From positions 47,597-111,596 of the IMG/VR virus record IMGVR_UViG_3300015371_000006: a DNA stretch of 64,000 nt. One strand, written 5' to 3'. The DNA comes from a virus. Shown here one piece after another: positions 1-64,000 of the stretch. The stretch's first letter is position 1, and every line of letters begins with the position of its first letter. The translations under genes were made by a program, and so were the position numbers. The notes beneath the pieces are model-generated. The model searched no databases and was not told the origin of the DNA. It was given only the letters and a program-made list of their open reading frames with translations.

Positions 1-3000
1 GGTCGTCGATCTCGCGGTCGACGGCCTCGTCGCGCGCAGCTTCGTTGGCGAGTTCGTCGTGCAGCTCAGCGACGTCGTCGGGCGTCTTCGCGTCGCCGAA
101 GACGAAGGTGCCCTCCAGGTCGGTGATGACGTAGCTGTGCTCGTCGTCGCGCGCGATGACGGCGTTCGGTGCGACCGCCACCTCGTCGCCCACGGCCAGC
201 TTCTCGGCGGCGTCCAGCGCGTCCTCGCGGCTCAGCGACGAGGAGGGGCTCGCCTGGCCTCCGGCGAAGCGACGCAGGTCGGGGTAGGTGGCGGCGAATT
301 GCGCGTCGCTCATCGGCCGCCCACGCACGGAGCCCGTGCTGCCGACGGTCTGCGGGTCGCCCTCGTAGATGTACCAGCCGCGTCCGGCTCGCTGGGCGAC
401 GACGCGCCCGCCGGTCAGGCCGGGCTCGGGGCCGGGGCGGTCCCACACGTACTCGTCCAGCTTGCCGCCCCGTTCCTTGCGCACCTCCAGGCGGCCGCTG
501 CCGGGGCTGCTTCCGGGGCTCCACTGGCCGGTCTTCTGGATCGCCAGCGCAGCTTCGACGGCCGGGCGCGGGACCATCTCCTCGTAGTCGAACTTCAGCA
601 TCACGGCGTCGCCGTCATCCTCGTCGAGAGCGCTCTGCAGTTGCTCCTTCGTGAAGGCCCAGGCCAGCATCCCCGGCTCGTCGGTGTAGTCGTAGCTCGC
701 CTGGTCGGTGCGGCCCTGCGGGATGAAGCGCTTGCCTGACTTGTCTGGCGCGGTCGCGCCCAGGCGCGCGTAGATCTCGGGCTTGCCGCCGCTGGCGGTC
801 ATGAACGCTTCGCTCTCGCGCTTGCCGTCCTTGCCCACCCGGTACGCCTTGCCGTTGGTCGTGATCCCGCCGTAGCCGGAGTTGCCGTAGATCATGAAGC
901 GGTTGCCGTCGTTGTCGACCGCAGCGGTGCCGTACTTGTCGGCCCAGCTCTGCGAGTCGGCGTTGATCAGCTTGTCCATCGAGCCCCACACGTAGCGGGC
1001 CTTGGAGGTGTCGCCCTCCCAGCCCTTCGTCCAGCCGAGCTTCTTCTTGCCCGTGCCGGGTGACGCCTGGCCGGGGCTGTGCTGACCGCCCATCGAGTCG
1101 GTGAAGCCGGGCGGCGGTTCGACTTCCTGATCGCTGGTCTCGACCTTGTCCAGCGGGACCACGAGCGTGCCGTGGTTGTCGGTCTTGACCCGCAGCTGGC
1201 CGAACTTGTGGTCGACGACCTCGCCCTGGACGAGATCCTCCTGCCCGCCGATCCTCGCCACCTTCGTGGTGATGTTCGTGCCCACCGGGTAGGCGGCCCT
1301 CGCCGCTGCGTCGCGCTCCTCGCGGCTGAGCTTTCCGCCGGGGCTGGCCTGGCCCAGTGGCCCCGTGGTCACCGGCACCGAACCGCCCGCGTTCTTGAGC
1401 TGGCGCTTCTCGCCCTTGGTCAGCTCGCGCTTCTCGGCGACCCGACTGAGCAGCTGGGCGATCTGCTTGTCCCGCATCTCGGCGTTCGCCGAGGTCCGGC
1501 TGCGGATCTGGCGGATCGAGCGCTGGATCGACTCGTGCTCGGGCGTCCCACCGAGGGTCATCGTGGGGCTGCGCTGACCCAGCGGCGGCATGCTGCTCAC
1601 GCCACCGGACGCCAGCCTGCGGTTGTGAGCGCCCTTCGCCCGCGCGTAGTCGTTGGCCTGCTTGCGGGCGAGGTAGTCCTGGTCGTCGAGGACGGCTTCG
1701 GCGGCTCGGGGCGGGTCGTATCCCTCCCCGACCGAACCGTCGGCGTAGTGGACGTCCACCAGCCCGTCCTCGCGGGCCTTCACCCAGGTCAGGCCATAGC
1801 TCTGCTCCTCGCCGGGCCAGAGGTAGTCGAGGTCGCCGACGATCTCGTCCTTGCTCAGCGCCTCGCCGGGGCTGCGCTGGCCGCCGGGCTTCGCGTCGCG
1901 CAGCTTGACGATCAGGTCGAGATCCTCGGGGTCGATGATCGTCTTGTTGCGCAGTGACTTCGCCAGGTTGCCGAACACCCGGCGGGTGTTCTCCTTGTTG
2001 ACGCCGTTCTTCGCCACGTCGGCGGCTAGGTTGCCGTCGGTCATCTTGATCATCGACACCACGTCGTCCATCTCGGCGTCGCTCATGTGCGTGTCGATTC
2101 GGCTGCGCTTCTTCGCCAGCTGCCGCAGCATGTCGTGGTCGCTGAGGCCGGGGCTCGCCTGGTAGCTGTCGGCGCGCATCTTCTCCAGCGCCGCGTCGTA
2201 GTCCAGCTTCGGCAGCTCGGGTGCCTTGCCGGTGGACGGGACGCGCTTGCGGCGTTCCAGGGCTCGCCGCTGCGGCGCGAGGGAGCGCACGGCAGCGTCG
2301 GCCTCCTCGGAGGGCGCGGCCTGCAAGCTCGGCGGGGAGAGCTGCAGCTTGTGGCCCGCGACCATCACCGACTTGCCGTCGGGGGTCACCTTGCCGCGCG
2401 AGCCGCCCAGGCTCACGCTGTCGCCGGGACGCAGCACGCGGCCGCGCCCCTCGGGGGCGAAGGTGCCGTCGGGCAGGCGGCGGATGCGGGCGATCCGGGC
2501 GGCCAGCTCGGAGGTCTTGCGCGCGGCTCCGCGCAGGCTCGCCTCCAGCAGCTCGCAGGCGGCTTCCTGCACGTCGATGTTCGGGTAGCGGCGCTTGACG
2601 GCGGCGCGGACCTTCTTCTTCTCGTCGGCCGATCCGTGCTGGCTTACGCGCGCGAGCGCGTTGCGCGCGTGGGCCTCGTCGTGGATCGGGTAGCGGCGGT
2701 CCGGCAGCGCGAAGTCGGAGTCGGGACGCTTCTTCCGAGCGGCGGCCGTCAGCGTGCCCTCCTCGACCTCCTTCTTGTTCGCGGCCGCCTTGGCCTTGAA
2801 CTTCTCGTCGCGGGCCTTGCTCAGGGAGTGGCCGCACTTCTTGCAGTCGGCGTTGCGGGCGCTCTGCTCGGTGCCGCACTCGGGACACTTGACGCTCTGC
2901 TCGGTTGTCTCGTCGCCCTTGCCCTCCTTCTCGGCCTTCGTGTCAGCCTCGGCCAGGCTCTGGTCGCGCTGGGGGTTGCGGGCGTTGCGCTTCTTGCGGC

Positions 3001-4750
3001 GCTTGTTGCGCTCGGCATCGGTCAGCTTCGGCTCGGGGGTGGAGGTATCAGCCGCAGGCTTGTTTCCCAGCAGGCGCTTGCGCAGCTTGCGCTTGTCCTG
3101 CGGGGTGAGCGCGCCTGGCGTGACTTGAGCCGCCTCGCCGCCTGAAAGCAGCGCCGTAGCAGTCTGGTGACCCACGATCCCGTCGACCATTAGCCCGTTT
3201 TCGCGCTGGTATTGCCTGACCGCCTGTTGGAAGCCCTGGCCGCCGCCGCCCACCTTGTCGGCGATGGCCGATCCCAGGCCACCGGAGGCCGAGCGGATGA
3301 ACTGGCCGCCGCCGGTCCGGCCCTTCGCGGCGCGCGGGTGCTTCTTTTCGAAGTCGCCTCCGGCCGACTGGCCGTCGCGGCCCTTCGGCTTCTTGCCGTA
3401 GTTCATCCCCCAGCGCGTGGTCCCGAAGGGCGTCGTGATCGACTTCGTGCGGAACTCCTCCACGTCGGCGATGCTCTCCTCCAGCTTGTCGCCGTTCTTG
3501 CCGTGGCGCTTGAGCAGCGCCCACGTCTCCGGCCCGATGGCCCCGTCGGCCTTCAGCCCGTAGCGGCGCTGGATGCGCTTGACGCCCTTCTCGGTCTCCG
3601 GCCCGAAGCGCCCGTCCGGCCCGGCGTCGCCGACGTAGGTGCCCATCGCACCCATCGCCTCCTGGGCGGCCTTGACGGAGGGGTCGCCCTCGCCCTGTCC
3701 GACGCCCCGGCCCTTCGCCAGCCAGACGTTCGCGCTGGGCGTATCCGTGGGCGTATCCGTGGGCGTATCGTCGGCGTCCGCGTCGCCCTCGGGCTCGCTC
3801 GGGTTCGCCTCCTCATCAGGATTTCCCCCATTGGGGGAACCGGCGCGCAGCTTCTCCACGTCCTCGGGCGAGGTGCCGCGCATGGCGATCCGGGTCTTGT
3901 CGCCCAGCACGCCGTCGGGCTTCAGCTCGTGGTCGCCCTGAAAGCTCTCGACCGCGCCCTTGGTCTCCTCGCCGTACTCCCCGTCGACGCCGACGTCGTA
4001 GCCCAGCGTCTTCAGCCTGGCCTGGGCCTGGCCTACGAGTTCCCCGGACCCTCCCTGCTTGAGGGTCAGCCCGTCGCTATGTGCCTCGGTAGGGCGGCCT
4101 CGTGGGCTACGCGCTTTGACCTTGGACATGCGCCGCTCTGCATCAGCGACCGGGTCGTCCTTGGCCTCGCGTACCTCCCCGCCCAATTCCTTGGCGAGAG
4201 CACGAAGCTCGGTTGCCTCGGTCAGCAGCGCTCTCGCTGCCTGCGCCTGAGCGCGGGGTTCGGCCGGTGGGCCACCCATCTGCACGATCCGCACGGATTC
4301 GCTGAGCGGAGTTTCGATCAGCTCGGGGACGGCCTTGACCAGTCCCGCCTTGCCCGTTGTCCTCGGTTCGCTGAGCGGTCCCAGCGCGCCCTCGATGACG
4401 ACCAGCCGCGCTTGCACCTCGCGCAGCACCCGCGCCGCCTCCTCGTCGCTGAGGATCAGGTCGGCGACCTCGGCCTCGGTCAGCTTCTTGCGCGAGTGCT
4501 TCAGTCGCCCCGGATCGAACTTGTCGAGCAGCACGGCGCAGCGGCGGTTCGCGTGATCCTTGCTGAGCCCGTGCTTGACCTGGTCGCGCACGCAGGACGT
4601 GAACGGGTGCGGTTTCGCCAGGTAGTGCTTCGCCAGCGGCGCGATCTTCTTCGTGTCGCCAGGGGTTACGTCCGCCGTGCCGGGCTTGCTGAAGGTCTCC
4701 ACCTCTTCGAGGTCACGCCTCTCGGGCGGCTGTTGCTGCGCCTCGGCCAC
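1..4750 (-). CDS. Giant virion-associated peptidoglycan-binding protein, 3' end beyond window
   Basis: One frame stays open from GTG at 4750 to the window edge (1583 codons, no stop). The start follows a TACGAT box by exactly six bases, so a leaderless transcript is likely. Visible order: N-terminal segment with KIAPLAKHYLAKPHPFTSCVRDQ (split here as KIAPLAKHYL and KPHPFTSCVRDQ) as seen in actinophage head-region proteins; three peptidoglycan-binding_1-like units near residues 235-290, 354-415 and 504-535 (GYDVGVDGEYG, PDGRFGPET, GLMVDGIVG); an Asp/Thr/Pro linker with DTPT repeats; a zinc ribbon near 621-641 (CPECG, CKKCG); a DUF6582-like block (YPIHDEAHARNALARV) near 677-722; SH3-like strands; then segments separated by G-Q-x-S-P motifs near residues 861, 957, 1058, 1133, 1221, 1407 and 1497. 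Probably a scaffold- or capsid-linked polyvalent protein touching the cell wall; domain names are by eye and the exact role is inference. Confidence 0.85.
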   Translation of the reverse strand, partial: MAEAQQQPPERRDLEEVETFSKPGTADVTPGDTKKIAPLAKHYLAKPHPFTSCVRDQVKHGLSKDHANRRCAVLLDKFDPGRLKHSRKKLTEAEVADLILSDEEAARVLREVQARLVVIEGALGPLSEPRTTGKAGLVKAVPELIETPLSESVRIVQMGGPPAEPRAQAQAARALLTEATELRALAKELGGEVREAKDDPVADAERRMSKVKARSPRGRPTEAHSDGLTLKQGGSGELVGQAQARLKTLGYDVGVDGEYGEETKGAVESFQGDHELKPDGVLGDKTRIAMRGTSPEDVEKLRAGSPNGGNPDEEANPSEPEGDADADDTPTDTPTDTPSANVWLAKGRGVGQGEGDPSVKAAQEAMGAMGTYVGDAGPDGRFGPETEKGVKRIQRRYGLKADGAIGPETWALLKRHGKNGDKLEESIADVEEFRTKSITTPFGTTRWGMNYGKKPKGRDGQSAGGDFEKKHPRAAKGRTGGGQFIRSASGGLGSAIADKVGGGGQGFQQAVRQYQRENGLMVDGIVGHQTATALLSGGEAAQVTPGALTPQDKRKLRKRLLGNKPAADTSTPEPKLTDAERNKRRKKRNARNPQRDQSLAEADTKAEKEGKGDETTEQSVKCPECGTEQSARNADCKKCGHSLSKARDEKFKAKAAANKKEVEEGTLTAAARKKRPDSDFALPDRRYPIHDEAHARNALARVSQHGSADEKKKVRAAVKRRYPNIDVQEAACELLEASLRGAARKTSELAARIARIRRLPDGTFAPEGRGRVLRPGDSVSLGGSRGKVTPDGKSVMVAGHKLQLSPPSLQAAPSEEADAAVRSLAPQRRALERRKRVPSTGKAPELPKLDYDAALEKMRADSYQASPGLSDHDMLRQLAKKRSRIDTHMSDAEMDDVVSMIKMTDGNLAADVAKNGVNKENTRRVFGNLAKSLRNKTIIDPEDLDLIVKLRDAKPGGQRSPGEALSKDEIVGDLDYLWPGEEQSYGLTWVKAREDGLVDVHYADGSVGEGYDPPRAAEAVLDDQDYLARKQANDYARAKGAHNRRLASGGVSSMPPLGQRSPTMTLGGTPEHESIQRSIRQIRSRTSANAEMRDKQIAQLLSRVAEKRELTKGEKRQLKNAGGSVPVTTGPLGQASPGGKLSREERDAAARAAYPVGTNITTKVARIGGQEDLVQGEVVDHKFGQLRVKTDNHGTLVVPLDKVETSDQEVEPPPGFTDSMGGQHSPGQASPGTGKKKLGWTKGWEGDTSKARYVWGSMDKLINADSQSWADKYGTAAVDNDGNRFMIYGNSGYGGITTNGKAYRVGKDGKRESEAFMTASGGKPEIYARLGATAPDKSGKRFIPQGRTDQASYDYTDEPGMLAWAFTKEQLQSALDEDDGDAVMLKFDYEEMVPRPAVEAALAIQKTGQWSPGSSPGSGRLEVRKERGGKLDEYVWDRPGPEPGLTGGRVVAQRAGRGWYIYEGDPQTVGSTGSVRGRPMSDAQFAATYPDLRRFAGGQASPSSSLSREDALDAAEKLAVGDEVAVAPNAVIARDDEHSYVITDLEGTFVFGDAKTPDDVAELHDELANEAARDEAVDREIDD

Positions 4751-4756
4751 GTCGTC

Positions 4757-4762
4757 ATCGTA
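4757..4762 (-). promoter_or_regulatory. -10 box TACGAT, leaderless promoter of the left-edge giant gene
   Basis: TACGAT fits the actinobacterial TANNNT consensus and ends six bases before GTG 4750. No Shine-Dalgarno sequence precedes that GTG, so transcript start and translation start probably coincide. Confidence 0.5.
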
Positions 4763-4778
4763 ACCGCGCCCTGGGCGG

Positions 4779-4988
4779 CTACCCCGGTTGGACTTCGATC
4801 CGTAGCGGCGTGTTGCCCGGTGCGGTGACGTGGATGATCCGGCGGCGGTGCTCGGTGCGGACCTCGCTGATCTTGATATCGGGGTCGGCGACCAGCGCCT
4901 GCTCGACGCCACTGAAGCCCCGGTTCAGCCGCTCGCGCGTGTCAGGCGGCGACGAGGAGGTCTTCGTCTCGGGCGTCGATGAGTCCAT
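4779..4988 (-). CDS. Small protein of unknown function (69 aa)
   Basis: Begins inside the preceding gene (4942-5241) and stops 28 bases before the GTG of the giant gene. The C-terminal half (IKISEVRTEHRRRIIHVTAPG) looks like alternating beta strands; the Ser/Thr/Pro-rich first 15 residues may be untranslated if a later start is used. No family recognised. Confidence 0.55.
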   Translation of the reverse strand: MDSSTPETKTSSSPPDTRERLNRGFSGVEQALVADPDIKISEVRTEHRRRIIHVTAPGNTPLRIEVQPG

Positions 4989-5241
4989 CGATGAGGGCGT
5001 TGATGTCGAGCGGGGAGCCGATCCCGAGGTAGCAGCTCTCCCACGCCGGTCGGGTGTCTAGGAGGACGCGCTTCCATTCATGGCGGTTCTCCTTGTCGTG
5101 GGGCCAGACGATTCGTTGCTGGGCGATCCGCCAAGCGTGGTCGAAGGCGAGGCCCTTGCGCTTCATCCGCACCAGCTCCTCGCAGAGCTGTCGGGGCGGG
5201 GGAACGCTCCTACGCCTCGCCTGTTCCAGCTCCGTTGCCAT
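4942..5241 (-). CDS. Unknown protein (99 aa)
   Basis: ATG at 5241 is chosen because GGAGGG lies six bases upstream; an in-frame ATG at 5271 has no such site. The protein has a basic, Trp-containing middle (FDHAWRIAQQRIVWPHDKENR) and an acidic C-terminus (LIDGLIDARDEDLL). Overlaps the genes on both sides, as expected in a compact phage operon. Family not recognised. Confidence 0.75.
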   Translation of the reverse strand: MATELEQARRRSVPPPRQLCEELVRMKRKGLAFDHAWRIAQQRIVWPHDKENRHEWKRVLLDTRPAWESCYLGIGSPLDINALIDGLIDARDEDLLVAA

Positions 5242-5416
5242 CTCTGCCCTCCAGCTGCAGTCGCGTGTCATTGCGATACGTGCGGATGACGCCGAGGGTG
5301 TCGGTGAGGTCGCGCTCTAGGACCGACAGTGCGCGGTCGCGCTCTGCGGGGTCGGTGAGGGTCGCCTGCGTGCGCTCGACGTGTGCCCGGAGATCCTTCA
5401 GCACCTGCGGGGCCAT
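5210..5416 (-). CDS. Small helical protein, unknown (68 aa)
   Basis: Predicted mostly helical (HVERTQATLTDPAERDRALSVLERDL), rich in Arg, Glu and Leu. Its end overlaps the next gene by 32 bases, suggesting co-translation. A TACTAT box lies nine bases before the ATG. No recognised family. Confidence 0.65.
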   Translation of the reverse strand: MAPQVLKDLRAHVERTQATLTDPAERDRALSVLERDLTDTLGVIRTYRNDTRLQLEGRDGNGAGTGEA

Positions 5417-5432
5417 GTGCGCGAGATAGTAG

Positions 5433-5633
5433 CTAGCCGTCGGACGGAATGGGGCCGTCTGTCGGAATGTCGGAGTGGTAGATGGAGCGAGTCGCCTGCC
5501 AGCGGTTCGGTGCGTCGTCGAAGACTTGCTCGGCGATGGTGCGCGCCTTGTCCCATCGGTCGCGGTTCTCAGGCGTCACCACGAAGGGCGGGTACTCCTC
5601 GGGTTCGGCCGCTGGCCGGGCCTCATCTGCCAC
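5433..5633 (-). CDS. Small protein, leaderless start (66 aa)
   Basis: The start GTG 5633 is set by a TACGCT box exactly six bases upstream. The coding-like part (FVVTPENRDRWDKARTIAEQVF, DAPNRWQATRSIYHSD) is acidic and ends IPTDGPIPSDG. The frame is open further upstream but that part mirrors the next gene. Function unknown; the FDDAPNRWQATRSIYHS block resembles short phage proteins acting on unknown partners. Confidence 0.7.
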   Translation of the reverse strand: MADEARPAAEPEEYPPFVVTPENRDRWDKARTIAEQVFDDAPNRWQATRSIYHSDIPTDGPIPSDG

Positions 5634-5639
5634 CCGGCC

Positions 5640-5645
5640 AGCGTA
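5640..5645 (-). promoter_or_regulatory. -10 box TACGCT, leaderless promoter
   Basis: TACGCT ends six bases before GTG 5633 and starts seven bases inside the gap after the upstream gene's stop at 5660. Same geometry as at 4750, 36322, 37323 and 47860. Confidence 0.5.
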
Positions 5646-5659
5646 CCGTTCTCGTCGGC

Positions 5660-6193
5660 CTACCCCTTCGGCTCGCGGTTGCCGAGCCGCACGCAGTCGC
5701 CGCACCACTCGGTGCCGTTGTCGATCACGGCGTCGGGGTCGGTGGTGTCGATCTCGTCGCCGCAGCCGTCGCACATGGCGAAGCCGTGCGGCTCGCGGTC
5801 GAGCACCGGCCAGTCCCACTCCATCTGGAAGCCGTCGCTCTCGACGCCCTCCCGGCCCTCGCGCTCGATGGCGAGCAGCCTGCCCCACACGGCGCTGTAG
5901 GTGCCCGCGCGCTCGTATCCGCAGCGCTGTCCGACCGCGTTCTTGAAGTTGTCGTAGTCGATGTCCCATGCGAGACGCTCTACGACCTTCGCCCACTCGG
6001 CCTTGGCGAGCACGATCCTTGCGGGGTAGTCCGCGCCCTTGATCCCTTCGATGATCTCCGGGGCCGTGTCGCGCTCCAGCAGCTCGATGAGACGCTCCAG
6101 GTCGGCGCGGGCGCGTGCCCGGACCATCACCAGGGTGTCGTCATCGCGGTGCTCGACGGCGCTGTAGAACCCGATGTCTGTCATCAGCCACAT
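5660..6193 (-). CDS. Conserved unknown protein with C-terminal zinc ribbon (177 aa)
   Basis: ATG at 6193 follows AGGAGG by seven bases, just after the upstream stop at 6196. The N-terminus MWLMTDIGFYSAVEHRDDD matches a widespread bacterial family of unknown function that starts MW-x-x-T-x-x-GF-(F/Y)S, with the later segment DIDYDNFKNAVGQRCG also typical. Residues about 145-170 form a zinc ribbon (CDGCGDE, CGDC) not usual in that family. Part of a three-gene operon read from the dyad promoter at 7154-7172. Confidence 0.8.
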   Translation of the reverse strand: MWLMTDIGFYSAVEHRDDDTLVMVRARARADLERLIELLERDTAPEIIEGIKGADYPARIVLAKAEWAKVVERLAWDIDYDNFKNAVGQRCGYERAGTYSAVWGRLLAIEREGREGVESDGFQMEWDWPVLDREPHGFAMCDGCGDEIDTTDPDAVIDNGTEWCGDCVRLGNREPKG

Positions 6194-6195
6194 GG

Positions 6196-6600
6196 CTAGG
6201 CCTCCTGCTTCGCGTCGAGGTGCTCGCGCATCTCGCCGAGCCCGCTGAGGGTCGAGTTCTGCATGCCGTTCATGCTCGGCAGCCGCTGCGAGGCGAAGCC
6301 GACCGCGTCGGCCTGCCGCTCCGCAAGGTGCGCCTGCGAGCCCCGGACCAGCCCCAGGATGTAGTCGGTGTCGTCGCCGTCGTCGGTGACGATCTCGACC
6401 GGGATCGCCCGCAGCTTGCGCGGCTGCAGGACGTAGCCCTCGACCTGGAACGTGGTGCCGTAGCTGAGGTACTTGTGCTCGTTCGCCTCCTCGTCGGTGA
6501 CCAGGGTGCTGGTCGCCAGGAAGATGTTGAGGCTGTCCGCTCCGCTGCCCATGAACTCGCGCAGCTCGGCGGTGTCGGTGATGTAGTCGTTGTTGCTCAT
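6196..6600 (-). CDS. Unknown protein (134 aa)
   Basis: Central strands (YGTTFQVEGYVLQP, LRAIPVEIVTDD) suggest a beta-sheet core followed by a helical tail (RQADAVGFASQRL). GAGAGG lies five bases before the ATG. Middle gene of the operon 7125 to 5660. No family recognised. Confidence 0.75.
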   Translation of the reverse strand: MSNNDYITDTAELREFMGSGADSLNIFLATSTLVTDEEANEHKYLSYGTTFQVEGYVLQPRKLRAIPVEIVTDDGDDTDYILGLVRGSQAHLAERQADAVGFASQRLPSMNGMQNSTLSGLGEMREHLDAKQEA

Positions 6601-6615
6601 GTTGTCCTCTCTGCC

Positions 6616-7125
6616 CTAGACCGCGTACTCGCGGAGGTCGGGCATGGTCGGGTCGTTCATGACCTGCTCGGCGCGGTCCGCGCCCTCTGCGGTCAGTTCC
6701 TGCTTCGGCAGCCGCGCCTTGATGTGGATGTCGAAGCCGTGGGCGGGCCAGAAGCGCCTGCCCTCGTCGTCGACCTCCGGCAGGGTCGCGTCCTCGTCCA
6801 GCTTCAGGACGAAGCCGGGGCTGCAGGGGCACATCGAGCAGCCCGCGTGCTGGTCCCACCGGAGGGTGCCGCTGATGCCCAGCTCGGCGAGCGCCACCTT
6901 GGCGATCTTCCGGTAGAGCGCCGTCGGGCGGCTCGTCCGGTTCGCCATGTTCTCCAGCAGGTTCTCGCCCTCCGGCCAGACGTAGACGCGGGGGGCCTTG
7001 TTCCGGCTGCGCCAGCTGCGCTCGTAGCGCCTGCCGCTGATCGCCGCCTTGACGTCCAGGCCGTCGGCCGGGGTGCGGCGGGTCTTGATCGTCCGGTATC
7101 CGTCCTTGTCGGTGCGTGTGCTCAT
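6616..7125 (-). CDS. Unknown protein with Cys cluster (169 aa)
   Basis: ATG at 7125 is preceded by AGGAGG and by the leader of the dyad promoter; the longer frame to 7203 would cross that promoter. A cysteine cluster (CSMCPCSPGF) at about residues 107-116 suggests metal binding. Basic N-terminus and acidic middle. First gene of a three-gene leftward operon. Function unknown. Confidence 0.8.
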   Translation of the reverse strand: MSTRTDKDGYRTIKTRRTPADGLDVKAAISGRRYERSWRSRNKAPRVYVWPEGENLLENMANRTSRPTALYRKIAKVALAELGISGTLRWDQHAGCSMCPCSPGFVLKLDEDATLPEVDDEGRRFWPAHGFDIHIKARLPKQELTAEGADRAEQVMNDPTMPDLREYAV

Positions 7126-7153
7126 CGGGAACCTCCTGTAGTTGGTCGGGCTA

Positions 7154-7172
7154 CTGCTACAGATGGTAGCAC
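7154..7172. promoter_or_regulatory. Dyad operator/promoter, copy 1
   Basis: TGCTA-N7-TAGCA lies between divergent genes. Read leftward it contains the extended -10 TGCTACCAT, 25-30 bases before the AGGAGG of the gene starting at 7125. The same dyad recurs near 12.1, 27.1, 37.5, 47.1, 57.7 and 62.9 kb. Confidence 0.65.
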
Positions 7173-7202
7173 ATGACGACGGCGGTGATACGGTGGTGCG
7201 CA

Positions 7203-7931
7203 ATGGGGATTGCGGTCGTCAAGCGCGACGTCTGTTCGGTGCCGGACCCGCTTCCGTTCTGGCACGCCGTGGGCGCTGACCGCGTGGACGGCAAGCCCGA
7301 GGAGCAGTCGACGTCGCTCGCCCAGGTCACGCCCAGCCGCATCGACTGGTTCGCCTCCGGGGGCCCCGGCAACCGGCCCTTCCGACGGCTGCGGGTTCTG
7401 CCCGGCGATGAGTGCTTCGGGGAGCGGTGCGAGTTGGGCAACAACGGCCAGCCGACGTTCTTCGTCTATGCGCCCGAGACCTATTCGGTCACCCGCTATC
7501 ACCTGCGGCTCGGCCCCTTCCCGCTCGACACCCGGTCGTGGCAGGTGGTGACGCAGTTCAAGCAGGTGCAGCCGCACCCGCGCGAGGACACCAACGGCTC
7601 GCCGATCCTCGCCATCGAGGCCAACGAGGGGCGCTGGTGGTTGAAGTCGTCGGGCGAGAAGGTGCTCCAGGGGCCGCCCGCAGCGCTCGCGCGGTGGACG
7701 TTCCTGTCGCTGAAGGTGCGCTGGTCGCTGACCGGGGGCCGGGTGCAGTTCATCGTCGACGACTGGCGCTCGGAGGTGCGCTCGATGCGGACGCTGAAGT
7801 TCGCCGCCGAGGCCGGGCGCGGGTTCGCTGCCGGTGATCCGATCCCCTGCCACCTCCGCATCGGTCCGTACCACGCCACGGGGCTGCCCGAGGCCGTGGT
7901 CGACGTCGCCAACGTCCGCGTGCTGGCCTGA
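7203..7931 (+). CDS. Polysaccharide lyase (heparin lyase I-like fold) protein
   Basis: About 242 aa. The strand order matches the pfam14099 polysaccharide lyase family: GERCELGNN, then YRL-type strand TRYHLRLGPFPL, WQVVTQFKQVQ, PILAIEANEGRWWL, a LKVRWS strand, then HLRIGPYHATG near the end. This is a beta jelly-roll that cleaves acidic or host-surface glycans by beta-elimination; in a phage it would act as depolymerase or receptor-binding module. No signal peptide. Start 7203 has a TACGGT box eight bases upstream; 7173 is an in-frame alternative. Rightward island, closed by the hairpin at 7939. Confidence 0.8.
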   Translation: MGIAVVKRDVCSVPDPLPFWHAVGADRVDGKPEEQSTSLAQVTPSRIDWFASGGPGNRPFRRLRVLPGDECFGERCELGNNGQPTFFVYAPETYSVTRYHLRLGPFPLDTRSWQVVTQFKQVQPHPREDTNGSPILAIEANEGRWWLKSSGEKVLQGPPAALARWTFLSLKVRWSLTGGRVQFIVDDWRSEVRSMRTLKFAAEAGRGFAAGDPIPCHLRIGPYHATGLPEAVVDVANVRVLA

Positions 7932-7938
7932 ACGACAT

Positions 7939-7961
7939 GAGCCCGGCGCGTGGCCGGGCTC
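7939..7961. terminator. Hairpin terminator between convergent genes
   Basis: Perfect nine-base-pair stem (GAGCCCGGC / GCCGGGCTC) with a five-base loop, eight bases after the rightward stop at 7931 and 44 bases after the leftward stop at 8005. No long T-tract, as is common in high-GC genomes. Confidence 0.75.
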
Positions 7962-8004
7962 TGTCGCATAGGGGTGCGCAGTCAGGTCGCGCGACCCTAT
8001 CGCC

Positions 8005-9036
8005 TCATGCAGCGAGCACCAGGTCCAGACCCTTCTGCTTGAGGTTCTGATCCTCGAAGCTCCGCTGCACCTGGTCGGTGCGCTTCGTGACCCGCCGGAA
8101 GTGGTCGGCGAATTCCGCGACCGCGTTCGCGGCCACCCACTTCGTGCCGGGGCTGTTCCCGGTCGTGTCGCCGTCCGGCGCGGTGCCGTTGAAGAGCGCG
8201 TTCAGCAGCTCGCGGTTGTCCTCGCGGTTGCGGATTGCGATCTTGCGGTCGGCGTCGCGCATCTCGGCCTCCTGCGCCTCGGTGAATCCGATCAGCGGCC
8301 GGACCACCTTCTTGTCGAAGCGGTCGGGGCTCATCGCCTCGCGGGCGAGTTCGTCGCCGAGCTTCTTCATGGCGGCGTTCCAGTTGAGGGTGATGTCCAT
8401 GACCTTGCGGGCCTCGCCCAGCTTCTCGGCCATGTCACCCGTGTGCCGGAACTTGTAGGTGCGGGGGCTGTTCTCCGACTTGGAGAGCGCCCATCCGAGG
8501 GTGTTCGCGCAGACGATCCGCACGTCGGTCGCGGCAGCAGTGACCGCCATCGAGCCGTCGTGCGAGTTGGCGCAGTAGACGTAGCGGGCGATCTCGTCGC
8601 CGCCGATCTCCACCAGCTCGGGGATCTTCGCCAGCACCCACACGCGGCGTCCGTTGCCGAGGCTGCCTGCCGTCTCGATCTCGATCTCGCCGCCGAGCAG
8701 CGCGTCGAGCCAGAGGAAGGCGTCGCGGTTCGGGACCACCTTGTAGTCGTTGCTGACGATCCCGAGGACTTCCGAGGTGTCCTCGCGGATGTTCGCCCGC
8801 CAGTTCGCAGCCTGCACGAGGTTGCTCTCCATCTGCGGGACGAAGATGCCGGGCATGCCCTCCTGCGGGGGGAGCGCGACGAACACGTCGCCCTGGTTGA
8901 CGGCCCAGGTCAGCTCGGCCTTCTCCAGCGCCTCGTCGATGGACTTCGGATAGTCGTCGAGGACGACGCCGAGTCCGTGCCAGGGCATGCTGCGGACGCT
9001 GAACATGCTGTCCGCTTCCTTGATTCCGTGAGCCAT
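8005..9036 (-). CDS. DUF932 phage/plasmid-like protein
   Basis: 343 aa, full-length for DUF932 (pfam06067, TIGR03299). Hallmarks: N-terminal MPWHGLGVVLDDYPKSIDEAL, WAVNQGDVF, NLVQAANWRANIREDT, NDYKVVPNRDAFLWLD, and the central IVCANTLGWALS. The family is common on phages and plasmids; its biochemical role is not settled, with links to replication suggested by gene neighbourhood. The gene has its own TAGGCT -10 box and an AAGGAGG site eight bases before the ATG. Confidence 0.9.
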   Translation of the reverse strand: MAHGIKEADSMFSVRSMPWHGLGVVLDDYPKSIDEALEKAELTWAVNQGDVFVALPPQEGMPGIFVPQMESNLVQAANWRANIREDTSEVLGIVSNDYKVVPNRDAFLWLDALLGGEIEIETAGSLGNGRRVWVLAKIPELVEIGGDEIARYVYCANSHDGSMAVTAAATDVRIVCANTLGWALSKSENSPRTYKFRHTGDMAEKLGEARKVMDITLNWNAAMKKLGDELAREAMSPDRFDKKVVRPLIGFTEAQEAEMRDADRKIAIRNREDNRELLNALFNGTAPDGDTTGNSPGTKWVAANAVAEFADHFRRVTKRTDQVQRSFEDQNLKQKGLDLVLAA

Positions 9037-9044
9037 GTTGGCCT

Positions 9045-9070
9045 CCTTGGTCGGTTGACCGGACAGCCTA
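9045..9070 (-). promoter_or_regulatory. TAGGCT promoter with CCAAGGAGG leader
   Basis: Read leftward: TAGGCT at 9065-9070, then a short leader containing CAACCGACCAAGGAGG before ATG 9036. The same leader is reused upstream of many genes here. Confidence 0.55.
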
Positions 9071-9087
9071 CCAGCAATTTCTTACGG

Positions 9088-9255
9088 CTATTTATTACTG
9101 CGGCTCAGGGTGCCCGCCAGCCGGATCGGGCAGGCGCGCGCGTGTGAGGTCGTCTCGCGGTCGCAGATGCGGCAGTAGTCGCCGAGGCCGGGGTAGCGGC
9201 GGTGGCCGTTGATCCAGATCCAGTAGAACGCGTCGCTCAGCGTGGATCGCCCCAT
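9088..9255 (-). CDS. Small zinc-finger-like protein (55 aa)
   Basis: ATG at 9255 has GGAGG upstream. Residues 26-43 contain CRICDRETTSHARACP, a C-x2-C/H/C pattern that could hold zinc. Overlaps the end of the preceding gene by 19 bases. Function unknown. Confidence 0.7.
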   Translation of the reverse strand: MGRSTLSDAFYWIWINGHRRYPGLGDYCRICDRETTSHARACPIRLAGTLSRSNK

Positions 9256-9668
9256 TGCGCCTCCTCCAGCTCGACCTCGCACTCGGGCACGCGCGCGTCG
9301 TTGAGGCCGCGCCGCCAGAACTCCAGCACGCGGATCGGCTCGCTGTTCATCGTCGGGCCGCTTGCGCAGCAGCCCGCGTTGGGCGGGTCGCCGTAGTGCA
9401 GCCCGTTGCCCTTGCGCAGCGCGTTCTCCATCTCGTTGGGGCTCCAGTGGAATCCCTTCGGCCCGAAGTTGCCGGGCGTGTTGCTGATCGCCACCTTGAA
9501 GTGCGTGTGGCAGTTCTGGCAGCGGATCTCCAGCAGCGCGATCTCGTTCGCGTAGATGTGCGCCCCCTCGTCGGGGCCGAACTCGCAGTAGCGGGGCACG
9601 CCGTCCTCGTCCCACCACTTCGGCCGCTCGTCGATGCGGTCGATGATGTCGCGGTAGTGGTGGTGCAT
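9237..9668 (-). CDS. Cys/His-rich putative zinc protein (143 aa)
   Basis: Start ATG 9668 forms an ATGA overlap with the stop of the gene before it. Contains CQNCHTHFK near residue 50, further CC near residue 100 and scattered His, resembling short zinc-binding proteins of actinophages. No enzymatic motif is apparent. Confidence 0.75.
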   Translation of the reverse strand: MHHHYRDIIDRIDERPKWWDEDGVPRYCEFGPDEGAHIYANEIALLEIRCQNCHTHFKVAISNTPGNFGPKGFHWSPNEMENALRKGNGLHYGDPPNAGCCASGPTMNSEPIRVLEFWRRGLNDARVPECEVELEEAQWGDPR

Positions 9669-9853
9669 CAGGCCGGGTCGGGCTCGTCCGGCATCATTGC
9701 GCCGATGTAGTCGAGGCCCAGCTTGATCGGCATGTCCGATCCCTCCCACCAGCCGATCCAGCGGCCGTCGGCGGCGATCCCGACGCGGATGAAGGTGTCG
9801 CCCTCGCCGTCGGTGAAGCGCTCCTCGGTGCAGGCTTCGCTCGGGCTAGTCAA
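9668..9853 (-). CDS. Unknown small protein (61 aa)
   Basis: Contains a WIGWWEGSDMP block after a strand-like stretch TFIRVGIAADG; acidic overall. Overlaps the upstream gene by eight bases and the downstream one by four. No family recognised. Confidence 0.7.
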   Translation of the reverse strand: MTSPSEACTEERFTDGEGDTFIRVGIAADGRWIGWWEGSDMPIKLGLDYIGAMMPDEPDPA

Positions 9854-10127
9854 CGCGCCACCCGGCTTCCAGCATCTCGTCGAGCGTCGCGTATTCGGTC
9901 TGCTCCAGCTTGTCGATCCCGTCGTGGCTTGTGACGTGCTCGGCCAGGTCGTACCAGTTGACGTGGTGCACGCGCGTGAGCCCGCGCCCGAGGATCAGGC
10001 AGCCAAGCGTCGGCCGGTCGGCGCTGTCCAGCTGCGCGAAGTTCTTCATCGGCAGCACGCTGCCCATCGACCAGCTCGCCGGGTTGCGGATGATCTGACG
10101 GTCGCGTGTCGGGTCGGGAAGGCTCAC
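9846..10127 (-). CDS. Unknown protein (93 aa)
   Basis: GTG at 10127 forms a GTGA overlap with the stop of the preceding gene, which decides the start over the longer open frame. Sequence MGSVLPMKNFAQLD and CLILGRGLTRVHHVNWYD suggests a small beta-rich fold. Function unknown. Confidence 0.7.
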   Translation of the reverse strand: MSLPDPTRDRQIIRNPASWSMGSVLPMKNFAQLDSADRPTLGCLILGRGLTRVHHVNWYDLAEHVTSHDGIDKLEQTEYATLDEMLEAGWRVD

Positions 10128-10324
10128 CCGACCGCCCTGTATTCGACCAGCTTCATCGACGTGCGCTTGTGCGAGGCCCCCGCCGGGCCGGTGCAGGCGT
10201 AGCTGGTGCGCGCGCCGCCGGGCTGCTTGCCGACCAGGCCGCATTCGGGGCAGACGGGCAGCTCGACGCTGCGCGCTGCCTCGGGGACCGGGGTGCCGTT
10301 CATGTGCTCGGTGAAGCGTTCCAT
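10124..10324 (-). CDS. Small zinc-ribbon-like protein (66 aa)
   Basis: Has CPECG at about residue 25 and a further Cys in SYACTGPAG, consistent with a rudimentary zinc ribbon. A TAGGGT box lies eight bases before ATG 10324, so a leaderless start is possible. First in a chain of overlapping small genes ending near 9.1 kb. Confidence 0.65.
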   Translation of the reverse strand: MERFTEHMNGTPVPEAARSVELPVCPECGLVGKQPGGARTSYACTGPAGASHKRTSMKLVEYRAVG

Positions 10325-10335
10325 CGGCCGCGACC

Positions 10336-10617
10336 CTAGCGCGCCTGCTTGACGCCCTCGTCGGTGGCCCAATAGGCCACGCCGCTCAGCCCGTCCGGGC
10401 GCTGCACCTGGTCGATCAGGCCCTGGCGGTGCAGGCTGGTGAGGCTGGAGATGATCCGCTGCGCCGGGTTGAACACCCGGTGGCCCTTGCCGCGCCCGCC
10501 CTGCCCCCGTCCGCCGTGGACGGGGGTCATGCCGATGCCGTGGGCGATCTGCGCCGGGGTCTGCGCCTGCTCGCGGAGGCTGAGCCAGCGCAGGATGTCG
10601 AGCTGGCGCTCGGTCAC
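10336..10617 (-). CDS. Winged-helix DNA-binding protein (93 aa)
   Basis: GTG 10617 makes a GTGA overlap with the preceding stop. TERQLDILRWLSLREQAQTP then PAQRIISSLTSLHRQGLIDQ and VAYWATDEG follow a classic winged-helix pattern (helix, helix, recognition helix, wing). Probably a small phage transcription regulator; target unknown. Confidence 0.75.
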   Translation of the reverse strand: MTERQLDILRWLSLREQAQTPAQIAHGIGMTPVHGGRGQGGRGKGHRVFNPAQRIISSLTSLHRQGLIDQVQRPDGLSGVAYWATDEGVKQAR

Positions 10618-10820
10618 GCCCGCCTCGCTGCCGTGCGCAGGATCGCCGCGCGCTCGTCGTGCGTCTCGCGCTGCCAGCGCATCGCGTCGGCCATGCTCAC
10701 CCGGCGGCAGGCCCCGCAGATGTCCTCGCCCTCGCGCGCGAAGCCGTTGCGCTCGCGCGGGATCGGCCGACCGCACTTCGTCCACAGGCTGTTGCCGGGG
10801 TAGTAGGCGTGCTCCTTCAC
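10614..10820 (-). CDS. Small zinc-finger protein (68 aa)
   Basis: N-terminal KCGRPIPRERNG and ICGACRRV give a four-cysteine knuckle typical of short phage proteins with the phrase WTKCGRPI. GTG start at 10820. Overlaps the winged-helix gene by four bases. Confidence 0.7.
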   Translation of the reverse strand: MKEHAYYPGNSLWTKCGRPIPRERNGFAREGEDICGACRRVSMADAMRWQRETHDERAAILRTAARRA

Positions 10821-10896
10821 TTGCGCGCCCCCTGCGGCCCGGCCAGAATTGCGAGGCCCGCAGCTTTGGTCGCCTGCAGGCCCCGCAGGTAGGCCC

Positions 10897-11100
10897 TTAC
10901 GTATGCCGCTTCGTGTGGCGCTTCTCTGCGACCTTCGTATGCCGCTTCGTGTGGCGCTTCGTGTGCCGCTTCGTGTGGCGCTTCTCCTGCGCGGAGGTCA
11001 CCTTCGTGTGCCGCTTCGCCGTCGCGGTCGCCCCGAAGGACGCCCCCGTGAAGGCCAGGGCCAGGGTCGTTGCCGCCACGGCCAGACGCTTTCCGAACAT
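10897..11100 (-). CDS. Secreted basic peptide with seven KRHT repeats
   Basis: 67 aa. The N-terminus MFGKRLAVAATTLALAF with following GASFGATATA is a good signal peptide ending in an Ala-x-Ala-like site near residue 28. The rest is almost only the tetrapeptide KRHT, seven copies (one, then four in tandem, then two), linked by VTSAQE and VAE. GGGAGG lies four bases before the ATG and a TAGCGT box lies upstream. The mature product would be very basic and His-rich; it could bind wall polyanions, metal or nucleic acid. Function is inference. Confidence 0.7.
   Translation of the reverse strand: MFGKRLAVAATTLALAFTGASFGATATAKRHTKVTSAQEKRHTKRHTKRHTKRHTKVAEKRHTKRHT
10900..11013 (-). repeat. 12-base tandem repeat region encoding KRHT units
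   Basis: The coding strand repeats a 12-base unit for Lys-Arg-His-Thr with little codon drift, four units directly in tandem and others interrupted. Low drift points to recent slippage expansion. Confidence 0.7.
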
Positions 11101-11102
11101 CG

Positions 11103-11141
11103 TTCCTCCCGGTTGCGGGGTCGGTTGTCCGGGCCACGCTA
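11103..11141 (-). promoter_or_regulatory. TAGCGT promoter of the KRHT-repeat gene
   Basis: TAGCGT at 11136-11141, then a leader with CAACCGACC and GGGAGG before ATG 11100. Confidence 0.45.
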
Positions 11142-11181
11142 CTCGGCGGCAGCCCCGCCGTCCAGCCCTTGTGTCGGGGCA

Positions 11182-11517
11182 TCAGACGCGCTCCCACTCT
11201 GCGGCGGCGATGGCGCGCTCGCACGCGGGGCACTCGGTGTCGACGTCGCCCGCGTACTCGCCATGCGTCGGGCAGCGCTGCATCTCGCCGCGAAGCTCGC
11301 CGTCCTCGTCGAGGCGCGCGCGCTCCCACTCGCGCTGCAGGTCGACGAGCGCCTGCGCGGTCGGGTAGTTGGTCGGGCTCGGGCCGGTGAGCCGGTCGCC
11401 CGCCCACTCCACGAAGTCGTCGGCGTGCTCGGCCGAGGCGAACAGCGGTCCGCCGATGGTCTGCCCGGTCGTCGTGTCGTAGAGCGCGAAGGCCAAGTTG
11501 TCGGTGGCGCGGATCAT
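11182..11517 (-). CDS. Unknown protein with Cys pair motif (111 aa)
   Basis: N-terminal strands (NLAFALYDTTTGQTIGGPLF) followed by helix AEHADDFVEW and a C-terminal RCPTHGEYAGD...CPAC cluster (given in parts) that may bind zinc. ATGA overlap with the upstream gene. No family recognised. Confidence 0.75.
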   Translation of the reverse strand: MIRATDNLAFALYDTTTGQTIGGPLFASAEHADDFVEWAGDRLTGPSPTNYPTAQALVDLQREWERARLDEDGELRGEMQRCPTHGEYAGDVDTECPACERAIAAAEWERV

Positions 11518-11807
11518 GCTGCGACCTCCAGTTCGTCGGTGACGTATTCCTCGTCGTAATCGCCGGGGTAGCGGACCGGGCTCGCCAGCTCGGATTCGAA
11601 CTCCGACTCCTCGGGGTCGCCGGGGAAGCGGACCGTGATCCGGGGGCAGATCAGGTAGACCCGCTCCGGGGCGTCGCGGTCGTCGATGTCCGGTTCGTGG
11701 ATGGCGGTGATGATCCCGATCTCGGCCGGGTCGTCGGCGTAGGGCGCGGTGACCTTTCCGCCGACCTTCAGCTCGCGCTTGCCTGCGTCCGTCAGGGTGA
11801 ATTCCAT
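11514..11807 (-). CDS. Unknown acidic beta-rich protein (97 aa)
   Basis: Starts MEFTLTDAGKRELKVGGKV, resembling a small barrel domain, and ends in a strongly acidic stretch. Overlaps both neighbours by one to four bases in the operon read from the dyad promoter at 12073. Confidence 0.75.
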   Translation of the reverse strand: MEFTLTDAGKRELKVGGKVTAPYADDPAEIGIITAIHEPDIDDRDAPERVYLICPRITVRFPGDPEESEFESELASPVRYPGDYDEEYVTDELEVAA

Positions 11808-12043
11808 CAGCTCATCTCCAGCCGGAACTCGTCGCAGAAGGCGAAGCTGCCGCTTGCGCCGTCGGGGATCGCCATCGTCTGCAGGTCGCCGTCGGGCTTG
11901 CGGACCGCGAGGCCGTTCTCCACGTTGGCGGTGAAGGTGACCTTCATGCGGCCGGGCATGCTCTGGCTCGCGCGCAGGCTCAGCTCGGCAAGTTTGGGCG
12001 TGCCGTCCTCGTTCGTGAGGAGGGCGAGGGGTCGTGTGCTCAT
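11807..12043 (-). CDS. Unknown small protein (78 aa)
   Basis: ATG 12043 follows GAAGGAG and the dyad promoter; the longer frame to 12289 would run through that promoter. Beta-rich sequence (MKVTFTANVENGLAVRKPDGD). First gene of the operon 12043 to 11182. Confidence 0.75.
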   Translation of the reverse strand: MSTRPLALLTNEDGTPKLAELSLRASQSMPGRMKVTFTANVENGLAVRKPDGDLQTMAIPDGASGSFAFCDEFRLEMS

Positions 12044-12072
12044 CTGTCGCTCCTTCGGTAGTGCCTTGGTCG

Positions 12073-12091
12073 GTGCTACCGACTGTAGCAC
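12073..12091. promoter_or_regulatory. Dyad operator/promoter, copy 2 (perfect)
   Basis: GTGCTA-CCGACTG-TAGCAC, a perfect six-base dyad. Read leftward it carries TGCTACAGT, an extended -10, about 30-45 bases before ATG 12043. Confidence 0.7.
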
Positions 12092-12102
12092 ACCGGGCGG
12101 CG

Positions 12103-12456
12103 CTAACGGAAGGCTGCGGGGGCCGTTGAGTGGAGCGCGGTGAGCAGCCGTTGGCGGGTCGCGCGCGGGGTGGCCCTGAAGGTGAGGCCCTCGCTGAGTT
12201 GCGCCCGTCGGTACGCCTTGCGGCACTTCGTCTTGCCGATGCCCGGCGTGTGGATGATCAGCGCGGCGATGCGCATCGTCGTCAGCCACTCCGGGTCTTC
12301 GTGGGGGTGTCGCCCAAGCAGCTCCTCCAGCGTGACCTCGCCGGACTTGAGTTGCCCCTTCAGCTTTGACCTTGAGGACCGATGCGCGTTCGCCTTGCGC
12401 AGCGCCCTCTCGCGCTGCTCCAGCTGGTGGCCGGTCCCTGCAACCGATATCGCCAT
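12103..12456 (-). CDS. mIHF-like H2TH DNA-binding protein
   Basis: 117 aa. The order matches actinobacterial integration host factor: SKLKGQLKSGEVTLEELLGR, then MRIAALIIHTPGIGKTKCRKAY, then RATPRATRQRLLTAL. The TPGIGKTK loop is the conserved helix-two-turn-helix signature (LPGVGKVKA in cellular mIHF). Role: nucleoid-type DNA bending, needed by several actinophages for recombination or packaging. ATG 12456 lies seven bases after TAGCGT, suggesting a leaderless start; a GTG nine bases earlier is possible. It directly follows the 1623-codon structural gene. Confidence 0.8.
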   Translation of the reverse strand: MAISVAGTGHQLEQRERALRKANAHRSSRSKLKGQLKSGEVTLEELLGRHPHEDPEWLTTMRIAALIIHTPGIGKTKCRKAYRRAQLSEGLTFRATPRATRQRLLTALHSTAPAAFR

Positions 12457-12463
12457 GCGCGGC

Positions 12464-12469
12464 ACGCTA
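12464..12469 (-). promoter_or_regulatory. -10 box TAGCGT, probable leaderless promoter of the mIHF-like gene
   Basis: TAGCGT ends seven bases before ATG 12456 and starts inside the gap after the upstream stop at 12472. Confidence 0.4.
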
Positions 12470-12471
12470 CC

Positions 12472-15400
12472 TCACGAGTCCAGCTCACGGACCCGGTTCA
12501 CGCCGCTGACCAGGAACGCCTTGCCGGTCGCGGGCCGCCAGATCAGAACCAGGCCCCCTCCGGCGGCCTGCACGTAGATGTATTCGTTGCCGCCCTTGTC
12601 GCGGAAGCCCTGGCCCGGCATCAGATCCTTGACGTGGGGGTGCTTGTATTTCCCGCCGCTTCCCCATGCGGATTTGTAGCCCAGCAGATCGGTCATCGGG
12701 ACGCCGCTGATGCTCCCGTGCTCGGCGAGGATCTTCGCCAGCAGCGCCTTCGCGTCGCCGCCCGTGTTCGTCTCGGCCTCCACGTCGGGGCTGCTCAGCT
12801 CGGTCGCAGCCTTCGGCTGCACGTCGTCGAGCTTGGTCTGGTCGCTGACCACCTGCAGCAGCCCGCTCTGCAGATCCTTGACGATCACCTGGTTGCCCTG
12901 GCTCGGGCCGGGCGGGGTCTTGAAGGCGACCACCTGGAAGGGATGCCCGCTCGCGTTCTCGAACTCGTACTCGGGTTCCATGTCGTAGAGGTAGCCCCCG
13001 GTGAACGGCGTCGTCTCGGTTTCGGCCTCCGGGTCGGCGGCGGGCGGTTGCTCGGGGAGGTCCGCCAGCGGCGTGCCGGGGCTCACCTTGGTCATCCCGG
13101 CGGCGTCGGGGCCGGAAGGCCCCACGACCTTCTCGCCGTTCGCCAGCTCGGCCACGACGATCCACGGCTCGCCATCCGGGCCGGTGAAGGTTTCGCCGCC
13201 CTGCAGCTGGTCGATGTTCGTCGGCTCGGGGTCGGGCGGTGTCGGCGCGACGCTGATCTTCGCGGGCTTCAGCGCCCCGACCACTCCGGTGATCGTTGAC
13301 TCGGTGCCGTTCTGCAGGCTGACCGCCTTCTCGTGGTCCGACTTCATGAACTTGTAGCCGCCGTATTCGTAGGTGCTGCCGATGGGCAGGTCGTCGACGG
13401 CGAGGCCTTCGGTGTTGTCGTAGGTCGGCGGGTCGTGGTCGGGGATCGTCTGCGTCGGCGTCGGCGTCTGTGGCGGCAGCGCCATGCCGCCGGGCGGGCC
13501 GGGCACAAAGCCCTCTTCGAACTTCAGCGTCTCGCCGGGGTCGCCGCTACTCCCGAAGCTCTTCTTCAGCAGCGTCACCTCGACCTGTCCGTTGACCGGG
13601 CCGCCCTGCACCTCGTAGATCGAGCCGGAGGCCATCTTGATCTGCGTCCCTGCGGGCATCTCGCCCAGCGTGGCGGTGGTCGGCTGGAAGGCCGCTTCGG
13701 GGAACGGCGCGGCCAGGCCCTCGGGCGGCTCCACGCTGATCGGCGTGCCCCCTCCCGCCGGGGTCGCCAGCGCCTTCACGTCCTTGGCGTAAACCATCTT
13801 CAGGCCGCCCGTGGTGTAGACGCCCTTGATCCCGGTGCCCGCCACCTGGTTGTCGGTGATCTTGACCGTCTGCCCGTCCGTCAGCTCCACGACGTCGCCG
13901 TTCGCCAGCGAGTTGAAGAGTTCCTCCTGGTCGGCGGTTGCGATTCCCGCCTCGGGCGCTGGCCAGGTGATGACGGTCGGGTTGTCGACCGTCGTGTCCA
14001 TCGGCACGGTGCCCCCGGTCGCCACGTTCTCCAGGTCGACGAAGCCGTCGAAGTTGTTCGTCACCTTGTAGCGGACGTCCTGGTAGATGACGGTCTGCCC
14101 CACCGGGATGTCGGCGAGCTTCACCTGCGCGCCGGTGGCCCCCGGAGGTGCCGCAACAGCGCCCGGCTCGTCTACGTCGGTCATCTGCGGCCCCGGCTGC
14201 GTGACCACCTTCTCCAGGCTGACCGTGTACTCCTTCTGGCCCTTCTGGATCAGCAGCGCGTCCTTGCCCGACGGCGTGGTCGCTGATCCGACCACGGTGC
14301 CGGTCCAGGTCTTGCCGTCGGCGCGCTTCATCTCGACCGTCTGCCCCAGCTCGTAGCCGTGGTGCTTGATCGGCTCAGCGGGTGCCATGTCCAGGCCCTG
14401 TCCCGGCGGCGGCGGGGCGTCCATCGTCTCCTCGGGCAGCTCGCGCACGCGCAGCTTTCCGCTCACGGTGAAGTTCGTCTGCCCGTCGGAGATGATCGGC
14501 TCGTCGCCCGCGACCTGCAGCTTGAACAGCTTTCCGGTCTTGTCGCGGAACACGGTCCCGGCGGGCAGGTTCTTGATCCGCTCGTGCTTGTAGGCCCCGC
14601 CCGGCCCGTGGGAGGACTTGTAGGGCACCAGCTGGTCGCCGATGTCGAACAGCGCGTCCTCGGCCTGCTCGGACTGGTTGAGGCTCGGCGACGTGGTTGC
14701 GGGCTTGAGCGCAGGGTGGCTTTCGCCGTAGGTGACGTTGTCGCTCGGGGCGGGCATCGTCGTCTTCTGCGGGTTCAGCGTCCCGTCCTCGCGGATCAGG
14801 TTGCCGGTGATCTGCTTCTCGCCCGACTCGCCGACCGACACGCCGGTCACCTGCCACACCTTGCCGTCGTGGATGAACGTGTCGAAGTTCTCCAGCTGCT
14901 CGGCTTGGACCGTGTCGCCCGGCTTCAGCTCGGAGTGCGGGGTCAGCGACTTCGGCGGCCCGGACTTCTTGACCTGGCTCTCGTTGGTCGGGCTCTCGTG
15001 GTCGTGCCCCACGCCACCGTCTGCCGACTCCAGGGACTTGACCTTCTTCTTCAGCAGCGCCTTGCCGGTCTCCCCGGTGTCCAGGTTCGTGAAGTAGACC
15101 CAGCTCTCGTCCTTGCTGTCCACGCGGTAGGGGCGGATGCGCGAGCCCCGGCCGCCGTGGAACAGGTCGCCGTCGGCGAGGTCGCCCATCTGCGTGGACT
15201 TGCCGATCTTCCACGCCTTCGGGTTGAACAGGCCCTGCAGCGCGTCGTTGTCAGGGTCGATCTGCACGACCTTCGCGCCGGGCTTGGCCTCCTTGATCGA
15301 GACGATGCCGTTCTTCTTGACCGAGGTGACGACGTGCTTGGCCCCGTTGTAGGCCAGCGTCATCCCCTTCTCCGGCGGCTGCTTCAGCTTGAAGTAGCCC

Positions 15401-17343
15401 TCGATTTCGACCAGCTGCACGGCCTTGTAGTCGCCGTTGATGGTGCCGGTCAGGCCGCTGTTCAGGTCTTGGATCTGCGTCAGGCCCAGCGTGGGCGTGT
15501 CCTTGATCTCATACGGCGTCCCGTTGACCTTGAACTTGTCGCCGATCTGCATCTTGGCGATGGGCTTCGCGTCGTCGGTGCCGAATTGCCAGGCGGCCGG
15601 GTCGAAGCCGCTCTCCTCGACCTTGGTCGGCGGCACGTTGCCCAGCAGCTTGTAGTTCGGGTAGCCCTCTTGGAAGGCCATCTCCTCGCCGTTGTATTTC
15701 AGCCCGCCCTCGCCGTCGGGCACGATCTTGTGGATGCGCAGCCCGCTGGGGCTGGCAGGGTCGGCGTTGACGTAGTAGAGGGTGCCCTGCAGGCCCATCA
15801 GGAAGTCACCTGCGCCCGCGTGCGACTCGGCTGCCTCCAGCGCCTCGGGGTTGCCGTTGGGGTCGAGGTTGTCGAATGGCAGCCCCAGCTTCCCCAGCTC
15901 CTCGGGTGACCAGCCGGACTTGATCTCGGGCAGCTTGTCGGCGTACTCCTCCAGCGCGGTGATCGCAGCGGGCGGTGGCGGCAGGTGCGCCGAGCCCTTC
16001 ATCTTGATCTCGGCTGCGACCGGCGGCACGGGCAGCGGCTCGCCGCCTCGGACAGCCGACAGGAACATGCGGATCGTGTCGCCGCCTCGGGGCTGCTTGG
16101 TCATCTTCCCCAGCCACTGGCGGTAGCCGGACGGCACCTCGTCGTTGTGGTAGCTGATCGCCTGGTCCGGGTCCAGCACCATCTGGTAGGGGATCGCCAC
16201 CTCCTGCTCGCCGTGGCAGCTCCCCTGCGCGTTCTTCATCGGCCCCGAGACGTAGGTCGCCATGACGATGTGGCGCATGCTGACCGCCGTCGCCACGCCG
16301 GTCTGCTTCTTGCCGATGGCCTCGCTGTTGAAGCTGCAGCTCAGGCCGCTGAACACCCTCGCCTTGCCGCTGATGAACTTCTTCCACCACGAGGTCGGCT
16401 TCGCCGGGCTCAGGTAGCCGGACTTGTGGATGATCGTCAGGTCGGGGCTGCGGGTGCGGTTGTAGAGATCCCAGGCGTAGGCGTCGCGGATCAGGCCCTG
16501 CAGCTCCATCGCCTGCTCGCGCTTGGCCCGCGCGGACTCCAGCGTCTTCGGGTTCTTCTCGTGCATGTTGATGATCCCGGCGAGGCTCAGCGACATGCCC
16601 GACGAGCTGCCGTACTGCGAGCTGAAGCCGCCGCTGACGAGCTGTCCGATCTCGGCGTCGTAGCCCTGGTACGCCTTCGTGATCAGCTGGCTGGCCTTGA
16701 GCTTGCCGTACTCGCCGTAGCGCTTCTGCAGGTCGGTGTAGTGGAGCTGCTCGGCACGACCGAAGGCGGCCCACTCCTCGGCGGTCAGCGCGCTGTTGGG
16801 CGGGATCGGGATCGAGGGGTCGTGCGTCTTCGGGTCGACGTGCGGGTTGACGGCCGTGACCGTGGACTTCGGGCCGCCCGCGTGCTCGCCCTTGCCGCCG
16901 ATGACCGCCACGGGCTTAGCCCGCTTCGCGCCGGTCAGCTCCTGGGCGGGGCCGCCGGTCGTGGTCGGGTCCAGCACCACGGTCTTCGCCACCTCGCCGC
17001 CGGTCTTGTGGGCGATGATCTGCCCCTGCCCGTCGGGCCCCGCGACGATGTTGGCGATCTCGTAGGTGTCGCCCTTGAAGTCGAAGGTCTGCCCCACGCG
17101 CATGAACTTGCCGCCCAGGCCGCCCGGCGTCCCGGCGGGCCAGCGCGGGTGCAGGTGCTCCTCGACCGACGTCCACGGTCCGGCGGCCGCCTCCTCCAGG
17201 TTCTCGCCCTCGACGTCGGGCTCTCGGGGCTCCGGCCCACGCTCCCTGCGCCCACCCTGCTCGGCCGCTGCTCGGATCAGCCCCAGCGGGTCGTCGGAGT
17301 TCGCGTCGGGGGGCGTCGGCAGCGGAACGAGGACGGTCGTCAC
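12472..17343 (-). CDS. Giant modular protein: ART-like region plus about a dozen beta-barrel modules
   Basis: 1623 aa from GTG 17343. An N-terminal module (FMRVGQTFDFKGDTYEI, residues about 80-125) precedes an ADP-ribosyltransferase-like region around 290-390: strand LTIIHKSGYLS, SGLSCSF, and an E-x-E turn GEQEVAIP. Then about a dozen roughly 50-80 residue units follow the pattern L-x-x-G-(D/T/Q)-x-(V/F)...G-x-x-(Y/F)-x-V, for example MQIGDKFKVNGTPYEI, IPVGQTVIYQDVRYKV and LPIGSTYEYGGYKF. Two units are closer kin: YKSSHGPGGAYKH (near 907) and YKSAWGSGGKYKH (near 1555), each leading to an FRDK strand and a V-x-x-RVREL end. Likely an injected or virion-decorating protein; ART activity is unproven because the usual first-strand Arg is not evident. 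Confidence 0.85.
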   Translation of the reverse strand: MTTVLVPLPTPPDANSDDPLGLIRAAAEQGGRRERGPEPREPDVEGENLEEAAAGPWTSVEEHLHPRWPAGTPGGLGGKFMRVGQTFDFKGDTYEIANIVAGPDGQGQIIAHKTGGEVAKTVVLDPTTTGGPAQELTGAKRAKPVAVIGGKGEHAGGPKSTVTAVNPHVDPKTHDPSIPIPPNSALTAEEWAAFGRAEQLHYTDLQKRYGEYGKLKASQLITKAYQGYDAEIGQLVSGGFSSQYGSSSGMSLSLAGIINMHEKNPKTLESARAKREQAMELQGLIRDAYAWDLYNRTRSPDLTIIHKSGYLSPAKPTSWWKKFISGKARVFSGLSCSFNSEAIGKKQTGVATAVSMRHIVMATYVSGPMKNAQGSCHGEQEVAIPYQMVLDPDQAISYHNDEVPSGYRQWLGKMTKQPRGGDTIRMFLSAVRGGEPLPVPPVAAEIKMKGSAHLPPPPAAITALEEYADKLPEIKSGWSPEELGKLGLPFDNLDPNGNPEALEAAESHAGAGDFLMGLQGTLYYVNADPASPSGLRIHKIVPDGEGGLKYNGEEMAFQEGYPNYKLLGNVPPTKVEESGFDPAAWQFGTDDAKPIAKMQIGDKFKVNGTPYEIKDTPTLGLTQIQDLNSGLTGTINGDYKAVQLVEIEGYFKLKQPPEKGMTLAYNGAKHVVTSVKKNGIVSIKEAKPGAKVVQIDPDNDALQGLFNPKAWKIGKSTQMGDLADGDLFHGGRGSRIRPYRVDSKDESWVYFTNLDTGETGKALLKKKVKSLESADGGVGHDHESPTNESQVKKSGPPKSLTPHSELKPGDTVQAEQLENFDTFIHDGKVWQVTGVSVGESGEKQITGNLIREDGTLNPQKTTMPAPSDNVTYGESHPALKPATTSPSLNQSEQAEDALFDIGDQLVPYKSSHGPGGAYKHERIKNLPAGTVFRDKTGKLFKLQVAGDEPIISDGQTNFTVSGKLRVRELPEETMDAPPPPGQGLDMAPAEPIKHHGYELGQTVEMKRADGKTWTGTVVGSATTPSGKDALLIQKGQKEYTVSLEKVVTQPGPQMTDVDEPGAVAAPPGATGAQVKLADIPVGQTVIYQDVRYKVTNNFDGFVDLENVATGGTVPMDTTVDNPTVITWPAPEAGIATADQEELFNSLANGDVVELTDGQTVKITDNQVAGTGIKGVYTTGGLKMVYAKDVKALATPAGGGTPISVEPPEGLAAPFPEAAFQPTTATLGEMPAGTQIKMASGSIYEVQGGPVNGQVEVTLLKKSFGSSGDPGETLKFEEGFVPGPPGGMALPPQTPTPTQTIPDHDPPTYDNTEGLAVDDLPIGSTYEYGGYKFMKSDHEKAVSLQNGTESTITGVVGALKPAKISVAPTPPDPEPTNIDQLQGGETFTGPDGEPWIVVAELANGEKVVGPSGPDAAGMTKVSPGTPLADLPEQPPAADPEAETETTPFTGGYLYDMEPEYEFENASGHPFQVVAFKTPPGPSQGNQVIVKDLQSGLLQVVSDQTKLDDVQPKAATELSSPDVEAETNTGGDAKALLAKILAEHGSISGVPMTDLLGYKSAWGSGGKYKHPHVKDLMPGQGFRDKGGNEYIYVQAAGGGLVLIWRPATGKAFLVSGVNRVRELDS

Positions 17344-17380
17344 CCGTCCATTGTGAACCCCGCGCAAGCGGGAGGGCGAT

Positions 17381-17545
17381 TCAGACCACGGAGACGATGC
17401 CCTGGTGGCGGCGTTGCCACCAGCGCGCGCCCGCGCGCGTGAGCGCGAGGTGCGCGATCTCCTCGCCATAGGCGGTCGGCATCACCACCCGCCAGCGCCA
17501 GGGTCTCGGGTCGCCGCAGCAGGTGCGCTCGACCCGGCCCTTCAC
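17381..17545 (-). CDS. Small protein (54 aa)
   Basis: GTG 17545 forms a GTGA overlap with the preceding stop. Contains RTCCGDPRPWRWRV and ends in a helix YGEEIAHLALTRAGARWWQRR. Basic, Trp-rich; function unknown. Confidence 0.65.
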   Translation of the reverse strand: MKGRVERTCCGDPRPWRWRVVMPTAYGEEIAHLALTRAGARWWQRRHQGIVSVV

Positions 17546-17907
17546 TTGACGGCTCTCCAGCCCTTCGGCTTCTCGCCGCCCTTCGGCGCGTTGGCCTGGG
17601 CGTTTCGCAGCTTCCGGTTCCAGCTGGTGTGCTTGTGGCCGCCCCACTCGGTGTAGCGGTCCGCCTCGCTGCGCTTGAAGGGCAGTCCGCTGAAGGCCCG
17701 GCGGAACTTCGCGTTGCCGTCCATCTGCTTCGGCTGGGGGATGTCGCCCAGCGCATGCGACTGCGCCTTACGCGAGCCCCGGCGCAGGTGCCCGACGTTG
17801 CGCGACTCCATCTTCTCCTCCACAGAGCGAGTGCCCTGGCGACGGTTGGCACGGCGCTGTTGGCGGTGGGTCAGGCCCCGGCCGCCCCGCTTGGCCCGGA
17901 TGCTCAC
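17542..17907 (-). CDS. Basic unknown protein (121 aa)
   Basis: Start GTG 17907 has GGAGG eight bases upstream; the frame is open further but lacks coding character. Highly basic (GRGLTHRQQRRANRRQG), with ALGDIPQPKQMDGNAKFRR in the middle. Could bind nucleic acid. Promoter box lies in the stop codon of the MuF giant. Confidence 0.65.
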   Translation of the reverse strand: MSIRAKRGGRGLTHRQQRRANRRQGTRSVEEKMESRNVGHLRRGSRKAQSHALGDIPQPKQMDGNAKFRRAFSGLPFKRSEADRYTEWGGHKHTSWNRKLRNAQANAPKGGEKPKGWRAVK

Positions 17908-17911
17908 TTCG

Positions 17912-17948
17912 CGTACCTCCTCGGTCGGGTGTTGACCGGGGCAGCCTA
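17912..17948 (-). promoter_or_regulatory. TAGGCT promoter overlapping the stop of the MuF giant
   Basis: TAGGCT at 17943-17948 contains the upstream gene's TAG stop; the leader ends in CCGAGGAGG before GTG 17907. This allows downstream genes to be read separately from the giant gene. Confidence 0.5.
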
Positions 17949-20900
17949 ACGGGGCTTGACGACGGCGTCGACCACGGTCGCCCCGTCGATGAGCTTGCTG
18001 CCGGTGATGCGAATCGACGTGCGCCGGGGCAGCACCACGCGGCCGGGCGTCGGATCGGTGACGGTGTCGAGCGTCGAGGGCATCAGCGCGTGCGCTCCGG
18101 TCGGGACCGTGAGCCGCAGGGTGACCACGCCGGGCGTCGGCGCGTACTGCGTCTCGGCGTTGAGGTAGCTCTTCTCGGTCATCCACTTCCCGGCCAGCTC
18201 GCCTGCGTTGTCGGCGTTGATCTTGCTGTCGGCGGGCAGCGGGACGTAGGCGTAGAAGTCCTCGTCGACTCGGGTCACCCTGTCGCCCAGCAGGGCGTCC
18301 AGCTGCGCCACGGTGCCCTGCGTCTCGGCGTCGGCGGCCGCGCGCTTGGCCCCGGAGCGCAGGTGGGCGTCCACCACGTCGTGGCCCTGGCCCAGGTAGT
18401 GCTCCATCGCTGCGTCCTCCTCGGGGTAGGTCTCCAGCGATGCGTCGCGCGCGCTGAATTCGTCGAGCACCTCCTCGCCGCTCAGCGGCTCGGGGATCTC
18501 CTCCTCGCCTCGGCTGTAGCGCCCCAACCAGGCGACTCGGGCCTTGAGGTTCTCGCGGACGCGCTCGCGCATCTCCTCATCGTCGAACGGGGCCGCGTCC
18601 ACCAGCGCGTCGATGCGCTCGGGGGTCAGACGCAGCTCGGCGTCCTTGGCGGCGGCCCGCATCCCCTCCTCGGTGATCGCCATCCGCGTCCACGCCTGCC
18701 CGCCAGGCTTGTTCATCGTCCACAGCTCGGTCGGCACCGGCCCGAACGGCTTCGGCCCGCCCATCGCCCGGTACTCCAGGGTGCCGCCCTGGTCGAGTCG
18801 GATCGGGGTGTCGCCGTTCCACAGCACGTTGTCCTGCGCCAGGCCGACCACGTCCCAGTTGCCCAGCAGCGCGTCGGCGACGAAGCCGTCGGCCAGCGTT
18901 TCATCGGCGTGTTGCCACTGGCGCTCCTCGCCGTCCACGAGCGGGTAGGTCAGCGCGCGGGTCTTGCCGAACTTCGGCACGTTCACCTCGGTGTAGCCCG
19001 CGTTCGGGACGGTGATCCCCAGCTCGCGGTAGATCGAGTTCGCCAGCAGCTCGGTTGCCACGCGGTCGCGGTTGCCCTTGTACGTCTTCACCAGCCAGCG
19101 GCGGCCCTCGGCGTCCTCGGCCATCCGCGCCCCGTTCGACCCTCCTGCGGGCTTGACGTCCTTGAGCTTCGTGGCGGTGTAGTCGGGGATGCCCTGCACC
19201 GGCTCGGGCGGGGCTTCCATCTCGGAGCGCTCGACCTCTTCGGTGCGCTCGGGCTTGCCGCCGTCCCAGCTCGCCTGCATCTTCGCCAGGAACGCCTTCA
19301 TCCCCGGCAGCTCAGGTGGGCTGGCCTGGCCTACTCCTCCGGCTTCTCCTCCGGCTTCTCCTCCGGCTCCGGGTCCGACTCGTAGCGCAGCGTCTCCCCC
19401 TCCAGGTACTCCGCTGCGTCCGGCGGGAGATCCGGGGCTGGCGGCGGCTGCTCCTTCGGGTCCATCGAGGCCCATCCTACCCTGCGCCAGGAAGCCGTCC
19501 ATCTTCTCGGCGTCGAGAATCTTCAGCTCGCCGCCCACATCCTTGTCGGCGATCAGCTTCGCGGGCTCGCCGCGCGGCACGTCGGTGTCCCACACCCGCA
19601 GCCGCAGCCAGGGGAGTTCGTCGTCGTACTCGGTGAAGCGCTGGGGCACGCTGCGGTAGGCGTTGTCGACGATGTGGTCGGGCACGGTGCGGCCGCTGCG
19701 CTCGGCGCGCTCGGCCACGCGGACCTTGCCCTTTTCGTGGGGGAGGTGGGCGACGTCGACCTCCACGTCGTAGCCGTCGGCGTGCGCCTGCTCCAGCTTC
19801 TCGCGGAAGCGCCCCGCGCCGGAGTTGCCGACGCCGTCGATCAGCACGTCGAGGCCCCGGTTGAAGGCTCGCGCGCGCAGCGTCCGGGCGATGATCGAGG
19901 ACTCCTCATGCACGCCCGCGCCGCTGTAGGGGTCGCGCGCTTCGATCATCGCCTGGTACTCGGGCAGCTTCTCCTTGATCGCGTCGGGGTTGACCTCGAC
20001 CATGCCGGTGGCCTCGGCGCTCAGCATCGAGGACTTGCCCGAGCCCGGTCCGCCTGCGGTGAACGCCGCGCGCGGCTTGCGGCCCGAGGGTGGTTCGTGG
20101 CCTTCCAAGAAGCTGTTGATGATCTCCTCGTGCAGCGCCCGGCGCTCGTCGGCGTAGACCCGGCCGGTCGGGGTCATGCGCGACCACTTCGCCTCGGTGT
20201 CGACGGCCTCGCCCAGCACCTCATTGGCCGTCGGCCCCTTCTCCACCTGCAGCCGATCCTCGGGGCGCTCGGCGGGGCTGGCCTGGCCCATCATCACCGA
20301 GCTGAGCGCATCCCAGGCGTTGGCTGCCAGCTGCTCCTCTGAGGCCGCGTCGGCGTCACGGATCGCCTCCAGGGCGCGCACCTCCTCTTCGTCTCGCAGC
20401 GTCGTGATCGCCGGTTCGACCTCCTCGCGGCTCAGCCCGTCAACCGAACCCACGTCGCGCTTGACCGCGTAGGTGCGCGTGCCGTCGCGGTCGCGGGTGA
20501 CGCTTACCTCGCTGCCGTCGCTCAGGGTGATCGTCGATGCGTCGGGCTGACCGGGGTAGAAGTCCAGCTCGTCGAGGTTCCTGCGGTCGCGGTCGCTCAG
20601 CGGCCTGCGGCCGAAGCCGGTCGGGCGGGGGCGGTCCAGTGCGCCCCGCCAGGCGGCGAGCGCAGGCATCGGCCCCGCTGCTCCGAGGGTCTGCACGCGC
20701 TGGGCATAGGGATTCCACGCCACATGGCGCGACAGGTGCAGGCCGGGGCTGGCCTGCCCGCCTTGCGCCTCCAGGGATTCGCGGTCGAGCAGCAGCTCGT
20801 TCTCGCCCGCCAGCTTGCCCAGCCACAGCGCCTTGGTCCCGGCGGGCACCGTGACCTCCTGAACGTCGCCGAATCGCTCGGCATCAGCCTTTCGCGTGCT

Positions 20901-23900
20901 GGTGCTCACGAACGGCCCGCGCAGCTTGCCGTCGTCGGCCCCGCCTCGGTAGACCGTGACCGCCTCGGGGAGCGCCCTCATCGCCCTGCGCAGCATCTTG
21001 ACCTGCGGCCCCAGCTTGTACTCGCGGTCGAGCGAGGGGTCGTAGAGGATCTCGTCGGGATCGTCCGACTCTTGGAACGGCGTGCTGTCAACGATGTACA
21101 GCTCAGCCGCGTTCTGTTGGCGCGGTCCCAGCTCGGGCGCATTCGCGTCGAGCATCTCCTCAGCCGCCTTACCCTTCAGTCCGGGGCTGGCCTGGCCAGT
21201 CGCCTTACTGATTGCGGCCTTCACCAGCGAGTCGTCGAGCGCCCGGCGCTCCTCCGGCGTGCGGTCGGGGTCGTCGTCGGCGTGCTGATCCATCGCGTCG
21301 GCGATCAGCGCCTCCAGGTCGGCGGTGTCCTCGCCGGGCTCGACCCAGCCGTTGAGCATCGACTTCGTCAGCTCGTCCTGCACGGCCTGGCGCTGCTCAG
21401 GGGTCAGCTGGTCGAGGCCGGGGCTGGCCTGGCCTGCCATCGCGCGCAGGCGCGGGTCGTCTGACTGGGACAGGTACTCCTGCTTGCGGGCCTGCAGCGA
21501 GTCGGCGATCTCGCTGCCCACCGGCTCGCCGTCGCGGGTGTAGCGGGCCTGGTGGCCGTAGTACGCCTGCGACCAGTTGTAGCCGTCGGTAAGCCGGTAG
21601 CCGTGGTCGATGACCTTGCCCTTGTTCTGCGCCTCCAGCTCGCGCATCAGCTGGGTGGCGATGCCCCGGCGCTGGAACTCGGGGATGACCTCGATCTTGT
21701 CGATGCCGATGTCGGCGTTGGCCTCGCGCGCTTTCTTGCCGATGGCGGGCCGGTAGCGGCTGTAGGTCAGCTTGCCCACCTCCCTGCCGTCTACCTCGGC
21801 CACCAGGCCGTCGAAGTATTCGGTGTCGCCTCGCTTGCGCGGCTTGATCTCGGCGGGGCTCAGCTGGCCCGACTTGACCGCGTCGTCTACCTGGGGGTTC
21901 CAGGCGTCCAGGGTTGCGGGCGGACTCGCCTGCCCCAGCGCGAGCTTCGTGTCCGGCATCAGGCCCTTGCCTGCGGGCTGGGCGACACCGGAGCGCACGG
22001 CGATGCCGTAGCTCTCGGCGTTGCTCATCCGGTTCGTGGTCGCGTAGCGCTTCCGTGAGCCGTCGGGGCGTTCGATCAGCACGCTGTCGCCGCGCTTGCC
22101 TCGGGTGATCGTCGAGCCATCGGCGGCCTGCAGGCTGTCGCCTCGCTGCAGCGCTCGGACCTTGCGGATCAGCGCCCGGCGCGGGTCGGAGTAGTTGTGC
22201 GGGTCGAAGCTGCCGGGCTCGATGTCGAGCGCCTCGGCGTTCGGCTCGGCGATCCCCATCTCCTTCATCGTCCGCTTGACGAAGACGCGGTCCTTCTCCT
22301 TCTCGGCTTCGGGCAGGTCGGCGTAGGGCTTCAGCAGCTCCGGCTGGTCGGCCTTCGCCCAGCTCTGGTTGCGGTCGATCCAGGCGTCGTGCACCTCGGA
22401 GGCCAGCCGCTCCATGTCGAGCGCACCCTCCTCATCGCGCATCCGGGTGATCGCGTCGTAGGCCGACGCCGCGCCGTCGCGGTTCTCGGCTTGGAACTTC
22501 TCGGGCAGCTCGTCGTAGGTCATGTCGGCGATGTCGATGGTCCCGCCCCCATAGGGCTTGGGCCGGGGCTCGTAGTTGCGGTCCTTGCGCCACTGTTCGT
22601 GGGCCTGTGCCGCGACCCTCTCTACGACCTTGTCTCGCTGCATGGCAGCGCCTGTGAGCGGTTGTTCGGGCGCGCCCTCTGCACCCTGCCCCTCCGGGGC
22701 GTCGCCGCCTCTGGCGCGCTTACGGCTCTCCGCTCCAGGGCGGGCTCGGGACACGTCGAGGACGCTCGACTCGCGCAGCAGCACCATCTCGCCGTCCTCG
22801 GTGAGCGCCTCGGCCTTCCAGCCCAGCGCGTCGTCGTCCTCGACCTTGCGCAGCTCGGCCACGGTGATGTCGCCGTTGTTCTGCTTGATCCGCACCACAT
22901 CGCCCTCCGCGACCGGGCCGGTGATGTTGTTGCCCTTCAGGTTGCGCCGGGGCGGATCGGCCAGGAACTCCACGTCGTCGGGGTCGGGGTAGCGGGTGAC
23001 GGTGTCCACGATCTGGCCGTTGTGGTCGCGCAGCTTGACCTCGACCTCGGCGTACCAGCGCCCGTCCTCGCCCACCATCGCGTCGGTGACCACGCCCTCC
23101 CAGGGCTCCTTGCGCCCCGTCACGCGCACGCGCGCGCCCGCGCGGATGCGCATGCGGTGGTCGGTGTAGTTGGGCTGGCGCAGCACCTCCGCTCCGGCGG
23201 CCCCCGGCCCGGCGAAGTGCTCGACCGTCCTCGCCATCAGGTCGCGCGCTCGCGCCTCGCCCTTCTCGGGGGTGACGCCCTGCGCGCCTGCCAGCAGCCC
23301 GCCGAGGATCTCGAAACGCTTCTCGGGGTCGGCGCTGAAGGCCAGGTTGTGCAGCAGCTCGCGGCGGTTCTCCAGCGGGACGTGGGCTTCGTCGAGCAGG
23401 AGCCCGAGCGCTGCGCGCTGGGGCAGGTAGGTGCCCTGGGCTCGGATGTCGTCGGGCTTGCGGCCCAGCCAGCGCAGGACGTCGTGCTGTCCGTTGCGCT
23501 TCAGCAACTCGACCGCCCACTCGTGAGCCATCTCCTCGGTCAGCGCCTCGTCGAGGCTGAAGTGCTCCGGCTGGGCGAAGGTCTCGGGGTTGATCGGGTT
23601 GACGCCGTGGGAGGCCTCGTGCATCGCCGTGCGGTAGGCGTTGTAGACGCCCGCTGCGGTGTCGTCGTCGAGCCGCCGCTTCTCCACGCGGGCGGCGTGG
23701 GCGGCCTGCAGGTGCACCTGGGCGGCCCGGCCGACTTGCACCTCGCCGTCCCAGCTGCGAAAGCCGCCCGTGTCCTCGTCGGCTTCGTTGATGCGGATCG
23801 ACTTCAGCACCACCTGGCGGCCGTGCGTGTCGCCGATTTGCTGTGCAAGCCCGGCCACTCCGGCGGCAAGACCGGAGAAGTCCTCTGGTGCGCCAGCCTT

Positions 23901-25109
23901 CTGGGCCGCCATATTGCCTGCAAAGGGCACAGGAACTGGAGAAGACGTCGGGCCCCCGGCTCCATCCGGCACATCCGGCACATCCGGCGTCCCAGCAGGC
24001 ATCCCGCCGGGTGCCGCCTGGCCCCCGACCTGCGTGGTGACCCTTGCTGGGATCGGGTCCGACCCGCGCTGCGCGAGCTTCGGCGCGTCCGTGCCGTGCA
24101 GGAACCGGAGCACGTCGTTGAGGCTGATCCTCGGCGCAAAACCCCCGCGTCTTGGGCGGAAACGGCCGCCCCACACCGTGCCCTTGGCGAACCGCTCGTC
24201 CCAGGCGACCTCCTCCATGTCGAGCACGAGGTCTGCGGGTGGGACATCGGTGCCCTCGGGCTGGGACATACCGCCGGACATATCCCCAGTCAGAGACACG
24301 AGAAAGTCACCATTTGCAGGGGTTTCGCCGTTCGAGCTGAGGGACATCTCCAGGGACATCTCGGTGACACGTTCGGCCAGTAGGGCCTCTTGCAGCAGGC
24401 CGTATCGCTCAGCGATCTGCTGGGCGCGCCGGTCGGCCGCCTCGGTGTCGGGAGCCTCGGCTCCCATCAGCCCCATGTCGTATGCCTCGTCGTGCGTGAG
24501 CAGCTCGCAGCGGCAGCCCGTGTGCGTCGGCGGGTTGATCCGGTCGAGCACGCTCCAGGGCCACCAGCCGACCGTCGCCATCGCCAGGCAGTCCGGGGTG
24601 TGCTCCTTGACCGCTTCGCTGAGGTGCCAGAACGCGCCCTCGGGGCTCAGCCTGCGGACCATGCCCCTGCGCGCGGTCGCCTGCACGCGAGCGGCCGCCG
24701 CCTCGTGGTGTGCCTCGGTGAACCGCCGCTCGCGCTCCAGCACCCGCTTGACCGCCGCCTCGGGTTCGTCGCGCTGCAGGGCCGCCGGGATGTCGCGGCG
24801 CATCCGCTCCTCCATGCGCCGGTAGAACTCGACGTCGCGCTCCTGCTCGACCCGCGCGGCCTCGGCCAGCTCGGCATCGCTCACGTCGGCGCGTGCGAAC
24901 TCCGGTCGGATCGCCTTGACGATCCAGTCCGCGCCCTTGCTGCGCCGCCTCAGCGCCGCGACGGCCGCCCCGATGGCGGCCCCGGCCTGTCCCGAGGCCA
25001 CCTCGCCCCCAGCAGCGTCGTCGTCGCCGGAGGCTGCGATGACGCCCCCCGCTGCGGCCGCCGCCAGGATCGCCTCGGTGTTGTCGTCCTGCTTCGCGCG
25101 CGTCGGCAT
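17946..25109 (-). CDS. MuF-type polyvalent protein: MuF, zincin, GNAT, ART, zeta, HipA-like kinase, ART-like
   Basis: 2387 aa. Residues 1-215 are the Mu F-like head morphogenesis domain ending WWPW...PPTHTGCRC. Around 500 is HEASH (zincin H-E-x-x-H) with helix ALTEEMAHEWA. Two SH3-like segments follow. Around 1100-1190 is a GNAT acetyltransferase (QRRGIATQLM). Around 1385-1445 is an ADP-ribosyltransferase with complete R-S-E: VYRGG, FVSTSTR, ENELLL. Around 1650-1790 is a zeta-toxin-like P-loop kinase (GGPGSGKSS, NPDAIKEKLPEY). Around 1990-2190 is a HipA/PI3K-like kinase (WLVKTYKG, DNVLW, IRLDQGG). The last 120 residues look ART-like (GRVVLPRRTSIRITG) without the catalytic Glu. GQxSP motifs lie between these domains. 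The architecture fits phage polyvalent proteins injected with DNA. A TAGACT box lies eight bases before ATG 25109. Confidence 0.9.
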   Translation of the reverse strand: MPTRAKQDDNTEAILAAAAAGGVIAASGDDDAAGGEVASGQAGAAIGAAVAALRRRSKGADWIVKAIRPEFARADVSDAELAEAARVEQERDVEFYRRMEERMRRDIPAALQRDEPEAAVKRVLERERRFTEAHHEAAAARVQATARRGMVRRLSPEGAFWHLSEAVKEHTPDCLAMATVGWWPWSVLDRINPPTHTGCRCELLTHDEAYDMGLMGAEAPDTEAADRRAQQIAERYGLLQEALLAERVTEMSLEMSLSSNGETPANGDFLVSLTGDMSGGMSQPEGTDVPPADLVLDMEEVAWDERFAKGTVWGGRFRPRRGGFAPRISLNDVLRFLHGTDAPKLAQRGSDPIPARVTTQVGGQAAPGGMPAGTPDVPDVPDGAGGPTSSPVPVPFAGNMAAQKAGAPEDFSGLAAGVAGLAQQIGDTHGRQVVLKSIRINEADEDTGGFRSWDGEVQVGRAAQVHLQAAHAARVEKRRLDDDTAAGVYNAYRTAMHEASHGVNPINPETFAQPEHFSLDEALTEEMAHEWAVELLKRNGQHDVLRWLGRKPDDIRAQGTYLPQRAALGLLLDEAHVPLENRRELLHNLAFSADPEKRFEILGGLLAGAQGVTPEKGEARARDLMARTVEHFAGPGAAGAEVLRQPNYTDHRMRIRAGARVRVTGRKEPWEGVVTDAMVGEDGRWYAEVEVKLRDHNGQIVDTVTRYPDPDDVEFLADPPRRNLKGNNITGPVAEGDVVRIKQNNGDITVAELRKVEDDDALGWKAEALTEDGEMVLLRESSVLDVSRARPGAESRKRARGGDAPEGQGAEGAPEQPLTGAAMQRDKVVERVAAQAHEQWRKDRNYEPRPKPYGGGTIDIADMTYDELPEKFQAENRDGAASAYDAITRMRDEEGALDMERLASEVHDAWIDRNQSWAKADQPELLKPYADLPEAEKEKDRVFVKRTMKEMGIAEPNAEALDIEPGSFDPHNYSDPRRALIRKVRALQRGDSLQAADGSTITRGKRGDSVLIERPDGSRKRYATTNRMSNAESYGIAVRSGVAQPAGKGLMPDTKLALGQASPPATLDAWNPQVDDAVKSGQLSPAEIKPRKRGDTEYFDGLVAEVDGREVGKLTYSRYRPAIGKKAREANADIGIDKIEVIPEFQRRGIATQLMRELEAQNKGKVIDHGYRLTDGYNWSQAYYGHQARYTRDGEPVGSEIADSLQARKQEYLSQSDDPRLRAMAGQASPGLDQLTPEQRQAVQDELTKSMLNGWVEPGEDTADLEALIADAMDQHADDDPDRTPEERRALDDSLVKAAISKATGQASPGLKGKAAEEMLDANAPELGPRQQNAAELYIVDSTPFQESDDPDEILYDPSLDREYKLGPQVKMLRRAMRALPEAVTVYRGGADDGKLRGPFVSTSTRKADAERFGDVQEVTVPAGTKALWLGKLAGENELLLDRESLEAQGGQASPGLHLSRHVAWNPYAQRVQTLGAAGPMPALAAWRGALDRPRPTGFGRRPLSDRDRRNLDELDFYPGQPDASTITLSDGSEVSVTRDRDGTRTYAVKRDVGSVDGLSREEVEPAITTLRDEEEVRALEAIRDADAASEEQLAANAWDALSSVMMGQASPAERPEDRLQVEKGPTANEVLGEAVDTEAKWSRMTPTGRVYADERRALHEEIINSFLEGHEPPSGRKPRAAFTAGGPGSGKSSMLSAEATGMVEVNPDAIKEKLPEYQAMIEARDPYSGAGVHEESSIIARTLRARAFNRGLDVLIDGVGNSGAGRFREKLEQAHADGYDVEVDVAHLPHEKGKVRVAERAERSGRTVPDHIVDNAYRSVPQRFTEYDDELPWLRLRVWDTDVPRGEPAKLIADKDVGGELKILDAEKMDGFLAQGRMGLDGPEGAAAASPGSPAGRSGVPGGGDAALRVGPGAGGEAGGEAGGVGQASPPELPGMKAFLAKMQASWDGGKPERTEEVERSEMEAPPEPVQGIPDYTATKLKDVKPAGGSNGARMAEDAEGRRWLVKTYKGNRDRVATELLANSIYRELGITVPNAGYTEVNVPKFGKTRALTYPLVDGEERQWQHADETLADGFVADALLGNWDVVGLAQDNVLWNGDTPIRLDQGGTLEYRAMGGPKPFGPVPTELWTMNKPGGQAWTRMAITEEGMRAAAKDAELRLTPERIDALVDAAPFDDEEMRERVRENLKARVAWLGRYSRGEEEIPEPLSGEEVLDEFSARDASLETYPEEDAAMEHYLGQGHDVVDAHLRSGAKRAAADAETQGTVAQLDALLGDRVTRVDEDFYAYVPLPADSKINADNAGELAGKWMTEKSYLNAETQYAPTPGVVTLRLTVPTGAHALMPSTLDTVTDPTPGRVVLPRRTSIRITGSKLIDGATVVDAVVKPR

Positions 25110-25217
25110 GCCCAACGAGTCTAAGCCCGAAAGCGGCGAGCGGCCCAGGTCGCCCTGGACCGCCCTCCCAGCGCCGCTCGATTGCCTTTCTTCGCCGCCG
25201 GGTGCCGCTCTCCTGCC

Positions 25218-25436
25218 CTAGACCAGAGCAGCCTTCAGGCGCATCTCATCGACGCGCCGGTCCAGCCACTCCAGCGGAGACTCTTCGCGTTCGGGCTCGG
25301 GCTCGACCGGGACGACCGGGACGTAGGTCGTCTCCTGTTGCCAGCTGGTCGTCGGCCAGGTGGTGATCGACGTCGTGCCCCCGGTCGTGTTGAACCAGGG
25401 GGACACCTGGACGTAGCGGTCGCCGAAGGCAGCCAT
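25218..25436 (-). CDS. Unknown small protein (72 aa)
   Basis: N-terminal Thr/Trp-rich part (SPWFNTTGGTTSITTWPTT) with a C-terminal acidic Pro/Glu linker and helix LEWLDRRVDEMRL. It shares one base with the upstream stop. Possibly a minor structural protein because of its place between MuF and coiled-coil genes. Confidence 0.65.
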   Translation of the reverse strand: MAAFGDRYVQVSPWFNTTGGTTSITTWPTTSWQQETTYVPVVPVEPEPEREESPLEWLDRRVDEMRLKAALV

Positions 25437-25798
25437 CAGCCGTTCTCCGGCTCCGGCGGCTCAGGCAGCGCGTGTCCGGCCGCGCGCTCATAGACCTCCG
25501 CGTAGCGCTCCTCGCGCTTGCGGAGTTCGTTCCAGCACGCCGCCGTGACCGATACGGCCTTGGCCTGCTTCGCGTGCCAGCGCCCGACGCGCTCGCGGTA
25601 GTCGAGACGAACGTCCTCGGGGACCGCCGCGTGCGCATGCGCCTTGGCGATCTCGTCGGAGGTGTTCGGGTCCAGCGCCAGCAGCGCCTTGGACTCGATG
25701 TCGCGGATCTGCTCGCCGAGCTTCTCCAGCGCGACGGCCTCGTCCTCCATCCCGGCTGCCTCGTTGAGCAGCTCCAGCGTGGTGACTGCTTCAGGCAT
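25436..25798 (-). CDS. Helical protein, unknown (120 aa)
   Basis: Almost entirely predicted helix (ALEKLGEQIRDIESKALLAL, RVGRWHAKQAKAVSVTAACW). Overlaps the coiled-coil gene upstream by eight bases. Position suggests a virion-assembly helper; no family recognised. Confidence 0.75.
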   Translation of the reverse strand: MPEAVTTLELLNEAAGMEDEAVALEKLGEQIRDIESKALLALDPNTSDEIAKAHAHAAVPEDVRLDYRERVGRWHAKQAKAVSVTAACWNELRKREERYAEVYERAAGHALPEPPEPENG

Positions 25799-26282
25799 GC
25801 TCGACCTCCTTGGCCGCGCCGTTGCCGTTGTCGGTGATCTGCTTGTCGACGGTGACGACGGGGAGCCGCTTCAGGATCTGCTCCTGCAGCGCCGTGATGC
25901 GGTCGACCTCCTCGGTCATCCGCGTCCGGGTGAACTCCATCTCCTTTTCGAACGCCTCGCGCTCGCGGGAGAGGTTGCCCTCGCGGACGGCCAGCTCGGC
26001 CTCCTTGACGGCGATGTCGCGCTCGGCCTCGCCGCGCAGCTTCTCCAGGCCGACCTTGTGTTCGACCTCTCGCAGCTGGCGCTCGTTTTCCTCCTCGCGC
26101 TTCGACTTGCTGATCTCCAGGTCGGTGATCTGATGCTTCAGCTTCTTGACCTCGTCGCTGAGTCGGATCGCCTCCCGGCGTCCCTTCTGTTCGCCCCGAA
26201 GCTTCGTGACCTCTTCGGTCAGCGCCTCCAGGCGGTTGAGCACTTCCTGCGTCGCAGGGTGCTCCTCGCGCTTCTTCAACAT
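25791..26282 (-). CDS. Long coiled-coil protein (163 aa)
   Basis: ATG 26282 follows GAGGAGGG. Residues about 15-130 show continuous heptads rich in Lys, Glu and Leu (EVLNRLEALTEEVTKL, REEENERQLREVEHKV). The C-terminus is VTVDKQITDNGNG. Likely a rod-like scaffold or assembly factor; function is inference. Confidence 0.75.
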   Translation of the reverse strand: MLKKREEHPATQEVLNRLEALTEEVTKLRGEQKGRREAIRLSDEVKKLKHQITDLEISKSKREEENERQLREVEHKVGLEKLRGEAERDIAVKEAELAVREGNLSREREAFEKEMEFTRTRMTEEVDRITALQEQILKRLPVVTVDKQITDNGNGAAKEVEHA

Positions 26283-26457
26283 CGGCCCTCCTCGGGTCGG
26301 TCGGGTTGTTCTATGAAGCGCGTGTTCGGCAGCCGCCGCCCGTGAAGGTTGCGGCCGGGCCTCATCGCGGCGAACGACCGCCTGCGGGGTTCGACGTTCC
26401 TGCCGTCTGGACCGCACGGTCGTTCACGGCCGGGCAAGCTATCAGGCGCTTCGGTTG

Positions 26458-26550
26458 TTAGCTAGCCAGCGCGACGATCAGGGCTGTCAGGCCGACGATG
26501 ATCGCGGCGATGAGCACCGGAACCCACCAGTGCACGCTGCTCGTCGTCAT
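26458..26550 (-). CDS. Single-pass mini membrane protein (30 aa)
   Basis: After six polar residues the rest is one membrane helix (WWVPVLIAAIIVGLTALIVAL). Too short for many gene finders. Stop TAA at 26458-26460; lies 15 bases after a DUF2510-type membrane gene. Could modulate lysis or membrane state; unknown. Confidence 0.6.
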   Translation of the reverse strand: MTTSSVHWWVPVLIAAIIVGLTALIVALAS

Positions 26551-26564
26551 CGTCGGCCCTGCCC

Positions 26565-26972
26565 CTATACGCCGTAGTTGTAGCCGCTGTTGCTCGTGTC
26601 GGCGCTCGCGGCGATGATGATGATCAGGACGACGATGGCCGCGCCGATGATCCCGAGGACGAGCCCGGCGGTTGCCATGCCCCCTCCGGTCTGCATCCCG
26701 TTGCTCTCGCGGATGTTCTTCTTGGCGACGGCCGCGAAGATGATCGCCAGGATGCTCAGGACGCCGTAGCCCCACAGCAGGCCGCAGACGAGGCTGGCGA
26801 TTGCCATGCCGGACGTCTTCGCCTGCGCCGCCGGTCCGGTGACGGTCTGCGCCGGGGCGCGGTTGTCGGTCCACTCCGAGCCGGTCCAGTAGCGGACGGT
26901 GCTCGGGTCGTTCGGGTCCGGGTACCAGCCCGCGCCGGGTGCGGCCGGGGCTGCCGGAGTTGCGTCGCTCAT
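26565..26972 (-). CDS. DUF2510/DUF4190 membrane protein
   Basis: 135 aa. Begins with the actinobacterial DUF2510 motif (GWYPDPNDPSTVRYWTG, WTDNRAP), a short extracytoplasmic or cytoplasmic WW-like tag, followed by two membrane segments typical of DUF4190 (ASLVCGLLWGYGVLSILAI and ATAGLVLGIIGAAIVVLII). DUF2510 is nearly confined to Actinobacteria, supporting the host call. Own TAGGTT promoter and CCAAGGAGG leader. Confidence 0.85.
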   Translation of the reverse strand: MSDATPAAPAAPGAGWYPDPNDPSTVRYWTGSEWTDNRAPAQTVTGPAAQAKTSGMAIASLVCGLLWGYGVLSILAIIFAAVAKKNIRESNGMQTGGGMATAGLVLGIIGAAIVVLIIIIAASADTSNSGYNYGV

Positions 26973-26974
26973 AT

Positions 26975-27017
26975 TGGTCCTCCTTGGTCGGGTGGAGCGA
27001 TTGATTGTCGCAACCTA
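26975..27017 (-). promoter_or_regulatory. TAGGTT promoter with CCAAGGAGG leader
   Basis: TAGGTT at 27012-27017; leader contains CCCGACCAAGGAGG upstream of ATG 26972. Divergent from the dyad promoter at 27054. Confidence 0.5.
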
Positions 27018-27053
27018 CCACGCCCGCGCCTCAATGGTCATGACCCGCCCGAT

Positions 27054-27072
27054 GTGCTACAGTCGTTAGCAG
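27054..27072. promoter_or_regulatory. Dyad operator/promoter, copy 3
   Basis: TGCTA-CAGTCGT-TAGCA within GTGCTA...TAGCAG. Rightward extended -10 TGCTACAGT, then CCGACCAAAGGAG before ATG 27098. Confidence 0.7.
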
Positions 27073-27097
27073 TTGTTCCCGACCAAAGGAGTTCCCG

Positions 27098-27784
27098 ATG
27101 AACGACGGACCCCACCTCACCGATGCCCAGTCGACGGCCCTTCGCATGGCCGCCGTCGAGTACCTTCGCCGCCGCCCCGAGCTGGTGGGCCGCGTCGAGG
27201 GCGACGATCCCTTCGCCGCCTCCGTCGAGGACGAGCGCTACTGCCGCCGCGTATCCGGCATGGCCGCAGGCACCCGCCGCGTCCTTGAGGAGCGCGGGCT
27301 GCTTGAGCGCGAGACCTCGCCCTCGGGCGGCGTCGAGTACATCGTCGTCAGCGACGCGGGCATGGAGTTGGCGCGGATGATCTACAACGACGAGTACGGG
27401 CTCGACGCTTTCGAGAACACCCTCGTCGAGCGGATCGATGCGGCGGCTGCGGCCGAGCGCGAGTACGAGGAGCGCCAGAACGCGTTCCGCCATCGCGCGA
27501 TGCTCGTCGGCGATGTCCTGTCCGGCCTCCGTGGCCCGGCCAACTACCTCAACATCCGCCCCGAGGACTACCCGGACCTCGGCGCGGAGATCGTCCGGCT
27601 GTTTGAGCGGCCCGACGCGCATCGCCCCGAGCCGACCGAGAAGATCAGCCTGCGCCTGCAGGACTTGGAGGCGCTGATCGCGCGCGTGTACGCGCACGGG
27701 CTCGATGTTCAGGCCGGGCATGAGGTGTCCGGCCGCCTGCGCGATGCCATCGAGGACATCGACATGCAGGTCAACGCTTCCTGA
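27098..27784 (+). CDS. Rightward unknown protein with winged-helix-like N-terminus (228 aa)
   Basis: Residues 1-90 suggest a winged helix (ALRMAAVEYLRRRPELV, RRVLEERGLLERETS, GVEYIVVSDAG). The rest is helical and charged. The gene has its own dyad promoter, AAAGGAG site and a strong terminator, so it is an independent single-gene unit set against the leftward operons. A regulator is plausible; no family recognised. Confidence 0.85.
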   Translation: MNDGPHLTDAQSTALRMAAVEYLRRRPELVGRVEGDDPFAASVEDERYCRRVSGMAAGTRRVLEERGLLERETSPSGGVEYIVVSDAGMELARMIYNDEYGLDAFENTLVERIDAAAAAEREYEERQNAFRHRAMLVGDVLSGLRGPANYLNIRPEDYPDLGAEIVRLFERPDAHRPEPTEKISLRLQDLEALIARVYAHGLDVQAGHEVSGRLRDAIEDIDMQVNAS

Positions 27785-27806
27785 CTTCGTCGGGAACCGA
27801 AGCGCG

Positions 27807-27832
27807 ACGGCCCCGCTGAGATGCGGGGCCGT
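27807..27832. terminator. Strong hairpin terminator
   Basis: Ten-base-pair stem ACGGCCCCGC / GCGGGGCCGT with a six-base loop, 23 bases after the rightward stop and 14 before the end of the leftward small gene at 27846. Confidence 0.85.
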
Positions 27833-27845
27833 CTGCGTCTTGCGG

Positions 27846-28007
27846 TTAGGACGTCTCCTTGGAGTCGCGGGTCTTGTCCCGGTTCTCCTTGTCGTCCTGC
27901 GGCGGCTCCGTCGTTGCCGGATCGACGCCGCGCTGCTCGGTGGCCGGATGCGGACCGGCGTCGGGCTTCTGCTCGTCCGCCTTGTCCTTCTGCTCGGTGT
28001 CACCCAT
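27846..28007 (-). CDS. Small charged disordered protein (53 aa)
   Basis: ATG 28007 follows GGAAGGGA. The product is Lys/Asp/Glu/Pro-rich with no hydrophobic core (MGDTEQKDKADEQKPD, ending NRDKTRDSKETS), so probably unfolded. Codon pattern matches neighbours. Function unknown. Confidence 0.6.
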   Translation of the reverse strand: MGDTEQKDKADEQKPDAGPHPATEQRGVDPATTEPPQDDKENRDKTRDSKETS

Positions 28008-28046
28008 CGGTGATCCCTTCCGTTGCTTGCCAGCTACGTCTACCCG

Positions 28047-28529
28047 CTATTCGGGTTCCGTCACCATCGCCGTGAAGGGCGCGGAGCCGTTGTGCTCCAG
28101 GCCCGCGTCATAGCTCGCGTCGGCGACGATGATCGCCATCCACTCCTTGACGTGCTGGCGCACCATGTCCTTGAACGCCTTGCGCTGCACCTGGTCGGTG
28201 AAGGTCGCGTCGCAGAGCGTCAGCAGCCGCCCGACGAGGTTGTCGACCTCCTGCCAGTTGATCCCGTACAGCGTCTTGCCGTGCGAGCCGCCGTACTCGA
28301 TGGTCAGCAGCTGGCCGTTGGCGCTGACGCGGATCTTCGCCCCGCTCTCGGGGTAGCTGCCCGCGCCCAGCAGCTCGACCTGGATGTGTTCGGCCGCTTC
28401 CTTGTCGAACTCGTCGCGCTCGCGGCTTCCGTCGCCGCGCCACGGCCGCGACTGGATCGGTCCGGTGGTGCCGGTGCTCGCGTAGACCTCGCCGCCGCTC
28501 GACGTGAGTTCAGTGATGCCGTCGCCCAT
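28047..28529 (-). CDS. Unknown protein (160 aa)
   Basis: Mixed fold: strands AKIRVSANGQLLTIEYGGSH then helices WQEVDNLVGRLLTLCD and RKAFKDMVRQHVKEWMAII. AAGGAGG lies seven bases before the ATG. The leader contains a large inverted repeat and tandem TTGAC units (28538-28604). No family recognised. Confidence 0.8.
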   Translation of the reverse strand: MGDGITELTSSGGEVYASTGTTGPIQSRPWRGDGSRERDEFDKEAAEHIQVELLGAGSYPESGAKIRVSANGQLLTIEYGGSHGKTLYGINWQEVDNLVGRLLTLCDATFTDQVQRKAFKDMVRQHVKEWMAIIVADASYDAGLEHNGSAPFTAMVTEPE

Positions 28530-28537
28530 GAGGGCCT

Positions 28538-28604
28538 CCTTGACTTGACGCCGGGGCTGCGCCTCGCGCTGGCCCGGCTATGACTTGACTTGACCGGGCC
28601 AGCG
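28538..28604. promoter_or_regulatory. Inverted repeat with tandem TTGAC units in a leader
   Basis: A perfect 11-base inverted repeat (CGCTGGCCCGG at 28567-28577 and CCGGGCCAGCG at 28594-28604) encloses 16 bases that contain TGACTTGACTTGA; another TTGACTTGAC lies at 28539-28549. It sits between the stop at 28625 and the start at 28529, so it could be an operator, attenuator or processed leader. Confidence 0.5.
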
Positions 28605-28624
28605 TAGGTGCGCAAGCAGACGGA

Positions 28625-28996
28625 TCAGTTCAGCCGTGCGTGCTGCGCCATGTGGAGCGCGATCAGCTGGTTGAGCGGATCGTTCGGGTCGGTGACCTCG
28701 ACGCACATCTCGGCGGCTTCGTCCTCGTGCAGCGGATCGTGGCAGTGGCGCTCGGCGAAGGCGCGGGGCATCGGCGGCTGCCCCAGCAGCCCGCCGGTCA
28801 GGTTCCACAGCCGGAACGCCTCGGTGTACTTGCCGAGGGTCTGCGCGATGTCGCGCTCGCGCAGGTCGCGGTAGGTGCAGTTGTCCTCGATGTAGCCCAC
28901 GAACTCGTCGCAGCAGTCCGTCTCGCCCAGGCGGTGGATGCGGCCGCAGTAGCAGCGGGTGCTCTCCTGCGGGCTGTTGGGCTCGATGCAGCTCAT
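28625..28996 (-). CDS. Cys/His-rich unknown protein (123 aa)
   Basis: Start ATG 28996 follows AAGGAGG in the recurring leader. N-terminal CYCGRIHRLGETDCCDEF suggests metal binding; the C-terminus has DPNDPLNQLIALHMAQHARL. Family not recognised. Confidence 0.75.
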   Translation of the reverse strand: MSCIEPNSPQESTRCYCGRIHRLGETDCCDEFVGYIEDNCTYRDLRERDIAQTLGKYTEAFRLWNLTGGLLGQPPMPRAFAERHCHDPLHEDEAAEMCVEVTDPNDPLNQLIALHMAQHARLN

Positions 28997-29106
28997 CGTG
29001 TCCTCCTTGGTCGGGGTGCCTTCCCCTACTACGTCGCTCGGCCTCCCGAACTTCTGACACGAGTTGTACCCGCTGTTTCTCGGGCTTTGTGACCTGGACG
29101 AGCGAA

Positions 29107-29135
29107 CCCCGCAGCGGTTGACCGGCGCTGCGGGG
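29107..29135 (-). terminator. Hairpin terminator after the HARE-HTH gene
   Basis: Ten-base-pair stem CCCCGCAGCG / CGCTGCGGGG with a nine-base loop, 11 bases downstream (leftward) of the stop at 29146. Confidence 0.75.
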
Positions 29136-29145
29136 CTCGTCGTGC

Positions 29146-29418
29146 TCACTCGGGCTTCGGCTTGGCCTTCTGCCCCTTGCGGTCGCGCCCCTTGAGCCCG
29201 TAGGTGCCGGGCATGGTGCGGACGAAGGTATCCCCCTTCGTCGCTGCGACGCTGAGCTGGGCCTGCATGGTCGCCTTCGGGGTCTTGCCCTTGGACTTGA
29301 CCAGCCCGCGCTCCAGCGCGACCTCGGTGATGTCGTCGGCCTTCATCGGGCCTTCGGCCTCTTCGAGAATTCGCGCCGCTGCCTGCTTCATCGGCAGGGT
29401 TTCCGTTGCTGTCGCCAT
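29146..29418 (-). CDS. HARE-HTH winged-helix protein
   Basis: 90 aa. MKQAAARILEEAEGPMKADD, ITEVALERGLVKSKGKTP, then TFVRTMPGTYGLKG follow the HARE-HTH (HB1/ASXL) pattern: helices, recognition helix, wing ending G-x-Y-G-L. Such domains bind DNA, sometimes modified DNA. A second copy lies at 62471-62869. Own TAGCTT promoter and a terminator, so monocistronic. Confidence 0.85.
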   Translation of the reverse strand: MATATETLPMKQAAARILEEAEGPMKADDITEVALERGLVKSKGKTPKATMQAQLSVAATKGDTFVRTMPGTYGLKGRDRKGQKAKPKPE

Positions 29419-29420
29419 CG

Positions 29421-29454
29421 GAGTCCTCCTTTCGGTGGCGGACCGGACAAGCTA
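29421..29454 (-). promoter_or_regulatory. TAGCTT promoter of the HARE-HTH gene
   Basis: TAGCTT at 29449-29454, leader with CACCGAAAGGAGG before ATG 29418. Confidence 0.45.
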
Positions 29455-29468
29455 CCGACAATCGCTCC

Positions 29469-29639
29469 TCAACGGGCTTTTTCGGCCCAGTGCGGGCAGG
29501 ATTCTTCGTGCCCGATGGTGATCGTCTTGCCGACGTGGACGACCGGGCGGCAGGTGCAGCCGGTGGCCGCGAGCGTGACTCGGATCAGCGCATCCCACGT
29601 TCCGCCCCGGCACAGGTAGAGCTGGGGCGTGGCGGGCAC
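29469..29639 (-). CDS. Small zinc-ribbon-like protein (56 aa)
   Basis: GTG 29639 lies three bases after the upstream stop. Four Cys and nearby His (LYLCRGG, TGCTCRPV, HEESCPHW) suggest a compact zinc fold. Too short for many ORF filters. Ends the portal operon. Confidence 0.65.
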   Translation of the reverse strand: MPATPQLYLCRGGTWDALIRVTLAATGCTCRPVVHVGKTITIGHEESCPHWAEKAR

Positions 29640-29642
29640 GGC

Positions 29643-29975
29643 CTACACCAGCTCGGCCTTGACTGCCTGTCGCCGCTCGTCGGTGCCCTGGTAGTTGCCG
29701 GTCGCCTCGGCGCGCACGATGTAGGTGCCGGGGTCGGCCAGGTCGACGTCGATGTAGTAGCGCCCGGCTGCCACCCGGACCACCTCGACGTCGTCGTCGT
29801 AGACGTAGGCGCTCTGCGTGAAGTCGGGGTTGCGGACGCGGATCGTCAGCACGGTCGGGTCCACGTAGGCCAGCGTGCCGGGATCTCGGACCGTCACGCT
29901 GTGGCGGACGCCGTCGCCCTCGGGCAGCGGCCCCACGGGCTTGTCGACGGTGATCTCGACTAGCCCTGCCGCCAT
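29643..29975 (-). CDS. Beta-sandwich (Ig-like) protein downstream of portal (110 aa)
   Basis: ATG 29975 follows GAAGG. Strand-rich sequence with Ig-like rhythm: HSVTVRDPGTLAYVDPTV, LTIRVRNPDF, YYIDVDLADPGTYIVRAEAT. The final strand pattern (G-T-Y-I-V-R-A-E-A) is typical of bacterial Ig folds. Could be a decoration or connector protein. Overlaps the previous small gene by 16 bases. Confidence 0.7.
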   Translation of the reverse strand: MAAGLVEITVDKPVGPLPEGDGVRHSVTVRDPGTLAYVDPTVLTIRVRNPDFTQSAYVYDDDVEVVRVAAGRYYIDVDLADPGTYIVRAEATGNYQGTDERRQAVKAELV

Positions 29976-30130
29976 CGCAGCACCTTCGGCCGGGAGGTTG
30001 ACGTGCTGGCCGCCGGTTGCCGCCGCGCCGCCAGCCTCTGGCGCATGACGAGGATGAACGCCTTCTTCGCCGGGCTCTTGGGCAGCGGCTCGTCGGCTTC
30101 CCAGGACGTCCGCGACGTGTAGGTGCTCAT
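29960..30130 (-). CDS. Small basic protein coupled to portal (56 aa)
   Basis: ATG 30130 overlaps the portal stop as ATGA. Contains WEADEPLPKSPAKKAFILVM then a basic tail RQRLAARRQPAAS. Function unknown; translational coupling suggests a structural or assembly role. Confidence 0.65.
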   Translation of the reverse strand: MSTYTSRTSWEADEPLPKSPAKKAFILVMRQRLAARRQPAASTSTSRPKVLRWRQG

Positions 30131-32133
30131 TGGCCCAGCTCCCTGATCGGCTTCGTGATGTCGTCGAAGTCGTCGGCGGCCCGTTTCGCCTGCTCGCGCA
30201 CACGGCGCTGGGCCTCCTCGGTGCGCAGGCGGTCGACCATCTGCTCCTCCAGGTCCGACAGGGCCTGCTCGCGCGTGACGTAGCGGCTCTCGGTTGGCCC
30301 GTAGGGGTTGGCCTCCGGCGTCGAGGCCGCCATCGGCGCGCCGTAGGGGTTGGCCTCGCCCTGCGGGGCCCCGCCGTTGCCGTTGATGGTGATCCCTGGC
30401 GGGAGCTGCTCCTGGGGCTGTTGCTGTTGCTGCAGCGCTTCCATCGCCGGGTCGGTGTAGCCGGGCGGGAACACCTTCTCGGTGACCTCGGCCGGGTCGC
30501 TCATCTCCAGGCCCTCGCCGATGGCGATGCTGAACAGCGTCCGGGTCAGCTCGATGTTGGTCCCGTTCGGGTCGAAGGTGCGCGCCACGGTGGCGACGCT
30601 GTTCACCAGCTCGGTCATCATCCGCCGCAGCGGGCTCGGCAGGGAGAAGTCGTAGCTGAGATCGCGCTTGCGCTCGTCCTCGGGCACCTCCTCGGGGATC
30701 TCGCCGTCCTCGTCGGTCGGGTCGGGCGCGCCCAGCTCGGCCTGGGTGTCGGCCTTCGGCGGCGTCGGCACGGCGGGGGCGTCCTCGGTGCCCTCCTGCT
30801 CGCGGTCCTCCTGGCGCTCTGCCCACTCCTCGTAGCTCAGCTCCTCGGTCAGCCGCCCGGCCTCCAGGGCCTCGTGGATCACCTGGTCGCAGAACCAGCG
30901 GAACATCTGCTCGAAGACCTCTTGGCGCGATTCGACCGCCTTCAGCACGGGCAGCTCCATCGAGGTGGCCGTCGCCAGGTTCGCCGAGCCGATGTCGCCG
31001 AGGTAGTGCTGGGGGAAGTGCGTCGCGGCGCTGATCTGCGAGCGGATCATCTGCCCGTCCACGTTCGCGCCGGTCGCCCCGCTGTCCAGCTTGAAGCTCT
31101 CGTGCTCGACCTGCTCGTTCTCGGTGATGATCGAGCCGCCGCTCGGCCCAGCGACCACGGAGGTGTCGGAGTCCACGGTCCGCCCCAGCTCGCCTCGGGT
31201 GCTCAGCGCCTGGTTGGCCATCTTGCGGATCTGGTTCGGCGTGCCCTTGACCTTGCGCTTCATGATGAACGCGGCGGCTGCCTTCGCGGCATCCACGCGG
31301 GCCTCCATCAGCGAGTTGAAGGCGTTGGCCCAGCGCAGCACCCGGTGCATGGTCGGGTGCCCGAAGGCCATCTCGGAGGTCTTGTTGACGGCGACGTGGT
31401 AGACGCGGCCCTTGCCGGTCTTGTTCGCCGGGGGCTTGAGCCCGCCCTTCTCGTTGTTCCAGTGCTGGTAGTAGAGGATGCGCTGGCCGCGCTCGGGCGC
31501 GTCGTAGAGCAGCTGGGGGCCGTCCTTTTGGAAGTCCCACTTCATCTGCTTGCGGCGGCTGACGTAGTAGAGGACGCGCAGGCGGTTGTCGGGATCGCGG
31601 ACGACGTTCTCGACGCTGTCGTGCTCCAGCATCCCGAGCTTGACCTTGCCGTCGTCGCCCGTGAACTTCAGCAGGAAGATGTTGCTCTGCAGGGTGATGT
31701 CGGTCCCGAGCGCGAGCTGCGCCGGGTAGCTGGTCAGCGCCAGCTGGTTGTCCTCGTCGTCCCAGGCTTCGTCGAGGATCTCCTGCACCTTCTCGTCGCG
31801 GGCCTTCGGACGCGGGACGCCCCGGCCCAGGCAGAAGTCGTTCATCAGGTCGGTGGCCGCGCCGAGCTGCGCGTCCTGTTGCCAGGCTACCCGCGCTTGC
31901 TGCACCAGCGCCCGGCGCTTGACCGCCTGCAGATCCTGCTCGGAGCCGCCCTCGTAGTCCAGCAGGGTCCAGCCGATCAGGTCGAGCTGTTGGCGCAGCA
32001 CTCGCCGGTCCTCGACCATCGCCTCCATGACGTCGAGTTCGTCGGCGTCGACGGTCGTCTCGCCCCGGTTGCTCAGGCGCGTGCGCGCCCAGCGGTCGAG
32101 GAAGCCCTCGCGCTTCTCGTCGTCCTCAGCCAC
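30127..32133 (-). CDS. Phage portal protein
   Basis: 668 aa from GTG 32133 (GAAGG upstream). Portal features: N-terminal helices, DLMNDFCLGRG, YDV-like core NRLRVLYYVSRRKQMKW, VYHVAVNKTSEMAFGHPTMH, WANAFNSLMEARVDAAKA, the GANVDGQMIRSQISAATHFP stretch and HYLGDIGSANLATATSMELP, then a Pro/Glu-rich C-terminal region. It forms the dodecameric ring at the capsid vertex through which DNA is packaged. Lies downstream of terminase with small genes and a tRNA between. Tail Asn-Pro-Tyr-Gly repeats (EANPYGAPM, EANPYGPTE) occur near residue 600. Confidence 0.9.
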   Translation of the reverse strand: MAEDDEKREGFLDRWARTRLSNRGETTVDADELDVMEAMVEDRRVLRQQLDLIGWTLLDYEGGSEQDLQAVKRRALVQQARVAWQQDAQLGAATDLMNDFCLGRGVPRPKARDEKVQEILDEAWDDEDNQLALTSYPAQLALGTDITLQSNIFLLKFTGDDGKVKLGMLEHDSVENVVRDPDNRLRVLYYVSRRKQMKWDFQKDGPQLLYDAPERGQRILYYQHWNNEKGGLKPPANKTGKGRVYHVAVNKTSEMAFGHPTMHRVLRWANAFNSLMEARVDAAKAAAAFIMKRKVKGTPNQIRKMANQALSTRGELGRTVDSDTSVVAGPSGGSIITENEQVEHESFKLDSGATGANVDGQMIRSQISAATHFPQHYLGDIGSANLATATSMELPVLKAVESRQEVFEQMFRWFCDQVIHEALEAGRLTEELSYEEWAERQEDREQEGTEDAPAVPTPPKADTQAELGAPDPTDEDGEIPEEVPEDERKRDLSYDFSLPSPLRRMMTELVNSVATVARTFDPNGTNIELTRTLFSIAIGEGLEMSDPAEVTEKVFPPGYTDPAMEALQQQQQPQEQLPPGITINGNGGAPQGEANPYGAPMAASTPEANPYGPTESRYVTREQALSDLEEQMVDRLRTEEAQRRVREQAKRAADDFDDITKPIRELGQ

Positions 32134-32518
32134 TCTTCGCCTTCGCCTTCGACTTGGACTTGGACTTCGGCTCGGGCTCCTCGTCGCCGTCACCGTTCGT
32201 GCCCTGCTCGCCCTTGCGCGCTGCATCGCGCAGGATCGCGGCCGCCTCGCGGTAGGCCATCTGCGCCTTGTTGGAGTTCGGCATCCCCGACGTGCGGGCC
32301 AGCGCTTGGTCGAGCATGTCGGCCGAGGTCTCCAGCAGCACTGAGCGGCCGTTCGTGGCGGCGTGCTCGTCCTCTGCCTCGGCTCTGCCCTCTTCGCGGC
32401 CCCGCTCGTAGTTGCGCTTCAGTAGGTCGCGGACCTCCTTGGCGGTGTCGCGCGTGTCGCCCCCCTTGATCGCAATCCGGCGGGCATCAGCCGCCAGCCG
32501 TCGTCGGTTGTCAGCCAT
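32126..32518 (-). CDS. Charged helical protein upstream of portal (130 aa)
   Basis: Helices DTRDTAKEVRDLLKRNYERG and NKAQMAYREAAAILRDA, ending in a Lys/Ser tail (KSKSKSKAKAK). Overlaps portal by eight bases. Possibly a head-assembly partner. Confidence 0.75.
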   Translation of the reverse strand: MADNRRRLAADARRIAIKGGDTRDTAKEVRDLLKRNYERGREEGRAEAEDEHAATNGRSVLLETSADMLDQALARTSGMPNSNKAQMAYREAAAILRDAARKGEQGTNGDGDEEPEPKSKSKSKAKAKSG

Positions 32519-32717
32519 TGCTGCCGTTGTCCTTTCTGACGAGTCGATAGCGCAGGGCTTCGTCGCGGTGCAGCAGCCGGGTGGTCATCAACGAGGCATC
32601 CTCAACCAGCCACGCCGGGTGTCCATCCTCGCTCTCGACTTCCTTGATCACGAACAGCAGCCGTTCCTCGTCGGTTAGGTAGTCGCCCTCCTGTGGTGCT
32701 CGGACGGCGACTGCCAT
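32511..32717 (-). CDS. Unknown small protein (68 aa)
   Basis: LLFVIKEVESEDGHPAWLVE is a strand-rich core; ends LVRKDNGSNG. Overlaps the next gene by eight bases. No family recognised. Confidence 0.75.
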   Translation of the reverse strand: MAVAVRAPQEGDYLTDEERLLFVIKEVESEDGHPAWLVEDASLMTTRLLHRDEALRYRLVRKDNGSNG

Positions 32718-32726
32718 GTCTGCCCC

Positions 32727-33017
32727 TCAGCTGGGCCTCGGGTCTCGCGGCGCTGCGGCGGCCAGTTCCGCCTCCAGCTCCTTCGCCTTGCGCTTCCAGG
32801 TTTCTCTCTTGTTCCGTCGCCAGATCGGGCAGTGCTCGTACCCGGTCCGGTCTGACTGCGGCCCCGCGCAGAAGGTGGTCAGCGAACCACTGTTCTCGTC
32901 GCGGGTGATCGTCTCCATCGACAGGCGGCAGTAGCACGCTGGGCCACGCAGGGTTTCCTCGACGGCGGCTCCGGCGGGGCAGCGAATGGCATCTGCGGCT
33001 GGGGCGATGGCGCTCAC
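32727..33017 (-). CDS. Cys-rich small protein (96 aa)
   Basis: GTG 33017 is the first start after the tRNA; a TACACT box lies nine bases upstream. Cysteines in IRCPAG, ACYCRL, FCAGPQ and EHCPIW could form a zinc site; a C-terminal helix NKRETWKRKAKELEAEL is charged. Unknown function. Confidence 0.65.
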   Translation of the reverse strand: MSAIAPAADAIRCPAGAAVEETLRGPACYCRLSMETITRDENSGSLTTFCAGPQSDRTGYEHCPIWRRNKRETWKRKAKELEAELAAAAPRDPRPS

Positions 33018-33067
33018 TGCCCGGTAAGTGTAAGCGCACGCGGCGGATGACCGGGCACTTCTATCGA

Positions 33068-33140
33068 TAGCGGGGGTGGGACTCGAACCCACGGCCTCCG
33101 GGTTATGAGCCCAGCGATCTACCAGCTGATCTACCCCGCA
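33068..33140 (-). tRNA. tRNA-fMet (CAT), initiator type
   Basis: A full cloverleaf reads leftward from 33140: acceptor TGCGGGG / CCCCGCT, U8A9, D-stem GATC/GATC, anticodon stem CTGGG/CCCGG with loop CTCATAA, T-stem GTGGG/CCCAC with TTCGAGT. Initiator marks are present: unpaired 1-72 (U-U here), A11-U24 in the D-stem, and three G-C pairs at 29-31/39-41. Discriminator A73; CCA not encoded. It lies between terminase-side small genes and the portal operon. Elongator Met or Ile-CAT is less likely because of these three marks. Confidence 0.9.
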
Positions 33141-33148
33141 GCGCGGGC

Positions 33149-33454
33149 CTAGCGTATCGCGCGCTCGGGGAACGGCGGATCGTGGCGGGTGACGCGGAAG
33201 ACCTCGCGGTGGCCCCGGTGCAGCGTGTCGGTCAGGAACGGCTGCGTGGCGATCTCCCACTTCGCGCCCCGGTGCAGCGTCTTCATCCCGGTGCGCTCCA
33301 GCCACATCTCCAGAATCTCGACCAGCGGCCAGTCGGGCACGTTGGTCTGCCGGGCCACCAGGTCGCTGCGCGCCACGTCGAAGCGCTCGCTCATCTCGCC
33401 GTAGCGCCCGGTGTAGACGACCTCAACCGGGACGATGTCCCTTTCGAGCGTCAC
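33149..33454 (-). CDS. Unknown protein (101 aa)
   Basis: GTG 33454. Sequence VPVEVVYTGRYGEMSERFDV, then WPLVEILEMWLERTGMKTLH suggests a mixed alpha-beta domain. Ends eight bases before the tRNA. No family recognised. Confidence 0.75.
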   Translation of the reverse strand: MTLERDIVPVEVVYTGRYGEMSERFDVARSDLVARQTNVPDWPLVEILEMWLERTGMKTLHRGAKWEIATQPFLTDTLHRGHREVFRVTRHDPPFPERAIR

Positions 33455-33603
33455 CTACCGGCGATCCCTGTCGTGCCACCAGCGGGGCGGGAAGCTCAGG
33501 AGCAAGCCCAGCAGCTTGCGGATCAAAGTGTCGGCCTCTCCCGTCCGCCTACCGACTCGCCGGTTTCGACTACCGGCCCCTCTTCAGCGGGGCTGTTGCG
33601 CAT
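33455..33603 (-). other. Gap with two possible micro-ORFs and a weak hairpin
   Basis: Two short frames chain through a TTGA overlap: 33523-33603 (26 aa, MRNSPAEEGPVVETGESV...) and 33455-33526 (23 aa from TTG, LIRKLLGLLLSFPPRWWHD), the second ending as the GTG of the next gene begins. No convincing ribosome site. A GCCCC/GGGGC hairpin lies near 33583-33598. The stretch may be a decayed small gene or leader. Confidence 0.3.
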
Positions 33604-33649
33604 CGTTGAGAGGCTTCCCCGTTGCGCCCTGCACGGTACCAAGAGCCGC

Positions 33650-33886
33650 TCACGCATACCAGCGGGCGAAGTCGAGGTGGCGGACCACCAGCGCGGCTCC
33701 CGCGAGCGCGCGCGCGTCCTCGGCCGTCAGGGCGTCGTCGCGCCAGATCGCCTCCAGCACGTCGCGGTACAGCTCGTCCTCGGCCTTGTGCCAGTCGCTC
33801 TCGTCGCCGCGCTCCTCTTGGATCGCGATGCGGATCGAGTTCGCCCGCTGTTGGACGACGCTTTCGGTGAGCCTCTCCTCGGTCAT
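33650..33886 (-). CDS. Helical small protein (78 aa)
   Basis: Predicted all-helical (ESVVQQRANSIRIAIQEE, DWHKAEDELYRDVLEAIW). ATG 33886 abuts the stop of the preceding gene. Unknown function. Confidence 0.7.
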   Translation of the reverse strand: MTEERLTESVVQQRANSIRIAIQEERGDESDWHKAEDELYRDVLEAIWRDDALTAEDARALAGAALVVRHLDFARWYA

Positions 33887-34200
33887 CAGTCGGGACAGCC
33901 GGGGCCGGAGGTCGGGTCTGCTCCCAGGTCGAGGCGCTCGGCGTGCGCAGTCAGCAACCCGACGATCTGCTTGAGGACCGCATCGCCGTGCTCGGCGTGG
34001 ACGCCCACCATCACGATGTCGATGGCCGGAAGGTCATCCGGGTTGTGGCCCTGGGTCTCGGCCTGGTCGCGCGCGTTGCCGACCAGGCGGGCCAGCGCGT
34101 CGATGACCATGTTCCCGTTGCCTGGCGAGAGGTGCTCGATACCGACCACGCGCAGGTCGTCCTGCGCCCACTGGCCGATTACCTCCGTCCTCTCGCTCAC
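33886..34200 (-). CDS. Unknown protein (104 aa)
   Basis: GTG 34200 forms a GTGA overlap with the preceding stop. Alpha-beta pattern: MVIDALARLVGNARDQAE, DIVMVGVHAEHGDAVLKQIV, GLLTAHAERLD. No family recognised. Confidence 0.7.
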   Translation of the reverse strand: MSERTEVIGQWAQDDLRVVGIEHLSPGNGNMVIDALARLVGNARDQAETQGHNPDDLPAIDIVMVGVHAEHGDAVLKQIVGLLTAHAERLDLGADPTSGPGCPD

Positions 34201-34397
34201 GTCGCCCGTGTGAGGTCGATCTTGCCGTCGGCGACCAGCTGCAGCACGGTCCGCGCGATCTCGGCCAGTCCTCGGTCGGCGTTGGACTTGCTGTCGTAGA
34301 CCTCGGTGCCCAGCTGCTTCTCGCCGTTGCCGCCGAACACCTGCGCCTTGACGCGGCCCTCCTCCAGCTCGTCGTACTCGATCCTCGGTGCTCCCAT
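34197..34397 (-). CDS. Unknown small protein (66 aa)
   Basis: ATG 34397 follows AAAGGAG. Strand pair RIEYDELEEGRVKAQVFGG then a helix NADRGLAEIARTVLQLVA. First gene of a short operon 34397 to 33650. Confidence 0.75.
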   Translation of the reverse strand: MGAPRIEYDELEEGRVKAQVFGGNGEKQLGTEVYDSKSNADRGLAEIARTVLQLVADGKIDLTRAT

Positions 34398-34403
34398 GTC
34401 GGG

Positions 34404-34435
34404 GCTCCTTTCGGTCGGGGTCGCTCAGAACGCTA
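34404..34435 (-). promoter_or_regulatory. TAGCGT promoter with CCGACCGAAAGGAG leader
   Basis: TAGCGT at 34430-34435 lies just inside the end of the upstream gene; the leader carries the recurring CCGACC and AAAGGAG elements. Confidence 0.45.
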
Positions 34436-34601
34436 GCCCACATCGGGGACAGTAGGAGTTGCGCGTCCGCCCTCCGCACTCCGAGCACTCGCCTCGCAGT
34501 TCGACCGGGGCCGTCAGCTTCGGCGGCGGGGGCGGCTCCACCTTGTCCGGGGTCCAGGGTCGGTTGCGGTAGCGGCGTCGACGACGACGCCGCCCGATCA
34601 C
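34425..34601 (-). CDS. Small zinc-ribbon protein coupled to terminase (58 aa)
   Basis: GTG 34601 overlaps the terminase stop as GTGA. An Arg-rich N-terminus (IGRRRRRRRYRNRPW) and a Pro linker lead to CSECGGRTRNSYCPRCG, a textbook zinc ribbon. Could help packaging or DNA binding by the terminase; inference from coupling. Confidence 0.75.
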   Translation of the reverse strand: MIGRRRRRRRYRNRPWTPDKVEPPPPPKLTAPVELRGECSECGGRTRNSYCPRCGLAF

Positions 34602-36322
34602 TGGTCGAATCCGGGCTCGTAGACGTCCACCTTGCTCTCCAGCTGCACGGTGCCCCGGTCCAGCTCCGTGCGTTCGAAGTCGTACATCTCTTCGAAGCTC
34701 ATCGTCTCGCCCTGCTCCAGCTCGTTGACGCCGGTCTGCCAGAGGAAGACCTCTTTGGCGAGCATGTCGTAGACCTCGGCCATCGCGTGGTCGAACGGCT
34801 GCCCGCCGTTGACGTACTCGACCTTCATCTGGCCCTTCTCGTTCTCCTCCTGCACGCGCGTGAGCGCCTGTAGCTGCTCGACGTAGTCGGTCGGCCGGGT
34901 CTCCGGGCTCGGCAGCAGGTTGCGTTGCTGGCGGATCGCGTCGAAGGTCGCGTCGATGGCGGGGGTCCGCTGCACGCTCACGGCCCGCATCTCCGGCTCG
35001 ACCTTCATCACCTCGTTGTGCGTCCCGAAGCGGGCGAGGTAGATGCGGCCGGGGAAGCGCTCGGCCAGCTGGCGGGCCAGGCGGCCTTCGGGCAGGTGGT
35101 CGATGCAGAGGATGTTCACGGAGTAGCGGTCCATCAGCTCGCCGACCTGGCCGAAGCTCTCGACCTCGCCGACGAACAGCGGCGTCTTGTACGGGTCGCC
35201 GCCGCCCTTGCGCTTGGGCTCGTGGTGCAGGCTGATCCGCACGTTCAGGTTGCGCGTCGTGGCGACGTCGACGCCTCCGGTGACCAGCGAGCCGCCGCTG
35301 TAGGGGTCGGCGATAGCGGGGAGGTCGCGGGTGGCCGCTTCGATTGCAGCATCGGTCAGGCGGCCCTCTGCCGGTGCCCACGCCTCGGCGAGATCCTTGT
35401 TGAAGTGGACCTGGCGCTCGTAGGCGTTCGTCTTGTAGTGCGCCGCGACGATGGTCGGGATGTCGGCGTGCGCCACGATCAGGCGGGGCATGTGGTACCC
35501 GCGCACCAGCCGGTCGGGGTGCTTTGCCACCCACTCGCCGCCCAGCACATCGAGGGGCTTCCGGCACTTCGTGCAGACCAGGTGGGCGTCGGGCCACTCG
35601 TCGTTGACCGGCGTGCCCTCCTCGATGTTCGCGTAGCTCGGCGTTTGCTGCTCGCCGCAGCGCTCGCACTTGACCATCCAGAAGCGCTGGTCGGTGCGGT
35701 TGAAGGCGCGGTCGATCCCGTAGCCGGGGATGGAGGGGACGCCGACCCGTCGGGTCTTGCCGTCCAGCGACCCGGAGATCCGGCGCTCGGCGTCAGGGAT
35801 GTTCTCCTGGCGCAGCGTGTCGTACTCATCCAGCGCGAGGATGTCGGCCGGGACCGCATCGAGGTCGTGCTTTGACTCGCTCCCGCGCGCGTAGAGGTGG
35901 CCGCGCCCGATCTTCTTCAGGCCCTTGTTGTTCACGTCGCCGACGGGGATGCGCTTGCTCAGGTACGGGCTCGCCAGGATCGCCGCCTTCACCCGCGCGT
36001 CGGAGAAGTCGTACATCTGCTGGCGCTTCGGGAACACGTAGAGGCTGTCGGTCGCGCGCACGTCGCAGTGCCACATGACCCAGCGCAGCAGGTAGGTGCT
36101 GACGCCGACCTGGGTGGCCTTCTTGACCACGGCCTCCTTCGCCATCGCTCCCGGCGTGTCGTACAGCTCGCGTTGGAACGGGTAGCGGTTGAAGTCCAGC
36201 TTGCCGGTCTTCGGCTCGGGCACCAGCAGGGACCATTCGAAGAAGCTGATGATCATCCCCGCGCGGTGCTCGCGACGTCGGTTGACGCTCTCCATGAACG
36301 CGCTGCCGGGGGTTGCCGTCAC
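34598..36322 (-). CDS. Terminase large subunit, GpA type
   Basis: 574 aa. Walker A-like KKATQVGVSTYLL near 67-79, Walker B LALDEYD near 165, an inserted zinc finger CERCGEQQ and CTKCRK near 215-255 as in lambda GpA-type proteins, and nuclease Asp motif TGGVDVATTRN near 345. It cuts concatemers and pumps DNA through the portal. GTG 36322 is preceded by TAGGAT at six bases; the GGAGG between them is too close to act as a ribosome site, so a leaderless start is favoured. Its stop couples to the zinc-ribbon gene. Confidence 0.92.
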   Translation of the reverse strand: MTATPGSAFMESVNRRREHRAGMIISFFEWSLLVPEPKTGKLDFNRYPFQRELYDTPGAMAKEAVVKKATQVGVSTYLLRWVMWHCDVRATDSLYVFPKRQQMYDFSDARVKAAILASPYLSKRIPVGDVNNKGLKKIGRGHLYARGSESKHDLDAVPADILALDEYDTLRQENIPDAERRISGSLDGKTRRVGVPSIPGYGIDRAFNRTDQRFWMVKCERCGEQQTPSYANIEEGTPVNDEWPDAHLVCTKCRKPLDVLGGEWVAKHPDRLVRGYHMPRLIVAHADIPTIVAAHYKTNAYERQVHFNKDLAEAWAPAEGRLTDAAIEAATRDLPAIADPYSGGSLVTGGVDVATTRNLNVRISLHHEPKRKGGGDPYKTPLFVGEVESFGQVGELMDRYSVNILCIDHLPEGRLARQLAERFPGRIYLARFGTHNEVMKVEPEMRAVSVQRTPAIDATFDAIRQQRNLLPSPETRPTDYVEQLQALTRVQEENEKGQMKVEYVNGGQPFDHAMAEVYDMLAKEVFLWQTGVNELEQGETMSFEEMYDFERTELDRGTVQLESKVDVYEPGFDQ

Positions 36323-36328
36323 GCCTCC

Positions 36329-36334
36329 ATCCTA
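36329..36334 (-). promoter_or_regulatory. -10 box TAGGAT, leaderless promoter of terminase
   Basis: TAGGAT ends exactly six bases before GTG 36322. Confidence 0.5.
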
Positions 36335-36348
36335 ATTGCCGAGGTCGG

Positions 36349-36447
36349 CTACCCGGCCAGCAGCCAGATGATCCAGGCCCAGGCCGTGAGGTACAGCGCG
36401 CAGGCCGCCCAGCCGTCGCGCGCGTAGTTGTCGGAGGTCAGCTTCAC
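36349..36447 (-). CDS. Mini membrane protein (32 aa)
   Basis: GTG 36447 to TAG 36349. After KLTSDNYARDGW there is one Trp-rich membrane helix (AACALYLTAWAWIIWLLAG). Lies between the GH26-like gene and terminase. Coding is supported by its clean frame between neighbours, but the ribosome site is weak. Confidence 0.5.
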   Translation of the reverse strand: MKLTSDNYARDGWAACALYLTAWAWIIWLLAG

Positions 36448-36486
36448 GCCCCACCCATCGGCAGGCGCGGCCGGAGATTGAGGGCT

Positions 36487-37323
36487 TCAGGTCAGCTTTC
36501 GTACAACCGTCCGCCAGGCGTCGAGCGCCGCCGGGGAGCTGTCCACGCGCCAGTCGCGTTCCTGCGGGCGGTCGTACCAGACGGCCGCCTTGATCCGGGG
36601 CAGGTGGTTGGGGATCGCGCGCAGGAAGCCGCCTCTGATCCAGGTGTTCTTGTCGCCGCCCGCCTCCACCGAGGCCACCTCGCCCAGCATGATCGGTCGC
36701 TGGCTCAGGCCCTGCAGCGTCCGGTAGCTCGGCTCGAAGACTTCGCGCAGCGTCTGCCACTTCCCCGGCCCCCCGCCCGGCCCCCAGTTGTAGCCGTCGA
36801 GCGCCATCCAGTGGACGAAGTTCGCGCCGGGCCAGTACGGGCGGATCGGGTAGTTGCCGTAGTCCACGTTCGGGCACCAGACGGTGCGCACGTTGGGCGC
36901 TGCTCGCAGCCGCCCCGCGACCCGCCGGAACGCGGCGACGTACTCGCCGGGCTGTTTGCCCCAGCCGTACCAGTCGCCGTTCATCTCATGGGCGAAGCGG
37001 ATCAGGATCTTGAACGGCTGCTCCAGCGCCAGCGCGCAGGCCGCGTCGATGTAGCTGTCGTAGACGCCCCTGGCGACGTCGGCCAGCGGGATCGTCGGCC
37101 CTTCCCAGCCCGAGCGGTAGAGCTGCCAGGTGATCATCGGGGTCGTCGCGTGCGCTTTGACGTTGGCGATCTCCGCGTCGGTCAGCAGCGGGTCGGTGAT
37201 GTTGCGGTAGTCGTGCAGGATCGCCGGGTGGTGGCCGGTGCGCCCGATGTAGGCGTCGAGCGTCGCTGCGCTCTCCAGCCCCGATGACTCCCCCTGCCGC
37301 GCGGTGTAGACGCCGAGTTGCAC
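36487..37323 (-). CDS. GH26-like beta-mannanase-type glycoside hydrolase
   Basis: 278 aa. Key segments of clan A family 26: starts QLGVYTARQGESSG, ILIRFAHEMNGDWYGWG (acid/base Glu after H in HEMNG), NVRTVWCPNVDYG, FVHWMALDGYNWG, and RPIMLGEVAS (nucleophile Glu), then AVWYDRPQ. Enzymes of this fold cleave beta-mannans and related glycans; in a phage it may trim host cell-wall polymer. No signal peptide, so it probably acts as a virion part or after lysis. Leaderless GTG with TAGGCT six bases upstream. Confidence 0.82.
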   Translation of the reverse strand: MQLGVYTARQGESSGLESAATLDAYIGRTGHHPAILHDYRNITDPLLTDAEIANVKAHATTPMITWQLYRSGWEGPTIPLADVARGVYDSYIDAACALALEQPFKILIRFAHEMNGDWYGWGKQPGEYVAAFRRVAGRLRAAPNVRTVWCPNVDYGNYPIRPYWPGANFVHWMALDGYNWGPGGGPGKWQTLREVFEPSYRTLQGLSQRPIMLGEVASVEAGGDKNTWIRGGFLRAIPNHLPRIKAAVWYDRPQERDWRVDSSPAALDAWRTVVRKLT

Positions 37324-37329
37324 AGGCCC

Positions 37330-37335
37330 AGCCTA
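37330..37335 (-). promoter_or_regulatory. -10 box TAGGCT, leaderless promoter of the GH26-like gene
   Basis: TAGGCT ends six bases before GTG 37323. Confidence 0.5.
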
Positions 37336-37349
37336 CGCCCCAAGCAGGA

Positions 37350-37372
37350 GGGCCCGGCGATCTACCGGGCCC
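37350..37372. terminator. Hairpin terminator
   Basis: Eight-base-pair stem GGGCCCGG / CCGGGCCC with a seven-base loop between the dyad promoter at 37542 and the GH26-like gene, so it would end any transcript started at the dyad. Confidence 0.6.
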
Positions 37373-37541
37373 ATCGGTCCTGCCGCCCCGTCGCTTCCCG
37401 CCAGCTTTCGCGGTTCCGCTCTGACGGCTACGGCCATCTGTCCACACCGTGGGGCGTCGCGTTTGCGGCTGCCGGGCTTCACCACGCGCAGGCGGTACTT
37501 GGCCCGGCGGTCCGGCCTAGTGCACCTCGGTCGGCTCGGCC
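37373..37541. other. Noncoding leader below dyad copy 4
   Basis: No convincing gene. Leftward from the dyad, CCGACCGAGG is followed at once by GTG CAC TAG, a two-codon frame, then a longer open frame that runs into the terminator hairpin. Looks like an orphan transcript unit or a decayed gene. Confidence 0.4.
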
Positions 37542-37560
37542 GCGCTATCGACTGTAGCAC
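37542..37560. promoter_or_regulatory. Dyad operator/promoter, copy 4
   Basis: GCGCTA-TCGACTG-TAGCAC, one arm mismatch. Read leftward it contains TGCTACAGT. It abuts the stop codon of the DUF3152 gene. Confidence 0.6.
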
Positions 37561-38105
37561 TATGGCAGCTCGGATGTGAGCGGCCAGCTGTTTTCGTGGC
37601 AGCCCTGCAGCCCGTAGGTCTGTTGCTGCATCACCGGGGCGGGGTTGCCCGCGCCCGTGCAGAAGCGATGGCCCTGTCCTATCCGGTGGCCGAATTCGTG
37701 GCAGATGACCATCTGGCGGTAGGTCTTCACGCTGCCCTTCCAGTGCGGGACGGCGTCCATCCAGCGGTCGTGGTTGAAGACGACGCGCTGGCCGATGCTG
37801 CAGCTCACCTGGCCGTCGGTCTGCAGCGGTGCGCACAGCCGGTCGACCGTGTGCGGCTTCGCCAGGTAGACGTAGGTGCTCGCGTTTCGCTCGACCCGTT
37901 GGAAGCGCACGCCGCCGCCTCGGGTCCAGCCTCGCGGGTCGGCCAGCGTCCGGTCGATCATCGCGGCGACCTTGTCGCGCTGCAGACCCAGCCCTTGCTG
38001 CACGAACACCGTGTAGGTGAACAGCGGGCCGCCTCGCCCGCACACCTCGGTGGCACCCATGCAGCGGTTGAAGGTCGCACCCTCGACCTCGATGGTCTCG
38101 CTCAC
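37560..38105 (-). CDS. DUF3152 zincin-like metallopeptidase
   Basis: 181 aa. Matches the actinobacterial DUF3152 domain end to end: FTYTVFVQQGLGLQ, RTLADPRGWTRGG, VVFNHDRWMDAVPHWKG, the zinc site MVICHEFGHRIGQGH, CTGAGNPAPVMQQQTYGLQGC and ENSWPL. Cellular members are secreted with a long N-terminal anchor; this one is just the catalytic domain with no signal. H-E-x-x-H-x-x-G-x-x-H is complete, so activity is likely. Natural substrates are unknown. GTGA overlap with the HNH gene. Confidence 0.88.
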   Translation of the reverse strand: MSETIEVEGATFNRCMGATEVCGRGGPLFTYTVFVQQGLGLQRDKVAAMIDRTLADPRGWTRGGGVRFQRVERNASTYVYLAKPHTVDRLCAPLQTDGQVSCSIGQRVVFNHDRWMDAVPHWKGSVKTYRQMVICHEFGHRIGQGHRFCTGAGNPAPVMQQQTYGLQGCHENSWPLTSELP

Positions 38106-38536
38106 GCCGGGGAGGCTATCCGCTCTGGCGGCCAGGGCCAGGTATCGCCCTTTGCGTTGTTGCACGGGCTGCACATCGTCTGCAGGTTGCGGTCGTCGTT
38201 GGTCCCGCCCTTGGAGCGGGGCTTGATGTGGTCGATGGTCAGCGCCTTGCCGGTCGGGTCGTTGAGCCCGCAGCCCATGCAGGTGTAGCTGTCGCGCAGG
38301 TAGATGCGCGCGCGGCGGCCCAGCGTGATCCGCTTCGACTTGCCGCCGTTGTTGTAGCCGTTGGGCGGGGCACCCTCGCGGGTCTTGACCTGCTTCCAGC
38401 CGGGCCGGTAGCCCTTGCGGTGGCGGCAGATTTCGCAGTCCACCGGGCAGAGTCGCTGAAACCACACGGTGCCGCAGGCCCAGCAGCGCCAGCCCGTCCG
38501 CCAGGCGCGCGTCAGCCCTCCGGCGTCCGTGCTCAC
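38102..38536 (-). CDS. HNH endonuclease with zinc-ribbon N-terminus
   Basis: 144 aa from GTG 38536. N-terminal WRCWACGTVWFQRLCPVDC cysteine cluster, then a CxxC (YTCMGCG), ALTIDHIKPRSKGGTNDDRN and LQTMCSPCNNAKG, the complete HNH signature. HNH proteins near terminase often support packaging; others are homing or restriction enzymes. Lies in a GTGA-coupled chain. Confidence 0.88.
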   Translation of the reverse strand: MSTDAGGLTRAWRTGWRCWACGTVWFQRLCPVDCEICRHRKGYRPGWKQVKTREGAPPNGYNNGGKSKRITLGRRARIYLRDSYTCMGCGLNDPTGKALTIDHIKPRSKGGTNDDRNLQTMCSPCNNAKGDTWPWPPERIASPA

Positions 38537-38787
38537 CGGAGGGCCTCCGCGTCGGCGTCGAGCTTCGCCGTGCGCCGGGCCGCCTTGTCCAGGTCGCGGT
38601 CCAGCTCGCGCATGTATCCGTCCTCGTCCTCGGTGCCCTTCGTGTGGATCAGGCACTTCGGGCCGGGGTTGTAGCCGTTCAGCAGGGTGATGCAGCCCTC
38701 CTGGGCGCACGGGCGGTCGGCCCCGCCGTAGGGGCTGTACTGGCGGATCGCCAGCGGGTGCAGCTTGCTCCGGCTGATGCTCGGCAT
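38533..38787 (-). CDS. Unknown small protein with Cys motif (84 aa)
   Basis: ATG 38787. Contains RPCAQEGCITLLNGYNPGPKC, cut here before LIHTKG, a short Cys-rich knuckle typical of phage proteins with the phrase GYNPGPKCLIH (host of unknown role), then a charged helix RELDRDLDKAARRTAKLDA. Overlaps the HNH gene by four bases. Confidence 0.7.
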   Translation of the reverse strand: MPSISRSKLHPLAIRQYSPYGGADRPCAQEGCITLLNGYNPGPKCLIHTKGTEDEDGYMRELDRDLDKAARRTAKLDADAEALR

Positions 38788-38818
38788 AACCCGAGCCGCC
38801 GTGTTGCGAGGGCTGGGG

Positions 38819-39010
38819 TTAGGTCGAGCGGCGGGTGCGCACTCCGGCAACCTGGATCACGTTCGTTGGGCGACCCGCTACGGCAACCTGGATCACGTTC
38901 GTTGGGCGACCCGAGTTCGGATCGGGCTTCGGACTCAGGCAGGCGATCAGGTCGCGCGGCATCTGCGCTTCGGTCCTGACGGGAAAGCCATGCCATGTCC
39001 GGTAGCCCAT
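38819..39010 (-). CDS. Small protein with internal 12-residue duplication (63 aa)
   Basis: MGYRTWHGFPVRTEAQMPRD then the unit GRPTNVIQVAVA followed by GRPTNVIQVAGV. The duplication is 33 of 33 bases identical at period 36. Upstream, TTGACT and CACCCT at 17-base spacing with seven bases to the ATG suggest a leaderless promoter. Function unknown. Confidence 0.65.
   Translation of the reverse strand: MGYRTWHGFPVRTEAQMPRDLIACLSPKPDPNSGRPTNVIQVAVAGRPTNVIQVAGVRTRRST
38845..38913. repeat. Perfect 33-base direct repeat, period 36
   Basis: Copies at 38845-38877 and 38881-38913 begin CGGCAACCTGG and end GGGCGACCCG. They are in frame within the 63 aa gene, so the duplication encodes a repeated peptide. 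Confidence 0.9.
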
Positions 39011-39057
39011 GCGTGGCAGGGTGCCAGCTGGTCCGGCGGAAGTCAACGGTTCGCGCG

Positions 39058-40581
39058 TCACATCAGCTCCATCTGCCCGGCCTCGCGGTGCTCTCGCTTC
39101 GCCGCGTCGGAGGCTGTGCCCAGCTGCAGCGCTTCGGCGGTGTCGCGGCCCTCGTGCTTGACCCACCAGTCGATGCGGGCGCGCGCGACCGGGACGTACT
39201 CTGCCTCGCGCTCGACGCCGATGAAGTCCACGCCCTCCAGCACGGCAGCGCAGCCGGTCGTTCCGCTGCCGGTGAACGGGTCGAGCACCGTGCCGCCGGG
39301 CGGGGTGACCATGCGGATCAGCCAGCGCATCAGGTCGATGGGCTTCACCGTCGGGTGCGGGTTCTTGGTCGGCAGCACCAGGTTGGGCGCACCGTCGGCC
39401 TTCAGCTGGTGGACCTTCTTCAGCGCGGCGTAGTCCTCTGACGGGTTCTCCACCTCGGGGAAGTCCTCCAGCCCGGCGTTGCGCTCGGCCTTGCTGGCCT
39501 TGGCGATGTAGAAGAACCGGCTCGGTCCGCCGCTGTCGCCGTACTGCGCCGCCGTCACACCGTCGATGTCGATGCTCGCCGGACCGTCGAAGCTGCCGCC
39601 GCCCTTGTCGTAGAACCCGGCGCTGCGGGCCGGTCCGGCCTGCGCGTCCAGCTCAGCGGCCGCCTCGGGGCTCAGGGCCATGTTCGCGGGCCAGCGTCCC
39701 TCGGCGTGGTACTCGATGGCCTTGCGCGTACCGTCGGATTCGAAGCCGCTGTAGGCGACCCGGTCCTCGGGGCTCACCCACTCGCGCCCGTCCACGTTCT
39801 CGCGGTCGGCGTCATCGACGGGGATGCGCGTCGCGTCGATGTTCAGGGCTCCGGTGCCGTGCTCCTGCACGTTGTGCGCCACCGTTGTGGGGATCGGCTT
39901 GCGCGCCATGACGATGGGCTCCCAGCTCGGCTTCAGGGCCGTGCCCCAGCCCTCCCACGCCTTCGCCTCGTCGGTGCAGGGCCGCGTCACGTCTACGGTG
40001 CCGCCGTTGTCCTGCCCGGCGCGGTTGAACACGTCGCCCTTGCCCTGCCAGCGGTCGGGGATCGTCTCGACCACCTCGGGTTCGGCTCCGTTGGCCTTGT
40101 CGATGGCCTTGGCGACGTTCAGCGACTTCGGGAAGCCCGAGCCGTAGTTCCAGGTGAGGCAGTCGCGGATCTCGAACCCGGCGTCCTCGATACCCGCCGC
40201 CAGCCGGTGGTAGGTCCGGGTGCCGCCGAAGGCCAGCAGGTGGCCGCCGGGCTTGAGCACTCGCAGCGCCTCGGTCGCCCAGGTCTCGCACCACTCTTGG
40301 AAGGCCCGCCCGCCCTTGACCGGCCCGGCGATGATCGCCTCGTTGCCGAAGGCCGAAGAGGATCGCGGCTCGGCCCTGCCCGGCCTGCTCGGGGAGTGGT
40401 CGCCCAGCGACTTGCGCGTCGCTCGGTCGCGCTCGGCCGCCGCGCTGATCGCTTTGCCGTCCCACTCCTTGCCCATGAACGAGATCCCGTAGGGCGGGTC
40501 GCACACCACGGCGTCGATGCTCTCTGCGTCCATCGCCTGCATCGCCTCGATGCAGTCGGCGTGGCAGACCTCCCAGCTCAC
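39058..40581 (-). CDS. DNA methyltransferase (N4/N6, DPPY type)
   Basis: 507 aa. Starts WEVCHADCIEAMQAM with VVCDPPYGISFMGKEWDG (catalytic DPPY), then FQEWCETWATEALRVLKPGG, and a C-terminal SAM-binding DPFTGSGTTGCAA: motif IV precedes motif I, as in beta-class N4-cytosine or N6-adenine enzymes. A long middle insert contains the target-recognition region. Possible role: protection of phage DNA from host restriction. GTG start, GTGA overlap with the gene before it. Confidence 0.92.
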   Translation of the reverse strand: MSWEVCHADCIEAMQAMDAESIDAVVCDPPYGISFMGKEWDGKAISAAAERDRATRKSLGDHSPSRPGRAEPRSSSAFGNEAIIAGPVKGGRAFQEWCETWATEALRVLKPGGHLLAFGGTRTYHRLAAGIEDAGFEIRDCLTWNYGSGFPKSLNVAKAIDKANGAEPEVVETIPDRWQGKGDVFNRAGQDNGGTVDVTRPCTDEAKAWEGWGTALKPSWEPIVMARKPIPTTVAHNVQEHGTGALNIDATRIPVDDADRENVDGREWVSPEDRVAYSGFESDGTRKAIEYHAEGRWPANMALSPEAAAELDAQAGPARSAGFYDKGGGSFDGPASIDIDGVTAAQYGDSGGPSRFFYIAKASKAERNAGLEDFPEVENPSEDYAALKKVHQLKADGAPNLVLPTKNPHPTVKPIDLMRWLIRMVTPPGGTVLDPFTGSGTTGCAAVLEGVDFIGVEREAEYVPVARARIDWWVKHEGRDTAEALQLGTASDAAKREHREAGQMELM

Positions 40582-40934
40582 AGGCCGCCCTTGACGCGGC
40601 CCAGCTCATCGGGGTCGGGCCGCTGGGGGTCGCCGTTCGTGAGCGCCGTCAGCGCAGCATTCGCCTCGTCGAGCGCTCGCTCGGCGATCAGCGCTCCGCT
40701 CGGCCGGGGGCCACGGTAGTCCTCGCCTGCGATCTCCCTCAGCGATCCCATCGCGCGTTGCAGGATTGCGTAGATCTGCAGCTCGGCCTGGCGCTGGCTG
40801 TTCGCCTTGTCGTGCACGACGACCCGTCGGCACGCCTTGTCGCAGAAGGGGCAGTAGCCCCGGTTGCCGTCGGCCCCGGTGACGAAGCCGCAGGCCGGGG
40901 TGTCGCACACGTCGATCTGCCAGGTGTTGTTCAT
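40578..40934 (-). CDS. Zinc-ribbon protein before the methyltransferase (118 aa)
   Basis: N-terminal TWQIDVCDTPACGFVTG and GYCPFCDKACRRVVV carry four to six cysteines; the rest is helical (QAELQIYAILQRAMGSLREI). Coupled to the methyltransferase by GTGA. Unknown role. Confidence 0.78.
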   Translation of the reverse strand: MNNTWQIDVCDTPACGFVTGADGNRGYCPFCDKACRRVVVHDKANSQRQAELQIYAILQRAMGSLREIAGEDYRGPRPSGALIAERALDEANAALTALTNGDPQRPDPDELGRVKGGL

Positions 40935-41077
40935 CGATCCATGCCCGACGCAAGGAATGCACACCCGATGGCGATCTGTGCACAGCCGATGGCGATCCAG
41001 GCCGTGTCTGCTCCGGCGGCGACCGACCCGAACGCGAAGGCGGCGGCCACGAACATGAGGCAGGCGGCTACTGCCAT
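40931..41077 (-). CDS. Small membrane protein (48 aa)
   Basis: Two hydrophobic stretches (VAACLMFVAAAFAFGSVAA and AWIAIGCAQIAIGCAFLA). ATG 41077; overlaps neighbours. Possible holin-like role but no specific evidence. Confidence 0.65.
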   Translation of the reverse strand: MAVAACLMFVAAAFAFGSVAAGADTAWIAIGCAQIAIGCAFLASGMDR

Positions 41078-41298
41078 TCGCGGTACAGCTTCCAGCCGCA
41101 GTAGGCCACGCCGACCAGCTCTGCTCCGATCAGCGTCCACAGGAACCAGTCCCGCAGCGAGTCGGCCAGGGCGAACGTGCAGAGGGCGATGACCAGCGAG
41201 CGCAGTCCCATGACGTGCAGCCAGTACTGCGTGTGCTCAACGGCCAGCTTGTCTCGCCAGCGACGCTCTACCTGTCGCCGGTCCTCGGCGTCGTTCAT
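41068..41298 (-). CDS. Membrane protein (76 aa)
   Basis: Charged N-terminus (EDRRQVERRWRDKLAVEHTQ) then two membrane helices (LRSLVIALCTFALADSL and FLWTLIGAELVGVAYCGW). Overlaps the next membrane gene by ten bases, so the two may act together. Confidence 0.72.
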   Translation of the reverse strand: MNDAEDRRQVERRWRDKLAVEHTQYWLHVMGLRSLVIALCTFALADSLRDWFLWTLIGAELVGVAYCGWKLYREWQ

Positions 41299-41519
41299 GC
41301 GCCTATCCGCAGTTGGATTGCCTCTCCTGTACCCAGCTCAACGGTACGCCTCACCTCGTCGAGGCGCTCTTCGCTCACCTGCGCCGAGTCGCCGACGCCG
41401 TGCAGCTTGCCCTCGCAGATGCATTGGCAGTCGGCGACCGGGCCGCGCGCGGCGTGACAGGCTGCATCGCAGCGGCGCTCGGTTCCCTGCGGTGTGCGGA
41501 CGGCGATCAGGGTGGTCAT
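41295..41519 (-). CDS. Cys-rich small protein (74 aa)
   Basis: CDAACHAARGPVADCQCICEG then KLHGVG, a cysteine pattern found in many actinophage proteins that end their motif C-x-C-I-C-x-G-x-x-HG. Probably zinc-binding. ATGA overlaps on both sides. Confidence 0.75.
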   Translation of the reverse strand: MTTLIAVRTPQGTERRCDAACHAARGPVADCQCICEGKLHGVGDSAQVSEERLDEVRRTVELGTGEAIQLRIGA

Positions 41520-41710
41520 CGCTCGGGGGGGCTGTCGCCCCACAGCTCGACCATGAACGCGCAGTCATCGCGGTGGCCGGGGTACTTGCCGGGCGCTCCG
41601 GGGTAGTGCGAGCCGAGTTCGCAGCCGCAGGCTTCGCAGACCGTGACGCCGTTCGCGTCGTGGACGTAGCGGGGAACGTCGGCGGGCGGGTCGAGTTGTT
41701 CGGTGCTCAT
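41516..41710 (-). CDS. Cys-rich small protein (64 aa)
   Basis: VCEACGCELGSHYPGAPGKYP then HRDDCAFM, another short metal-binding type. Upstream TAGGGT and CCCGACC but no AAGGAG. Confidence 0.7.
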   Translation of the reverse strand: MSTEQLDPPADVPRYVHDANGVTVCEACGCELGSHYPGAPGKYPGHRDDCAFMVELWGDSPPER

Positions 41711-41727
41711 GGTCGGGTGCGGGCACC

Positions 41728-42366
41728 CTACCCGGACTCGCCGACGGCCTCCAGCGCGAGCGCCGGGGTCACCTCTCTGGCGGTCCCTTGCAGCGCCTCG
41801 TCGAACTCGTCGTTGATCGACTTCGCCACGTCGTCGGTCAGCAGATCGTGGCGCTCCAGGATGTCTGTCAGTCGCTCGGCAAGGTCGAGGATGTTGATCT
41901 GCACGCGGACCTCCTGGGCCTCGCTCGGGAGCACGCCGACGCTCTGCAGGAACTTCGCCTTGTCGAACAGCGCCCGGATGCGCGCGGTCACGGCGTTGAC
42001 TCGGGCCGTGCCCTTCTCCCTCGCCGCCAGCGCAGCCAGCTCGCTGATCCCGGCGTCGATCTGCGCGGTCATTGCCTCGATTACGTCCAGCGGGTTGGCG
42101 CGCGTGAGCCGGGGGCCCTCTGCTCGCACGCCCTTGATGATCTCGCGGACGGTCGGCACGGTCAGCGCATAGGTGGCGGCCAGGTCGTAGTCGCTGATCC
42201 CGCGCAGATGCGCCCGGTAGATCTCGATATCGCGCTGCACCTGGTCGTAGCGCCCGCCCTCGCGCGGCCCCTTGTCACCCGCCTTGGCGACCTTCTTCGT
42301 GTCCTCGACTCGCTGCGCCTTGGTCCGCTTGCGCTGTCGGGGCTTCGGCTTCTTCGGCTCAGCCAC
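41728..42366 (-). CDS. Candidate terminase small subunit (HTH plus helical body)
   Basis: 212 aa. A very basic N-terminus (KPKPRQRKRTKAQ), an HTH (DIEIYRAHLRGISDYDLAAT, YALTVPTVREIIKG), then a long helical domain and an acidic C-terminus. Size and order match phage small terminases, which bind pac/cos DNA and recruit the large subunit. It lies 5 kb from the large subunit with unrelated genes between, so the call is tentative; a plain regulator is possible. A GACAAT box lies seven bases before GTG 42366. Confidence 0.55.
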   Translation of the reverse strand: MAEPKKPKPRQRKRTKAQRVEDTKKVAKAGDKGPREGGRYDQVQRDIEIYRAHLRGISDYDLAATYALTVPTVREIIKGVRAEGPRLTRANPLDVIEAMTAQIDAGISELAALAAREKGTARVNAVTARIRALFDKAKFLQSVGVLPSEAQEVRVQINILDLAERLTDILERHDLLTDDVAKSINDEFDEALQGTAREVTPALALEAVGESG

Positions 42367-42386
42367 GCCTCAGATTGTCGCAGGCA

Positions 42387-42605
42387 TCACGGCAGCTTTG
42401 GGGGTTCACCCTTGCCGGTATTGAGTTCGAAGTCGAAGGGAGCCCTGATCGTCAGCAGGCCGCCCTCGGTCAGCGTGTGTTCGCGCCCCTCGGCCTCCAG
42501 CGTCACCTTCCCTCGGCGGGCTCGGACGATGCGCACCTCGGTCTCGGTGAAGCCGTGGGCCTCTGCTCGGCGCAGGCTCACGGTCTCGCCCTCGCGCGGG
42601 TCCAC
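42387..42605 (-). CDS. Unknown small beta-rich protein (72 aa)
   Basis: FTETEVRIVRARRGKVTLEA, GREHTLTEGGLLTIRAPFDF: a short SH3- or cupin-like strand series. GTG 42605 is chosen inside the end of the preceding gene. No family recognised. Confidence 0.6.
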   Translation of the reverse strand: MDPREGETVSLRRAEAHGFTETEVRIVRARRGKVTLEAEGREHTLTEGGLLTIRAPFDFELNTGKGEPPKLP

Positions 42606-42823
42606 GCCTTGATCGCGCCCTCGGCCTCCAGCGCCGCCATCTGCACCTCGTAGGGCACGTTGCTGCGCGGCTCGCCTCCGGGGCGGTTGATCCACTCGGC
42701 CATCCTGGCCGCTGCGCTCTGCAGCTGGTCACCGGGGGCGATCAGGGCTGTCAGCGGGTGCTGCGAGGGCAGCGCGTCGGTCTCGGAGTTGGCGAGCTTC
42801 TGCACCAGGTCCGGCCTACTCAT
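42578..42823 (-). CDS. Unknown protein (81 aa)
   Basis: DLVQKLANSETDALPSQHPL then helix SAAARMAEWINRPGGE. ATG 42823 overlaps the end of the upstream gene by eight bases. Confidence 0.65.
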   Translation of the reverse strand: MSRPDLVQKLANSETDALPSQHPLTALIAPGDQLQSAAARMAEWINRPGGEPRSNVPYEVQMAALEAEGAIKAWTRARARP

Positions 42824-43643
42824 CGTCGGGCTCGATGCCGGGCTGGGGCTCGGGCTCATCGTCGCCGGGCACCTCGATGCCGGGCACCGGGTACGGGGGC
42901 TCGGGCTTTTCTGCGGTCGATCCCATGTGGCCGCCCTCGGGGGCCATCGACTCGGGCTCGGGGTTCTCCATGTCGTCCTCCTGTCGTCCGGTGAATGGTT
43001 TCGTGAAGGTTGTCATCGTCCAGCCGTCGTCCTCGCTGATCGCCGTCTTCGGCGTCTTGACCGTGGCGATCCGCGCGCGCAGCTTCGTGCACAGCATGTG
43101 GTAGCGGTGCGGGTCGTCCATGCCGTCGGTGTACTCGATGCAGCTTTCGATCTCCTCCACCAGCCAGTCGAGGTCTGCGTCGGCGTCGTCGCGCTGGGTG
43201 CGCATCTGCTCGGCCACGCGCTGGGCCATGTCGGCGGCGGGCTCGCGGAGCCGGTCCACGGCCGCGCGCATCGCATCGACCAGCAGCTCTGAGCCCTGCA
43301 CCAGCCGCTCCATGATCGGCTCGTCGCGCTCGCCCAGCCTGCCGGGGTGCAGCGTGCCGGGGCCGTCGATCAGGTCGGCGCAGTAGCGCAGGATGCCGTC
43401 GACGTCGCCCGCCCGCGCGAACTCCCCGCCTTCGTCGCCGCACACCAGCCACTCGCCCTCCCGCGCGACCCACACCCGGTCGGCAGGGGTCAGCCGCCAG
43501 CCCCGGACCTCCAGCTCGCTGAGGAACTCGGCCAGGACGTGACTCGGGGCTCCGTTGATCCAGCGGCCGTTGCGGGTGGTGGCGAACGCCTGCAGCGCCA
43601 CCGTGATCTCGCGCTGGTGCATCTCGCGGTCGGTCGCCATCAC
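42816..43643 (-). CDS. Unknown protein with disordered tail (275 aa)
   Basis: Helical N-terminal two thirds (TVALQAFATTRNGRWINGAP, MRAAVDRLREPAADMAQRV) and an acidic Pro/Glu tail of about 60 residues (ENPEPESMAPEG, PEPQPGIEPDDE). The start GTG/ATG pair overlaps the upstream stop. No family recognised. Confidence 0.75.
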   Translation of the reverse strand: MMATDREMHQREITVALQAFATTRNGRWINGAPSHVLAEFLSELEVRGWRLTPADRVWVAREGEWLVCGDEGGEFARAGDVDGILRYCADLIDGPGTLHPGRLGERDEPIMERLVQGSELLVDAMRAAVDRLREPAADMAQRVAEQMRTQRDDADADLDWLVEEIESCIEYTDGMDDPHRYHMLCTKLRARIATVKTPKTAISEDDGWTMTTFTKPFTGRQEDDMENPEPESMAPEGGHMGSTAEKPEPPYPVPGIEVPGDDEPEPQPGIEPDDE

Positions 43644-44137
43644 TCGCCCCTCATCAGTTCGTCGAGCCGGAACTTAGTGCCCAGCGCATCATCGACGGTC
43701 ACGTCGTCACCCGCCCAGCCCAGCCGCCGTCCGTCGTAGACAGTCGCGTACTTGCGCACCACGCGGCGGCGGTGCAGGAACTCCTCGCCCTCGCGCGTCA
43801 CCAGCCACCAGCCCGAGCGCCCGCCGTCCTCGCGCCGGGCTGTCTCCTCGGCCACCAGCCCGAACAGCGCCAGCTTGCCTACCTCCCCGCCAAAGACGTT
43901 CGTGCCCCGCAGGACGGTCGGGCCGTGGACGTAGCGCTCCGTCCCACCCGCCCGGTAGAGCGCCACCAGCGCCCGGATCATCGTCGCGTTCAGCTTGCGC
44001 CTGTAGACGCGGGCGTACTGTTCACAGCAGGGGCACCTCGCGCCGTCGTAGAGCCGTTCGCGCAGCCAGTCGCGGGCTTCGGTCAGCGTCGCACCGCTCT
44101 GCGGTGTCGGTGCCTGTCCGTTAGGTGATGTAGCCAT
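43640..44137 (-). CDS. Zinc-ribbon plus winged-helix protein (165 aa)
   Basis: RCPCCEQYARVYRRKLNATM then IRALVALYRAGGTERYVHGP, EVGKLALFGLVAEE and WWLVTREGEEFLHR follow a winged-helix order seen in many phage proteins with the CPCCxQYxKxYxRKLN phrase. Probable DNA-binding protein of unknown target. Confidence 0.8.
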   Translation of the reverse strand: MATSPNGQAPTPQSGATLTEARDWLRERLYDGARCPCCEQYARVYRRKLNATMIRALVALYRAGGTERYVHGPTVLRGTNVFGGEVGKLALFGLVAEETARREDGGRSGWWLVTREGEEFLHRRRVVRKYATVYDGRRLGWAGDDVTVDDALGTKFRLDELMRGE

Positions 44138-44420
44138 TCGGATTCTCCTCGTCGATTCGCTTCGCCATCTTCTGCGCCATGCGCGCGGCGTCCTCCCAGC
44201 TGTCGTAGCGACACCGTGCCATGAAGGCGGCGTCGCGGCTCGACGGCTGGGGTTCGAACTCCCACTCGGCGTCCTTGTTCGCGCAGCGGCCTCGCCAGGT
44301 CACGGCCCAGGTCGCGCCGTCGGGGTTGCCTCGCTCGACGATTCGCACCTCGCCGATCTGCGGCGGGCCGATCCGCCACTCGACGGCGGTGATCGCCAGC
44401 TGCTCTGCGGTCAGGGTCAT
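44121..44420 (-). CDS. Unknown protein (99 aa)
   Basis: Beta-rich core (VEWRIGPPQIGEVRIVERGN, ATWAVTWRGRC) then helix WEDAARMAQKMAKRIDEEN. ATG 44420 overlaps the upstream stop. Confidence 0.7.
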   Translation of the reverse strand: MTLTAEQLAITAVEWRIGPPQIGEVRIVERGNPDGATWAVTWRGRCANKDAEWEFEPQPSSRDAAFMARCRYDSWEDAARMAQKMAKRIDEENPNGYIT

Positions 44421-44950
44421 GCAGGCCCCCGCAGGCTGCCGTCGGGGTAGACCACGCTGTCGACCATCTCGCGCAGCCAGCCGTAGATGCCGTCCAGGCC
44501 ACCGTAGGCCCAGGCCCGGTAGGCCATGTCGCCGAGCGAGAAGCCGATGTCGGTGTAGCAGGGGCCGCCGATGAAGTCGCACTCCTCTGCCGGGCCGGGC
44601 GCTCCGTCGTAGGTCGGCCAGCGGCAGTGAATCCACACCGGCCCCTTGGTCGGGCCGAGGCTGTAGTGCGGGCCGTACTTGCGCTTCAGGATGTCCTCGG
44701 TTTCGGGCAGCGGCTCTGCGCTCAGCAGCTCCCACTCGGCGGCGGCGGTTCCGGCGGGGTGCACCGAGGTGAAGAACATGCACAGGCTGCCGCGCCCGTA
44801 GGTCCGGCTGATGTCCTGGTGCTCGACCTCTGCGTCGTAGGCCGCTCGGGTCACCAGCCAGCGCCCGTAGCCGTCGTTGCCGGACGGCAGCTTCAGGCGG
44901 CTGATGTGGGGCTTGGGCTTGCGGTCGGTCGCCTCCGTGGCCTCAGCCAT
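44417..44950 (-). CDS. Unknown protein (177 aa)
   Basis: GAGGAGG precedes ATG 44950. Rich in aromatic residues (GRWLVTRAAYDAEVEHQD, WIHCRWPTYDGAPGPAEE, YRAWAYGGLDGIYGWLR). Mixed fold; no family recognised. Confidence 0.78.
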   Translation of the reverse strand: MAEATEATDRKPKPHISRLKLPSGNDGYGRWLVTRAAYDAEVEHQDISRTYGRGSLCMFFTSVHPAGTAAAEWELLSAEPLPETEDILKRKYGPHYSLGPTKGPVWIHCRWPTYDGAPGPAEECDFIGGPCYTDIGFSLGDMAYRAWAYGGLDGIYGWLREMVDSVVYPDGSLRGPA

Positions 44951-45362
44951 GTTTTCCTCCTCGGTCGAGTTCGCGCAGTGCGTGTCGGATGGTTGACTCG
45001 TCAACGTTCATCAGCTCAGCCACCTTACGGCGGCTCATCCCCGACGACACCAGCCTGTAGGCGCGATCTCGCAGCCTCGGGGTCAGCGCCGTGCGCCCGT
45101 AGCGATAGGCCAGCTCGCGGTGCGTCATCGGCTCACGATGGCGCGGCCTCACGCACAGGGTCTCCCCGCATAGCGATCCGAGCACCTTGCCCTTCGGCAC
45201 GGGGCCGTTCTTGCGCTCCCACAGCGCCTTGGCGGCGGTGGTGTTGCCCTGCGTGGTGTGGATCACCGGGGTTCCGTCGCGGTCGGTCTGTCCGTCCCAC
45301 AGGTGGCAGCCGCACACGTAGGCGTTCTCGCCGTCCTCGGGTGTCGCCAGGTGCCAGGTCAT
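44943..45362 (-). CDS. HNH-type nuclease with C-terminal HTH
   Basis: 139 aa. Residues 1-75 have CGCHLWDGQTDRDGTPVI, ALWERKNGPVPKGKVLGSLC and LCVRPRHREPMTHRE, the layout of phage HNH-3/homing nucleases (C, H, N pattern H-x-C-x-x-P-x-H). The C-terminus SGMSRRKVAELMNVDESTIR is an HTH. Probable homing endonuclease. Confidence 0.75.
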   Translation of the reverse strand: MTWHLATPEDGENAYVCGCHLWDGQTDRDGTPVIHTTQGNTTAAKALWERKNGPVPKGKVLGSLCGETLCVRPRHREPMTHRELAYRYGRTALTPRLRDRAYRLVSSGMSRRKVAELMNVDESTIRHALRELDRGGKHG

Positions 45363-45691
45363 GTCCACGGCAGCTTCAGCCCGTCGTCCTTGTGCCGGGG
45401 CAGCAGGTGGATGTGCAGGTGGTGAACGGTCTGCGTCGCCGCGTCGCCCTTGGAGGTGATCAGGTTCCAGTCGCCGGGGTGGCGGGCGGCCCACCAGCTC
45501 GCCAGCTTCATCGCCCAGGCGCTCACCGTCGGGTTCTGCGCGAAGTCGTTGACGTGCGAGAAGGGGACCACGAGCAGGTGTCCCTTGGTCACCGGGTGCA
45601 GCGGCTCGATGATGTAGCCGTAGCGGCCCTGGTACAGCGGCTTGCTCGGGCCGGTGTAGTCGCAGAAGGGGCAGTCGTCGCGGCGGCTCAT
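45359..45691 (-). CDS. HIT-family nucleotide hydrolase
   Basis: 110 aa. CPFCDYTG zinc-type start, HPVTKGHLLVVPFSHVNDFA, and the histidine triad HHLHIHLLPRHKDDG. HIT enzymes hydrolyse dinucleotide or AMP-linked substrates. Unusual as a phage gene but known. Coupled by ATGA to the HNH gene. Confidence 0.9.
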   Translation of the reverse strand: MSRRDDCPFCDYTGPSKPLYQGRYGYIIEPLHPVTKGHLLVVPFSHVNDFAQNPTVSAWAMKLASWWAARHPGDWNLITSKGDAATQTVHHLHIHLLPRHKDDGLKLPWT

Positions 45692-45695
45692 CGCT

Positions 45696-45950
45696 TCAGT
45701 CGACGGGGGTCAGCTCGTTGAGCAGCTGGATTCCGCTGCCGACCCACGGCGGTTCGACGCTGATCGGGATCGCCTCGGCGTTGCAGACGCTGATCGCTGC
45801 CTGCTCCATCGCCTCGCGCTTGGTCGCGGCGGTGCCGCTTCCCCAGTTGGTCTGATTGAGTGCCCCGCTCGGCAGGAAGCTCTCCTCATAGACGCGCCAC
45901 GTCCAGCCGCCTGCGCCGGTCGGCTCGATGGTCACCTTCGTCTGCCTCAC
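45696..45950 (-). CDS. Unknown small protein (84 aa)
   Basis: WTWRVYEESFLPSGALNQTN and ATKREAMEQAAISVCNAEA suggest a strand-helix fold with the look of short DUF-type phage proteins. GTG 45950 overlaps the preceding stop. Confidence 0.7.
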   Translation of the reverse strand: MRQTKVTIEPTGAGGWTWRVYEESFLPSGALNQTNWGSGTAATKREAMEQAAISVCNAEAIPISVEPPWVGSGIQLLNELTPVD

Positions 45951-46381
45951 AGGACCACCACCAGGACGACGGCGACGATCACCATCATCAGCGCGCAGAG
46001 GATGATCGCCAGGCCGAGGCCGCTCGCGGCGTGCTGGCCCTCCCACCAGTCGTTGTCGAGGTGCGACCGGCTTGCCGGTACCGGGACCGGCTCGCCCCGT
46101 TCGTTGGGCTTGGTCGTGCGCGGGTTGTGCCAGCGCCAGCAGGTGTAGACCTCGCTGTCTGAGCGAAAGACCTTGATCCAGTGCAGCCGGTCGCCGTCGC
46201 CGTAGCGCTCCACGCCCTGCTCGGCGTAGGCCACGGCGTCGGCCTGATTGTCGAACTTCGCCGCCTGCGGCACGGGCGGGCCGCCGTCGTCGGCCATGTA
46301 CCAGACCGTGTGCGGGTGCTCGGGGTAGCCGCAGCTCGGCGGGTCGCGCAGCTCGGGGCTGATCGGAGTCGGTTCGCTCAT
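45947..46381 (-). CDS. Single-pass membrane protein, C-tail anchored (144 aa)
   Basis: ATG 46381 is chosen because GGAGG lies eight bases upstream, inside the earlier possible start. The soluble part has CGYPEHPHTVWYMADDGG and a helix AVAYAEQGVERYG; the C-terminus is a membrane helix (GLAIILCALMMVIVAVVLVV). Confidence 0.75.
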   Translation of the reverse strand: MSEPTPISPELRDPPSCGYPEHPHTVWYMADDGGPPVPQAAKFDNQADAVAYAEQGVERYGDGDRLHWIKVFRSDSEVYTCWRWHNPRTTKPNERGEPVPVPASRSHLDNDWWEGQHAASGLGLAIILCALMMVIVAVVLVVVL

Positions 46382-46863
46382 CCGCGTGTCCTCCATTCGG
46401 TCATGCTCGGGATCGGGGCGGGGCTCGCCCGCCACACTAGGTGGTGGTCGTCGTCCTGGGTGAAGCTGCACGCGGTGGCGCGGACGACGCCCAGCGGCTG
46501 TCCGTCGTCGGGCCTCTCGGCCCACACGACGCCGCTGTCACGTCCGTTGCGCCGGTCCTGGTAGTCGCGCCCGTTGAGCCAGGGGCAGTTCTCCCAGGCG
46601 AAGTCGAAGCAGTCGGGGTGCATCGGCGGCTCGCCGAAGCTGTTGCGCTCGACCGACCCGGCGAAGCCGATCAGGATCATCTGCCCGCGCATCTGCTCGC
46701 CGCAGAGCTGGCAGAGGTTCCGCATCGCGCAGCGCTGGCGGTTGCCCTCGTCGTGGACCCTGAAGTCGGGCCGTCCATCGATGATCGCGGTGACGTAGGG
46801 GATCGGCAGGCTGCCGTGCTGCGGGCGCTTCGCCAGGGCAGGGATCACGATTGGTCGGGTCAC
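46378..46863 (-). CDS. Zinc-binding unknown protein (161 aa)
   Basis: CAMRNLCQLCGEQMRG then HPDCFDFAWENCPWLNG gives a zinc-binding pattern common in Streptomyces-phage proteins. TAAGGT lies eight bases before GTG 46863 (possible leaderless start). First gene of the long leftward chain from 46.9 to about 38 kb. Confidence 0.78.
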   Translation of the reverse strand: MTRPIVIPALAKRPQHGSLPIPYVTAIIDGRPDFRVHDEGNRQRCAMRNLCQLCGEQMRGQMILIGFAGSVERNSFGEPPMHPDCFDFAWENCPWLNGRDYQDRRNGRDSGVVWAERPDDGQPLGVVRATACSFTQDDDHHLVWRASPAPIPSMTEWRTRG

Positions 46864-46923
46864 TCGGCGGCACCTTACCCGGAACGCTCGGACGTGCAAG
46901 CAGCCTGTACGCTCGCGGCCGCC

Positions 46924-47034
46924 GTGGACCCGGACCGCCTCCTCAGACTCATCCTCGTCGGCCTGCTCGCAGTCGGCGTTATCTGCTGGATCTTCGTCGC
47001 GGTGTTCCTGGGCTACCTGGTGTTCGAGGGCTGA
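46924..47034 (+). CDS. Mini membrane protein (36 aa)
   Basis: GTG 46924. VDPDRLLRL then one membrane helix (ILVGLLAVGVICWIFVAVFL). TACGCT lies ten bases upstream. Starts the rightward island 46.9-47.6 kb. Confidence 0.6.
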   Translation: MDPDRLLRLILVGLLAVGVICWIFVAVFLGYLVFEG

Positions 47035-47050
47035 CTTTCCGCCCGTCGGT

Positions 47051-47069
47051 GTGCTATCGTCTGTAGCAC
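47051..47069. promoter_or_regulatory. Dyad operator/promoter, copy 5 (perfect)
   Basis: GTGCTA-TCGTCTG-TAGCAC. Rightward -10 TGCTATCGT, then CCGACCAAGGAGG before ATG 47094: the clearest example of the whole promoter-leader unit. Confidence 0.75.
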
Positions 47070-47093
47070 GTTATCCGACCAAGGAGGTTCCCG

Positions 47094-47603
47094 ATGGAGT
47101 TCGTGATTCCCGAGTTTGAGGTCACCACGCGCAAGGCCGTTGCCGACGCGCTGCGGATCGGCGGGCGCGCTCGCGTGTCCGTGAAGTCACTCGCCACGGG
47201 CCAGCATCTGACCGTGCGGCTCGCCTGCAAGCGCCGGGGCGAGGACGGCAAGTTCATTTCTCGCGCACGCAAGGTCGGCCGGGTCGGCTTCGACGAGTGC
47301 GACGCCCTGTTCGTTGACGGCGATGCCGCCTTCGACGGGTGGATCGCGACGTGGTACGCCGACGAGGGCGAGTGGCGGCAGCCCAAGTCCTACGTCGATC
47401 CGCGTGGCGCGCATTACGCGTGGGCCGCGAAGGCGGTCGTCGCGTGGGCGCTCGACGGGGCCGTCGGCCTTGAGGAGCAGGCCGAGATCCGGCTCGCCAA
47501 CGAGTGCTGCATCTGCGGCCACAAGTTGGAGCACCCCGAGTCGGTGGATCGCGGGATCGGCCCCGAGTGCCTCGGGAAGCTGACGGCCGGTCAGCACGTC
47601 TAG
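47094..47603 (+). CDS. DUF6011-like zinc protein (169 aa)
   Basis: The C-terminal segment CCICGHKLEHPESVDRGIGP then ECLGKL matches the DUF6011 pattern (C-x-x-C-G...L...P-S...G-I-G-P-x-C). The N-terminal 110 residues are beta-rich. Controlled by dyad copy 5 and ended by the UUCG hairpin at 47633. Confidence 0.85.
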   Translation: MEFVIPEFEVTTRKAVADALRIGGRARVSVKSLATGQHLTVRLACKRRGEDGKFISRARKVGRVGFDECDALFVDGDAAFDGWIATWYADEGEWRQPKSYVDPRGAHYAWAAKAVVAWALDGAVGLEEQAEIRLANECCICGHKLEHPESVDRGIGPECLGKLTAGQHV

Positions 47604-47758
47604 CCGCCGCGCGCCCTCGCTCTCGGTTGAAGGCCCCGCTTCGGCGGGGCTTTCTCGTCTCGCCACGCCTCCAGCATTCCGGCGTGCCAGAGGGCGACCC
47701 GAACGCTGTTGAGCGTCAGCTCGGCCCCCTTGCCGATCATCCAGCGGAGCGCCCGCAC
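47600..47758 (-). CDS. Small leaderless gene antisense to a terminator (52 aa)
   Basis: GTG 47758 lies six bases after TACCCT. The first 35 residues look real (MIGKGAELTLNSVRVALWHA, MLEAWRD); the tail is read through the hairpin of the convergent gene and overlaps its stop by four bases. Helical, possibly HTH-like. Confidence 0.45.
   Translation of the reverse strand: MRALRWMIGKGAELTLNSVRVALWHAGMLEAWRDEKAPPKRGLQPRARARGG
47633..47658 (+). terminator. Terminator with UUCG tetraloop
   Basis: Seven-base-pair stem GCCCCGC / GCGGGGC closed by TTCG, followed by TTTCTCGT, 30 bases after the rightward stop at 47603. Confidence 0.85.
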
Positions 47759-47764
47759 GCGGCC

Positions 47765-47770
47765 AGGGTA
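47765..47770 (-). promoter_or_regulatory. -10 box TACCCT, leaderless promoter
   Basis: TACCCT ends six bases before GTG 47758. Confidence 0.4.
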
Positions 47771-47847
47771 GGTGCCGGGGGTGCCGGTGCCCCGTTCGGA
47801 CCTACGATCCGCTCAGAGGTGCTGCTACGGCGTCTGACGGGCCGTCG

Positions 47848-47853
47848 TAGGCT
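47848..47853 (+). promoter_or_regulatory. -10 box TAGGCT, leaderless promoter
   Basis: TAGGCT ends six bases before ATG 47860. Confidence 0.5.
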
Positions 47854-47859
47854 TGCTCG

Positions 47860-48021
47860 ATGCGGGTGTTGGAGGTCTATCGCGTCGAGGACGCCGGGCG
47901 GCGGGTCCGGGTGCTCGGGCTGCGCGTGCACCACGGCTTGCTCGGAGCGAGCCTTGCTGCGCTCGGGCTGGTGCTCGTGTGGCACGACCGGCGCGACTGG
48001 CCCTGGCGCTTGTTGGATTAG
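47860..48021 (+). CDS. Small protein with hydrophobic segment (53 aa)
   Basis: MRVLEVYRVEDAGRRVRV, then a hydrophobic stretch GLLGASLAALGLVLVW and a Trp/Arg tail HDRRDWPWRLLD. Leaderless start. Followed after 43 bases by the paired structural-type genes. Confidence 0.65.
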   Translation: MRVLEVYRVEDAGRRVRVLGLRVHHGLLGASLAALGLVLVWHDRRDWPWRLLD

Positions 48022-48052
48022 GTCCGCTTCCGGTCGCCCCCAGGTCCGCTAG

Positions 48053-48058
48053 TACGAT
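48053..48058 (+). promoter_or_regulatory. -10 box TACGAT, leaderless promoter
   Basis: TACGAT ends six bases before ATG 48065. Confidence 0.5.
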
Positions 48059-48064
48059 CCCGGC

Positions 48065-48655
48065 ATGGCGACGTTCTCGGCCCAGCGCTCGGTCACCACA
48101 GCGGCCACCTTGCTGTCCGACGATCCCGACGCGCTCGCCGAGGCCGATGTCGTGCTGCGCAACACCGACGGGGCTGCCTCAGTGTTCATCGGCGGTCCGA
48201 CGATCACCGACTCCGACGGCGTCGATGAGGTGCAGGTCGTCACGATCAGCGGCGCGCCGACGGGCGGCAGCTTCAAGCTCACCTTCCAGGGCCAGCAGAC
48301 GGCGACCATCGCCTACAACGCAGCGGCGGCCACGGTCGAGTCGGCGCTGGAGGCGCTGTCGAACCTTGCGCCCGCCGACGTCGCGGTCGCCGGGTCTGCC
48401 GGTGGCCCGTACACGGTCACCTTCTCGGGCGTGTTCGCCCACACCGACGTCGGGCTGATGACGGCCGATGCCACCGGGCTGACCGGCGGCACGTCGCCTT
48501 CTGTCGCCGTCGCCACCACGGTCGAGGCGCGCTACTCGCCGGGCTTTGAGCTGGTCGCCGGAGCGGTGCACGGGCCGCTGAAGGGACGCGGCGCGATCTA
48601 CGCAGCGTCGGCCACCGGGACGGTTCGCGTTGACGTGCTGGCGGTGGGCCGCTGA
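48065..48655 (+). CDS. Beta-rich decoration-type protein with inserted domain (196 aa)
   Basis: The flanks (ALAEADVVLRNTDGAASVFIG and GTVRVDVLAVG) align with the whole of the next gene. Between them lies an about 110 residue domain: VVTISGAPTGGSFKLTFQGQ, TATIAYNAAAATVESALEAL, GGPYTVTFSGVF, a repeat type found in large surface and phage proteins. Probably a capsid- or tail-surface protein. Leaderless start at ATG 48065. Confidence 0.8.
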   Translation: MATFSAQRSVTTAATLLSDDPDALAEADVVLRNTDGAASVFIGGPTITDSDGVDEVQVVTISGAPTGGSFKLTFQGQQTATIAYNAAAATVESALEALSNLAPADVAVAGSAGGPYTVTFSGVFAHTDVGLMTADATGLTGGTSPSVAVATTVEARYSPGFELVAGAVHGPLKGRGAIYAASATGTVRVDVLAVGR

Positions 48656-48921
48656 TGGCTACCAACGGCACCCAGGTCACGGTCACCACCTCGCCGACCC
48701 TGCTCGCGCAGGACTCCGACTCGCTCGCCGAGTCCCAGGTTGTGATCCGCAACACCTCGGGCTCGGTGTCGGTGTTCATCGGCGGCCCCGACGTCACCAC
48801 CTCGACCGGGTATGAGTTGCGCCAGTCGACGGCCCTGCCGCCGTTGCGAGGCCGCGACCCGATCTACGGCGTGGTCGCGGCCTCCACGGTTCGCGTCGAC
48901 GTTCTCGAACTCGCCGACTAG
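48655..48921 (+). CDS. Short paralogue of the preceding protein (88 aa)
   Basis: SLAESQVVIRNTSGSVSVFIG and STVRVDVLEL repeat the flanks of the preceding protein without the insert. The start overlaps its stop by one base (TGATG). Likely a related beta-barrel on the virion. Confidence 0.8.
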   Translation: MATNGTQVTVTTSPTLLAQDSDSLAESQVVIRNTSGSVSVFIGGPDVTTSTGYELRQSTALPPLRGRDPIYGVVAASTVRVDVLELAD

Positions 48922-49724
48922 CTGTTGCGCAGCACGTTGCGTGCTTCGTCGGAGTTGACCGAGCTGGTCGTCCGGCCCTTCGGCGCGGGCTTCGCGGTGC
49001 TCGACGGGTCGGCCTTGACGCGGCCGCTGGTCTGCCCGCCGTCGTGCTCGGGGATCTCCGAGCCCAGCATCGACTGAGCCTTTGCCTGCGGCATCACGCC
49101 GCTGTCAGCGAGGTAGCCCACGCCCACGTTCGCAGCGCTGCGCATCGTCGAGCGCACGCCCGCCGGGGACGAGGTCGTCGTCGCCGCGACGCCGGTCCCG
49201 TATGCCTGCTTTTCGGCCTGCACGTCCACGTTCGCGCCCAGGTAGATGACGGTCCAGCTGTCCTCGTCCTGCTTGCGCTCCAGCAGCGCCTTGATCGCGG
49301 CCTTGTCGTACTCGCGGCTCGCGTTCTCGTAGCCGTCGGTGTAGATCACCAGCAGCGCCTTGTCGTTCTTCTTCGACTTCGCCTCGATGGCCTGCACCGT
49401 GTCGGCGATGGCGTCGTTGAGCGGGGTCATGCCCTGCGGGCAGTAGTCCGCCTCGGTGATCTGCTTCGCGTCGTTGAGCTTCTCGGCGTTGCGCAGGATG
49501 CGGGTGCGCTCGCGGCCTGCCGCAGCGTCGAAGGTCGCCAGCGTCAGCTTCGTGCGCTCGCTGTTCTTCTCGCCCTGCAGGCTGCCGATGAACTCGTTCG
49601 TGCCGTCGATGACGGCACGGCGGTTGTGCGCCATCGAGCCGCTCTCGTCGAGCAGGATCGCGACGTGGATCGTGCCCTTCTTGGCCTTCGCCTTCTTCGG
49701 CTTGGCCTTGGTCGCTGTTGCCAT
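48918..49724 (-). CDS. von Willebrand factor A domain protein
   Basis: 268 aa. A Lys/Ala-rich start then HVAILLDESGSM (MIDAS D-x-S-x-S), FIGSLQGEKNSERTKLTLAT, GMTPLNDAI (MIDAS Thr) and ALLVIYTDGYENASRE (MIDAS Asp), so metal-dependent binding is intact. The 100 residue tail is low-complexity. vWA proteins bind partners; in phages the role is unknown. GAGGAGG overlaps the stop of the RHH gene just upstream. Confidence 0.88.
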   Translation of the reverse strand: MATATKAKPKKAKAKKGTIHVAILLDESGSMAHNRRAVIDGTNEFIGSLQGEKNSERTKLTLATFDAAAGRERTRILRNAEKLNDAKQITEADYCPQGMTPLNDAIADTVQAIEAKSKKNDKALLVIYTDGYENASREYDKAAIKALLERKQDEDSWTVIYLGANVDVQAEKQAYGTGVAATTTSSPAGVRSTMRSAANVGVGYLADSGVMPQAKAQSMLGSEIPEHDGGQTSGRVKADPSSTAKPAPKGRTTSSVNSDEARNVLRNS

Positions 49725-49928
49725 TTACTCCTCCTCTCGCATCACAGTCAGCGCCTTCTCGACAGCGGACAGGCGGGTGTCCAGCTCGACGTATGGCGAC
49801 TGGCTCTGCGCGAGCGTGCGCAGGTAGTCACCCGTGCTGGAGTAGCCCGCCGCTCGCGCCTTGCTGGTGATCGCGGCGTGTTCGCTCTCGCTGACTCGGA
49901 CCGATATGCGTTTGCCTCGGGGTGCCAT
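49725..49928 (-). CDS. Ribbon-helix-helix DNA-binding protein
   Basis: 67 aa. KRISVRVSESEHAAITSKAR then AGYSSTGDYLRTLAQ is the RHH pattern (strand, helix, GYSS turn, helix). The C-terminal helix LDTRLSAVEKALTVM may dimerise. Probably represses its own operon with the vWA gene. Confidence 0.82.
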   Translation of the reverse strand: MAPRGKRISVRVSESEHAAITSKARAAGYSSTGDYLRTLAQSQSPYVELDTRLSAVEKALTVMREEE

Positions 49929-49939
49929 TGTGTGCACAA
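49928..49939. promoter_or_regulatory. Inverted repeat TTGTG-N2-CACAA at the RHH start
   Basis: The repeat covers the ATG of the RHH gene and lies next to TTACCG. It is a good candidate for autoregulation. Confidence 0.45.
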
Positions 49940-49959
49940 CGGTAACACACCCGTCGCCC

Positions 49960-50370
49960 TCATCGCCCTGTTCGCACACCTCCGGGCTTCGGCACGTCGA
50001 TCCCGGCCCTCTGCATGTGCTTGATCATCTCGGCGATGTTCTGCCCCGTCGTCTCCAGCTCCTCCCCGATCTCGGCGAGCGTAAGCCCGTTCTTACGCAT
50101 CACCCGGATCAGCGGCCACAGCTCTCTGCGGCGGCGGTGACGCAGCTTCAGCCACCCGCTCTGTCGCCCTCTGTCGACCACGCCGCTGACGGCGTGCTCT
50201 GTCAGGTTGAGCATGTCCGCGATCTCTCGGACCGGCGTCCCGGCCTCCCACAGCTCGCGGATCGCTAGATCGCGCTCGCCGTATTCGTCGTCGAGTTGGC
50301 AGCGCAGGCATACGCTGGCCCGTGGCCGGTCGCGCAGGTCGGCCCCGCAGCCGGGGCAGGGCCGCGCCAC
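49960..50370 (-). CDS. Zinc ribbon with two HTH units (136 aa)
   Basis: CPGCGADLRDRPRASVCLRC, then RELWEAGTPVREIADMLNLT and RKNGLTLAEIGEELETTGQN, two sigma-region-4-like helices. Likely a phage transcription regulator. Confidence 0.8.
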   Translation of the reverse strand: MARPCPGCGADLRDRPRASVCLRCQLDDEYGERDLAIRELWEAGTPVREIADMLNLTEHAVSGVVDRGRQSGWLKLRHRRRRELWPLIRVMRKNGLTLAEIGEELETTGQNIAEMIKHMQRAGIDVPKPGGVRTGR

Positions 50371-50372
50371 GC

Positions 50373-50600
50373 CTACGCGAACCGGGCTCCCCCGGTGCGC
50401 TCGATGACCAGGTCCATCAGCTCGGAGCGGTCGAGGGCGGTCCAGCCGCTGATGTCGATCTCAGCCACCTGCCAGTTGCCGCAGCGCAGCCGGATGGTGC
50501 CGTCGGGCAGCACGCCGACGAACGCCGTGCCGGTCAGCGCGTAGCCCACCTCCAGGGCGGCCAGGGCCAGGCGGTCGCCCACCATCTTCACCTTGTCCAT
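50373..50600 (-). CDS. Unknown small protein (75 aa)
   Basis: LALAALEVGYALTGTAFVGV then GTIRLRCGNWQVAEIDISGW suggests a helix followed by strands. No family recognised. Confidence 0.7.
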   Translation of the reverse strand: MDKVKMVGDRLALAALEVGYALTGTAFVGVLPDGTIRLRCGNWQVAEIDISGWTALDRSELMDLVIERTGGARFA

Positions 50601-50602
50601 CG

Positions 50603-50974
50603 TCAGTCCTCCTCGTAGTCGCGGCCGAGCCGCACGCCGCAGCGCATGCACAGCCCGGCTCGGGCGTCGTGGTCGAACTCCTTGCAGACCTCGGTGGCGG
50701 CGATTGCGTGCCCCACCTCCTGTTGGCGGATCAGGTAGACGGTGTCGGCTTGGTAGCGGGCCAGGACGCGGACCGCGTAGTGATTACGGACCTTGGCGAC
50801 CGGGTCGGTGACGCTCGCGTCGAGCGGCGCGGCCACGATGGGCAGCCGGTCGGCGCTCGGCTCGCCGTTCTTGGCCCCCTCGCACTTGCAGCGGTTGTCG
50901 AGCGGCTTGCCGTCCTCGGTGCTCACGGCTCCGCAGCCGGGGCAGACGGCGAGTTGTTTTGCGGGCTGGGGCAT
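50603..50974 (-). CDS. Zinc-ribbon protein, two Cys clusters (123 aa)
   Basis: N-terminal CPGCGAVS and CKCEG, C-terminal CKEFDHD and CMRCGVRLG. The middle is helical. ATGA overlap with the preceding gene. Confidence 0.72.
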   Translation of the reverse strand: MPQPAKQLAVCPGCGAVSTEDGKPLDNRCKCEGAKNGEPSADRLPIVAAPLDASVTDPVAKVRNHYAVRVLARYQADTVYLIRQQEVGHAIAATEVCKEFDHDARAGLCMRCGVRLGRDYEED

Positions 50975-51168
50975 CAGCGGTCTGCGAATCCTCTCTCCTG
51001 CGCCGCCGCGAGCGCTGTCGCCGCCCTCGGCATCTCCCACTCCAGCAGTTCGGCCACGGCCATCGTGCTCGCGCCGTTGAGGTAGGCGACCGCGCATAGG
51101 GCTCGGTCCATGTCGGGCTTGTCGTCGTCGGTGATCACGGCCAGCAGACGCTCCTCGCGTTCGCTCAC
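50974..51168 (-). CDS. Small helical protein (64 aa)
   Basis: EREERLLAVITDDDKPD, then ALCAVAYLNGASTMAVAELL looks like an HTH. GTG 51168 overlaps the stop of the upstream gene. Confidence 0.68.
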   Translation of the reverse strand: MSEREERLLAVITDDDKPDMDRALCAVAYLNGASTMAVAELLEWEMPRAATALAAAQERGFADR

Positions 51169-51989
51169 ACGTCGTCGCCGCGCAGCAGTGCTGCGGCCAG
51201 GCTCATCGCCCCGCCGAAGGTGTTGCCGGAGTGCTGATCGGTGTGATCGAGCATCGCCCGCTGCGTCTTGTGGTCGTAGCCGCCGGGCTCGTCGCCGACC
51301 GCCCAGGCGTACAGCAGCCAGGCCAGTGCCGGGTCGTCGGGCAGCTCGACGTCCCACACCTTGTCGCCCTTGGCGCGGTCGGGCGAGGCGAAGAAGGCGT
51401 CCACGGCGTCGGGCCGCTCGCGCTTGTCGCCCGCCTCCTTGGCGCGCCGGTAGAACTTCGCCGCCTCGGTGCAGCAGAACATCTCGTAGCCCTCGCTGTC
51501 CACCCGGAAGCTCGGGTCGGCCTCGCGGAAGCGGTCGATGCGCGCCTTCAGCGGGTCGGGCAGCATCTCGTAGTCGAGGTCGAGGCTCGCCTTCTGCTCG
51601 GCGAAGCGCTCCCGGTTGCGGCGGTCGTAGTCGGCCAGCCAGGCGGCGCGGTCTGCGTCACGCTCCATCGGCGTCTTCCAGAACAGCTCCTGGGCGTCGA
51701 CGTCGATGCCGTGGAAGCTTGAGCCGAAGCCGCTCGGGCTGTAGATGCGGATCGCGGAGCCGAGCTTCGGCACCACGCCGTCGTAGCGCTCGTCGCCCAC
51801 GCGCTCCCGGCTCCAGCCCAGGCCGGTGCCGTCGTCGGTGGTGATCGAGGTGAAGTCGTCGCCCCGCTCGACGTTCTCGATGCGGTGGTCCTGGTAGTTG
51901 TCGGCGGCCTTCATCTCCGCGATGGTCAGGCCCGCGTGCGGGTCGGGCATCTCGCCCGGAGGGATTTCGGCGATGCGATGGCTCTCCAT
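51165..51989 (-). CDS. Unknown protein (274 aa)
   Basis: Alternating helical and strand segments (DFTSITTDDGTGLGWSRERV, MERDADRAAWLADYDRRNRE). Includes WKTPMERDADRAAW and a C-terminal LAWLLYAWAVGDEPG. Own TAGGCT promoter and CCAAGGAGG leader; heads the operon 51989 to about 49.9 kb. No family recognised. Confidence 0.8.
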   Translation of the reverse strand: MESHRIAEIPPGEMPDPHAGLTIAEMKAADNYQDHRIENVERGDDFTSITTDDGTGLGWSRERVGDERYDGVVPKLGSAIRIYSPSGFGSSFHGIDVDAQELFWKTPMERDADRAAWLADYDRRNRERFAEQKASLDLDYEMLPDPLKARIDRFREADPSFRVDSEGYEMFCCTEAAKFYRRAKEAGDKRERPDAVDAFFASPDRAKGDKVWDVELPDDPALAWLLYAWAVGDEPGGYDHKTQRAMLDHTDQHSGNTFGGAMSLAAALLRGDDV

Positions 51990-51993
51990 CGGT

Positions 51994-52024
51994 GCCTCCT
52001 TGGTCGGTGACGCGCAGGAGCCTA
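51994..52024 (-). promoter_or_regulatory. TAGGCT promoter with CCGACCAAGGAGG leader
   Basis: TAGGCT at 52019-52024, leader with ACCGACCAAGGAGG before ATG 51989. Confidence 0.55.
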
Positions 52025-52044
52025 CCGGCTCTGCGGACGGACGA

Positions 52045-52674
52045 CTAGGCCAGCGAGTCCTTCGCCAGCTTGGCGATGACCTTCGGCTCGTCCTCGGGCT
52101 TGCCTCCGGTCAGCCGCCCCAGCACGTCAGCGAGGGTCGCCGCTTGCGTCGGGGTCGCCACAACCGCCACCTCGACGCCGGGCTTCGGTTCGGCGGGCTC
52201 TCGCTCGACGGGATCGTCGGGCTCCAGGTAGCCCGCCAGGTCGAGGTAGCCGGTCATGTCGGACTTGTCCATCGCCAGACGCTTGCGCATCTCGGCCTCG
52301 GGCACGGCGTTGGTCAGGTCGGCCAGCAGGTGCGCCAGCTTGATCGGGACGAACGCTCCACGCAGCCGGTTCATGGTGATCTGGCGCACCTTCGCCGACA
52401 CGTCGTCGGACTCCTCGACCACGCACGGGACGGTCTCGGCTCCCAGCTCGCCCAGCAGCCGCCAGCGGTGCTCACCGTCCACGATCTCGTACTCGACCTG
52501 CGGGTTGGCGCTGTCGATCTCGACCTTGCGCACCAGCACCGGCTGGACGAAGCCCCTTAACCGGATTTCCTCTCGGAGGGCTTTCATCTGCGCAGGCGAC
52601 ATCTCATTGGGGTTCTCAGGCGCTGGCCTGATGGCCCCATGCTCGATGTCCACGATTTCGAGTTCCGCCTTCAT
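52045..52674 (-). CDS. ParB/Srx-type protein, copy 1
   Basis: 209 aa. NPNEMSPAQMKALREEIRLR, GFVQPVLVRK, YEIVDGEHRWRLLGELG (the GEHRWR motif of ParB nucleases) and MNRLRGAFVPIKLAHLL. Closely parallels the protein at 54776-55405. Such phage ParB-like proteins bind or nick DNA or hydrolyse CTP; role unknown. Confidence 0.88.
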   Translation of the reverse strand: MKAELEIVDIEHGAIRPAPENPNEMSPAQMKALREEIRLRGFVQPVLVRKVEIDSANPQVEYEIVDGEHRWRLLGELGAETVPCVVEESDDVSAKVRQITMNRLRGAFVPIKLAHLLADLTNAVPEAEMRKRLAMDKSDMTGYLDLAGYLEPDDPVEREPAEPKPGVEVAVVATPTQAATLADVLGRLTGGKPEDEPKVIAKLAKDSLA

Positions 52675-53075
52675 CGCTCCAGGTACCGGATCGCGGCCCG
52701 CAGCCGCTCGGGGTCGTCGCGCAGATTCCCCAGCGCGGTGTTGCAGTGATGGCAGAGCAGGCCCCGCAGCTTGCCCGTGGCATGGTCGTGGTCGATGTGC
52801 AGCCGTCGCGGCTCGCTCTCGCAGATCGCGCAGCGGCCCTTCTGCTCGGCGAGCGCACGGTCGTAATCCTCCCGCGTCACGCCCAGCCGCCGAAGGCTGG
52901 TCAGCAGGCTTTGCCGTGCTCGGACCGCTGGGTCGCGGCGCGCCCGACGGCCCCGCTCGACGTAGCACGACTTGCAGTACGGCTGGTAGCCGTTGCGACC
53001 CCCGCCCCGTCGGCTGAACGCTTCGACCGCTTTGGTCTCGCCGCAGTCGCCGCAGCGCTTGGTCTCGGCCTTCAT
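52671..53075 (-). CDS. Recombination endonuclease VII-type HNH protein
   Basis: 134 aa. N-terminal zinc clusters CGDCGETK and YCKSC, then CAICESEPRRLHIDHDHATG and KLRGLLCHHCNTALGNL, the endonuclease VII signature. Resolves branched DNA before packaging. ATGA overlap with the ParB gene. Confidence 0.92.
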   Translation of the reverse strand: MKAETKRCGDCGETKAVEAFSRRGGGRNGYQPYCKSCYVERGRRARRDPAVRARQSLLTSLRRLGVTREDYDRALAEQKGRCAICESEPRRLHIDHDHATGKLRGLLCHHCNTALGNLRDDPERLRAAIRYLER

Positions 53076-53200
53076 CGCCTCAGCCCCCAGCGGCGCGGGT
53101 CGGGGACTCGCAGCAGCAGCGGGCGGGTGGCCGGGTTGTCGCCCTTGCGCTTCGCCCGGACGTGCACCAGGTCGGGCCGGATGATGCGGATCAGCTTCAC
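53072..53200 (-). CDS. Small basic protein (42 aa)
   Basis: GTG 53200; KLIRIIRPDLVHVRAKRKGD then TRPLLLRVPDPRRWGLRR. Basic and coupled to the endonuclease VII gene by ATGA overlap. Unknown. Confidence 0.6.
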   Translation of the reverse strand: MKLIRIIRPDLVHVRAKRKGDNPATRPLLLRVPDPRRWGLRR

Positions 53201-53355
53201 TTCTTCAGCACCTCGCGCTCCAGCTGGTCGGCCGCCTTGTCCCAGGCCCACTTCGTCTTCGGGCCGTACCAGCCGCCCCACTTGCGGAGGTCGGCGATCA
53301 CGTCCTCTACGTCCTTGCGGCTGACGGTGTTCTCGATGACTGCGTTCTCGCTCAT
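53197..53355 (-). CDS. Small protein (52 aa)
   Basis: SRKDVEDVIADLRKWGGWYG then KTKWAWDKAADQLEREVL, Trp-rich helical. ATG 53355 overlaps the preceding stop. Confidence 0.68.
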   Translation of the reverse strand: MSENAVIENTVSRKDVEDVIADLRKWGGWYGPKTKWAWDKAADQLEREVLKK

Positions 53356-53453
53356 GAGTTCTTCTCCGTGCAGTTGCACTTCGCGTCGGCCGGTGCTCCA
53401 CACACCGGACAGGGGTTGAACGTATCGCTCGGCGGCTGCGGCGGCTCAGGCAT
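53352..53453 (-). CDS. Mini zinc-ribbon protein (33 aa)
   Basis: Pro-rich start then CPVCGAPADAKCNC, a four-Cys zinc knuckle. ATGA overlaps at both ends support it despite its size. Confidence 0.7.
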   Translation of the reverse strand: MPEPPQPPSDTFNPCPVCGAPADAKCNCTEKNS

Positions 53454-53796
53454 CGCTGCTCACGATCAGCGAGCGCCAGATGGCTACCGGCCGCGCGTGG
53501 CAGGCCACTCGGGTCGACCTGGTCGTGCGATCCGTCGCTGCGACCACGCCCGTGGTGACCGCCCAGCGCATGATCGGCCCCATCGCTCGGGGCTCGTGCG
53601 GCATGTAGTCGGGGTAGTGGTGCTCCAGCCACCACCACACGGCGTCGGTCGTGAACTCCGGCTTGCGCTTCGCCACGGCTTCGACTGACAGCTTCGCCGC
53701 AACCTTCCAGGCCTCCTCAGCATTCGCGTGGACTCGCGTCATCGCCTCGCGCTTGGCCTCCAGCGCGCTGCGCGCGTCGAACAGTTGCTCGGTCAT
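53446..53796 (-). CDS. Unknown protein (116 aa)
   Basis: Helical start (ALEAKREAMTRVHANAEEAW) and a WWWLEHHYPDYMPHEPRAMG block with PIMRWAVTTGVVAATDRTTR after it, a pattern seen in actinophage proteins. Possibly a winged helix. Confidence 0.72.
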   Translation of the reverse strand: MTEQLFDARSALEAKREAMTRVHANAEEAWKVAAKLSVEAVAKRKPEFTTDAVWWWLEHHYPDYMPHEPRAMGPIMRWAVTTGVVAATDRTTRSTRVACHARPVAIWRSLIVSSDA

Positions 53797-54779
53797 CTCT
53801 TCCCCACAATCAGCAGCTCATCGCCGCCCTCGCCGTGCTCTTTCTTCAGCGACTTCAGGTGCTCGTGGTCGAGCGTGCGCATCTCGGCCTCGCGGCCCCG
53901 GTCGGTGATCATCGTCTGGATCGCCTCGGCGTCTGCGCCCTTGCCCATGCTCACCACCCACAGATCGATGTGCTCGCCCGCGTCGAAGACGTCTTCCAGC
54001 AGCCGCCAGCCGTCGGCCTCTGACCACTCGCTCGGGCTCGCGTCGTAGTCGGGCTCCAGCAGCTTCGCCACGCCCGCGTAGCTGTCCTCGTAGCTCAGCG
54101 TGCCGGGGTAGGGCGGGTCGAGGTAGAGCACGTCGGCCTGCACCCCGGTGATGAAGCTCACGGCGTCGCCTCGGTGGGCGGTGTTGTCGCGGCCGTTGTG
54201 GAACACGGCGCGGTTGATCGCCTCGGCGATGCGGATCGCCAGCGCTCGGGGCTTGCCGGTGCGGCGCAGCTGGGTCGCCTGCCCCGGCGTCAGCTCATCC
54301 CACTCGCGTCGCCCCGCCCCCATCGTCGGCATGCCCCAGGTCGCCATGCTCAGGGCGGTCTTCGTGATCCAGGCGCGCATCAGCCAGCGGTGCCAGCCCT
54401 TGGCCTCGCGCTCGACGCTCGCCATCCCGGCCAGCAGCTCGCGGCAGTTGTCGGGGATGCTCAGCAGCTTCTCGTCGGGCAGCTCGACGCCGTTGGGCTC
54501 GGCCTGGATCGCCTGGGTCGCGGCGACGCTGCTCAGCGTCCAGTCGGAGTTCTCGACCAGCGCCTTGGCGGTGGCCTCGGCTAGCGGGCTCATGTCGTTG
54601 GCGGCCACCTGGTAGCCCAGCACTTTCGCCGCCACGCTGACCGCGCCCCCGCCGCTGAAGGCATCGGCGAGGATCGCGCCGGGCGGTGCGCCCTGTCCCG
54701 CGATCACGCGCATGATCTGCGGGGCGATGGCCCGCTTGCCGCCGAGCCACCCTGGGCAGGCTGCGAGGTAGTCCTTCAT
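53793..54779 (-). CDS. D12-class N6-adenine DNA methyltransferase
   Basis: 328 aa. GWLGGKRAIAPQIMRVIAG near the N-terminus, ILADAFSGGGAVSVAAKVLG (motif I), and VLYLDPPYPGTLSYEDSY (motif IV) in Dam-type order, FNNY-type helices between. Methylates adenine in a short site. Flanked by ParB genes on one side and small genes on the other. Confidence 0.92.
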   Translation of the reverse strand: MKDYLAACPGWLGGKRAIAPQIMRVIAGQGAPPGAILADAFSGGGAVSVAAKVLGYQVAANDMSPLAEATAKALVENSDWTLSSVAATQAIQAEPNGVELPDEKLLSIPDNCRELLAGMASVEREAKGWHRWLMRAWITKTALSMATWGMPTMGAGRREWDELTPGQATQLRRTGKPRALAIRIAEAINRAVFHNGRDNTAHRGDAVSFITGVQADVLYLDPPYPGTLSYEDSYAGVAKLLEPDYDASPSEWSEADGWRLLEDVFDAGEHIDLWVVSMGKGADAEAIQTMITDRGREAEMRTLDHEHLKSLKKEHGEGGDELLIVGKR

Positions 54780-55405
54780 CCGCTCAGGATCGCGATCAGG
54801 GCCTCGGCGCGGGTCATGCCCTGCGCCGTCTTCGCTTCCAGGGCCCGCTCCACCGTGGTCGCCTGGCGTGGCCCGAAGCGCCAGCGCAGCACCTCGGGCG
54901 CGCTTGCCTCCTCGGCCTCCAGCACGGCGGCCAGCTGCTCGTCGAGATCCTCGGGCACGTCCTTGAGCGCCAGCGCCGCCTCCCATTGCTCCTCGTCCAT
55001 GCCAAGTCGTTCTTGCAGCTCGGCCTCGTCGAGGTGCTCGGCGAGGTAGGCCAGCACGCGAGCCAGGCGCACGGCGTTGAAGCTGCCGCGCAGGTGGTTC
55101 ATGGTCAGCAGCCGCATCCTGCCCTCTGACTCGTCGCCGTCGTCGATGACGCACGGCACGGTGTCTGAGCCCGCGTCACGCAGCACGCGCCAGCGGTGCT
55201 CGCCGTCCTCGATGACGTACTTGCTGCCCTTCGGCCGCACGACCACCGGCTGGACGAAGCCGTTCTCCGAAATGTCGCGCGCCAGCGCCTTGAGCAGCGC
55301 TGGCGGCACGACATTCGGATTCGCCGGGTCGGGCTCCAGGGCGTCGACCGGCAGGTCGACCACCTCTAGCGTCGCCCGACGCAGCGATTCGATGCTCTCA
55401 GCCAA
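54776..55405 (-). CDS. ParB/Srx-type protein, copy 2
   Basis: 209 aa. NPNVVPPALLKALARDISEN, GFVQPVVVRPK, YVIEDGEHRWRVLRDAG and MNHLRGSFNAVRLARVLAYL align with copy 1 (52045). Coupled to the D12 methyltransferase by ATGA, hinting that the pair works together. Confidence 0.88.
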   Translation of the reverse strand: MAESIESLRRATLEVVDLPVDALEPDPANPNVVPPALLKALARDISENGFVQPVVVRPKGSKYVIEDGEHRWRVLRDAGSDTVPCVIDDGDESEGRMRLLTMNHLRGSFNAVRLARVLAYLAEHLDEAELQERLGMDEEQWEAALALKDVPEDLDEQLAAVLEAEEASAPEVLRWRFGPRQATTVERALEAKTAQGMTRAEALIAILSG

Positions 55406-55655
55406 GCACCTTGTCCTTGGCCCACGCGCCGAGCAGCGGCAGCGACGGGATCGCCGCTCCGATGTGCTCGTTGTCGTCGGCCTCGTCGACCAGCTCCAGC
55501 ACGATGCCGAGCACGATCAAGACGACGCCGATCACGGCCACGATGTAGCCCAGCTGCCCGACGCCCGTTGCGCCGCGCGGATTGAACGCGCCGCCGCCCG
55601 CGATCAGCGCCACGATGGCACCGACGACGAGCAGGATGATTCCCAGGGTGATCAT
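55398..55655 (-). CDS. Two-helix membrane protein, holin candidate (85 aa)
   Basis: MITLGIILLVVGAIVALIAG and YIVAVIGVVLIVLGIVLEL are two membrane helices, with a charged C-terminus. GAAAGGG precedes the ATG. It lies just downstream of the secreted muralytic genes, so a holin is possible, though location at the head of the ParB/methylase operon argues for caution. Confidence 0.6.
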   Translation of the reverse strand: MITLGIILLVVGAIVALIAGGGAFNPRGATGVGQLGYIVAVIGVVLIVLGIVLELVDEADDNEHIGAAIPSLPLLGAWAKDKVLG

Positions 55656-55749
55656 TGAGTTCCCTTTCGGTTCGGTTTCCCCCGCGCCAGCGTAGGCGCA
55701 CTTCTTCGGGGGTTCCCAAACCGACTACCCGCGACCCTATCGCTCTACG

Positions 55750-55781
55750 ACGACGACCCGCCGGAGCGGGCCGTTCGTCGT
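55750..55781 (-). terminator. Hairpin after the Rpf-like genes
   Basis: Outer stem ACGACGA / TCGTCGT and inner CCCG / CGGG with a bulge, 24 bases downstream of the stop at 55805 in the leftward sense. Confidence 0.5.
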
Positions 55782-55804
55782 CCAGTGGGTGTGGCCGGGT
55801 CAGC

Positions 55805-56380
55805 CTACGCGCATTCCCATCCACTCGGCCCCACGTCGGTCCAGACGCGGTGGGCGATGATGTCCTGGTGCTTCGGTGCCGCCGCTCCGGCGGTCGAGGT
55901 TCCGGCGAGGGCCGGGCCTCCCCACTGAGCCCAGGTCGCCGTCAGCAGCCCGTAGGCCCCTGCGAATCCGACGTGGTAGTCGGCCCCGCTCTCGCAGACG
56001 ACGATGTAGTACGGCAGCGCCCAGCGCTGTCCGCCGCCCGTGTAGGGCACGCTTGCCCGCCACATGCGGTACTCGGCGAACTTGTCCGCCAGCTCTCCCC
56101 GGCGCTCGGCGATGACCTTGCGGTCGGCCTTGCGCTTGAGGCAGAACTTGTGCTGCTGGATCGCTTCCCGCTCCAGCTTCTTGAGCGGGGTCGCGTCCTC
56201 CCAGCGACGGTGCGAGTAGCCGTGCTTGAGCAGCTCGTCCGCCCGGTCGATGTGGTACCGGATGTTCTGCTCGTCGCAGGTGTAGGGCGTGCGGTCGTTT
56301 CCGGCTGCGGTCGATCCCGCCGTTGCCACCAGGGCGACGGCGAGTGCGGCCAGCAGCGCGGCGCTCAGCCGCACGACCAC
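55805..56380 (-). CDS. Secreted Rpf/transglycosylase-like muralytic protein, copy 1
   Basis: 191 aa. Signal peptide LSAALLAALAVALVATAG, a charged middle region with Cys, and a C-terminal transglycosylase-like fold: YIVVCESGADYHVGFAGAYG (catalytic Glu after C), LLTATWAQWGG and HRVWTDVGPSGWEC. Rpf and lysozyme-like enzymes cut peptidoglycan glycan strands. Export by the host Sec route would make it act before or without a holin. Overlaps the paralogue by 16 bases. Confidence 0.85.
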   Translation of the reverse strand: MVVRLSAALLAALAVALVATAGSTAAGNDRTPYTCDEQNIRYHIDRADELLKHGYSHRRWEDATPLKKLEREAIQQHKFCLKRKADRKVIAERRGELADKFAEYRMWRASVPYTGGGQRWALPYYIVVCESGADYHVGFAGAYGLLTATWAQWGGPALAGTSTAGAAAPKHQDIIAHRVWTDVGPSGWECA

Positions 56381-56964
56381 GCGCTCGCTCCCACGTCGGC
56401 GTAGATCTCGGCCGCGCAGGCATCCTGGCCTGCCGGTGTCCCGAGGTCACAGCCGTAGGCCGAGGCCGTCGACGGCATGATCTGATACGCGCCGTAGGCC
56501 CCGGACGACGGGTTGACGGCGCTGTAGTCGCCGCCCGACTCGCACTGGGTGATGTAGCTCGGGATCGCTCCCCCGGTGCCACTCGACGTCGTGCTCGCCG
56601 CGTCGTATGTTTCGGTTTCCGCATAGCCCGCGTCGGATACAGGTTCCGGTGCGGGTGCGGGGTTCAGCAGCGCGTTGAGCCGGTCGGTCTCTGAGCATGC
56701 CTGCTGGTTGCTGATCGGCTCGCGCGTTCCGTTGCCAAGCACCCCGTCGTCGACGAGGTTCGCTCCGACTGCGGCGCTGCCCAGCTTCTCCTGGGCCTTG
56801 GCGTAGGTGACGAGGTATTCCTCCTCGCAGATGTGCAGCCCGTTGTCCTTGGTTCCGGGCTCCAGCCCGGTCGGCTGCGTGTCCTTGGCACCCGCGAACG
56901 GGCTGCCGGTTGTGACCGCCGCGCACATCAGCACGAGGGCGGCCACGCCGATGCGATAGCGCAT
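56365..56964 (-). CDS. Secreted Rpf/transglycosylase-like muralytic protein, copy 2
   Basis: 199 aa. Signal peptide IGVAALVLMCAAVTTGSPFA, a linker with Pro/Ala and Ser/Thr stretches, and ITQCESGGDYSAVNPSSGAY, GAYQIMPSTASAYGCDLGTP then EIYADVGASAWSCG. Closer to cellular Rpf than copy 1. AAAGGAGG lies seven bases before ATG 56964. Confidence 0.88.
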   Translation of the reverse strand: MRYRIGVAALVLMCAAVTTGSPFAGAKDTQPTGLEPGTKDNGLHICEEEYLVTYAKAQEKLGSAAVGANLVDDGVLGNGTREPISNQQACSETDRLNALLNPAPAPEPVSDAGYAETETYDAASTTSSGTGGAIPSYITQCESGGDYSAVNPSSGAYGAYQIMPSTASAYGCDLGTPAGQDACAAEIYADVGASAWSCG

Positions 56965-56984
56965 CGTGGTCCTCCTTTGATCGG

Positions 56985-57118
56985 TTCATCGTTCAGCCCG
57001 ATCTGCGCAGCTACCGCCGGGGCGACTTACCCCCTAACGAGTGCTTTCGGCGGCGCACTTCTACTGGGACTTCGTTCAGCGCAGACCACAAGGGTTGATC
57101 GTGGGAACCACCTCCTTT
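56985..57118 (-). other. Long leader between a strong ribosome site and the Rpf genes
   Basis: Leftward from TAGGCT at 57140 the leader has CCGACCAAGGAAAGGAGGTGG, but no ATG follows. A GTG inside it opens only an 11-codon frame (VVPTINPCGLR). Then about 100 bases without a clear gene precede the Rpf genes. Confidence 0.4.
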
Positions 57119-57139
57119 CCTTGGTCGGTTGGTCGGGGA

Positions 57140-57145
57140 AGCCTA
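57140..57145 (-). promoter_or_regulatory. TAGGCT -10 box upstream of the secreted muralytic genes
   Basis: TAGGCT followed by CCCCGACCAACCGACCAAGG. Probably starts the transcript for both Rpf-like genes. Confidence 0.5.
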
Positions 57146-57158
57146 GTACCAGTTCGGG

Positions 57159-57407
57159 CTAGCGGGTGCCGGTGGACTCTGTGGGCTCGCGCTCGGCCTC
57201 GCGCGCGTCGCGGATGCGCTCGATGTCCTTGCGCAGCCACACGGGCGTCGCTCTCAGCTCGCGCCAGGGTGTCGGCAGCACGCCGGTCTTGCGGTAGCGG
57301 GCGACGCGGGTGCGCTCGACTCCGAGGATCTCGGCGGCCTCCACGCTGCCAACGATGTCCTCGGGCCGCACCCGGACGTACTTGCCCTTCTTGCCGTTCG
57401 CGGTCAT
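57159..57407 (-). CDS. Excisionase/MerR-like HTH protein (82 aa)
   Basis: VGSVEAAEILGVERTRVARYRK, split as VGSVEAAEILGVE and RTRVARYRKTGVLP, then ATPVWLRKDIERIRD. This is the HTH_17 pattern used by excisionases and small regulators. ATGA overlap with the upstream gene. No integrase is nearby, so regulator is the safer reading. Confidence 0.82.
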   Translation of the reverse strand: MTANGKKGKYVRVRPEDIVGSVEAAEILGVERTRVARYRKTGVLPTPWRELRATPVWLRKDIERIRDAREAEREPTESTGTR

Positions 57408-57616
57408 GCTGCGTCGCTCCTTTCGGCCTCGTAGCGGCGGGCGCGCGGCTGGCGGTCGCCAGCTTCGCGGGTCACCGGCCACTCGGGCCAGGGCCACGTC
57501 TCCGCAGCCTGCTCGTCGTTGATCTGTCCGATCTGCTCGCGCTCGTCCAGCTTGCGAAGGACGATGAAGAGGACGGCGGCGATGGCGATCAGGGTTACAG
57601 GGATTGCGAGTTCCAT
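57404..57616 (-). CDS. Single-pass membrane protein (70 aa)
   Basis: MELAIPVTLIAIAAVLFIVL membrane helix then a charged tail (REAGDRQPRARRYEAERS). AAGGAG precedes the ATG, under dyad copy 6. Confidence 0.72.
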   Translation of the reverse strand: MELAIPVTLIAIAAVLFIVLRKLDEREQIGQINDEQAAETWPWPEWPVTREAGDRQPRARRYEAERSDAA

Positions 57617-57651
57617 GTTGGGGCTCCTTGGTCGGGTTGACGTTCTGAAGG

Positions 57652-57670
57652 AGTCTACTATCTGTAGCGG
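57652..57670. promoter_or_regulatory. Dyad operator/promoter, copy 6 (degenerate)
   Basis: AGTCTA-CTATCTG-TAGCGG keeps the centre and half of each arm. Read leftward it has GCTACAGAT, then CCCGACCAAGGAG before ATG 57616. Confidence 0.45.
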
Positions 57671-57681
57671 TCTGTTCCTGC

Positions 57682-57864
57682 TCAGGGTTCGATTACTTCA
57701 CGAATGACCGCGCTCGTGATTCCTTCGGCCGTCGCCCACAGCCCTGCGTCGAACTCGCTCGGGAAGGGTCCGATCAGGTCGCGCTCCTCGGTGTCGACCA
57801 CCCACCTGCGGTTGCCGTTGCCGCCGGGGAGCGGCTCGCGCTTGTGCCAGGGGTTCGTGCCCAT
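57682..57864 (-). CDS. Small protein (60 aa)
   Basis: NRRWVVDTEERDLIGPFPSE then FDAGLWATAEGITSAVIREV, like a tiny WGR- or DUF1508-type barrel. ATG 57864 abuts the stop of the ATPase gene. Confidence 0.65.
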   Translation of the reverse strand: MGTNPWHKREPLPGGNGNRRWVVDTEERDLIGPFPSEFDAGLWATAEGITSAVIREVIEP

Positions 57865-59369
57865 CAGGCCATCACCGCCCCGGCCTCAAATCCGACCAGC
57901 AGGTCGGGCTCGTCGAGCGCCAGCTGCACCATCTTCGCCCCGAGGCGCGTGCACTCCTGGTGCATCTTCTCGTGGAGGTGGTCGTGTGCGACGTGGTGCG
58001 CGAACTCATGCAGCAGCAGGTCGTCGACCGCCTCGCTGCGCCCGTTCTTGAAGAAGGCGTAGCCGAGCGTGCCGTAGTTCAGGGTCAGCTGGCCTCCCTG
58101 TCCGCCGTTGCGCGGCCCGTAGGTCGCGTTGAAGGGCCAGGTGATGTCGCTGACCACCCGGACGTTGATCGTCGCGCCGAGCAGCCGGTCGGCGAGCACC
58201 TGCGCGTACTCGACCACCAGCTTGACGCCGTCGGGGTAGTGCTCGGGCTCCATGATCGTCAGGTTCTCCTCGCCCTCATGCGGCTTCGGGCTCGGCGTAA
58301 CCTGCCCGGCAGGCAGCGCGGCCTCGTGGCCCTTGACCGCCTTCCAGGCCTCCTTGCTGAAGGCCCCGCCGGGGATCACGGTCATGCCCTTGCTCATGGC
58401 GATCTTCGTGCCCTCGGGGTCGGTCTTGTCGTCGATGACGGCGTTCTCGCCGTAGCGCCCGACGACCGCTGCGCTGACCGCCTCGGCCTTGATGTCCTTG
58501 GAGGTCAGCGCGTCGTCGACCCACTTGCCCTCGGCCCCGTCCTTGTCCAGCAGGGTGGCGCAGTTGTTGAGCACGGCCGTCCGCATGTCGCGCAGCCAGC
58601 CCGGCGGCACGTTGTCGCGGTCGGTGGTCAGCGGCACCTTCTGCCCGACGTCGACGTGCCAGCGGTCGCCGGTTTCGACCACCGGGATGCCCATCTCGTA
58701 GAGCGTCGCCACCTCGCCGTCGAGCGGCTCGTAGATGGCGATCTTCGTCTTGCGCCGGGTCGGGCGCAGGTAGCCCTCGTCGTCGGCCAGCTCCGTCCGC
58801 AGGGTCGCGTCGAAGAGGTGCACCGGCTCGCGCTTGCTCAGCGTCATGCCGTTGATCTTCGTCGTGATGCCCGGCGGCGGAATCAGCGTCCCGAACACCT
58901 GCGCGGCCTCGTCGGCCTCGGCGTCGGTCAGCTTCAGCGTCGCGTAGAACCGGGTGCCCGCCTCGCGGATCGGCTCGTCGTACTCGCGCCGCCCCTCGTC
59001 GGTGAACTCCACCAGGCCCTTGGTCGTCCCGATCTGAACGTGGTCGCAGATGGCGATGACCAGCTTCTCGCCGAGGTTGAAGCGCCCGCGCTGGTCGGCG
59101 CGGCCCTTCTTCTTCGACTCCGCGAACAGGGTGTAGGCGTGCTTGAGGTCGGCGAAGCCCTCGGGGGCATCGTCGTCCACGATCAGGGTGTAGCGCCCGT
59201 CGTCGATGGGCTCCAGGGTCACCTCGACCTTGGTCACGCCGTCCTCGTCCCAGGCGTTCTGGATCAGCTCGGTGATGGCGAAGTGCTTGCCACGCCGCTC
59301 CAGCAGCTTGGCGAGGCCCTTCTTGTCGACGTCGTAGACCGGCTTGCGCCGGGGCTCCTTGTTGCTCAT
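57864..59369 (-). CDS. GHKL ATPase fused to zincin-like C-terminus
   Basis: 501 aa. GHKL (Hsp90/MutL-type) Bergerat motifs: ITELIQNAWDEDG (N box, near 33-44), LIVDDDAPEGFAD (G1, near 64-75) and GRFNLGEKLVIAI (G2, near 94-105). Central beta-rich segments precede a C-terminal metallopeptidase-like site LLLHEFAHHVAHDHLHEKMH near residue 450 (H-E-x-x-H). No histidine-kinase dimerisation box or topoisomerase domain is visible. Could be an ATP-gated protease or chaperone-like remodeller; function inferred only. Confidence 0.85.
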   Translation of the reverse strand: MSNKEPRRKPVYDVDKKGLAKLLERRGKHFAITELIQNAWDEDGVTKVEVTLEPIDDGRYTLIVDDDAPEGFADLKHAYTLFAESKKKGRADQRGRFNLGEKLVIAICDHVQIGTTKGLVEFTDEGRREYDEPIREAGTRFYATLKLTDAEADEAAQVFGTLIPPPGITTKINGMTLSKREPVHLFDATLRTELADDEGYLRPTRRKTKIAIYEPLDGEVATLYEMGIPVVETGDRWHVDVGQKVPLTTDRDNVPPGWLRDMRTAVLNNCATLLDKDGAEGKWVDDALTSKDIKAEAVSAAVVGRYGENAVIDDKTDPEGTKIAMSKGMTVIPGGAFSKEAWKAVKGHEAALPAGQVTPSPKPHEGEENLTIMEPEHYPDGVKLVVEYAQVLADRLLGATINVRVVSDITWPFNATYGPRNGGQGGQLTLNYGTLGYAFFKNGRSEAVDDLLLHEFAHHVAHDHLHEKMHQECTRLGAKMVQLALDEPDLLVGFEAGAVMA

Positions 59370-59548
59370 GCTCCAGCCTCCTGCCTCTCGGCGATGTCGT
59401 TGGCGCGCTCCATCTGATCCGCGATGCGGTGCAGCCCGTTGGCGATATAGTTGGTCGTATCGACCAGGTTGGCGATCTCACCGTTCGCGTCTGCCACGTT
59501 CGGTGAGGTCAGGACGTCGTGCAGGGCCTCGGCTACGGGGTCCGCCAT
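59366..59548 (-). CDS. Small helical protein coupled to the ATPase (60 aa)
   Basis: IANLVDTTNYIANGLHRIAD, QMERANDIAERQ: helical with a mild heptad pattern. ATGA overlap with the ATPase gene suggests a partner. Confidence 0.68.
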   Translation of the reverse strand: MADPVAEALHDVLTSPNVADANGEIANLVDTTNYIANGLHRIADQMERANDIAERQEAGA

Positions 59549-59550
59549 GC

Positions 59551-59790
59551 TCAGCTCCTCTCGGTCTCGGCGAGCGCCTCGTCGGTGGCCTTGTCGCGCT
59601 TGCGGCGCGTGTCCCAGGCCCTCTTCGCGGCGGCGCGCCGCTTGCGCGTCTGCGCGGCCTTCTGCCCGCGCGTCAGCTCCTTGGTCGGGTTGTCGCCGCG
59701 CAACATATCGCGGGCGGCGTGCAGCCGGGCGACTTCCGCCTCGGCGGTTTCGATCAGGGCGTCCAGCTTGCCCATCAGGTCAGCGTCCAT
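59551..59790 (-). CDS. Small basic coiled-coil protein (79 aa)
   Basis: LDALIETAEAEVARLHAARD then GQKAAQTRKRRAAAKRAWDT, a helix with a basic patch. Probably nucleic-acid binding. Confidence 0.68.
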   Translation of the reverse strand: MDADLMGKLDALIETAEAEVARLHAARDMLRGDNPTKELTRGQKAAQTRKRRAAAKRAWDTRRKRDKATDEALAETERS

Positions 59791-60268
59791 CGGTGTCCTC
59801 CTTGTCGGGCTGCCACAGCAGCTGGTGCAGGTTGTGCGCGTTCTCGTTCTTGGCCTGTTCGAAGATCATCTCCGCGACCCGCGCGTAGCCCGCGATGTCG
59901 AGCCAGTGGTCGCGGTAGCGCGGGGTGTGGCGGATGCGGCTCAGCTTCAGGCAGATCATCAGCACGGGCAGGTGGTGCTCGCGGATGTCGAGCCCGGTCG
60001 CGCCCGTCGCCAGCGCCGCGAAGGCGCGGGCTGCCTCCAGCTGCGGACCGTAGGCTTCGGCGCGCTCGCCCGAGGTCAGCTCATCTGCGTCCAGCAGCAG
60101 GTTCTCGGCCTCGGGGTCGCGGCGCGGGCCGACCGGCTCGCGCTCGCGTGCCCTGCGGATGAGGTGCGCCAGCTCCTGCTCGGCCGAGTAGTGGCGGGCG
60201 TGCGTCGGGGCCTCCACGAAGTCGCGCGCCAGCTGGTCGGTGATGGTGATGGTGATCGTGTCAGGCAT
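59780..60268 (-). CDS. DUF6378-like protein (162 aa)
   Basis: TSGERAEAYGPQLEAARAFA, LMICLKLSRIRHTPRYRDHW, LDIAGYARVAEMIFE follow the phage family pattern (YG...a...LMLKlaRl...D..GYA) called DUF6378. An N-terminal extension has a beta strand start TITITITDQLARDF. Role unknown; MazG-like relation is possible. Confidence 0.75.
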   Translation of the reverse strand: MPDTITITITDQLARDFVEAPTHARHYSAEQELAHLIRRAREREPVGPRRDPEAENLLLDADELTSGERAEAYGPQLEAARAFAALATGATGLDIREHHLPVLMICLKLSRIRHTPRYRDHWLDIAGYARVAEMIFEQAKNENAHNLHQLLWQPDKEDTDGR

Positions 60269-60743
60269 TCGCGCGCTCCATGAATCTCGGGGTTGAATCG
60301 CTGCGCTCCAGCCGGTCGGCCCAAGTCCTGATCCGCCCGGCTGTCTCCTCCAGGTCGACGCCCTCGCGGGCTCCGTCGACCAGCGAGATCAGGACCGCGA
60401 TCCCGTAGCCGTCGATGTCGCCGACGTCGAACTTCTCGGCGAGGTAGGGCGGGACGTGCTCCAGCTTGCGGTTGAGCCACGGCCCCTGCATGTGGTTGCC
60501 CGTCTCGCGCAGCCAGAGCGTGAAGCCGCCGCCCCTGCCGAGACCCTCGACCCGTCGCCGGGTGTAGTGCCCGTTGCCGTGCTCGACGTGCTCCTGGTCG
60601 ATCACGAGCATCCGCCACCCGGTCCCGAAGGCCGCGTAGTGGAAGCACGCGCTCCCGCGTGCGTCGAGTTCGGCGGCGATGGCCCTTGCGTCGAAGGGAA
60701 GGTCGGGCCGGTCGAGCGCGACCTCTCCGCTGTAGCTAGGCAT
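60261..60743 (-). CDS. Unknown protein (160 aa)
   Basis: ATG 60743 chosen for GGAG nine bases upstream. LPFDARAIAAELDARGSACF, WRMLVIDQEHVEHGNGHYTR, and a C-terminal helix. No family recognised. Confidence 0.72.
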   Translation of the reverse strand: MPSYSGEVALDRPDLPFDARAIAAELDARGSACFHYAAFGTGWRMLVIDQEHVEHGNGHYTRRRVEGLGRGGGFTLWLRETGNHMQGPWLNRKLEHVPPYLAEKFDVGDIDGYGIAVLISLVDGAREGVDLEETAGRIRTWADRLERSDSTPRFMERANA

Positions 60744-61026
60744 GGCTTTCTCCATTCTTCGGCCGCAGCTTGTCGAGCCCTGCGAAGGGACTGCGGCTGC
60801 GCTTGTCGGTTGCGCGGCGCTCGCGGTTCTCGCGGAACGCCGCCTCCTGCTCATCGAGGTTTCCGGCCTGCGCACGCTTGCCGGTCAGGTGGTAGCCGCC
60901 GCACACGTCGCAGGCGTACCAGCGGGCGGGCGGGTAGCGCCAGGTCCGCTGCGCCAGCTCCAGCCCGCGCTGCGCCTCGGCGAGCGTCGGGTACTTGGTC
61001 TTGCCCCTGCAGTCGTCGCTAGCCAT
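60736..61026 (-). CDS. Zinc-ribbon helper (96 aa)
   Basis: KYPTLAEAQRGLELAQRTWR then WYACDVCGGYHLTGK, a CxxC...H motif common in phage proteins (YxCxxCxxYHxT), and a charged tail. Overlaps both neighbours. Confidence 0.75.
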   Translation of the reverse strand: MASDDCRGKTKYPTLAEAQRGLELAQRTWRYPPARWYACDVCGGYHLTGKRAQAGNLDEQEAAFRENRERRATDKRSRSPFAGLDKLRPKNGESHA

Positions 61027-61321
61027 CGGCTTCCGCCTTTGCCGCCGCGAGCAGCTGGTCGACGTCGACGTGCTGCGGATCGCCGGGGTCGGCCTGCAGG
61101 TAGAGGGCCATCGCCCGCTGCAGCTCGCCGGGTTCGATCTCGTCCGCGCTCCACGGCCCGATCTGCGCGTGGCAGTGGCCGCAGAGCATCTGCCGTCCGG
61201 CGAAGTACCGCGCCCGCAGCGCGGGGACCGCGATCCCCTGCGCCATGACCTCCTCGGCGCAGGGGACGCAGATGACCTGGCGTCCGTGGGTGTAGTGGCT
61301 CGGGCGGCGCGTGGTCGTCAT
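61019..61321 (-). CDS. Zinc-binding unknown protein (100 aa)
   Basis: QVICVPCAEEVMAQG and MLCGHCHAQIGPW give two CxxC pairs. The rest is helical (LQRAMALYLQADPGD). Confidence 0.72.
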   Translation of the reverse strand: MTTTRRPSHYTHGRQVICVPCAEEVMAQGIAVPALRARYFAGRQMLCGHCHAQIGPWSADEIEPGELQRAMALYLQADPGDPQHVDVDQLLAAAKAEADG

Positions 61322-61325
61322 CGCC

Positions 61326-62291
61326 CTAGCTCCCGTTGCTGACCAGCGGCACGCGCTTGTTGTCGGCCAGGCCCTTGTTCCAGTGGTTGATCAGGACCGG
61401 GGTCAGCTCCTCGGCGTTGCTCATCATGTAGCGGTCGAACCGGAACTTCGGCATGTGGTTCTTCCACCGGGTGATGGCTGCCGCCTCGTCCTGGTGGTGG
61501 CGGCGGACGATGATGATCGCGGCGTAGATCGAGGCGCGGAGGGTGTGCACCCGGTATGCGGCCGGGTTGGCCTCCTTGCCTCCGAAGGCCCCGATGATCG
61601 TCGCCGCCGTGTCGGCCAGGTTGCGGTCGAAGGGCTTCTTGAGCACCTCCATCGCCGCGCCGCCGCCGCCCGCCGACATGGTGCCGGTGACGTAGGCCGC
61701 GACCATGAGCCGCATCTGATTCGGCGTCAGCCGCGTCTTCGATGACGTGGCCGAGGTGACCAGCCAGCTCCAGGGGTGCGCCCCGTTCGGCGAGGTCACG
61801 GCGTCCTGCACGTACTCACTGAAGGGGTCGGTCGCGCTGAGCACCAGGATGCTCGGGTTGACCGTGCTGCGCTTCGCCTGCCCGGCGAAGAGCGCCTTCA
61901 TCTCGTCCTCGTCGAGGTGGCGAGCCAGCGTCGGCAATTCGGCGCGGGCGATGATCGCTCCGGCCGCACGGTGCTGTCCGTCGTTCGCCCACGCTGCGTT
62001 CTTGTGCAGCGCGATCTCGATGGCGGGCATCGGCTCTCCGGCCTTGATCGCCTCGGCGATCTTGCGCGCCTTGGTCACGTTGAGCGGCCGCTGGAATCCG
62101 ATGATCTGTCCGTCGACCACCTCCTGCACCGGGACGAGCAGGCTCGCCAGCTCCTCCGGTGTTGCGATCCGGTAGCCCTCCTTGCCGGTCGGGTACTTGT
62201 GACCCTTGATCCCCTTCATGATCGGGGTCGCGTCCGTCCGGCTCATGTTGTGTCCCTGCAGCAACTTGCCCAGGGGTGTGCCTCGCATCAT
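61326..62291 (-). CDS. DGQHR-domain ParB-superfamily protein
   Basis: 321 aa. QRPLNVTKARKIAEAIKAGE, ALHKNAAWANDGQHRAAGAI (the DGQHR motif), then a helical C-terminal region with GAAMEVLKKPFDRNLADTAA. DGQHR proteins relate to DndB and ParB nucleases and are common in phages; catalysis unproven here. AGGAGG precedes the ATG pair. Third ParB-type protein of the window. Confidence 0.88.
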   Translation of the reverse strand: MMRGTPLGKLLQGHNMSRTDATPIMKGIKGHKYPTGKEGYRIATPEELASLLVPVQEVVDGQIIGFQRPLNVTKARKIAEAIKAGEPMPAIEIALHKNAAWANDGQHRAAGAIIARAELPTLARHLDEDEMKALFAGQAKRSTVNPSILVLSATDPFSEYVQDAVTSPNGAHPWSWLVTSATSSKTRLTPNQMRLMVAAYVTGTMSAGGGGAAMEVLKKPFDRNLADTAATIIGAFGGKEANPAAYRVHTLRASIYAAIIIVRRHHQDEAAAITRWKNHMPKFRFDRYMMSNAEELTPVLINHWNKGLADNKRVPLVSNGS

Positions 62292-62474
62292 CTAGTCCTC
62301 CTTGGTCGGGTTGTCCTGCGAAGTGTCGTCGTCGTCGAGGAGTTCTCCGTAGCGGCTGCGGATCTCCTCGTTGCGCTGCTTGATCCGGTCGTCGGCCCAC
62401 CAGATCAGCCAGGCCACGAGGGCCTGCGCGCTGAGCAGGATGCCGATGACCGAGATGGCGGTGTCGGTGCTCAT
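62292..62474 (-). CDS. Single-pass membrane protein (60 aa)
   Basis: TAISVIGILLSAQALVAWLI membrane helix then charged tail KQRNEEIRSRYGELLDDDD. ATGA overlap with the HARE-HTH gene. Confidence 0.7.
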   Translation of the reverse strand: MSTDTAISVIGILLSAQALVAWLIWWADDRIKQRNEEIRSRYGELLDDDDTSQDNPTKED

Positions 62475-62869
62475 CCGTCGACCGCCTTGTAGACGCCGGG
62501 GGCGACGCGCTCGACTCCCTTGCCCCGCCGCCGGGCGAGTTCTGCGCTCAGGGTCTGCGCGAAGGTCTTGCCCTTGGTCTTGACCGCGCCGCTGTCGATC
62601 AGCGCCTCGGCCAGGTCGCGGTAGTGCATCGGTCCGCGTTCGGCGAGCAGCTTGACCGCCGCGTCGCCAATGCTCGGTCCGCGCTTCGTCATCGAGGTGC
62701 CTCCTGTCATGACCTTCGTCCGCAGGCGGCTGCCACCGATCCGCATGGCCTCGGCCTCGGTCACGTTGTCGAGCCGCTTGATCTGATCCGCCGTCAGCTC
62801 GGCCTCCAGGCTGAGCCCGGCGATCTGCAGCTTGCGCCGCCGGTCGGCAGGGTGCGCGTGTTTTGTCAT
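62471..62869 (-). CDS. HARE-HTH winged-helix protein, copy 2
   Basis: 132 aa; ATG 62869 chosen for GAGAGG upstream. C-terminal GDAAVKLLAERGPMHYRDLA, EALIDSGAVKTKGKTFAQTL, VERVAPGVYKAVDG match the HARE-HTH pattern of the protein at 29146. The N-terminal 60 residues are basic and helical. Under dyad copy 7. Confidence 0.82.
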   Translation of the reverse strand: MTKHAHPADRRRKLQIAGLSLEAELTADQIKRLDNVTEAEAMRIGGSRLRTKVMTGGTSMTKRGPSIGDAAVKLLAERGPMHYRDLAEALIDSGAVKTKGKTFAQTLSAELARRRGKGVERVAPGVYKAVDG

Positions 62870-62897
62870 GGTGTCCTCTCGCATCGAACTTGGTCGG

Positions 62898-62916
62898 GTG
62901 CCACAGACGATAGCAC
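62898..62916. promoter_or_regulatory. Dyad operator/promoter, copy 7
   Basis: GTGCCA-CAGACGA-TAGCAC, one mismatch. Read leftward it gives TGCTATCGT before ATG 62869. Confidence 0.65.
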
Positions 62917-62977
62917 ATGGATCAAGTCGCCCTGTTTCTCCACACGGGACCGGGCGGCTCTAATCTGTAGCTCCGTT

Positions 62978-62996
62978 GAGCTATGATCTGTCGCGT
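62978..62996. promoter_or_regulatory. Dyad operator/promoter, copy 8 (degenerate)
   Basis: GAGCTA-TGATCTG-TCGCGT keeps the left arm core and centre. Rightward, CCGACCAAGGAG follows before GTG 63015. A partial second unit lies near 62960-62972. Confidence 0.45.
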
Positions 62997-63014
62997 TACC
63001 GACCAAGGAGAGTT

Positions 63015-63176
63015 GTGCACCTGATCATCTTCATCGTCCTGATCGTCTGGCTCGTCCAGGCGGTGATCTACGTCGTCGGCTTCGGCGCGTGGATCGTGTG
63101 GCAGCTTGCGCTGCTGCTCTGGCAGGTTGCGGTGGCGGTCTGGCGCGCGCTCCGTTCCAATGAGGAGGTGGCCTGA
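63015..63176 (+). CDS. Two-segment membrane protein (53 aa)
   Basis: GTG 63015 follows AAGGAG. Two hydrophobic helices (LIIFIVLIVWLVQAVIYVV and WIVWQLALLLWQVAVAVWRA). First of four coupled rightward genes. Confidence 0.72.
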   Translation: MHLIIFIVLIVWLVQAVIYVVGFGAWIVWQLALLLWQVAVAVWRALRSNEEVA

Positions 63177-63247
63177 TGAGCCCCCGCGTCCTGCGTTTCC
63201 TGATCCACTTCATTTGCCCCGGCGTCCGGCTCGGGGGTCCGCGATGA
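63176..63247 (+). CDS. Micro-protein (23 aa)
   Basis: ATG 63176 overlaps the preceding stop; its own stop overlaps the next start as ATGA. MSPRVLRFLIHFICPGVRL. Coupling on both sides supports it. Confidence 0.5.
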   Translation: MSPRVLRFLIHFICPGVRLGGPR

Positions 63248-63828
63248 CCGCCGAGGCCCGCGAGGCCATGATGGGCTACCTCAGCCAGGTGGCCGAGTTC
63301 ATGGACCGCCACGACCAGCGGTCGGTCGAGCGCATGGTGCTCGACTTCGGCCGCGAGTACGAGTGGCAGCCGCGTCCCGACCACATCGATCCGGGCCGGG
63401 CGAAGGAGTGCTTCACGAACGCGTTCTGGCTCGCCCGCGACAACGACTGGCTCTACGTCGAGGGCTACGTTCTCACGCCCGACATGCCGATTGCGATCCA
63501 TCACGCCTGGGTCGTCGACGGCGGCGGGCGGCTGATCGATCCGACCCTGCGCGAGCCCGCCGACACCGAGTGCGCGTTCTGCCTCGGCGAGGGCTCCGTC
63601 GAGGTGCCGACCGTCGACGACGACGATCTGACCGAGGCCGAGCCGTGCGGCATGTGCGATGGGACCGGCGAGCACCACGGAAAGCGGCGGTCCCTCGACG
63701 GGTCGCTGTACCGGGGCATCCCGTTCACGGCCGAGGTCGCCGCGAAGGCGATCCTGTCGGCCGGGGTCTACGGCGTGCTCACCTCGCCGCTGATCCTCGA
63801 TGGCGACCTCGCGGAGCTGGCGTCATGA
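63244..63828 (+). CDS. Papain-like fold candidate with zinc-knuckle insertion (194 aa)
   Basis: KECFTNAFWLARD (Cys56), WLYVEGYVLTPDMPIAIHHAW (split after DMP; His87) and LIDPTL (Asp99) follow the C...H...D order of papain-like phage proteins with CxNA and HAW and DPT motifs. Between DPT and the final YRGIPF strand is an insertion with ECAFCLGEG and CGMCDGTGE, DnaJ-type CxxCxGxG knuckles. Putative peptidase or amidase; inference. Confidence 0.65.
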   Translation: MTAEAREAMMGYLSQVAEFMDRHDQRSVERMVLDFGREYEWQPRPDHIDPGRAKECFTNAFWLARDNDWLYVEGYVLTPDMPIAIHHAWVVDGGGRLIDPTLREPADTECAFCLGEGSVEVPTVDDDDLTEAEPCGMCDGTGEHHGKRRSLDGSLYRGIPFTAEVAAKAILSAGVYGVLTSPLILDGDLAELAS

Positions 63829-63968
63829 CCTGGCCGTCTGTCATCGACCTGATCGCGGCCTCGGTGTTCGTGGTGTTCGCGCTCGTCGGCCTCCAGGGCG
63901 GCACCTACGAGTGGTTGCTGATGTCGGTCGTCGCGGGTGCCCTCGCCCTCGCCCATCACGACTGGTGA
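63825..63968 (+). CDS. Small membrane protein (47 aa)
   Basis: VIDLIAASVFVVFALVGLQG and WLLMSVVAGALALAHHDW: two membrane helices. ATGA overlap with the preceding gene; ended by the hairpin at 63976. Confidence 0.7.
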   Translation: MTWPSVIDLIAASVFVVFALVGLQGGTYEWLLMSVVAGALALAHHDW

Positions 63969-63975
63969 ACGAGCG

Positions 63976-64000
63976 AGCCCCCGGCGTCGTGCCGGGGGCT
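63976..64000 (+). terminator. Strong hairpin terminator at the window edge
   Basis: Ten-base-pair stem AGCCCCCGGC / GCCGGGGGCT with a five-base loop, seven bases after the last stop. Confidence 0.8.

What the first reader, a model, noticed from the sequence alone, without database searches (positions are those of the whole stretch)
17946..25109. Seven-domain MuF polyvalent protein carrying several toxin-type enzymes
Seen: MuF zinc motif, HEASH, a GNAT motif, a complete R-S-E ADP-ribosyltransferase, a P-loop zeta-like kinase, a HipA-like kinase and a degenerate ART-like tail in one 2387-residue frame. Known: phage polyvalent proteins combine MuF or portal-linked heads with ART, peptidase and kinase domains and are thought to be injected with DNA. 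Inference: this phage loads its capsid with a single multi-effector that modifies, acetylates and phosphorylates host targets early. The exact combination, especially GNAT plus ART plus zeta plus HipA-like kinase, may be undescribed.
Basis: partly seen in the sequence, partly recalled or inferred. Interest (0 to 1): 0.9.

Follow-up and report, generated by a model that had tools for sequence, protein, structure and literature searches.

The report
Phage effector polyprotein with private linker tags
An uncultured phage builds two giant virion-type proteins as strings of toxin-like and other modules divided by a short peptide tag (G-Q-x-S-P) that its relatives replace throughout with a tag of their own, which looks like a phage-specific cutting or recognition signal used to store and release many host-takeover proteins at once.

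Summary
Multi-effector MuF/ART/GNAT/zeta phage proteins are already described as 'polyvalent proteins', so the domain list alone is a new member of a known kind. The new part is what divides the modules. GQxSP occurs 7 times here (about 0.03 expected) and 12 times in a second giant, peptidoglycan-binding, protein of the same phage. Two relatives use a different tag: GMxSP in three giant proteins of G005 and MATPT in the giant of G003. Two further relatives have the same backbone with no array and no tag. The tags bracket lineage-specific inserts. They are conserved as protein, not DNA: almost every copy has its own DNA, Ser uses both codon families, and position x is free. They are 30-40 times denser in the giants than in the rest of the proteome (none elsewhere in G003). 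Best reading: a head-loaded effector polyprotein, on a fixed MuF-zincin-kinase-pseudoART backbone, whose modules are cut or recognised at a genome-specific tag by one trans-acting factor (perhaps the embedded zincin). The anatomy is shown; delivery and cleavage are inferred.

The parts
17946..25109 (-). Giant MuF-type polyvalent gene (called M0), 2387 aa
   Evidence: single open frame, ATG start; GC3 0.91 against GC2 0.48; orthologs in four IMG/VR contigs
24390..24992 (-). MuF-like head domain, residues 40-240; zinc residues H170/C174/H196/C199/C201
   Evidence: invariant in 5 orthologs; AF2 blocks mostly pLDDT 70-93; Phage_Mu_F hit in only 1 of 15 aligned relatives
23898..24389 (-). Disordered linker, residues 241-404, with GQAAP at 363-367 (24009-24023); G005 has GMKSP and G003 has MSTPT in the corresponding linker
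   Evidence: pLDDT <50 at 241-330 and 339-403; alignment A4
23250..23897 (-). Zincin-like metallopeptidase, residues 405-620, HEASH 497-501 and EALTEE 521-526
   Evidence: AF2 block pLDDT about 72-98, helix-3 strands-HExxH helix-E helix; HExxH-type residues invariant in 5 orthologs; no PDB fold match
22221..22712 (-). RyR-containing insertion found only in this phage (residues 800-963; RyR 899-951)
   Evidence: Pfam RyR E=6.6e-5; absent from the four aligned orthologs
21936..22220 (-). Conserved backbone block next to the array (residues 964-1058)
   Evidence: 39-65% identical to the orthologs over 965-1042
19317..21935 (-). Cassette array, residues 1059-1931, GQASP at both ends
   Evidence: absent in G006/G007 orthologs, different contents in G005/G003
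21921..21935 (-). GQASP tag 1 (1059-1063)
21855..21869 (-). GQLSP tag 2 (1081-1085)
21435..21854 (-). GNAT acetyltransferase cassette (1086-1225)
   Evidence: Pfam Acetyltransf_1 1.7e-5; RRGIAT at 1147
21420..21434 (-). GQASP tag 3 (1226-1230)
21198..21419 (-). 74-aa cassette of unknown function (1231-1304)
   Evidence: no library match
21183..21197 (-). GQASP tag 4 (1305-1309)
20760..21182 (-). R-S-E ADP-ribosyltransferase cassette (1310-1450)
   Evidence: Pfam ADPrib_exo_Tox 1.9e-5; motif positions
20745..20759 (-). GQASP tag 5 (1451-1455)
20289..20744 (-). 152-aa cassette of unknown function (1456-1607)
   Evidence: no library match
20274..20288 (-). GQASP tag 6 (1608-1612)
19332..20273 (-). 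Zeta-toxin-like P-loop kinase cassette (1613-1926), Walker A GGPGSGKSS 1686-1694
   Evidence: Pfam Zeta_toxin 1.2e-22; phrog_16619 minor head protein 1e-16
19317..19331 (-). GQASP tag 7 (1927-1931)
18510..19154 (-). HipA/CtkA-like kinase (1986-2200), backbone
   Evidence: K2008, NWD 2084-2086, DN 2093-2094 and DxGG 2106-2109 conserved in 52 sequences; HipA_C/HipA_2 hits; at least 562 IMG/VR relatives
17949..18287 (-). Pseudo-ADP-ribosyltransferase tail (2275-2387), backbone
   Evidence: ART fold; R-S-E lost in all five orthologs (sequences)
1..4912 (-). Second giant gene (S0; 2561 aa, continues beyond the window to record position 44823): PG-binding N-terminus, 12 GQxSP tags; seven lie in the window (1868-1882, 1565-1579, 1340-1354, 1073-1087, 1058-1072, 515-529, 245-259)
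12472..17469 (-). 1665-aa virion-region gene (T0) just downstream; no tag here, but its ortholog in G005 has tag-bracketed N-terminal cassettes
30127..32226 (-). Portal gene
   Evidence: phrog_10963 E=1.9e-28
34598..36322 (-). Terminase large subunit
   Evidence: phrog_675 E=2.4e-86; 54-57% relatives in IMG/VR

Best explanation
This is a virion-delivered effector polyprotein. A fixed backbone (MuF-like head anchor, zincin, a small conserved block, HipA-like kinase, pseudo-ART tail) would place it in the procapsid next to the portal. An exchangeable cassette array, here GNAT, a 74-aa unknown, ART, a 152-aa unknown and zeta kinase, is inserted at one site and bracketed by the tag G-Q-x-S-P. A second giant (PG-binding S0) carries a separate array with the same tag. 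The tag is read at the protein level by one trans-acting factor of the phage. Most likely a protease, perhaps the embedded zincin, separates the modules in the procapsid or after ejection, so that many small effectors travel as two polypeptides and act separately early in infection. Shown: anatomy, array insertion and exchange, protein-level conservation of the tag, its sharing between non-homologous giants, and its genome-wide replacement in relatives. Inferred: head packaging and injection, that the recogniser is a protease, and which one.
For: Tag count 7 and 12 against 0.025 and 0.04 expected; spaced-motif scores 15.3 and 22.7 (G005 S5 45, G003 M3 20.5, G005 M5 12.8) against a maximum of 11.4 in 63 other polyvalent giants. 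Core tag density 4.2/1000 aa in the giants against 0.11 elsewhere in G000, 4.7 against 0.12 in G005, 3.2 against 0 in G003. Relatives G005 and G003 have the same backbone but tags GMxSP and MATPT; G005 shares its tag across three different giants. Protein-level selection: all 12 S0, 10 M5 and 9 M3 copies have different DNA, Ser is coded by AGY and by TCN, position x is A/R/H/W/Q/Y/L, and one-off neighbours of the tag in M0 and S0 are at chance. Tags bracket lineage-specific inserts: arrays absent from G006/G007 M and S orthologs, N-terminal cassettes of G005 T, C-terminal cassettes of G005 S. One cassette is 66% identical in G005 and G003, in different array slots, and each copy is flanked by its own genome's tag. 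The MuF/zincin junction is a disordered linker holding the genome-specific tag in G005 and G003 and GQAAP here. Precedent: the SPN3US prohead protease cuts 14 sites in nine head proteins after A-X-E (PMC10052503), phiKZ after SxE (PMC5694885), and P1 DarA and DdrB are processed (PMC12810830, PMC5512222).
Against: No cleavage data exist; the phage is known only from a metagenomic contig. The zincin is also present in tag-less relatives G006/G007, though as HExxxH instead of HExxH, and its model has no PDB fold match. Only three tag-bearing genomes were found, all related. S0 and T0 show no zincin motif in the family searches, so cutting there would have to happen in trans. The tags could be binding or flexible-spacer motifs rather than cut sites.
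Confidence: 0.55

Rival explanations
1. The tags are protein-level recognition motifs without cleavage: each copy binds a partner (scaffold, portal, capsid interior or a chaperone) and keeps a long multidomain chain packed or threadable during ejection.
For: Conserved in protein with a free middle position; repeated about every 50-150 residues in S0 and G005 S5; shared by several virion giants of one genome; N4 virion RNA polymerase is a large polyvalent protein packaged uncut (PMC5512222).
Against: A packing motif should also lie within the backbone domains and in tag-less relatives; instead it sits at module borders and disordered linkers and is missing where no array is present.
Confidence: 0.22
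2. The tags are recombination seams: a short repeat that helps cassettes be gained, lost and shuffled, with no role in the protein.
For: Arrays differ in content and number between relatives; GGCATGGCATCGCCC occurs 7 times in G005 S5, showing some recent copying.
Against: DNA is different in nearly every copy of S0, M5 and M3, Ser switches codon family, and x is free while G/Q/S/P are fixed; that pattern needs protein-level selection.
Confidence: 0.13
3. One uncut multi-effector enzyme with inert flexible linkers; the tag is an arbitrary linker copied during array growth.
For: Other polyvalent proteins with ART and kinase domains work or travel as one chain (PMC5512222); most of the 63 comparison giants have no tag.
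Against: An arbitrary linker should drift; instead S0 and M0 show near-misses only at chance level and all copies in three genes of G005 share the changed residue M.
Confidence: 0.1

Closest known systems
Polyvalent proteins of phages and conjugative elements (Iyer et al. 2017, PMC5512222)
   Same: Large virion-region protein mixing MuF, zincin, ART, GNAT, zeta kinase and other effector domains; embedded zincin proposed as processor; analogy with RNA-virus polyproteins already drawn there.
   Different: No boundary motif is described there ('linker' does not occur in the text). Here a genome-specific tag marks module borders in two or three separate giants and changes in concert between relatives; RyR, and HipA by name, are not mentioned in that paper.
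Giant-phage prohead-protease substrates (SPN3US gp245 A-X-E; phiKZ SxE; PMC10052503, PMC5694885)
   Same: One short motif with a free middle residue recurs in several head/ejection proteins of one phage and differs between phages.
   Different: Those motifs mostly remove N-terminal propeptides and also occur in capsid and portal; here the tag separates effector modules and is absent from capsid, portal and protease-scaffold.
P1 DarA/DdrB/DarB injected antirestriction proteins
   Same: Large internal head proteins, some processed, ejected with DNA.
   Different: Separate genes rather than arrays of cassettes with repeated tags.
Cyanophage PSS2 minor head protein (phrog_16619)
   Same: Minor head protein with a related zeta-like domain (29% over 226 aa).
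   Different: No GQxSP and no comparable tag.
Actinomycetia phage DSL-LC01 3289-aa protein; Gordonia phages Phendrix gp66, Mareelih gp77 and Sixama gp73
   Same: Portal-adjacent polyvalent proteins with the same HipA-like kinase; DSL also shares a piece of an S0 module (43% over 70 aa).
   Different: No tag array; different module sets.

Membership tests
Polyvalent proteins | Several domains of disparate biochemical activity in one chain | tested here: met
   zeta, GNAT, ART and RyR in Pfam; HipA-like kinase and ART-fold tail
Polyvalent proteins | Encoded among virion/packaging genes | tested here: met
   terminase, portal, protease-scaffold, capsid, sheath and tape measure in the same gene order
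Polyvalent proteins | Transferred into the host with the DNA | not testable with these tools
   no virion proteomics for this uncultured phage
MuF (Phage_Mu_F) | Match to the MuF profile | tested here: inconclusive
   no hit in this protein; 1 of 15 aligned relatives hits at 8e-4
MuF (Phage_Mu_F) | C-terminal His/Cys zinc signature | tested here: met
   H170, C174, H196, C199, C201 invariant in 5 orthologs
Zincin-like MPTase | three strands, HExxH helix, then Glu helix | tested here: met
   AF2 secondary structure with block pLDDT about 72-98 and motif positions
Zincin-like MPTase | Fold match to a solved zincin | tested here: not met
   no significant PDB match for the two-domain model; a low-pTM query with a long disordered linker
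Zeta toxin kinase | Zeta_toxin profile and Walker A | tested here: met
   E=1.2e-22; GGPGSGKSS 1686-1694
R-S-E ADP-ribosyltransferase (cassette 1310-1450) | R, STS and ExE residues | tested here: met
   YRG, FVSTS, ENE
ADP-ribosyltransferase (tail 2275-2387) | ART fold | tested here: met
   Foldseek E about 1e-8, prob 1.0 to C3/C2-I/VIP2
ADP-ribosyltransferase (tail 2275-2387) | Catalytic R-S-E residues | tested here: not met
   lost in all five orthologs (sequences)
HipA-like kinase | Profile relation to HipA | tested here: met
   HipA_C in 7 and HipA_2 in 5 of 52 aligned sequences, best 1.4e-5; not detected in the query itself
Processed viral polyprotein | Recurrent site at module borders | tested here: met
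Processed viral polyprotein | Site is cleaved by a cognate protease | not testable with these tools
   needs biochemistry
Prohead-protease substrate set | Same site in capsid, portal or protease-scaffold | tested here: not met
   no Q-x-S-P or M-x-S-P in those genes

The most novel reading that the evidence does not exclude
A DNA phage makes its ejected effectors as concatenated polyproteins on two or three fixed virion backbones, cut by one phage-encoded protease at a private pentapeptide. The site specificity drifts between related phages, and every site in every giant gene changes with it, so foreign cassettes must adopt the resident tag.
Probability: 0.45. Interest if true: 0.82.

Novelty: new variant of a known kind. 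Interest (0 to 1): 0.64.

Why it matters
Polyvalent proteins have been proposed to be cut apart since 2017, but no cleavage signal was given in that proposal. A tag that can be read in raw sequence gives a concrete cut-site prediction at about 20 positions in this phage and about 40 in a relative. It gives natural specificity variants (GQxSP, GMxSP, MATPT) to match to a protease, and a way to split giant phage proteins into single effectors, many of them unknown 50-150-residue modules that may act on host defences or metabolism.

Tried and rejected
Single-sequence IMG/VR scans with M0 and with the capsid protein found nothing; the terminase scan opened the family. Scan of genome contigs with the MuF-zincin alignment: no relative. 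tblastn of T0 against phages: no match. Rejected: DNA-level recombination repeat as the whole story (Ser codon families, free x, distinct DNA). Rejected: internal start sites; GMASP and MATP contain ATG but GQxSP does not, and x varies. Rejected: a general prohead-protease site, because capsid, portal and protease-scaffold lack it. The single GQASP in the 1389-aa tape measure lies in a Gly/Ala-rich stretch and is treated as probable chance. Foldseek of the MuF-zincin model gave no significant match. Three reference or region errors cost calls (43, 50, 78). S0 cassettes have no Pfam match beyond the N-terminal PG-binding region. A search for a candidate protease gene present only in tag-bearing genomes found none; 343-aa gene 53 is shared only with G005 among the four relatives, but nothing marks it as a protease.

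Full report
WHAT IS THERE. The window is positions 47597-111596 of a 111,596-base IMG/VR virus record. The finding is a minus-strand gene, ATG at 25109, 2387 aa, with codon-position GC typical of a real gene. In transcription order it follows terminase and portal. It is followed by a 1665-aa gene (T0), a 2561-aa gene (S0, partly beyond the window), the protease-scaffold, capsid, contractile sheath and tape measure. The record is therefore a myovirus of a lineage remote from isolated phages: its terminase is at most about 29% identical to phage records but 54-57% to five IMG/VR contigs.

DOMAINS. Pfam supports zeta kinase, GNAT, ART and a RyR domain. The C-terminal 456 residues were modelled with 52 natural relatives (mean pLDDT 88.9). 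The tail matches ART toxins by fold but has lost R, S and E in every ortholog. The preceding domain is HipA-like by Pfam hits among its relatives, with CtkA as the weak best PDB sequence hit; at least 562 IMG/VR loci encode relatives. The N-terminal 620 residues model as a helical MuF-like domain, a disordered linker (241-403) and a confident zincin-like domain with HEASH and EALTEE in consecutive helices. That is the topology described for polyvalent MPTases by Iyer et al. (PMC5512222), although no PDB match was found. MuF itself is supported by its zinc signature and position more than by profile.

BACKBONE AND ARRAY. Four orthologs were found: G005 (2659 aa), G003 (2839 aa), G006 (1399 aa) and G007 (1281 aa). 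All share MuF, zincin, the block at 964-1058, kinase and pseudo-ART tail. The residues between 1059 and 1931 (GNAT, ART, zeta and two unknown modules) are replaced by other modules in G005 and G003 (ART-like modules, a PI3/4-kinase-like module, unknowns) and are absent in G006 and G007, where the flanking blocks lie about 50 residues apart or less. The RyR insertion is unique to this phage. The second giant behaves the same way: conserved N-terminal (PG-binding) and C-terminal parts, and an array of about 980 residues in S0 and about 2250 in G005 that is missing in G006 and G007.

THE TAG. Array modules here are separated by GQxSP, at both ends and between modules, 7 times in M0 and 12 times in S0, against 0.025 and 0.04 in shuffled sequences. 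In G005 the tag is GMxSP (first G relaxed), in all three giants M, S and T. In G003 it is MATPT. Core-tag density is 3-5 per 1000 residues in the giants against about 0.1 or 0 elsewhere. Of 63 other polyvalent giants scored in the same way, none reaches the score of M0, S0, S5, M3 or M5. The tag is a protein feature: nearly every copy is different DNA, serine is coded from both codon families, the middle residue is free (A, R, H, W, Q, Y, L), and near-misses of the tag occur only at chance frequency in M0 and S0. One cassette, 66% identical over 110 residues, occurs in G005 and G003 in different slots, each time flanked by the local tag. The junction of MuF and zincin, outside the array, carries the local tag too: GMKSP in G005, MSTPT in G003, and GQAAP here in a linker predicted to be disordered. 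So the tag follows the genome, not the cassette.

HOW IT MOST LIKELY WORKS. Shown: the anatomy above. Inferred from established knowledge of MuF proteins, P1 Dar proteins and T4 Alt: the backbone is loaded into the head near the portal and enters the host with DNA. Inferred from the tag pattern: one trans-acting reader recognises all copies in all giants of a genome. A protease is the simplest such reader, by analogy with prohead proteases whose sites (A-X-E in SPN3US, SxE in phiKZ) also have a free middle residue, recur in several head proteins and differ between phages (PMC10052503, PMC5694885). The embedded zincin is the better candidate than the head protease because capsid, portal and protease-scaffold lack the tag, and because the tag-bearing orthologs have HExxH while the two tag-less ones have HExxxH; five sequences are too few to lean on this. 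Released modules (ART, GNAT, zeta kinase, HipA-like kinase, small unknowns) would then modify host targets early. Activity of each is untested.

NOVELTY. The domain set is an ordinary, if long, polyvalent protein. The genome-specific, concertedly changing boundary tag shared by several giant virion genes is not mentioned in the papers read here and is what deserves attention. I rate it a new variant of a known kind, because cutting is not shown.

Noticed in passing
window 12472-17469 (-): T0 and its orthologs carry conserved H-x-S / SGLSxSF / G-E-x-E motifs reminiscent of an ART catalytic set; Pfam has no match. In L033 a T-like protein appears fused to the same HipA-like kinase.
   Followed up: partly
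L143:1140-5444 (G006 T ortholog): Its N-terminus (61-161) is a 2H phosphoesterase (2_5_RNA_ligase2, E=3.4e-12) where G005 has tag-bracketed cassettes and this phage has none: the T N-terminus is a third cassette slot.
   Followed up: partly
L031:6908-11107: A NUDIX domain (E=2.5e-10) is inserted inside the kinase domain of the G006 ortholog.
   Followed up: no
L113:62-8581 (G003 giant): Array of at least four mutually similar ART-like cassettes in tandem, each separated by MATPT.
   Followed up: partly
L110:10543-18522 (G005 giant), residues 1871-2209: A cassette with a PI3/PI4-kinase-like match (E=4.3e-5), so this phage would carry two different kinases.
   Followed up: no
window 8005-9036 (-): 343-aa gene 64% identical in G005, not found in G003 (a 35-kb fragment), G006 or G007; function unknown.
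   Followed up: no
window 22257-22415 (-): RyR domain in a virion-region polyvalent protein, inserted in this phage only.
   Followed up: partly
G000 record 17002-21171 (outside window): Tape-measure-like protein has one GQASP in a Gly/Ala-rich stretch; probably chance.
   Followed up: partly
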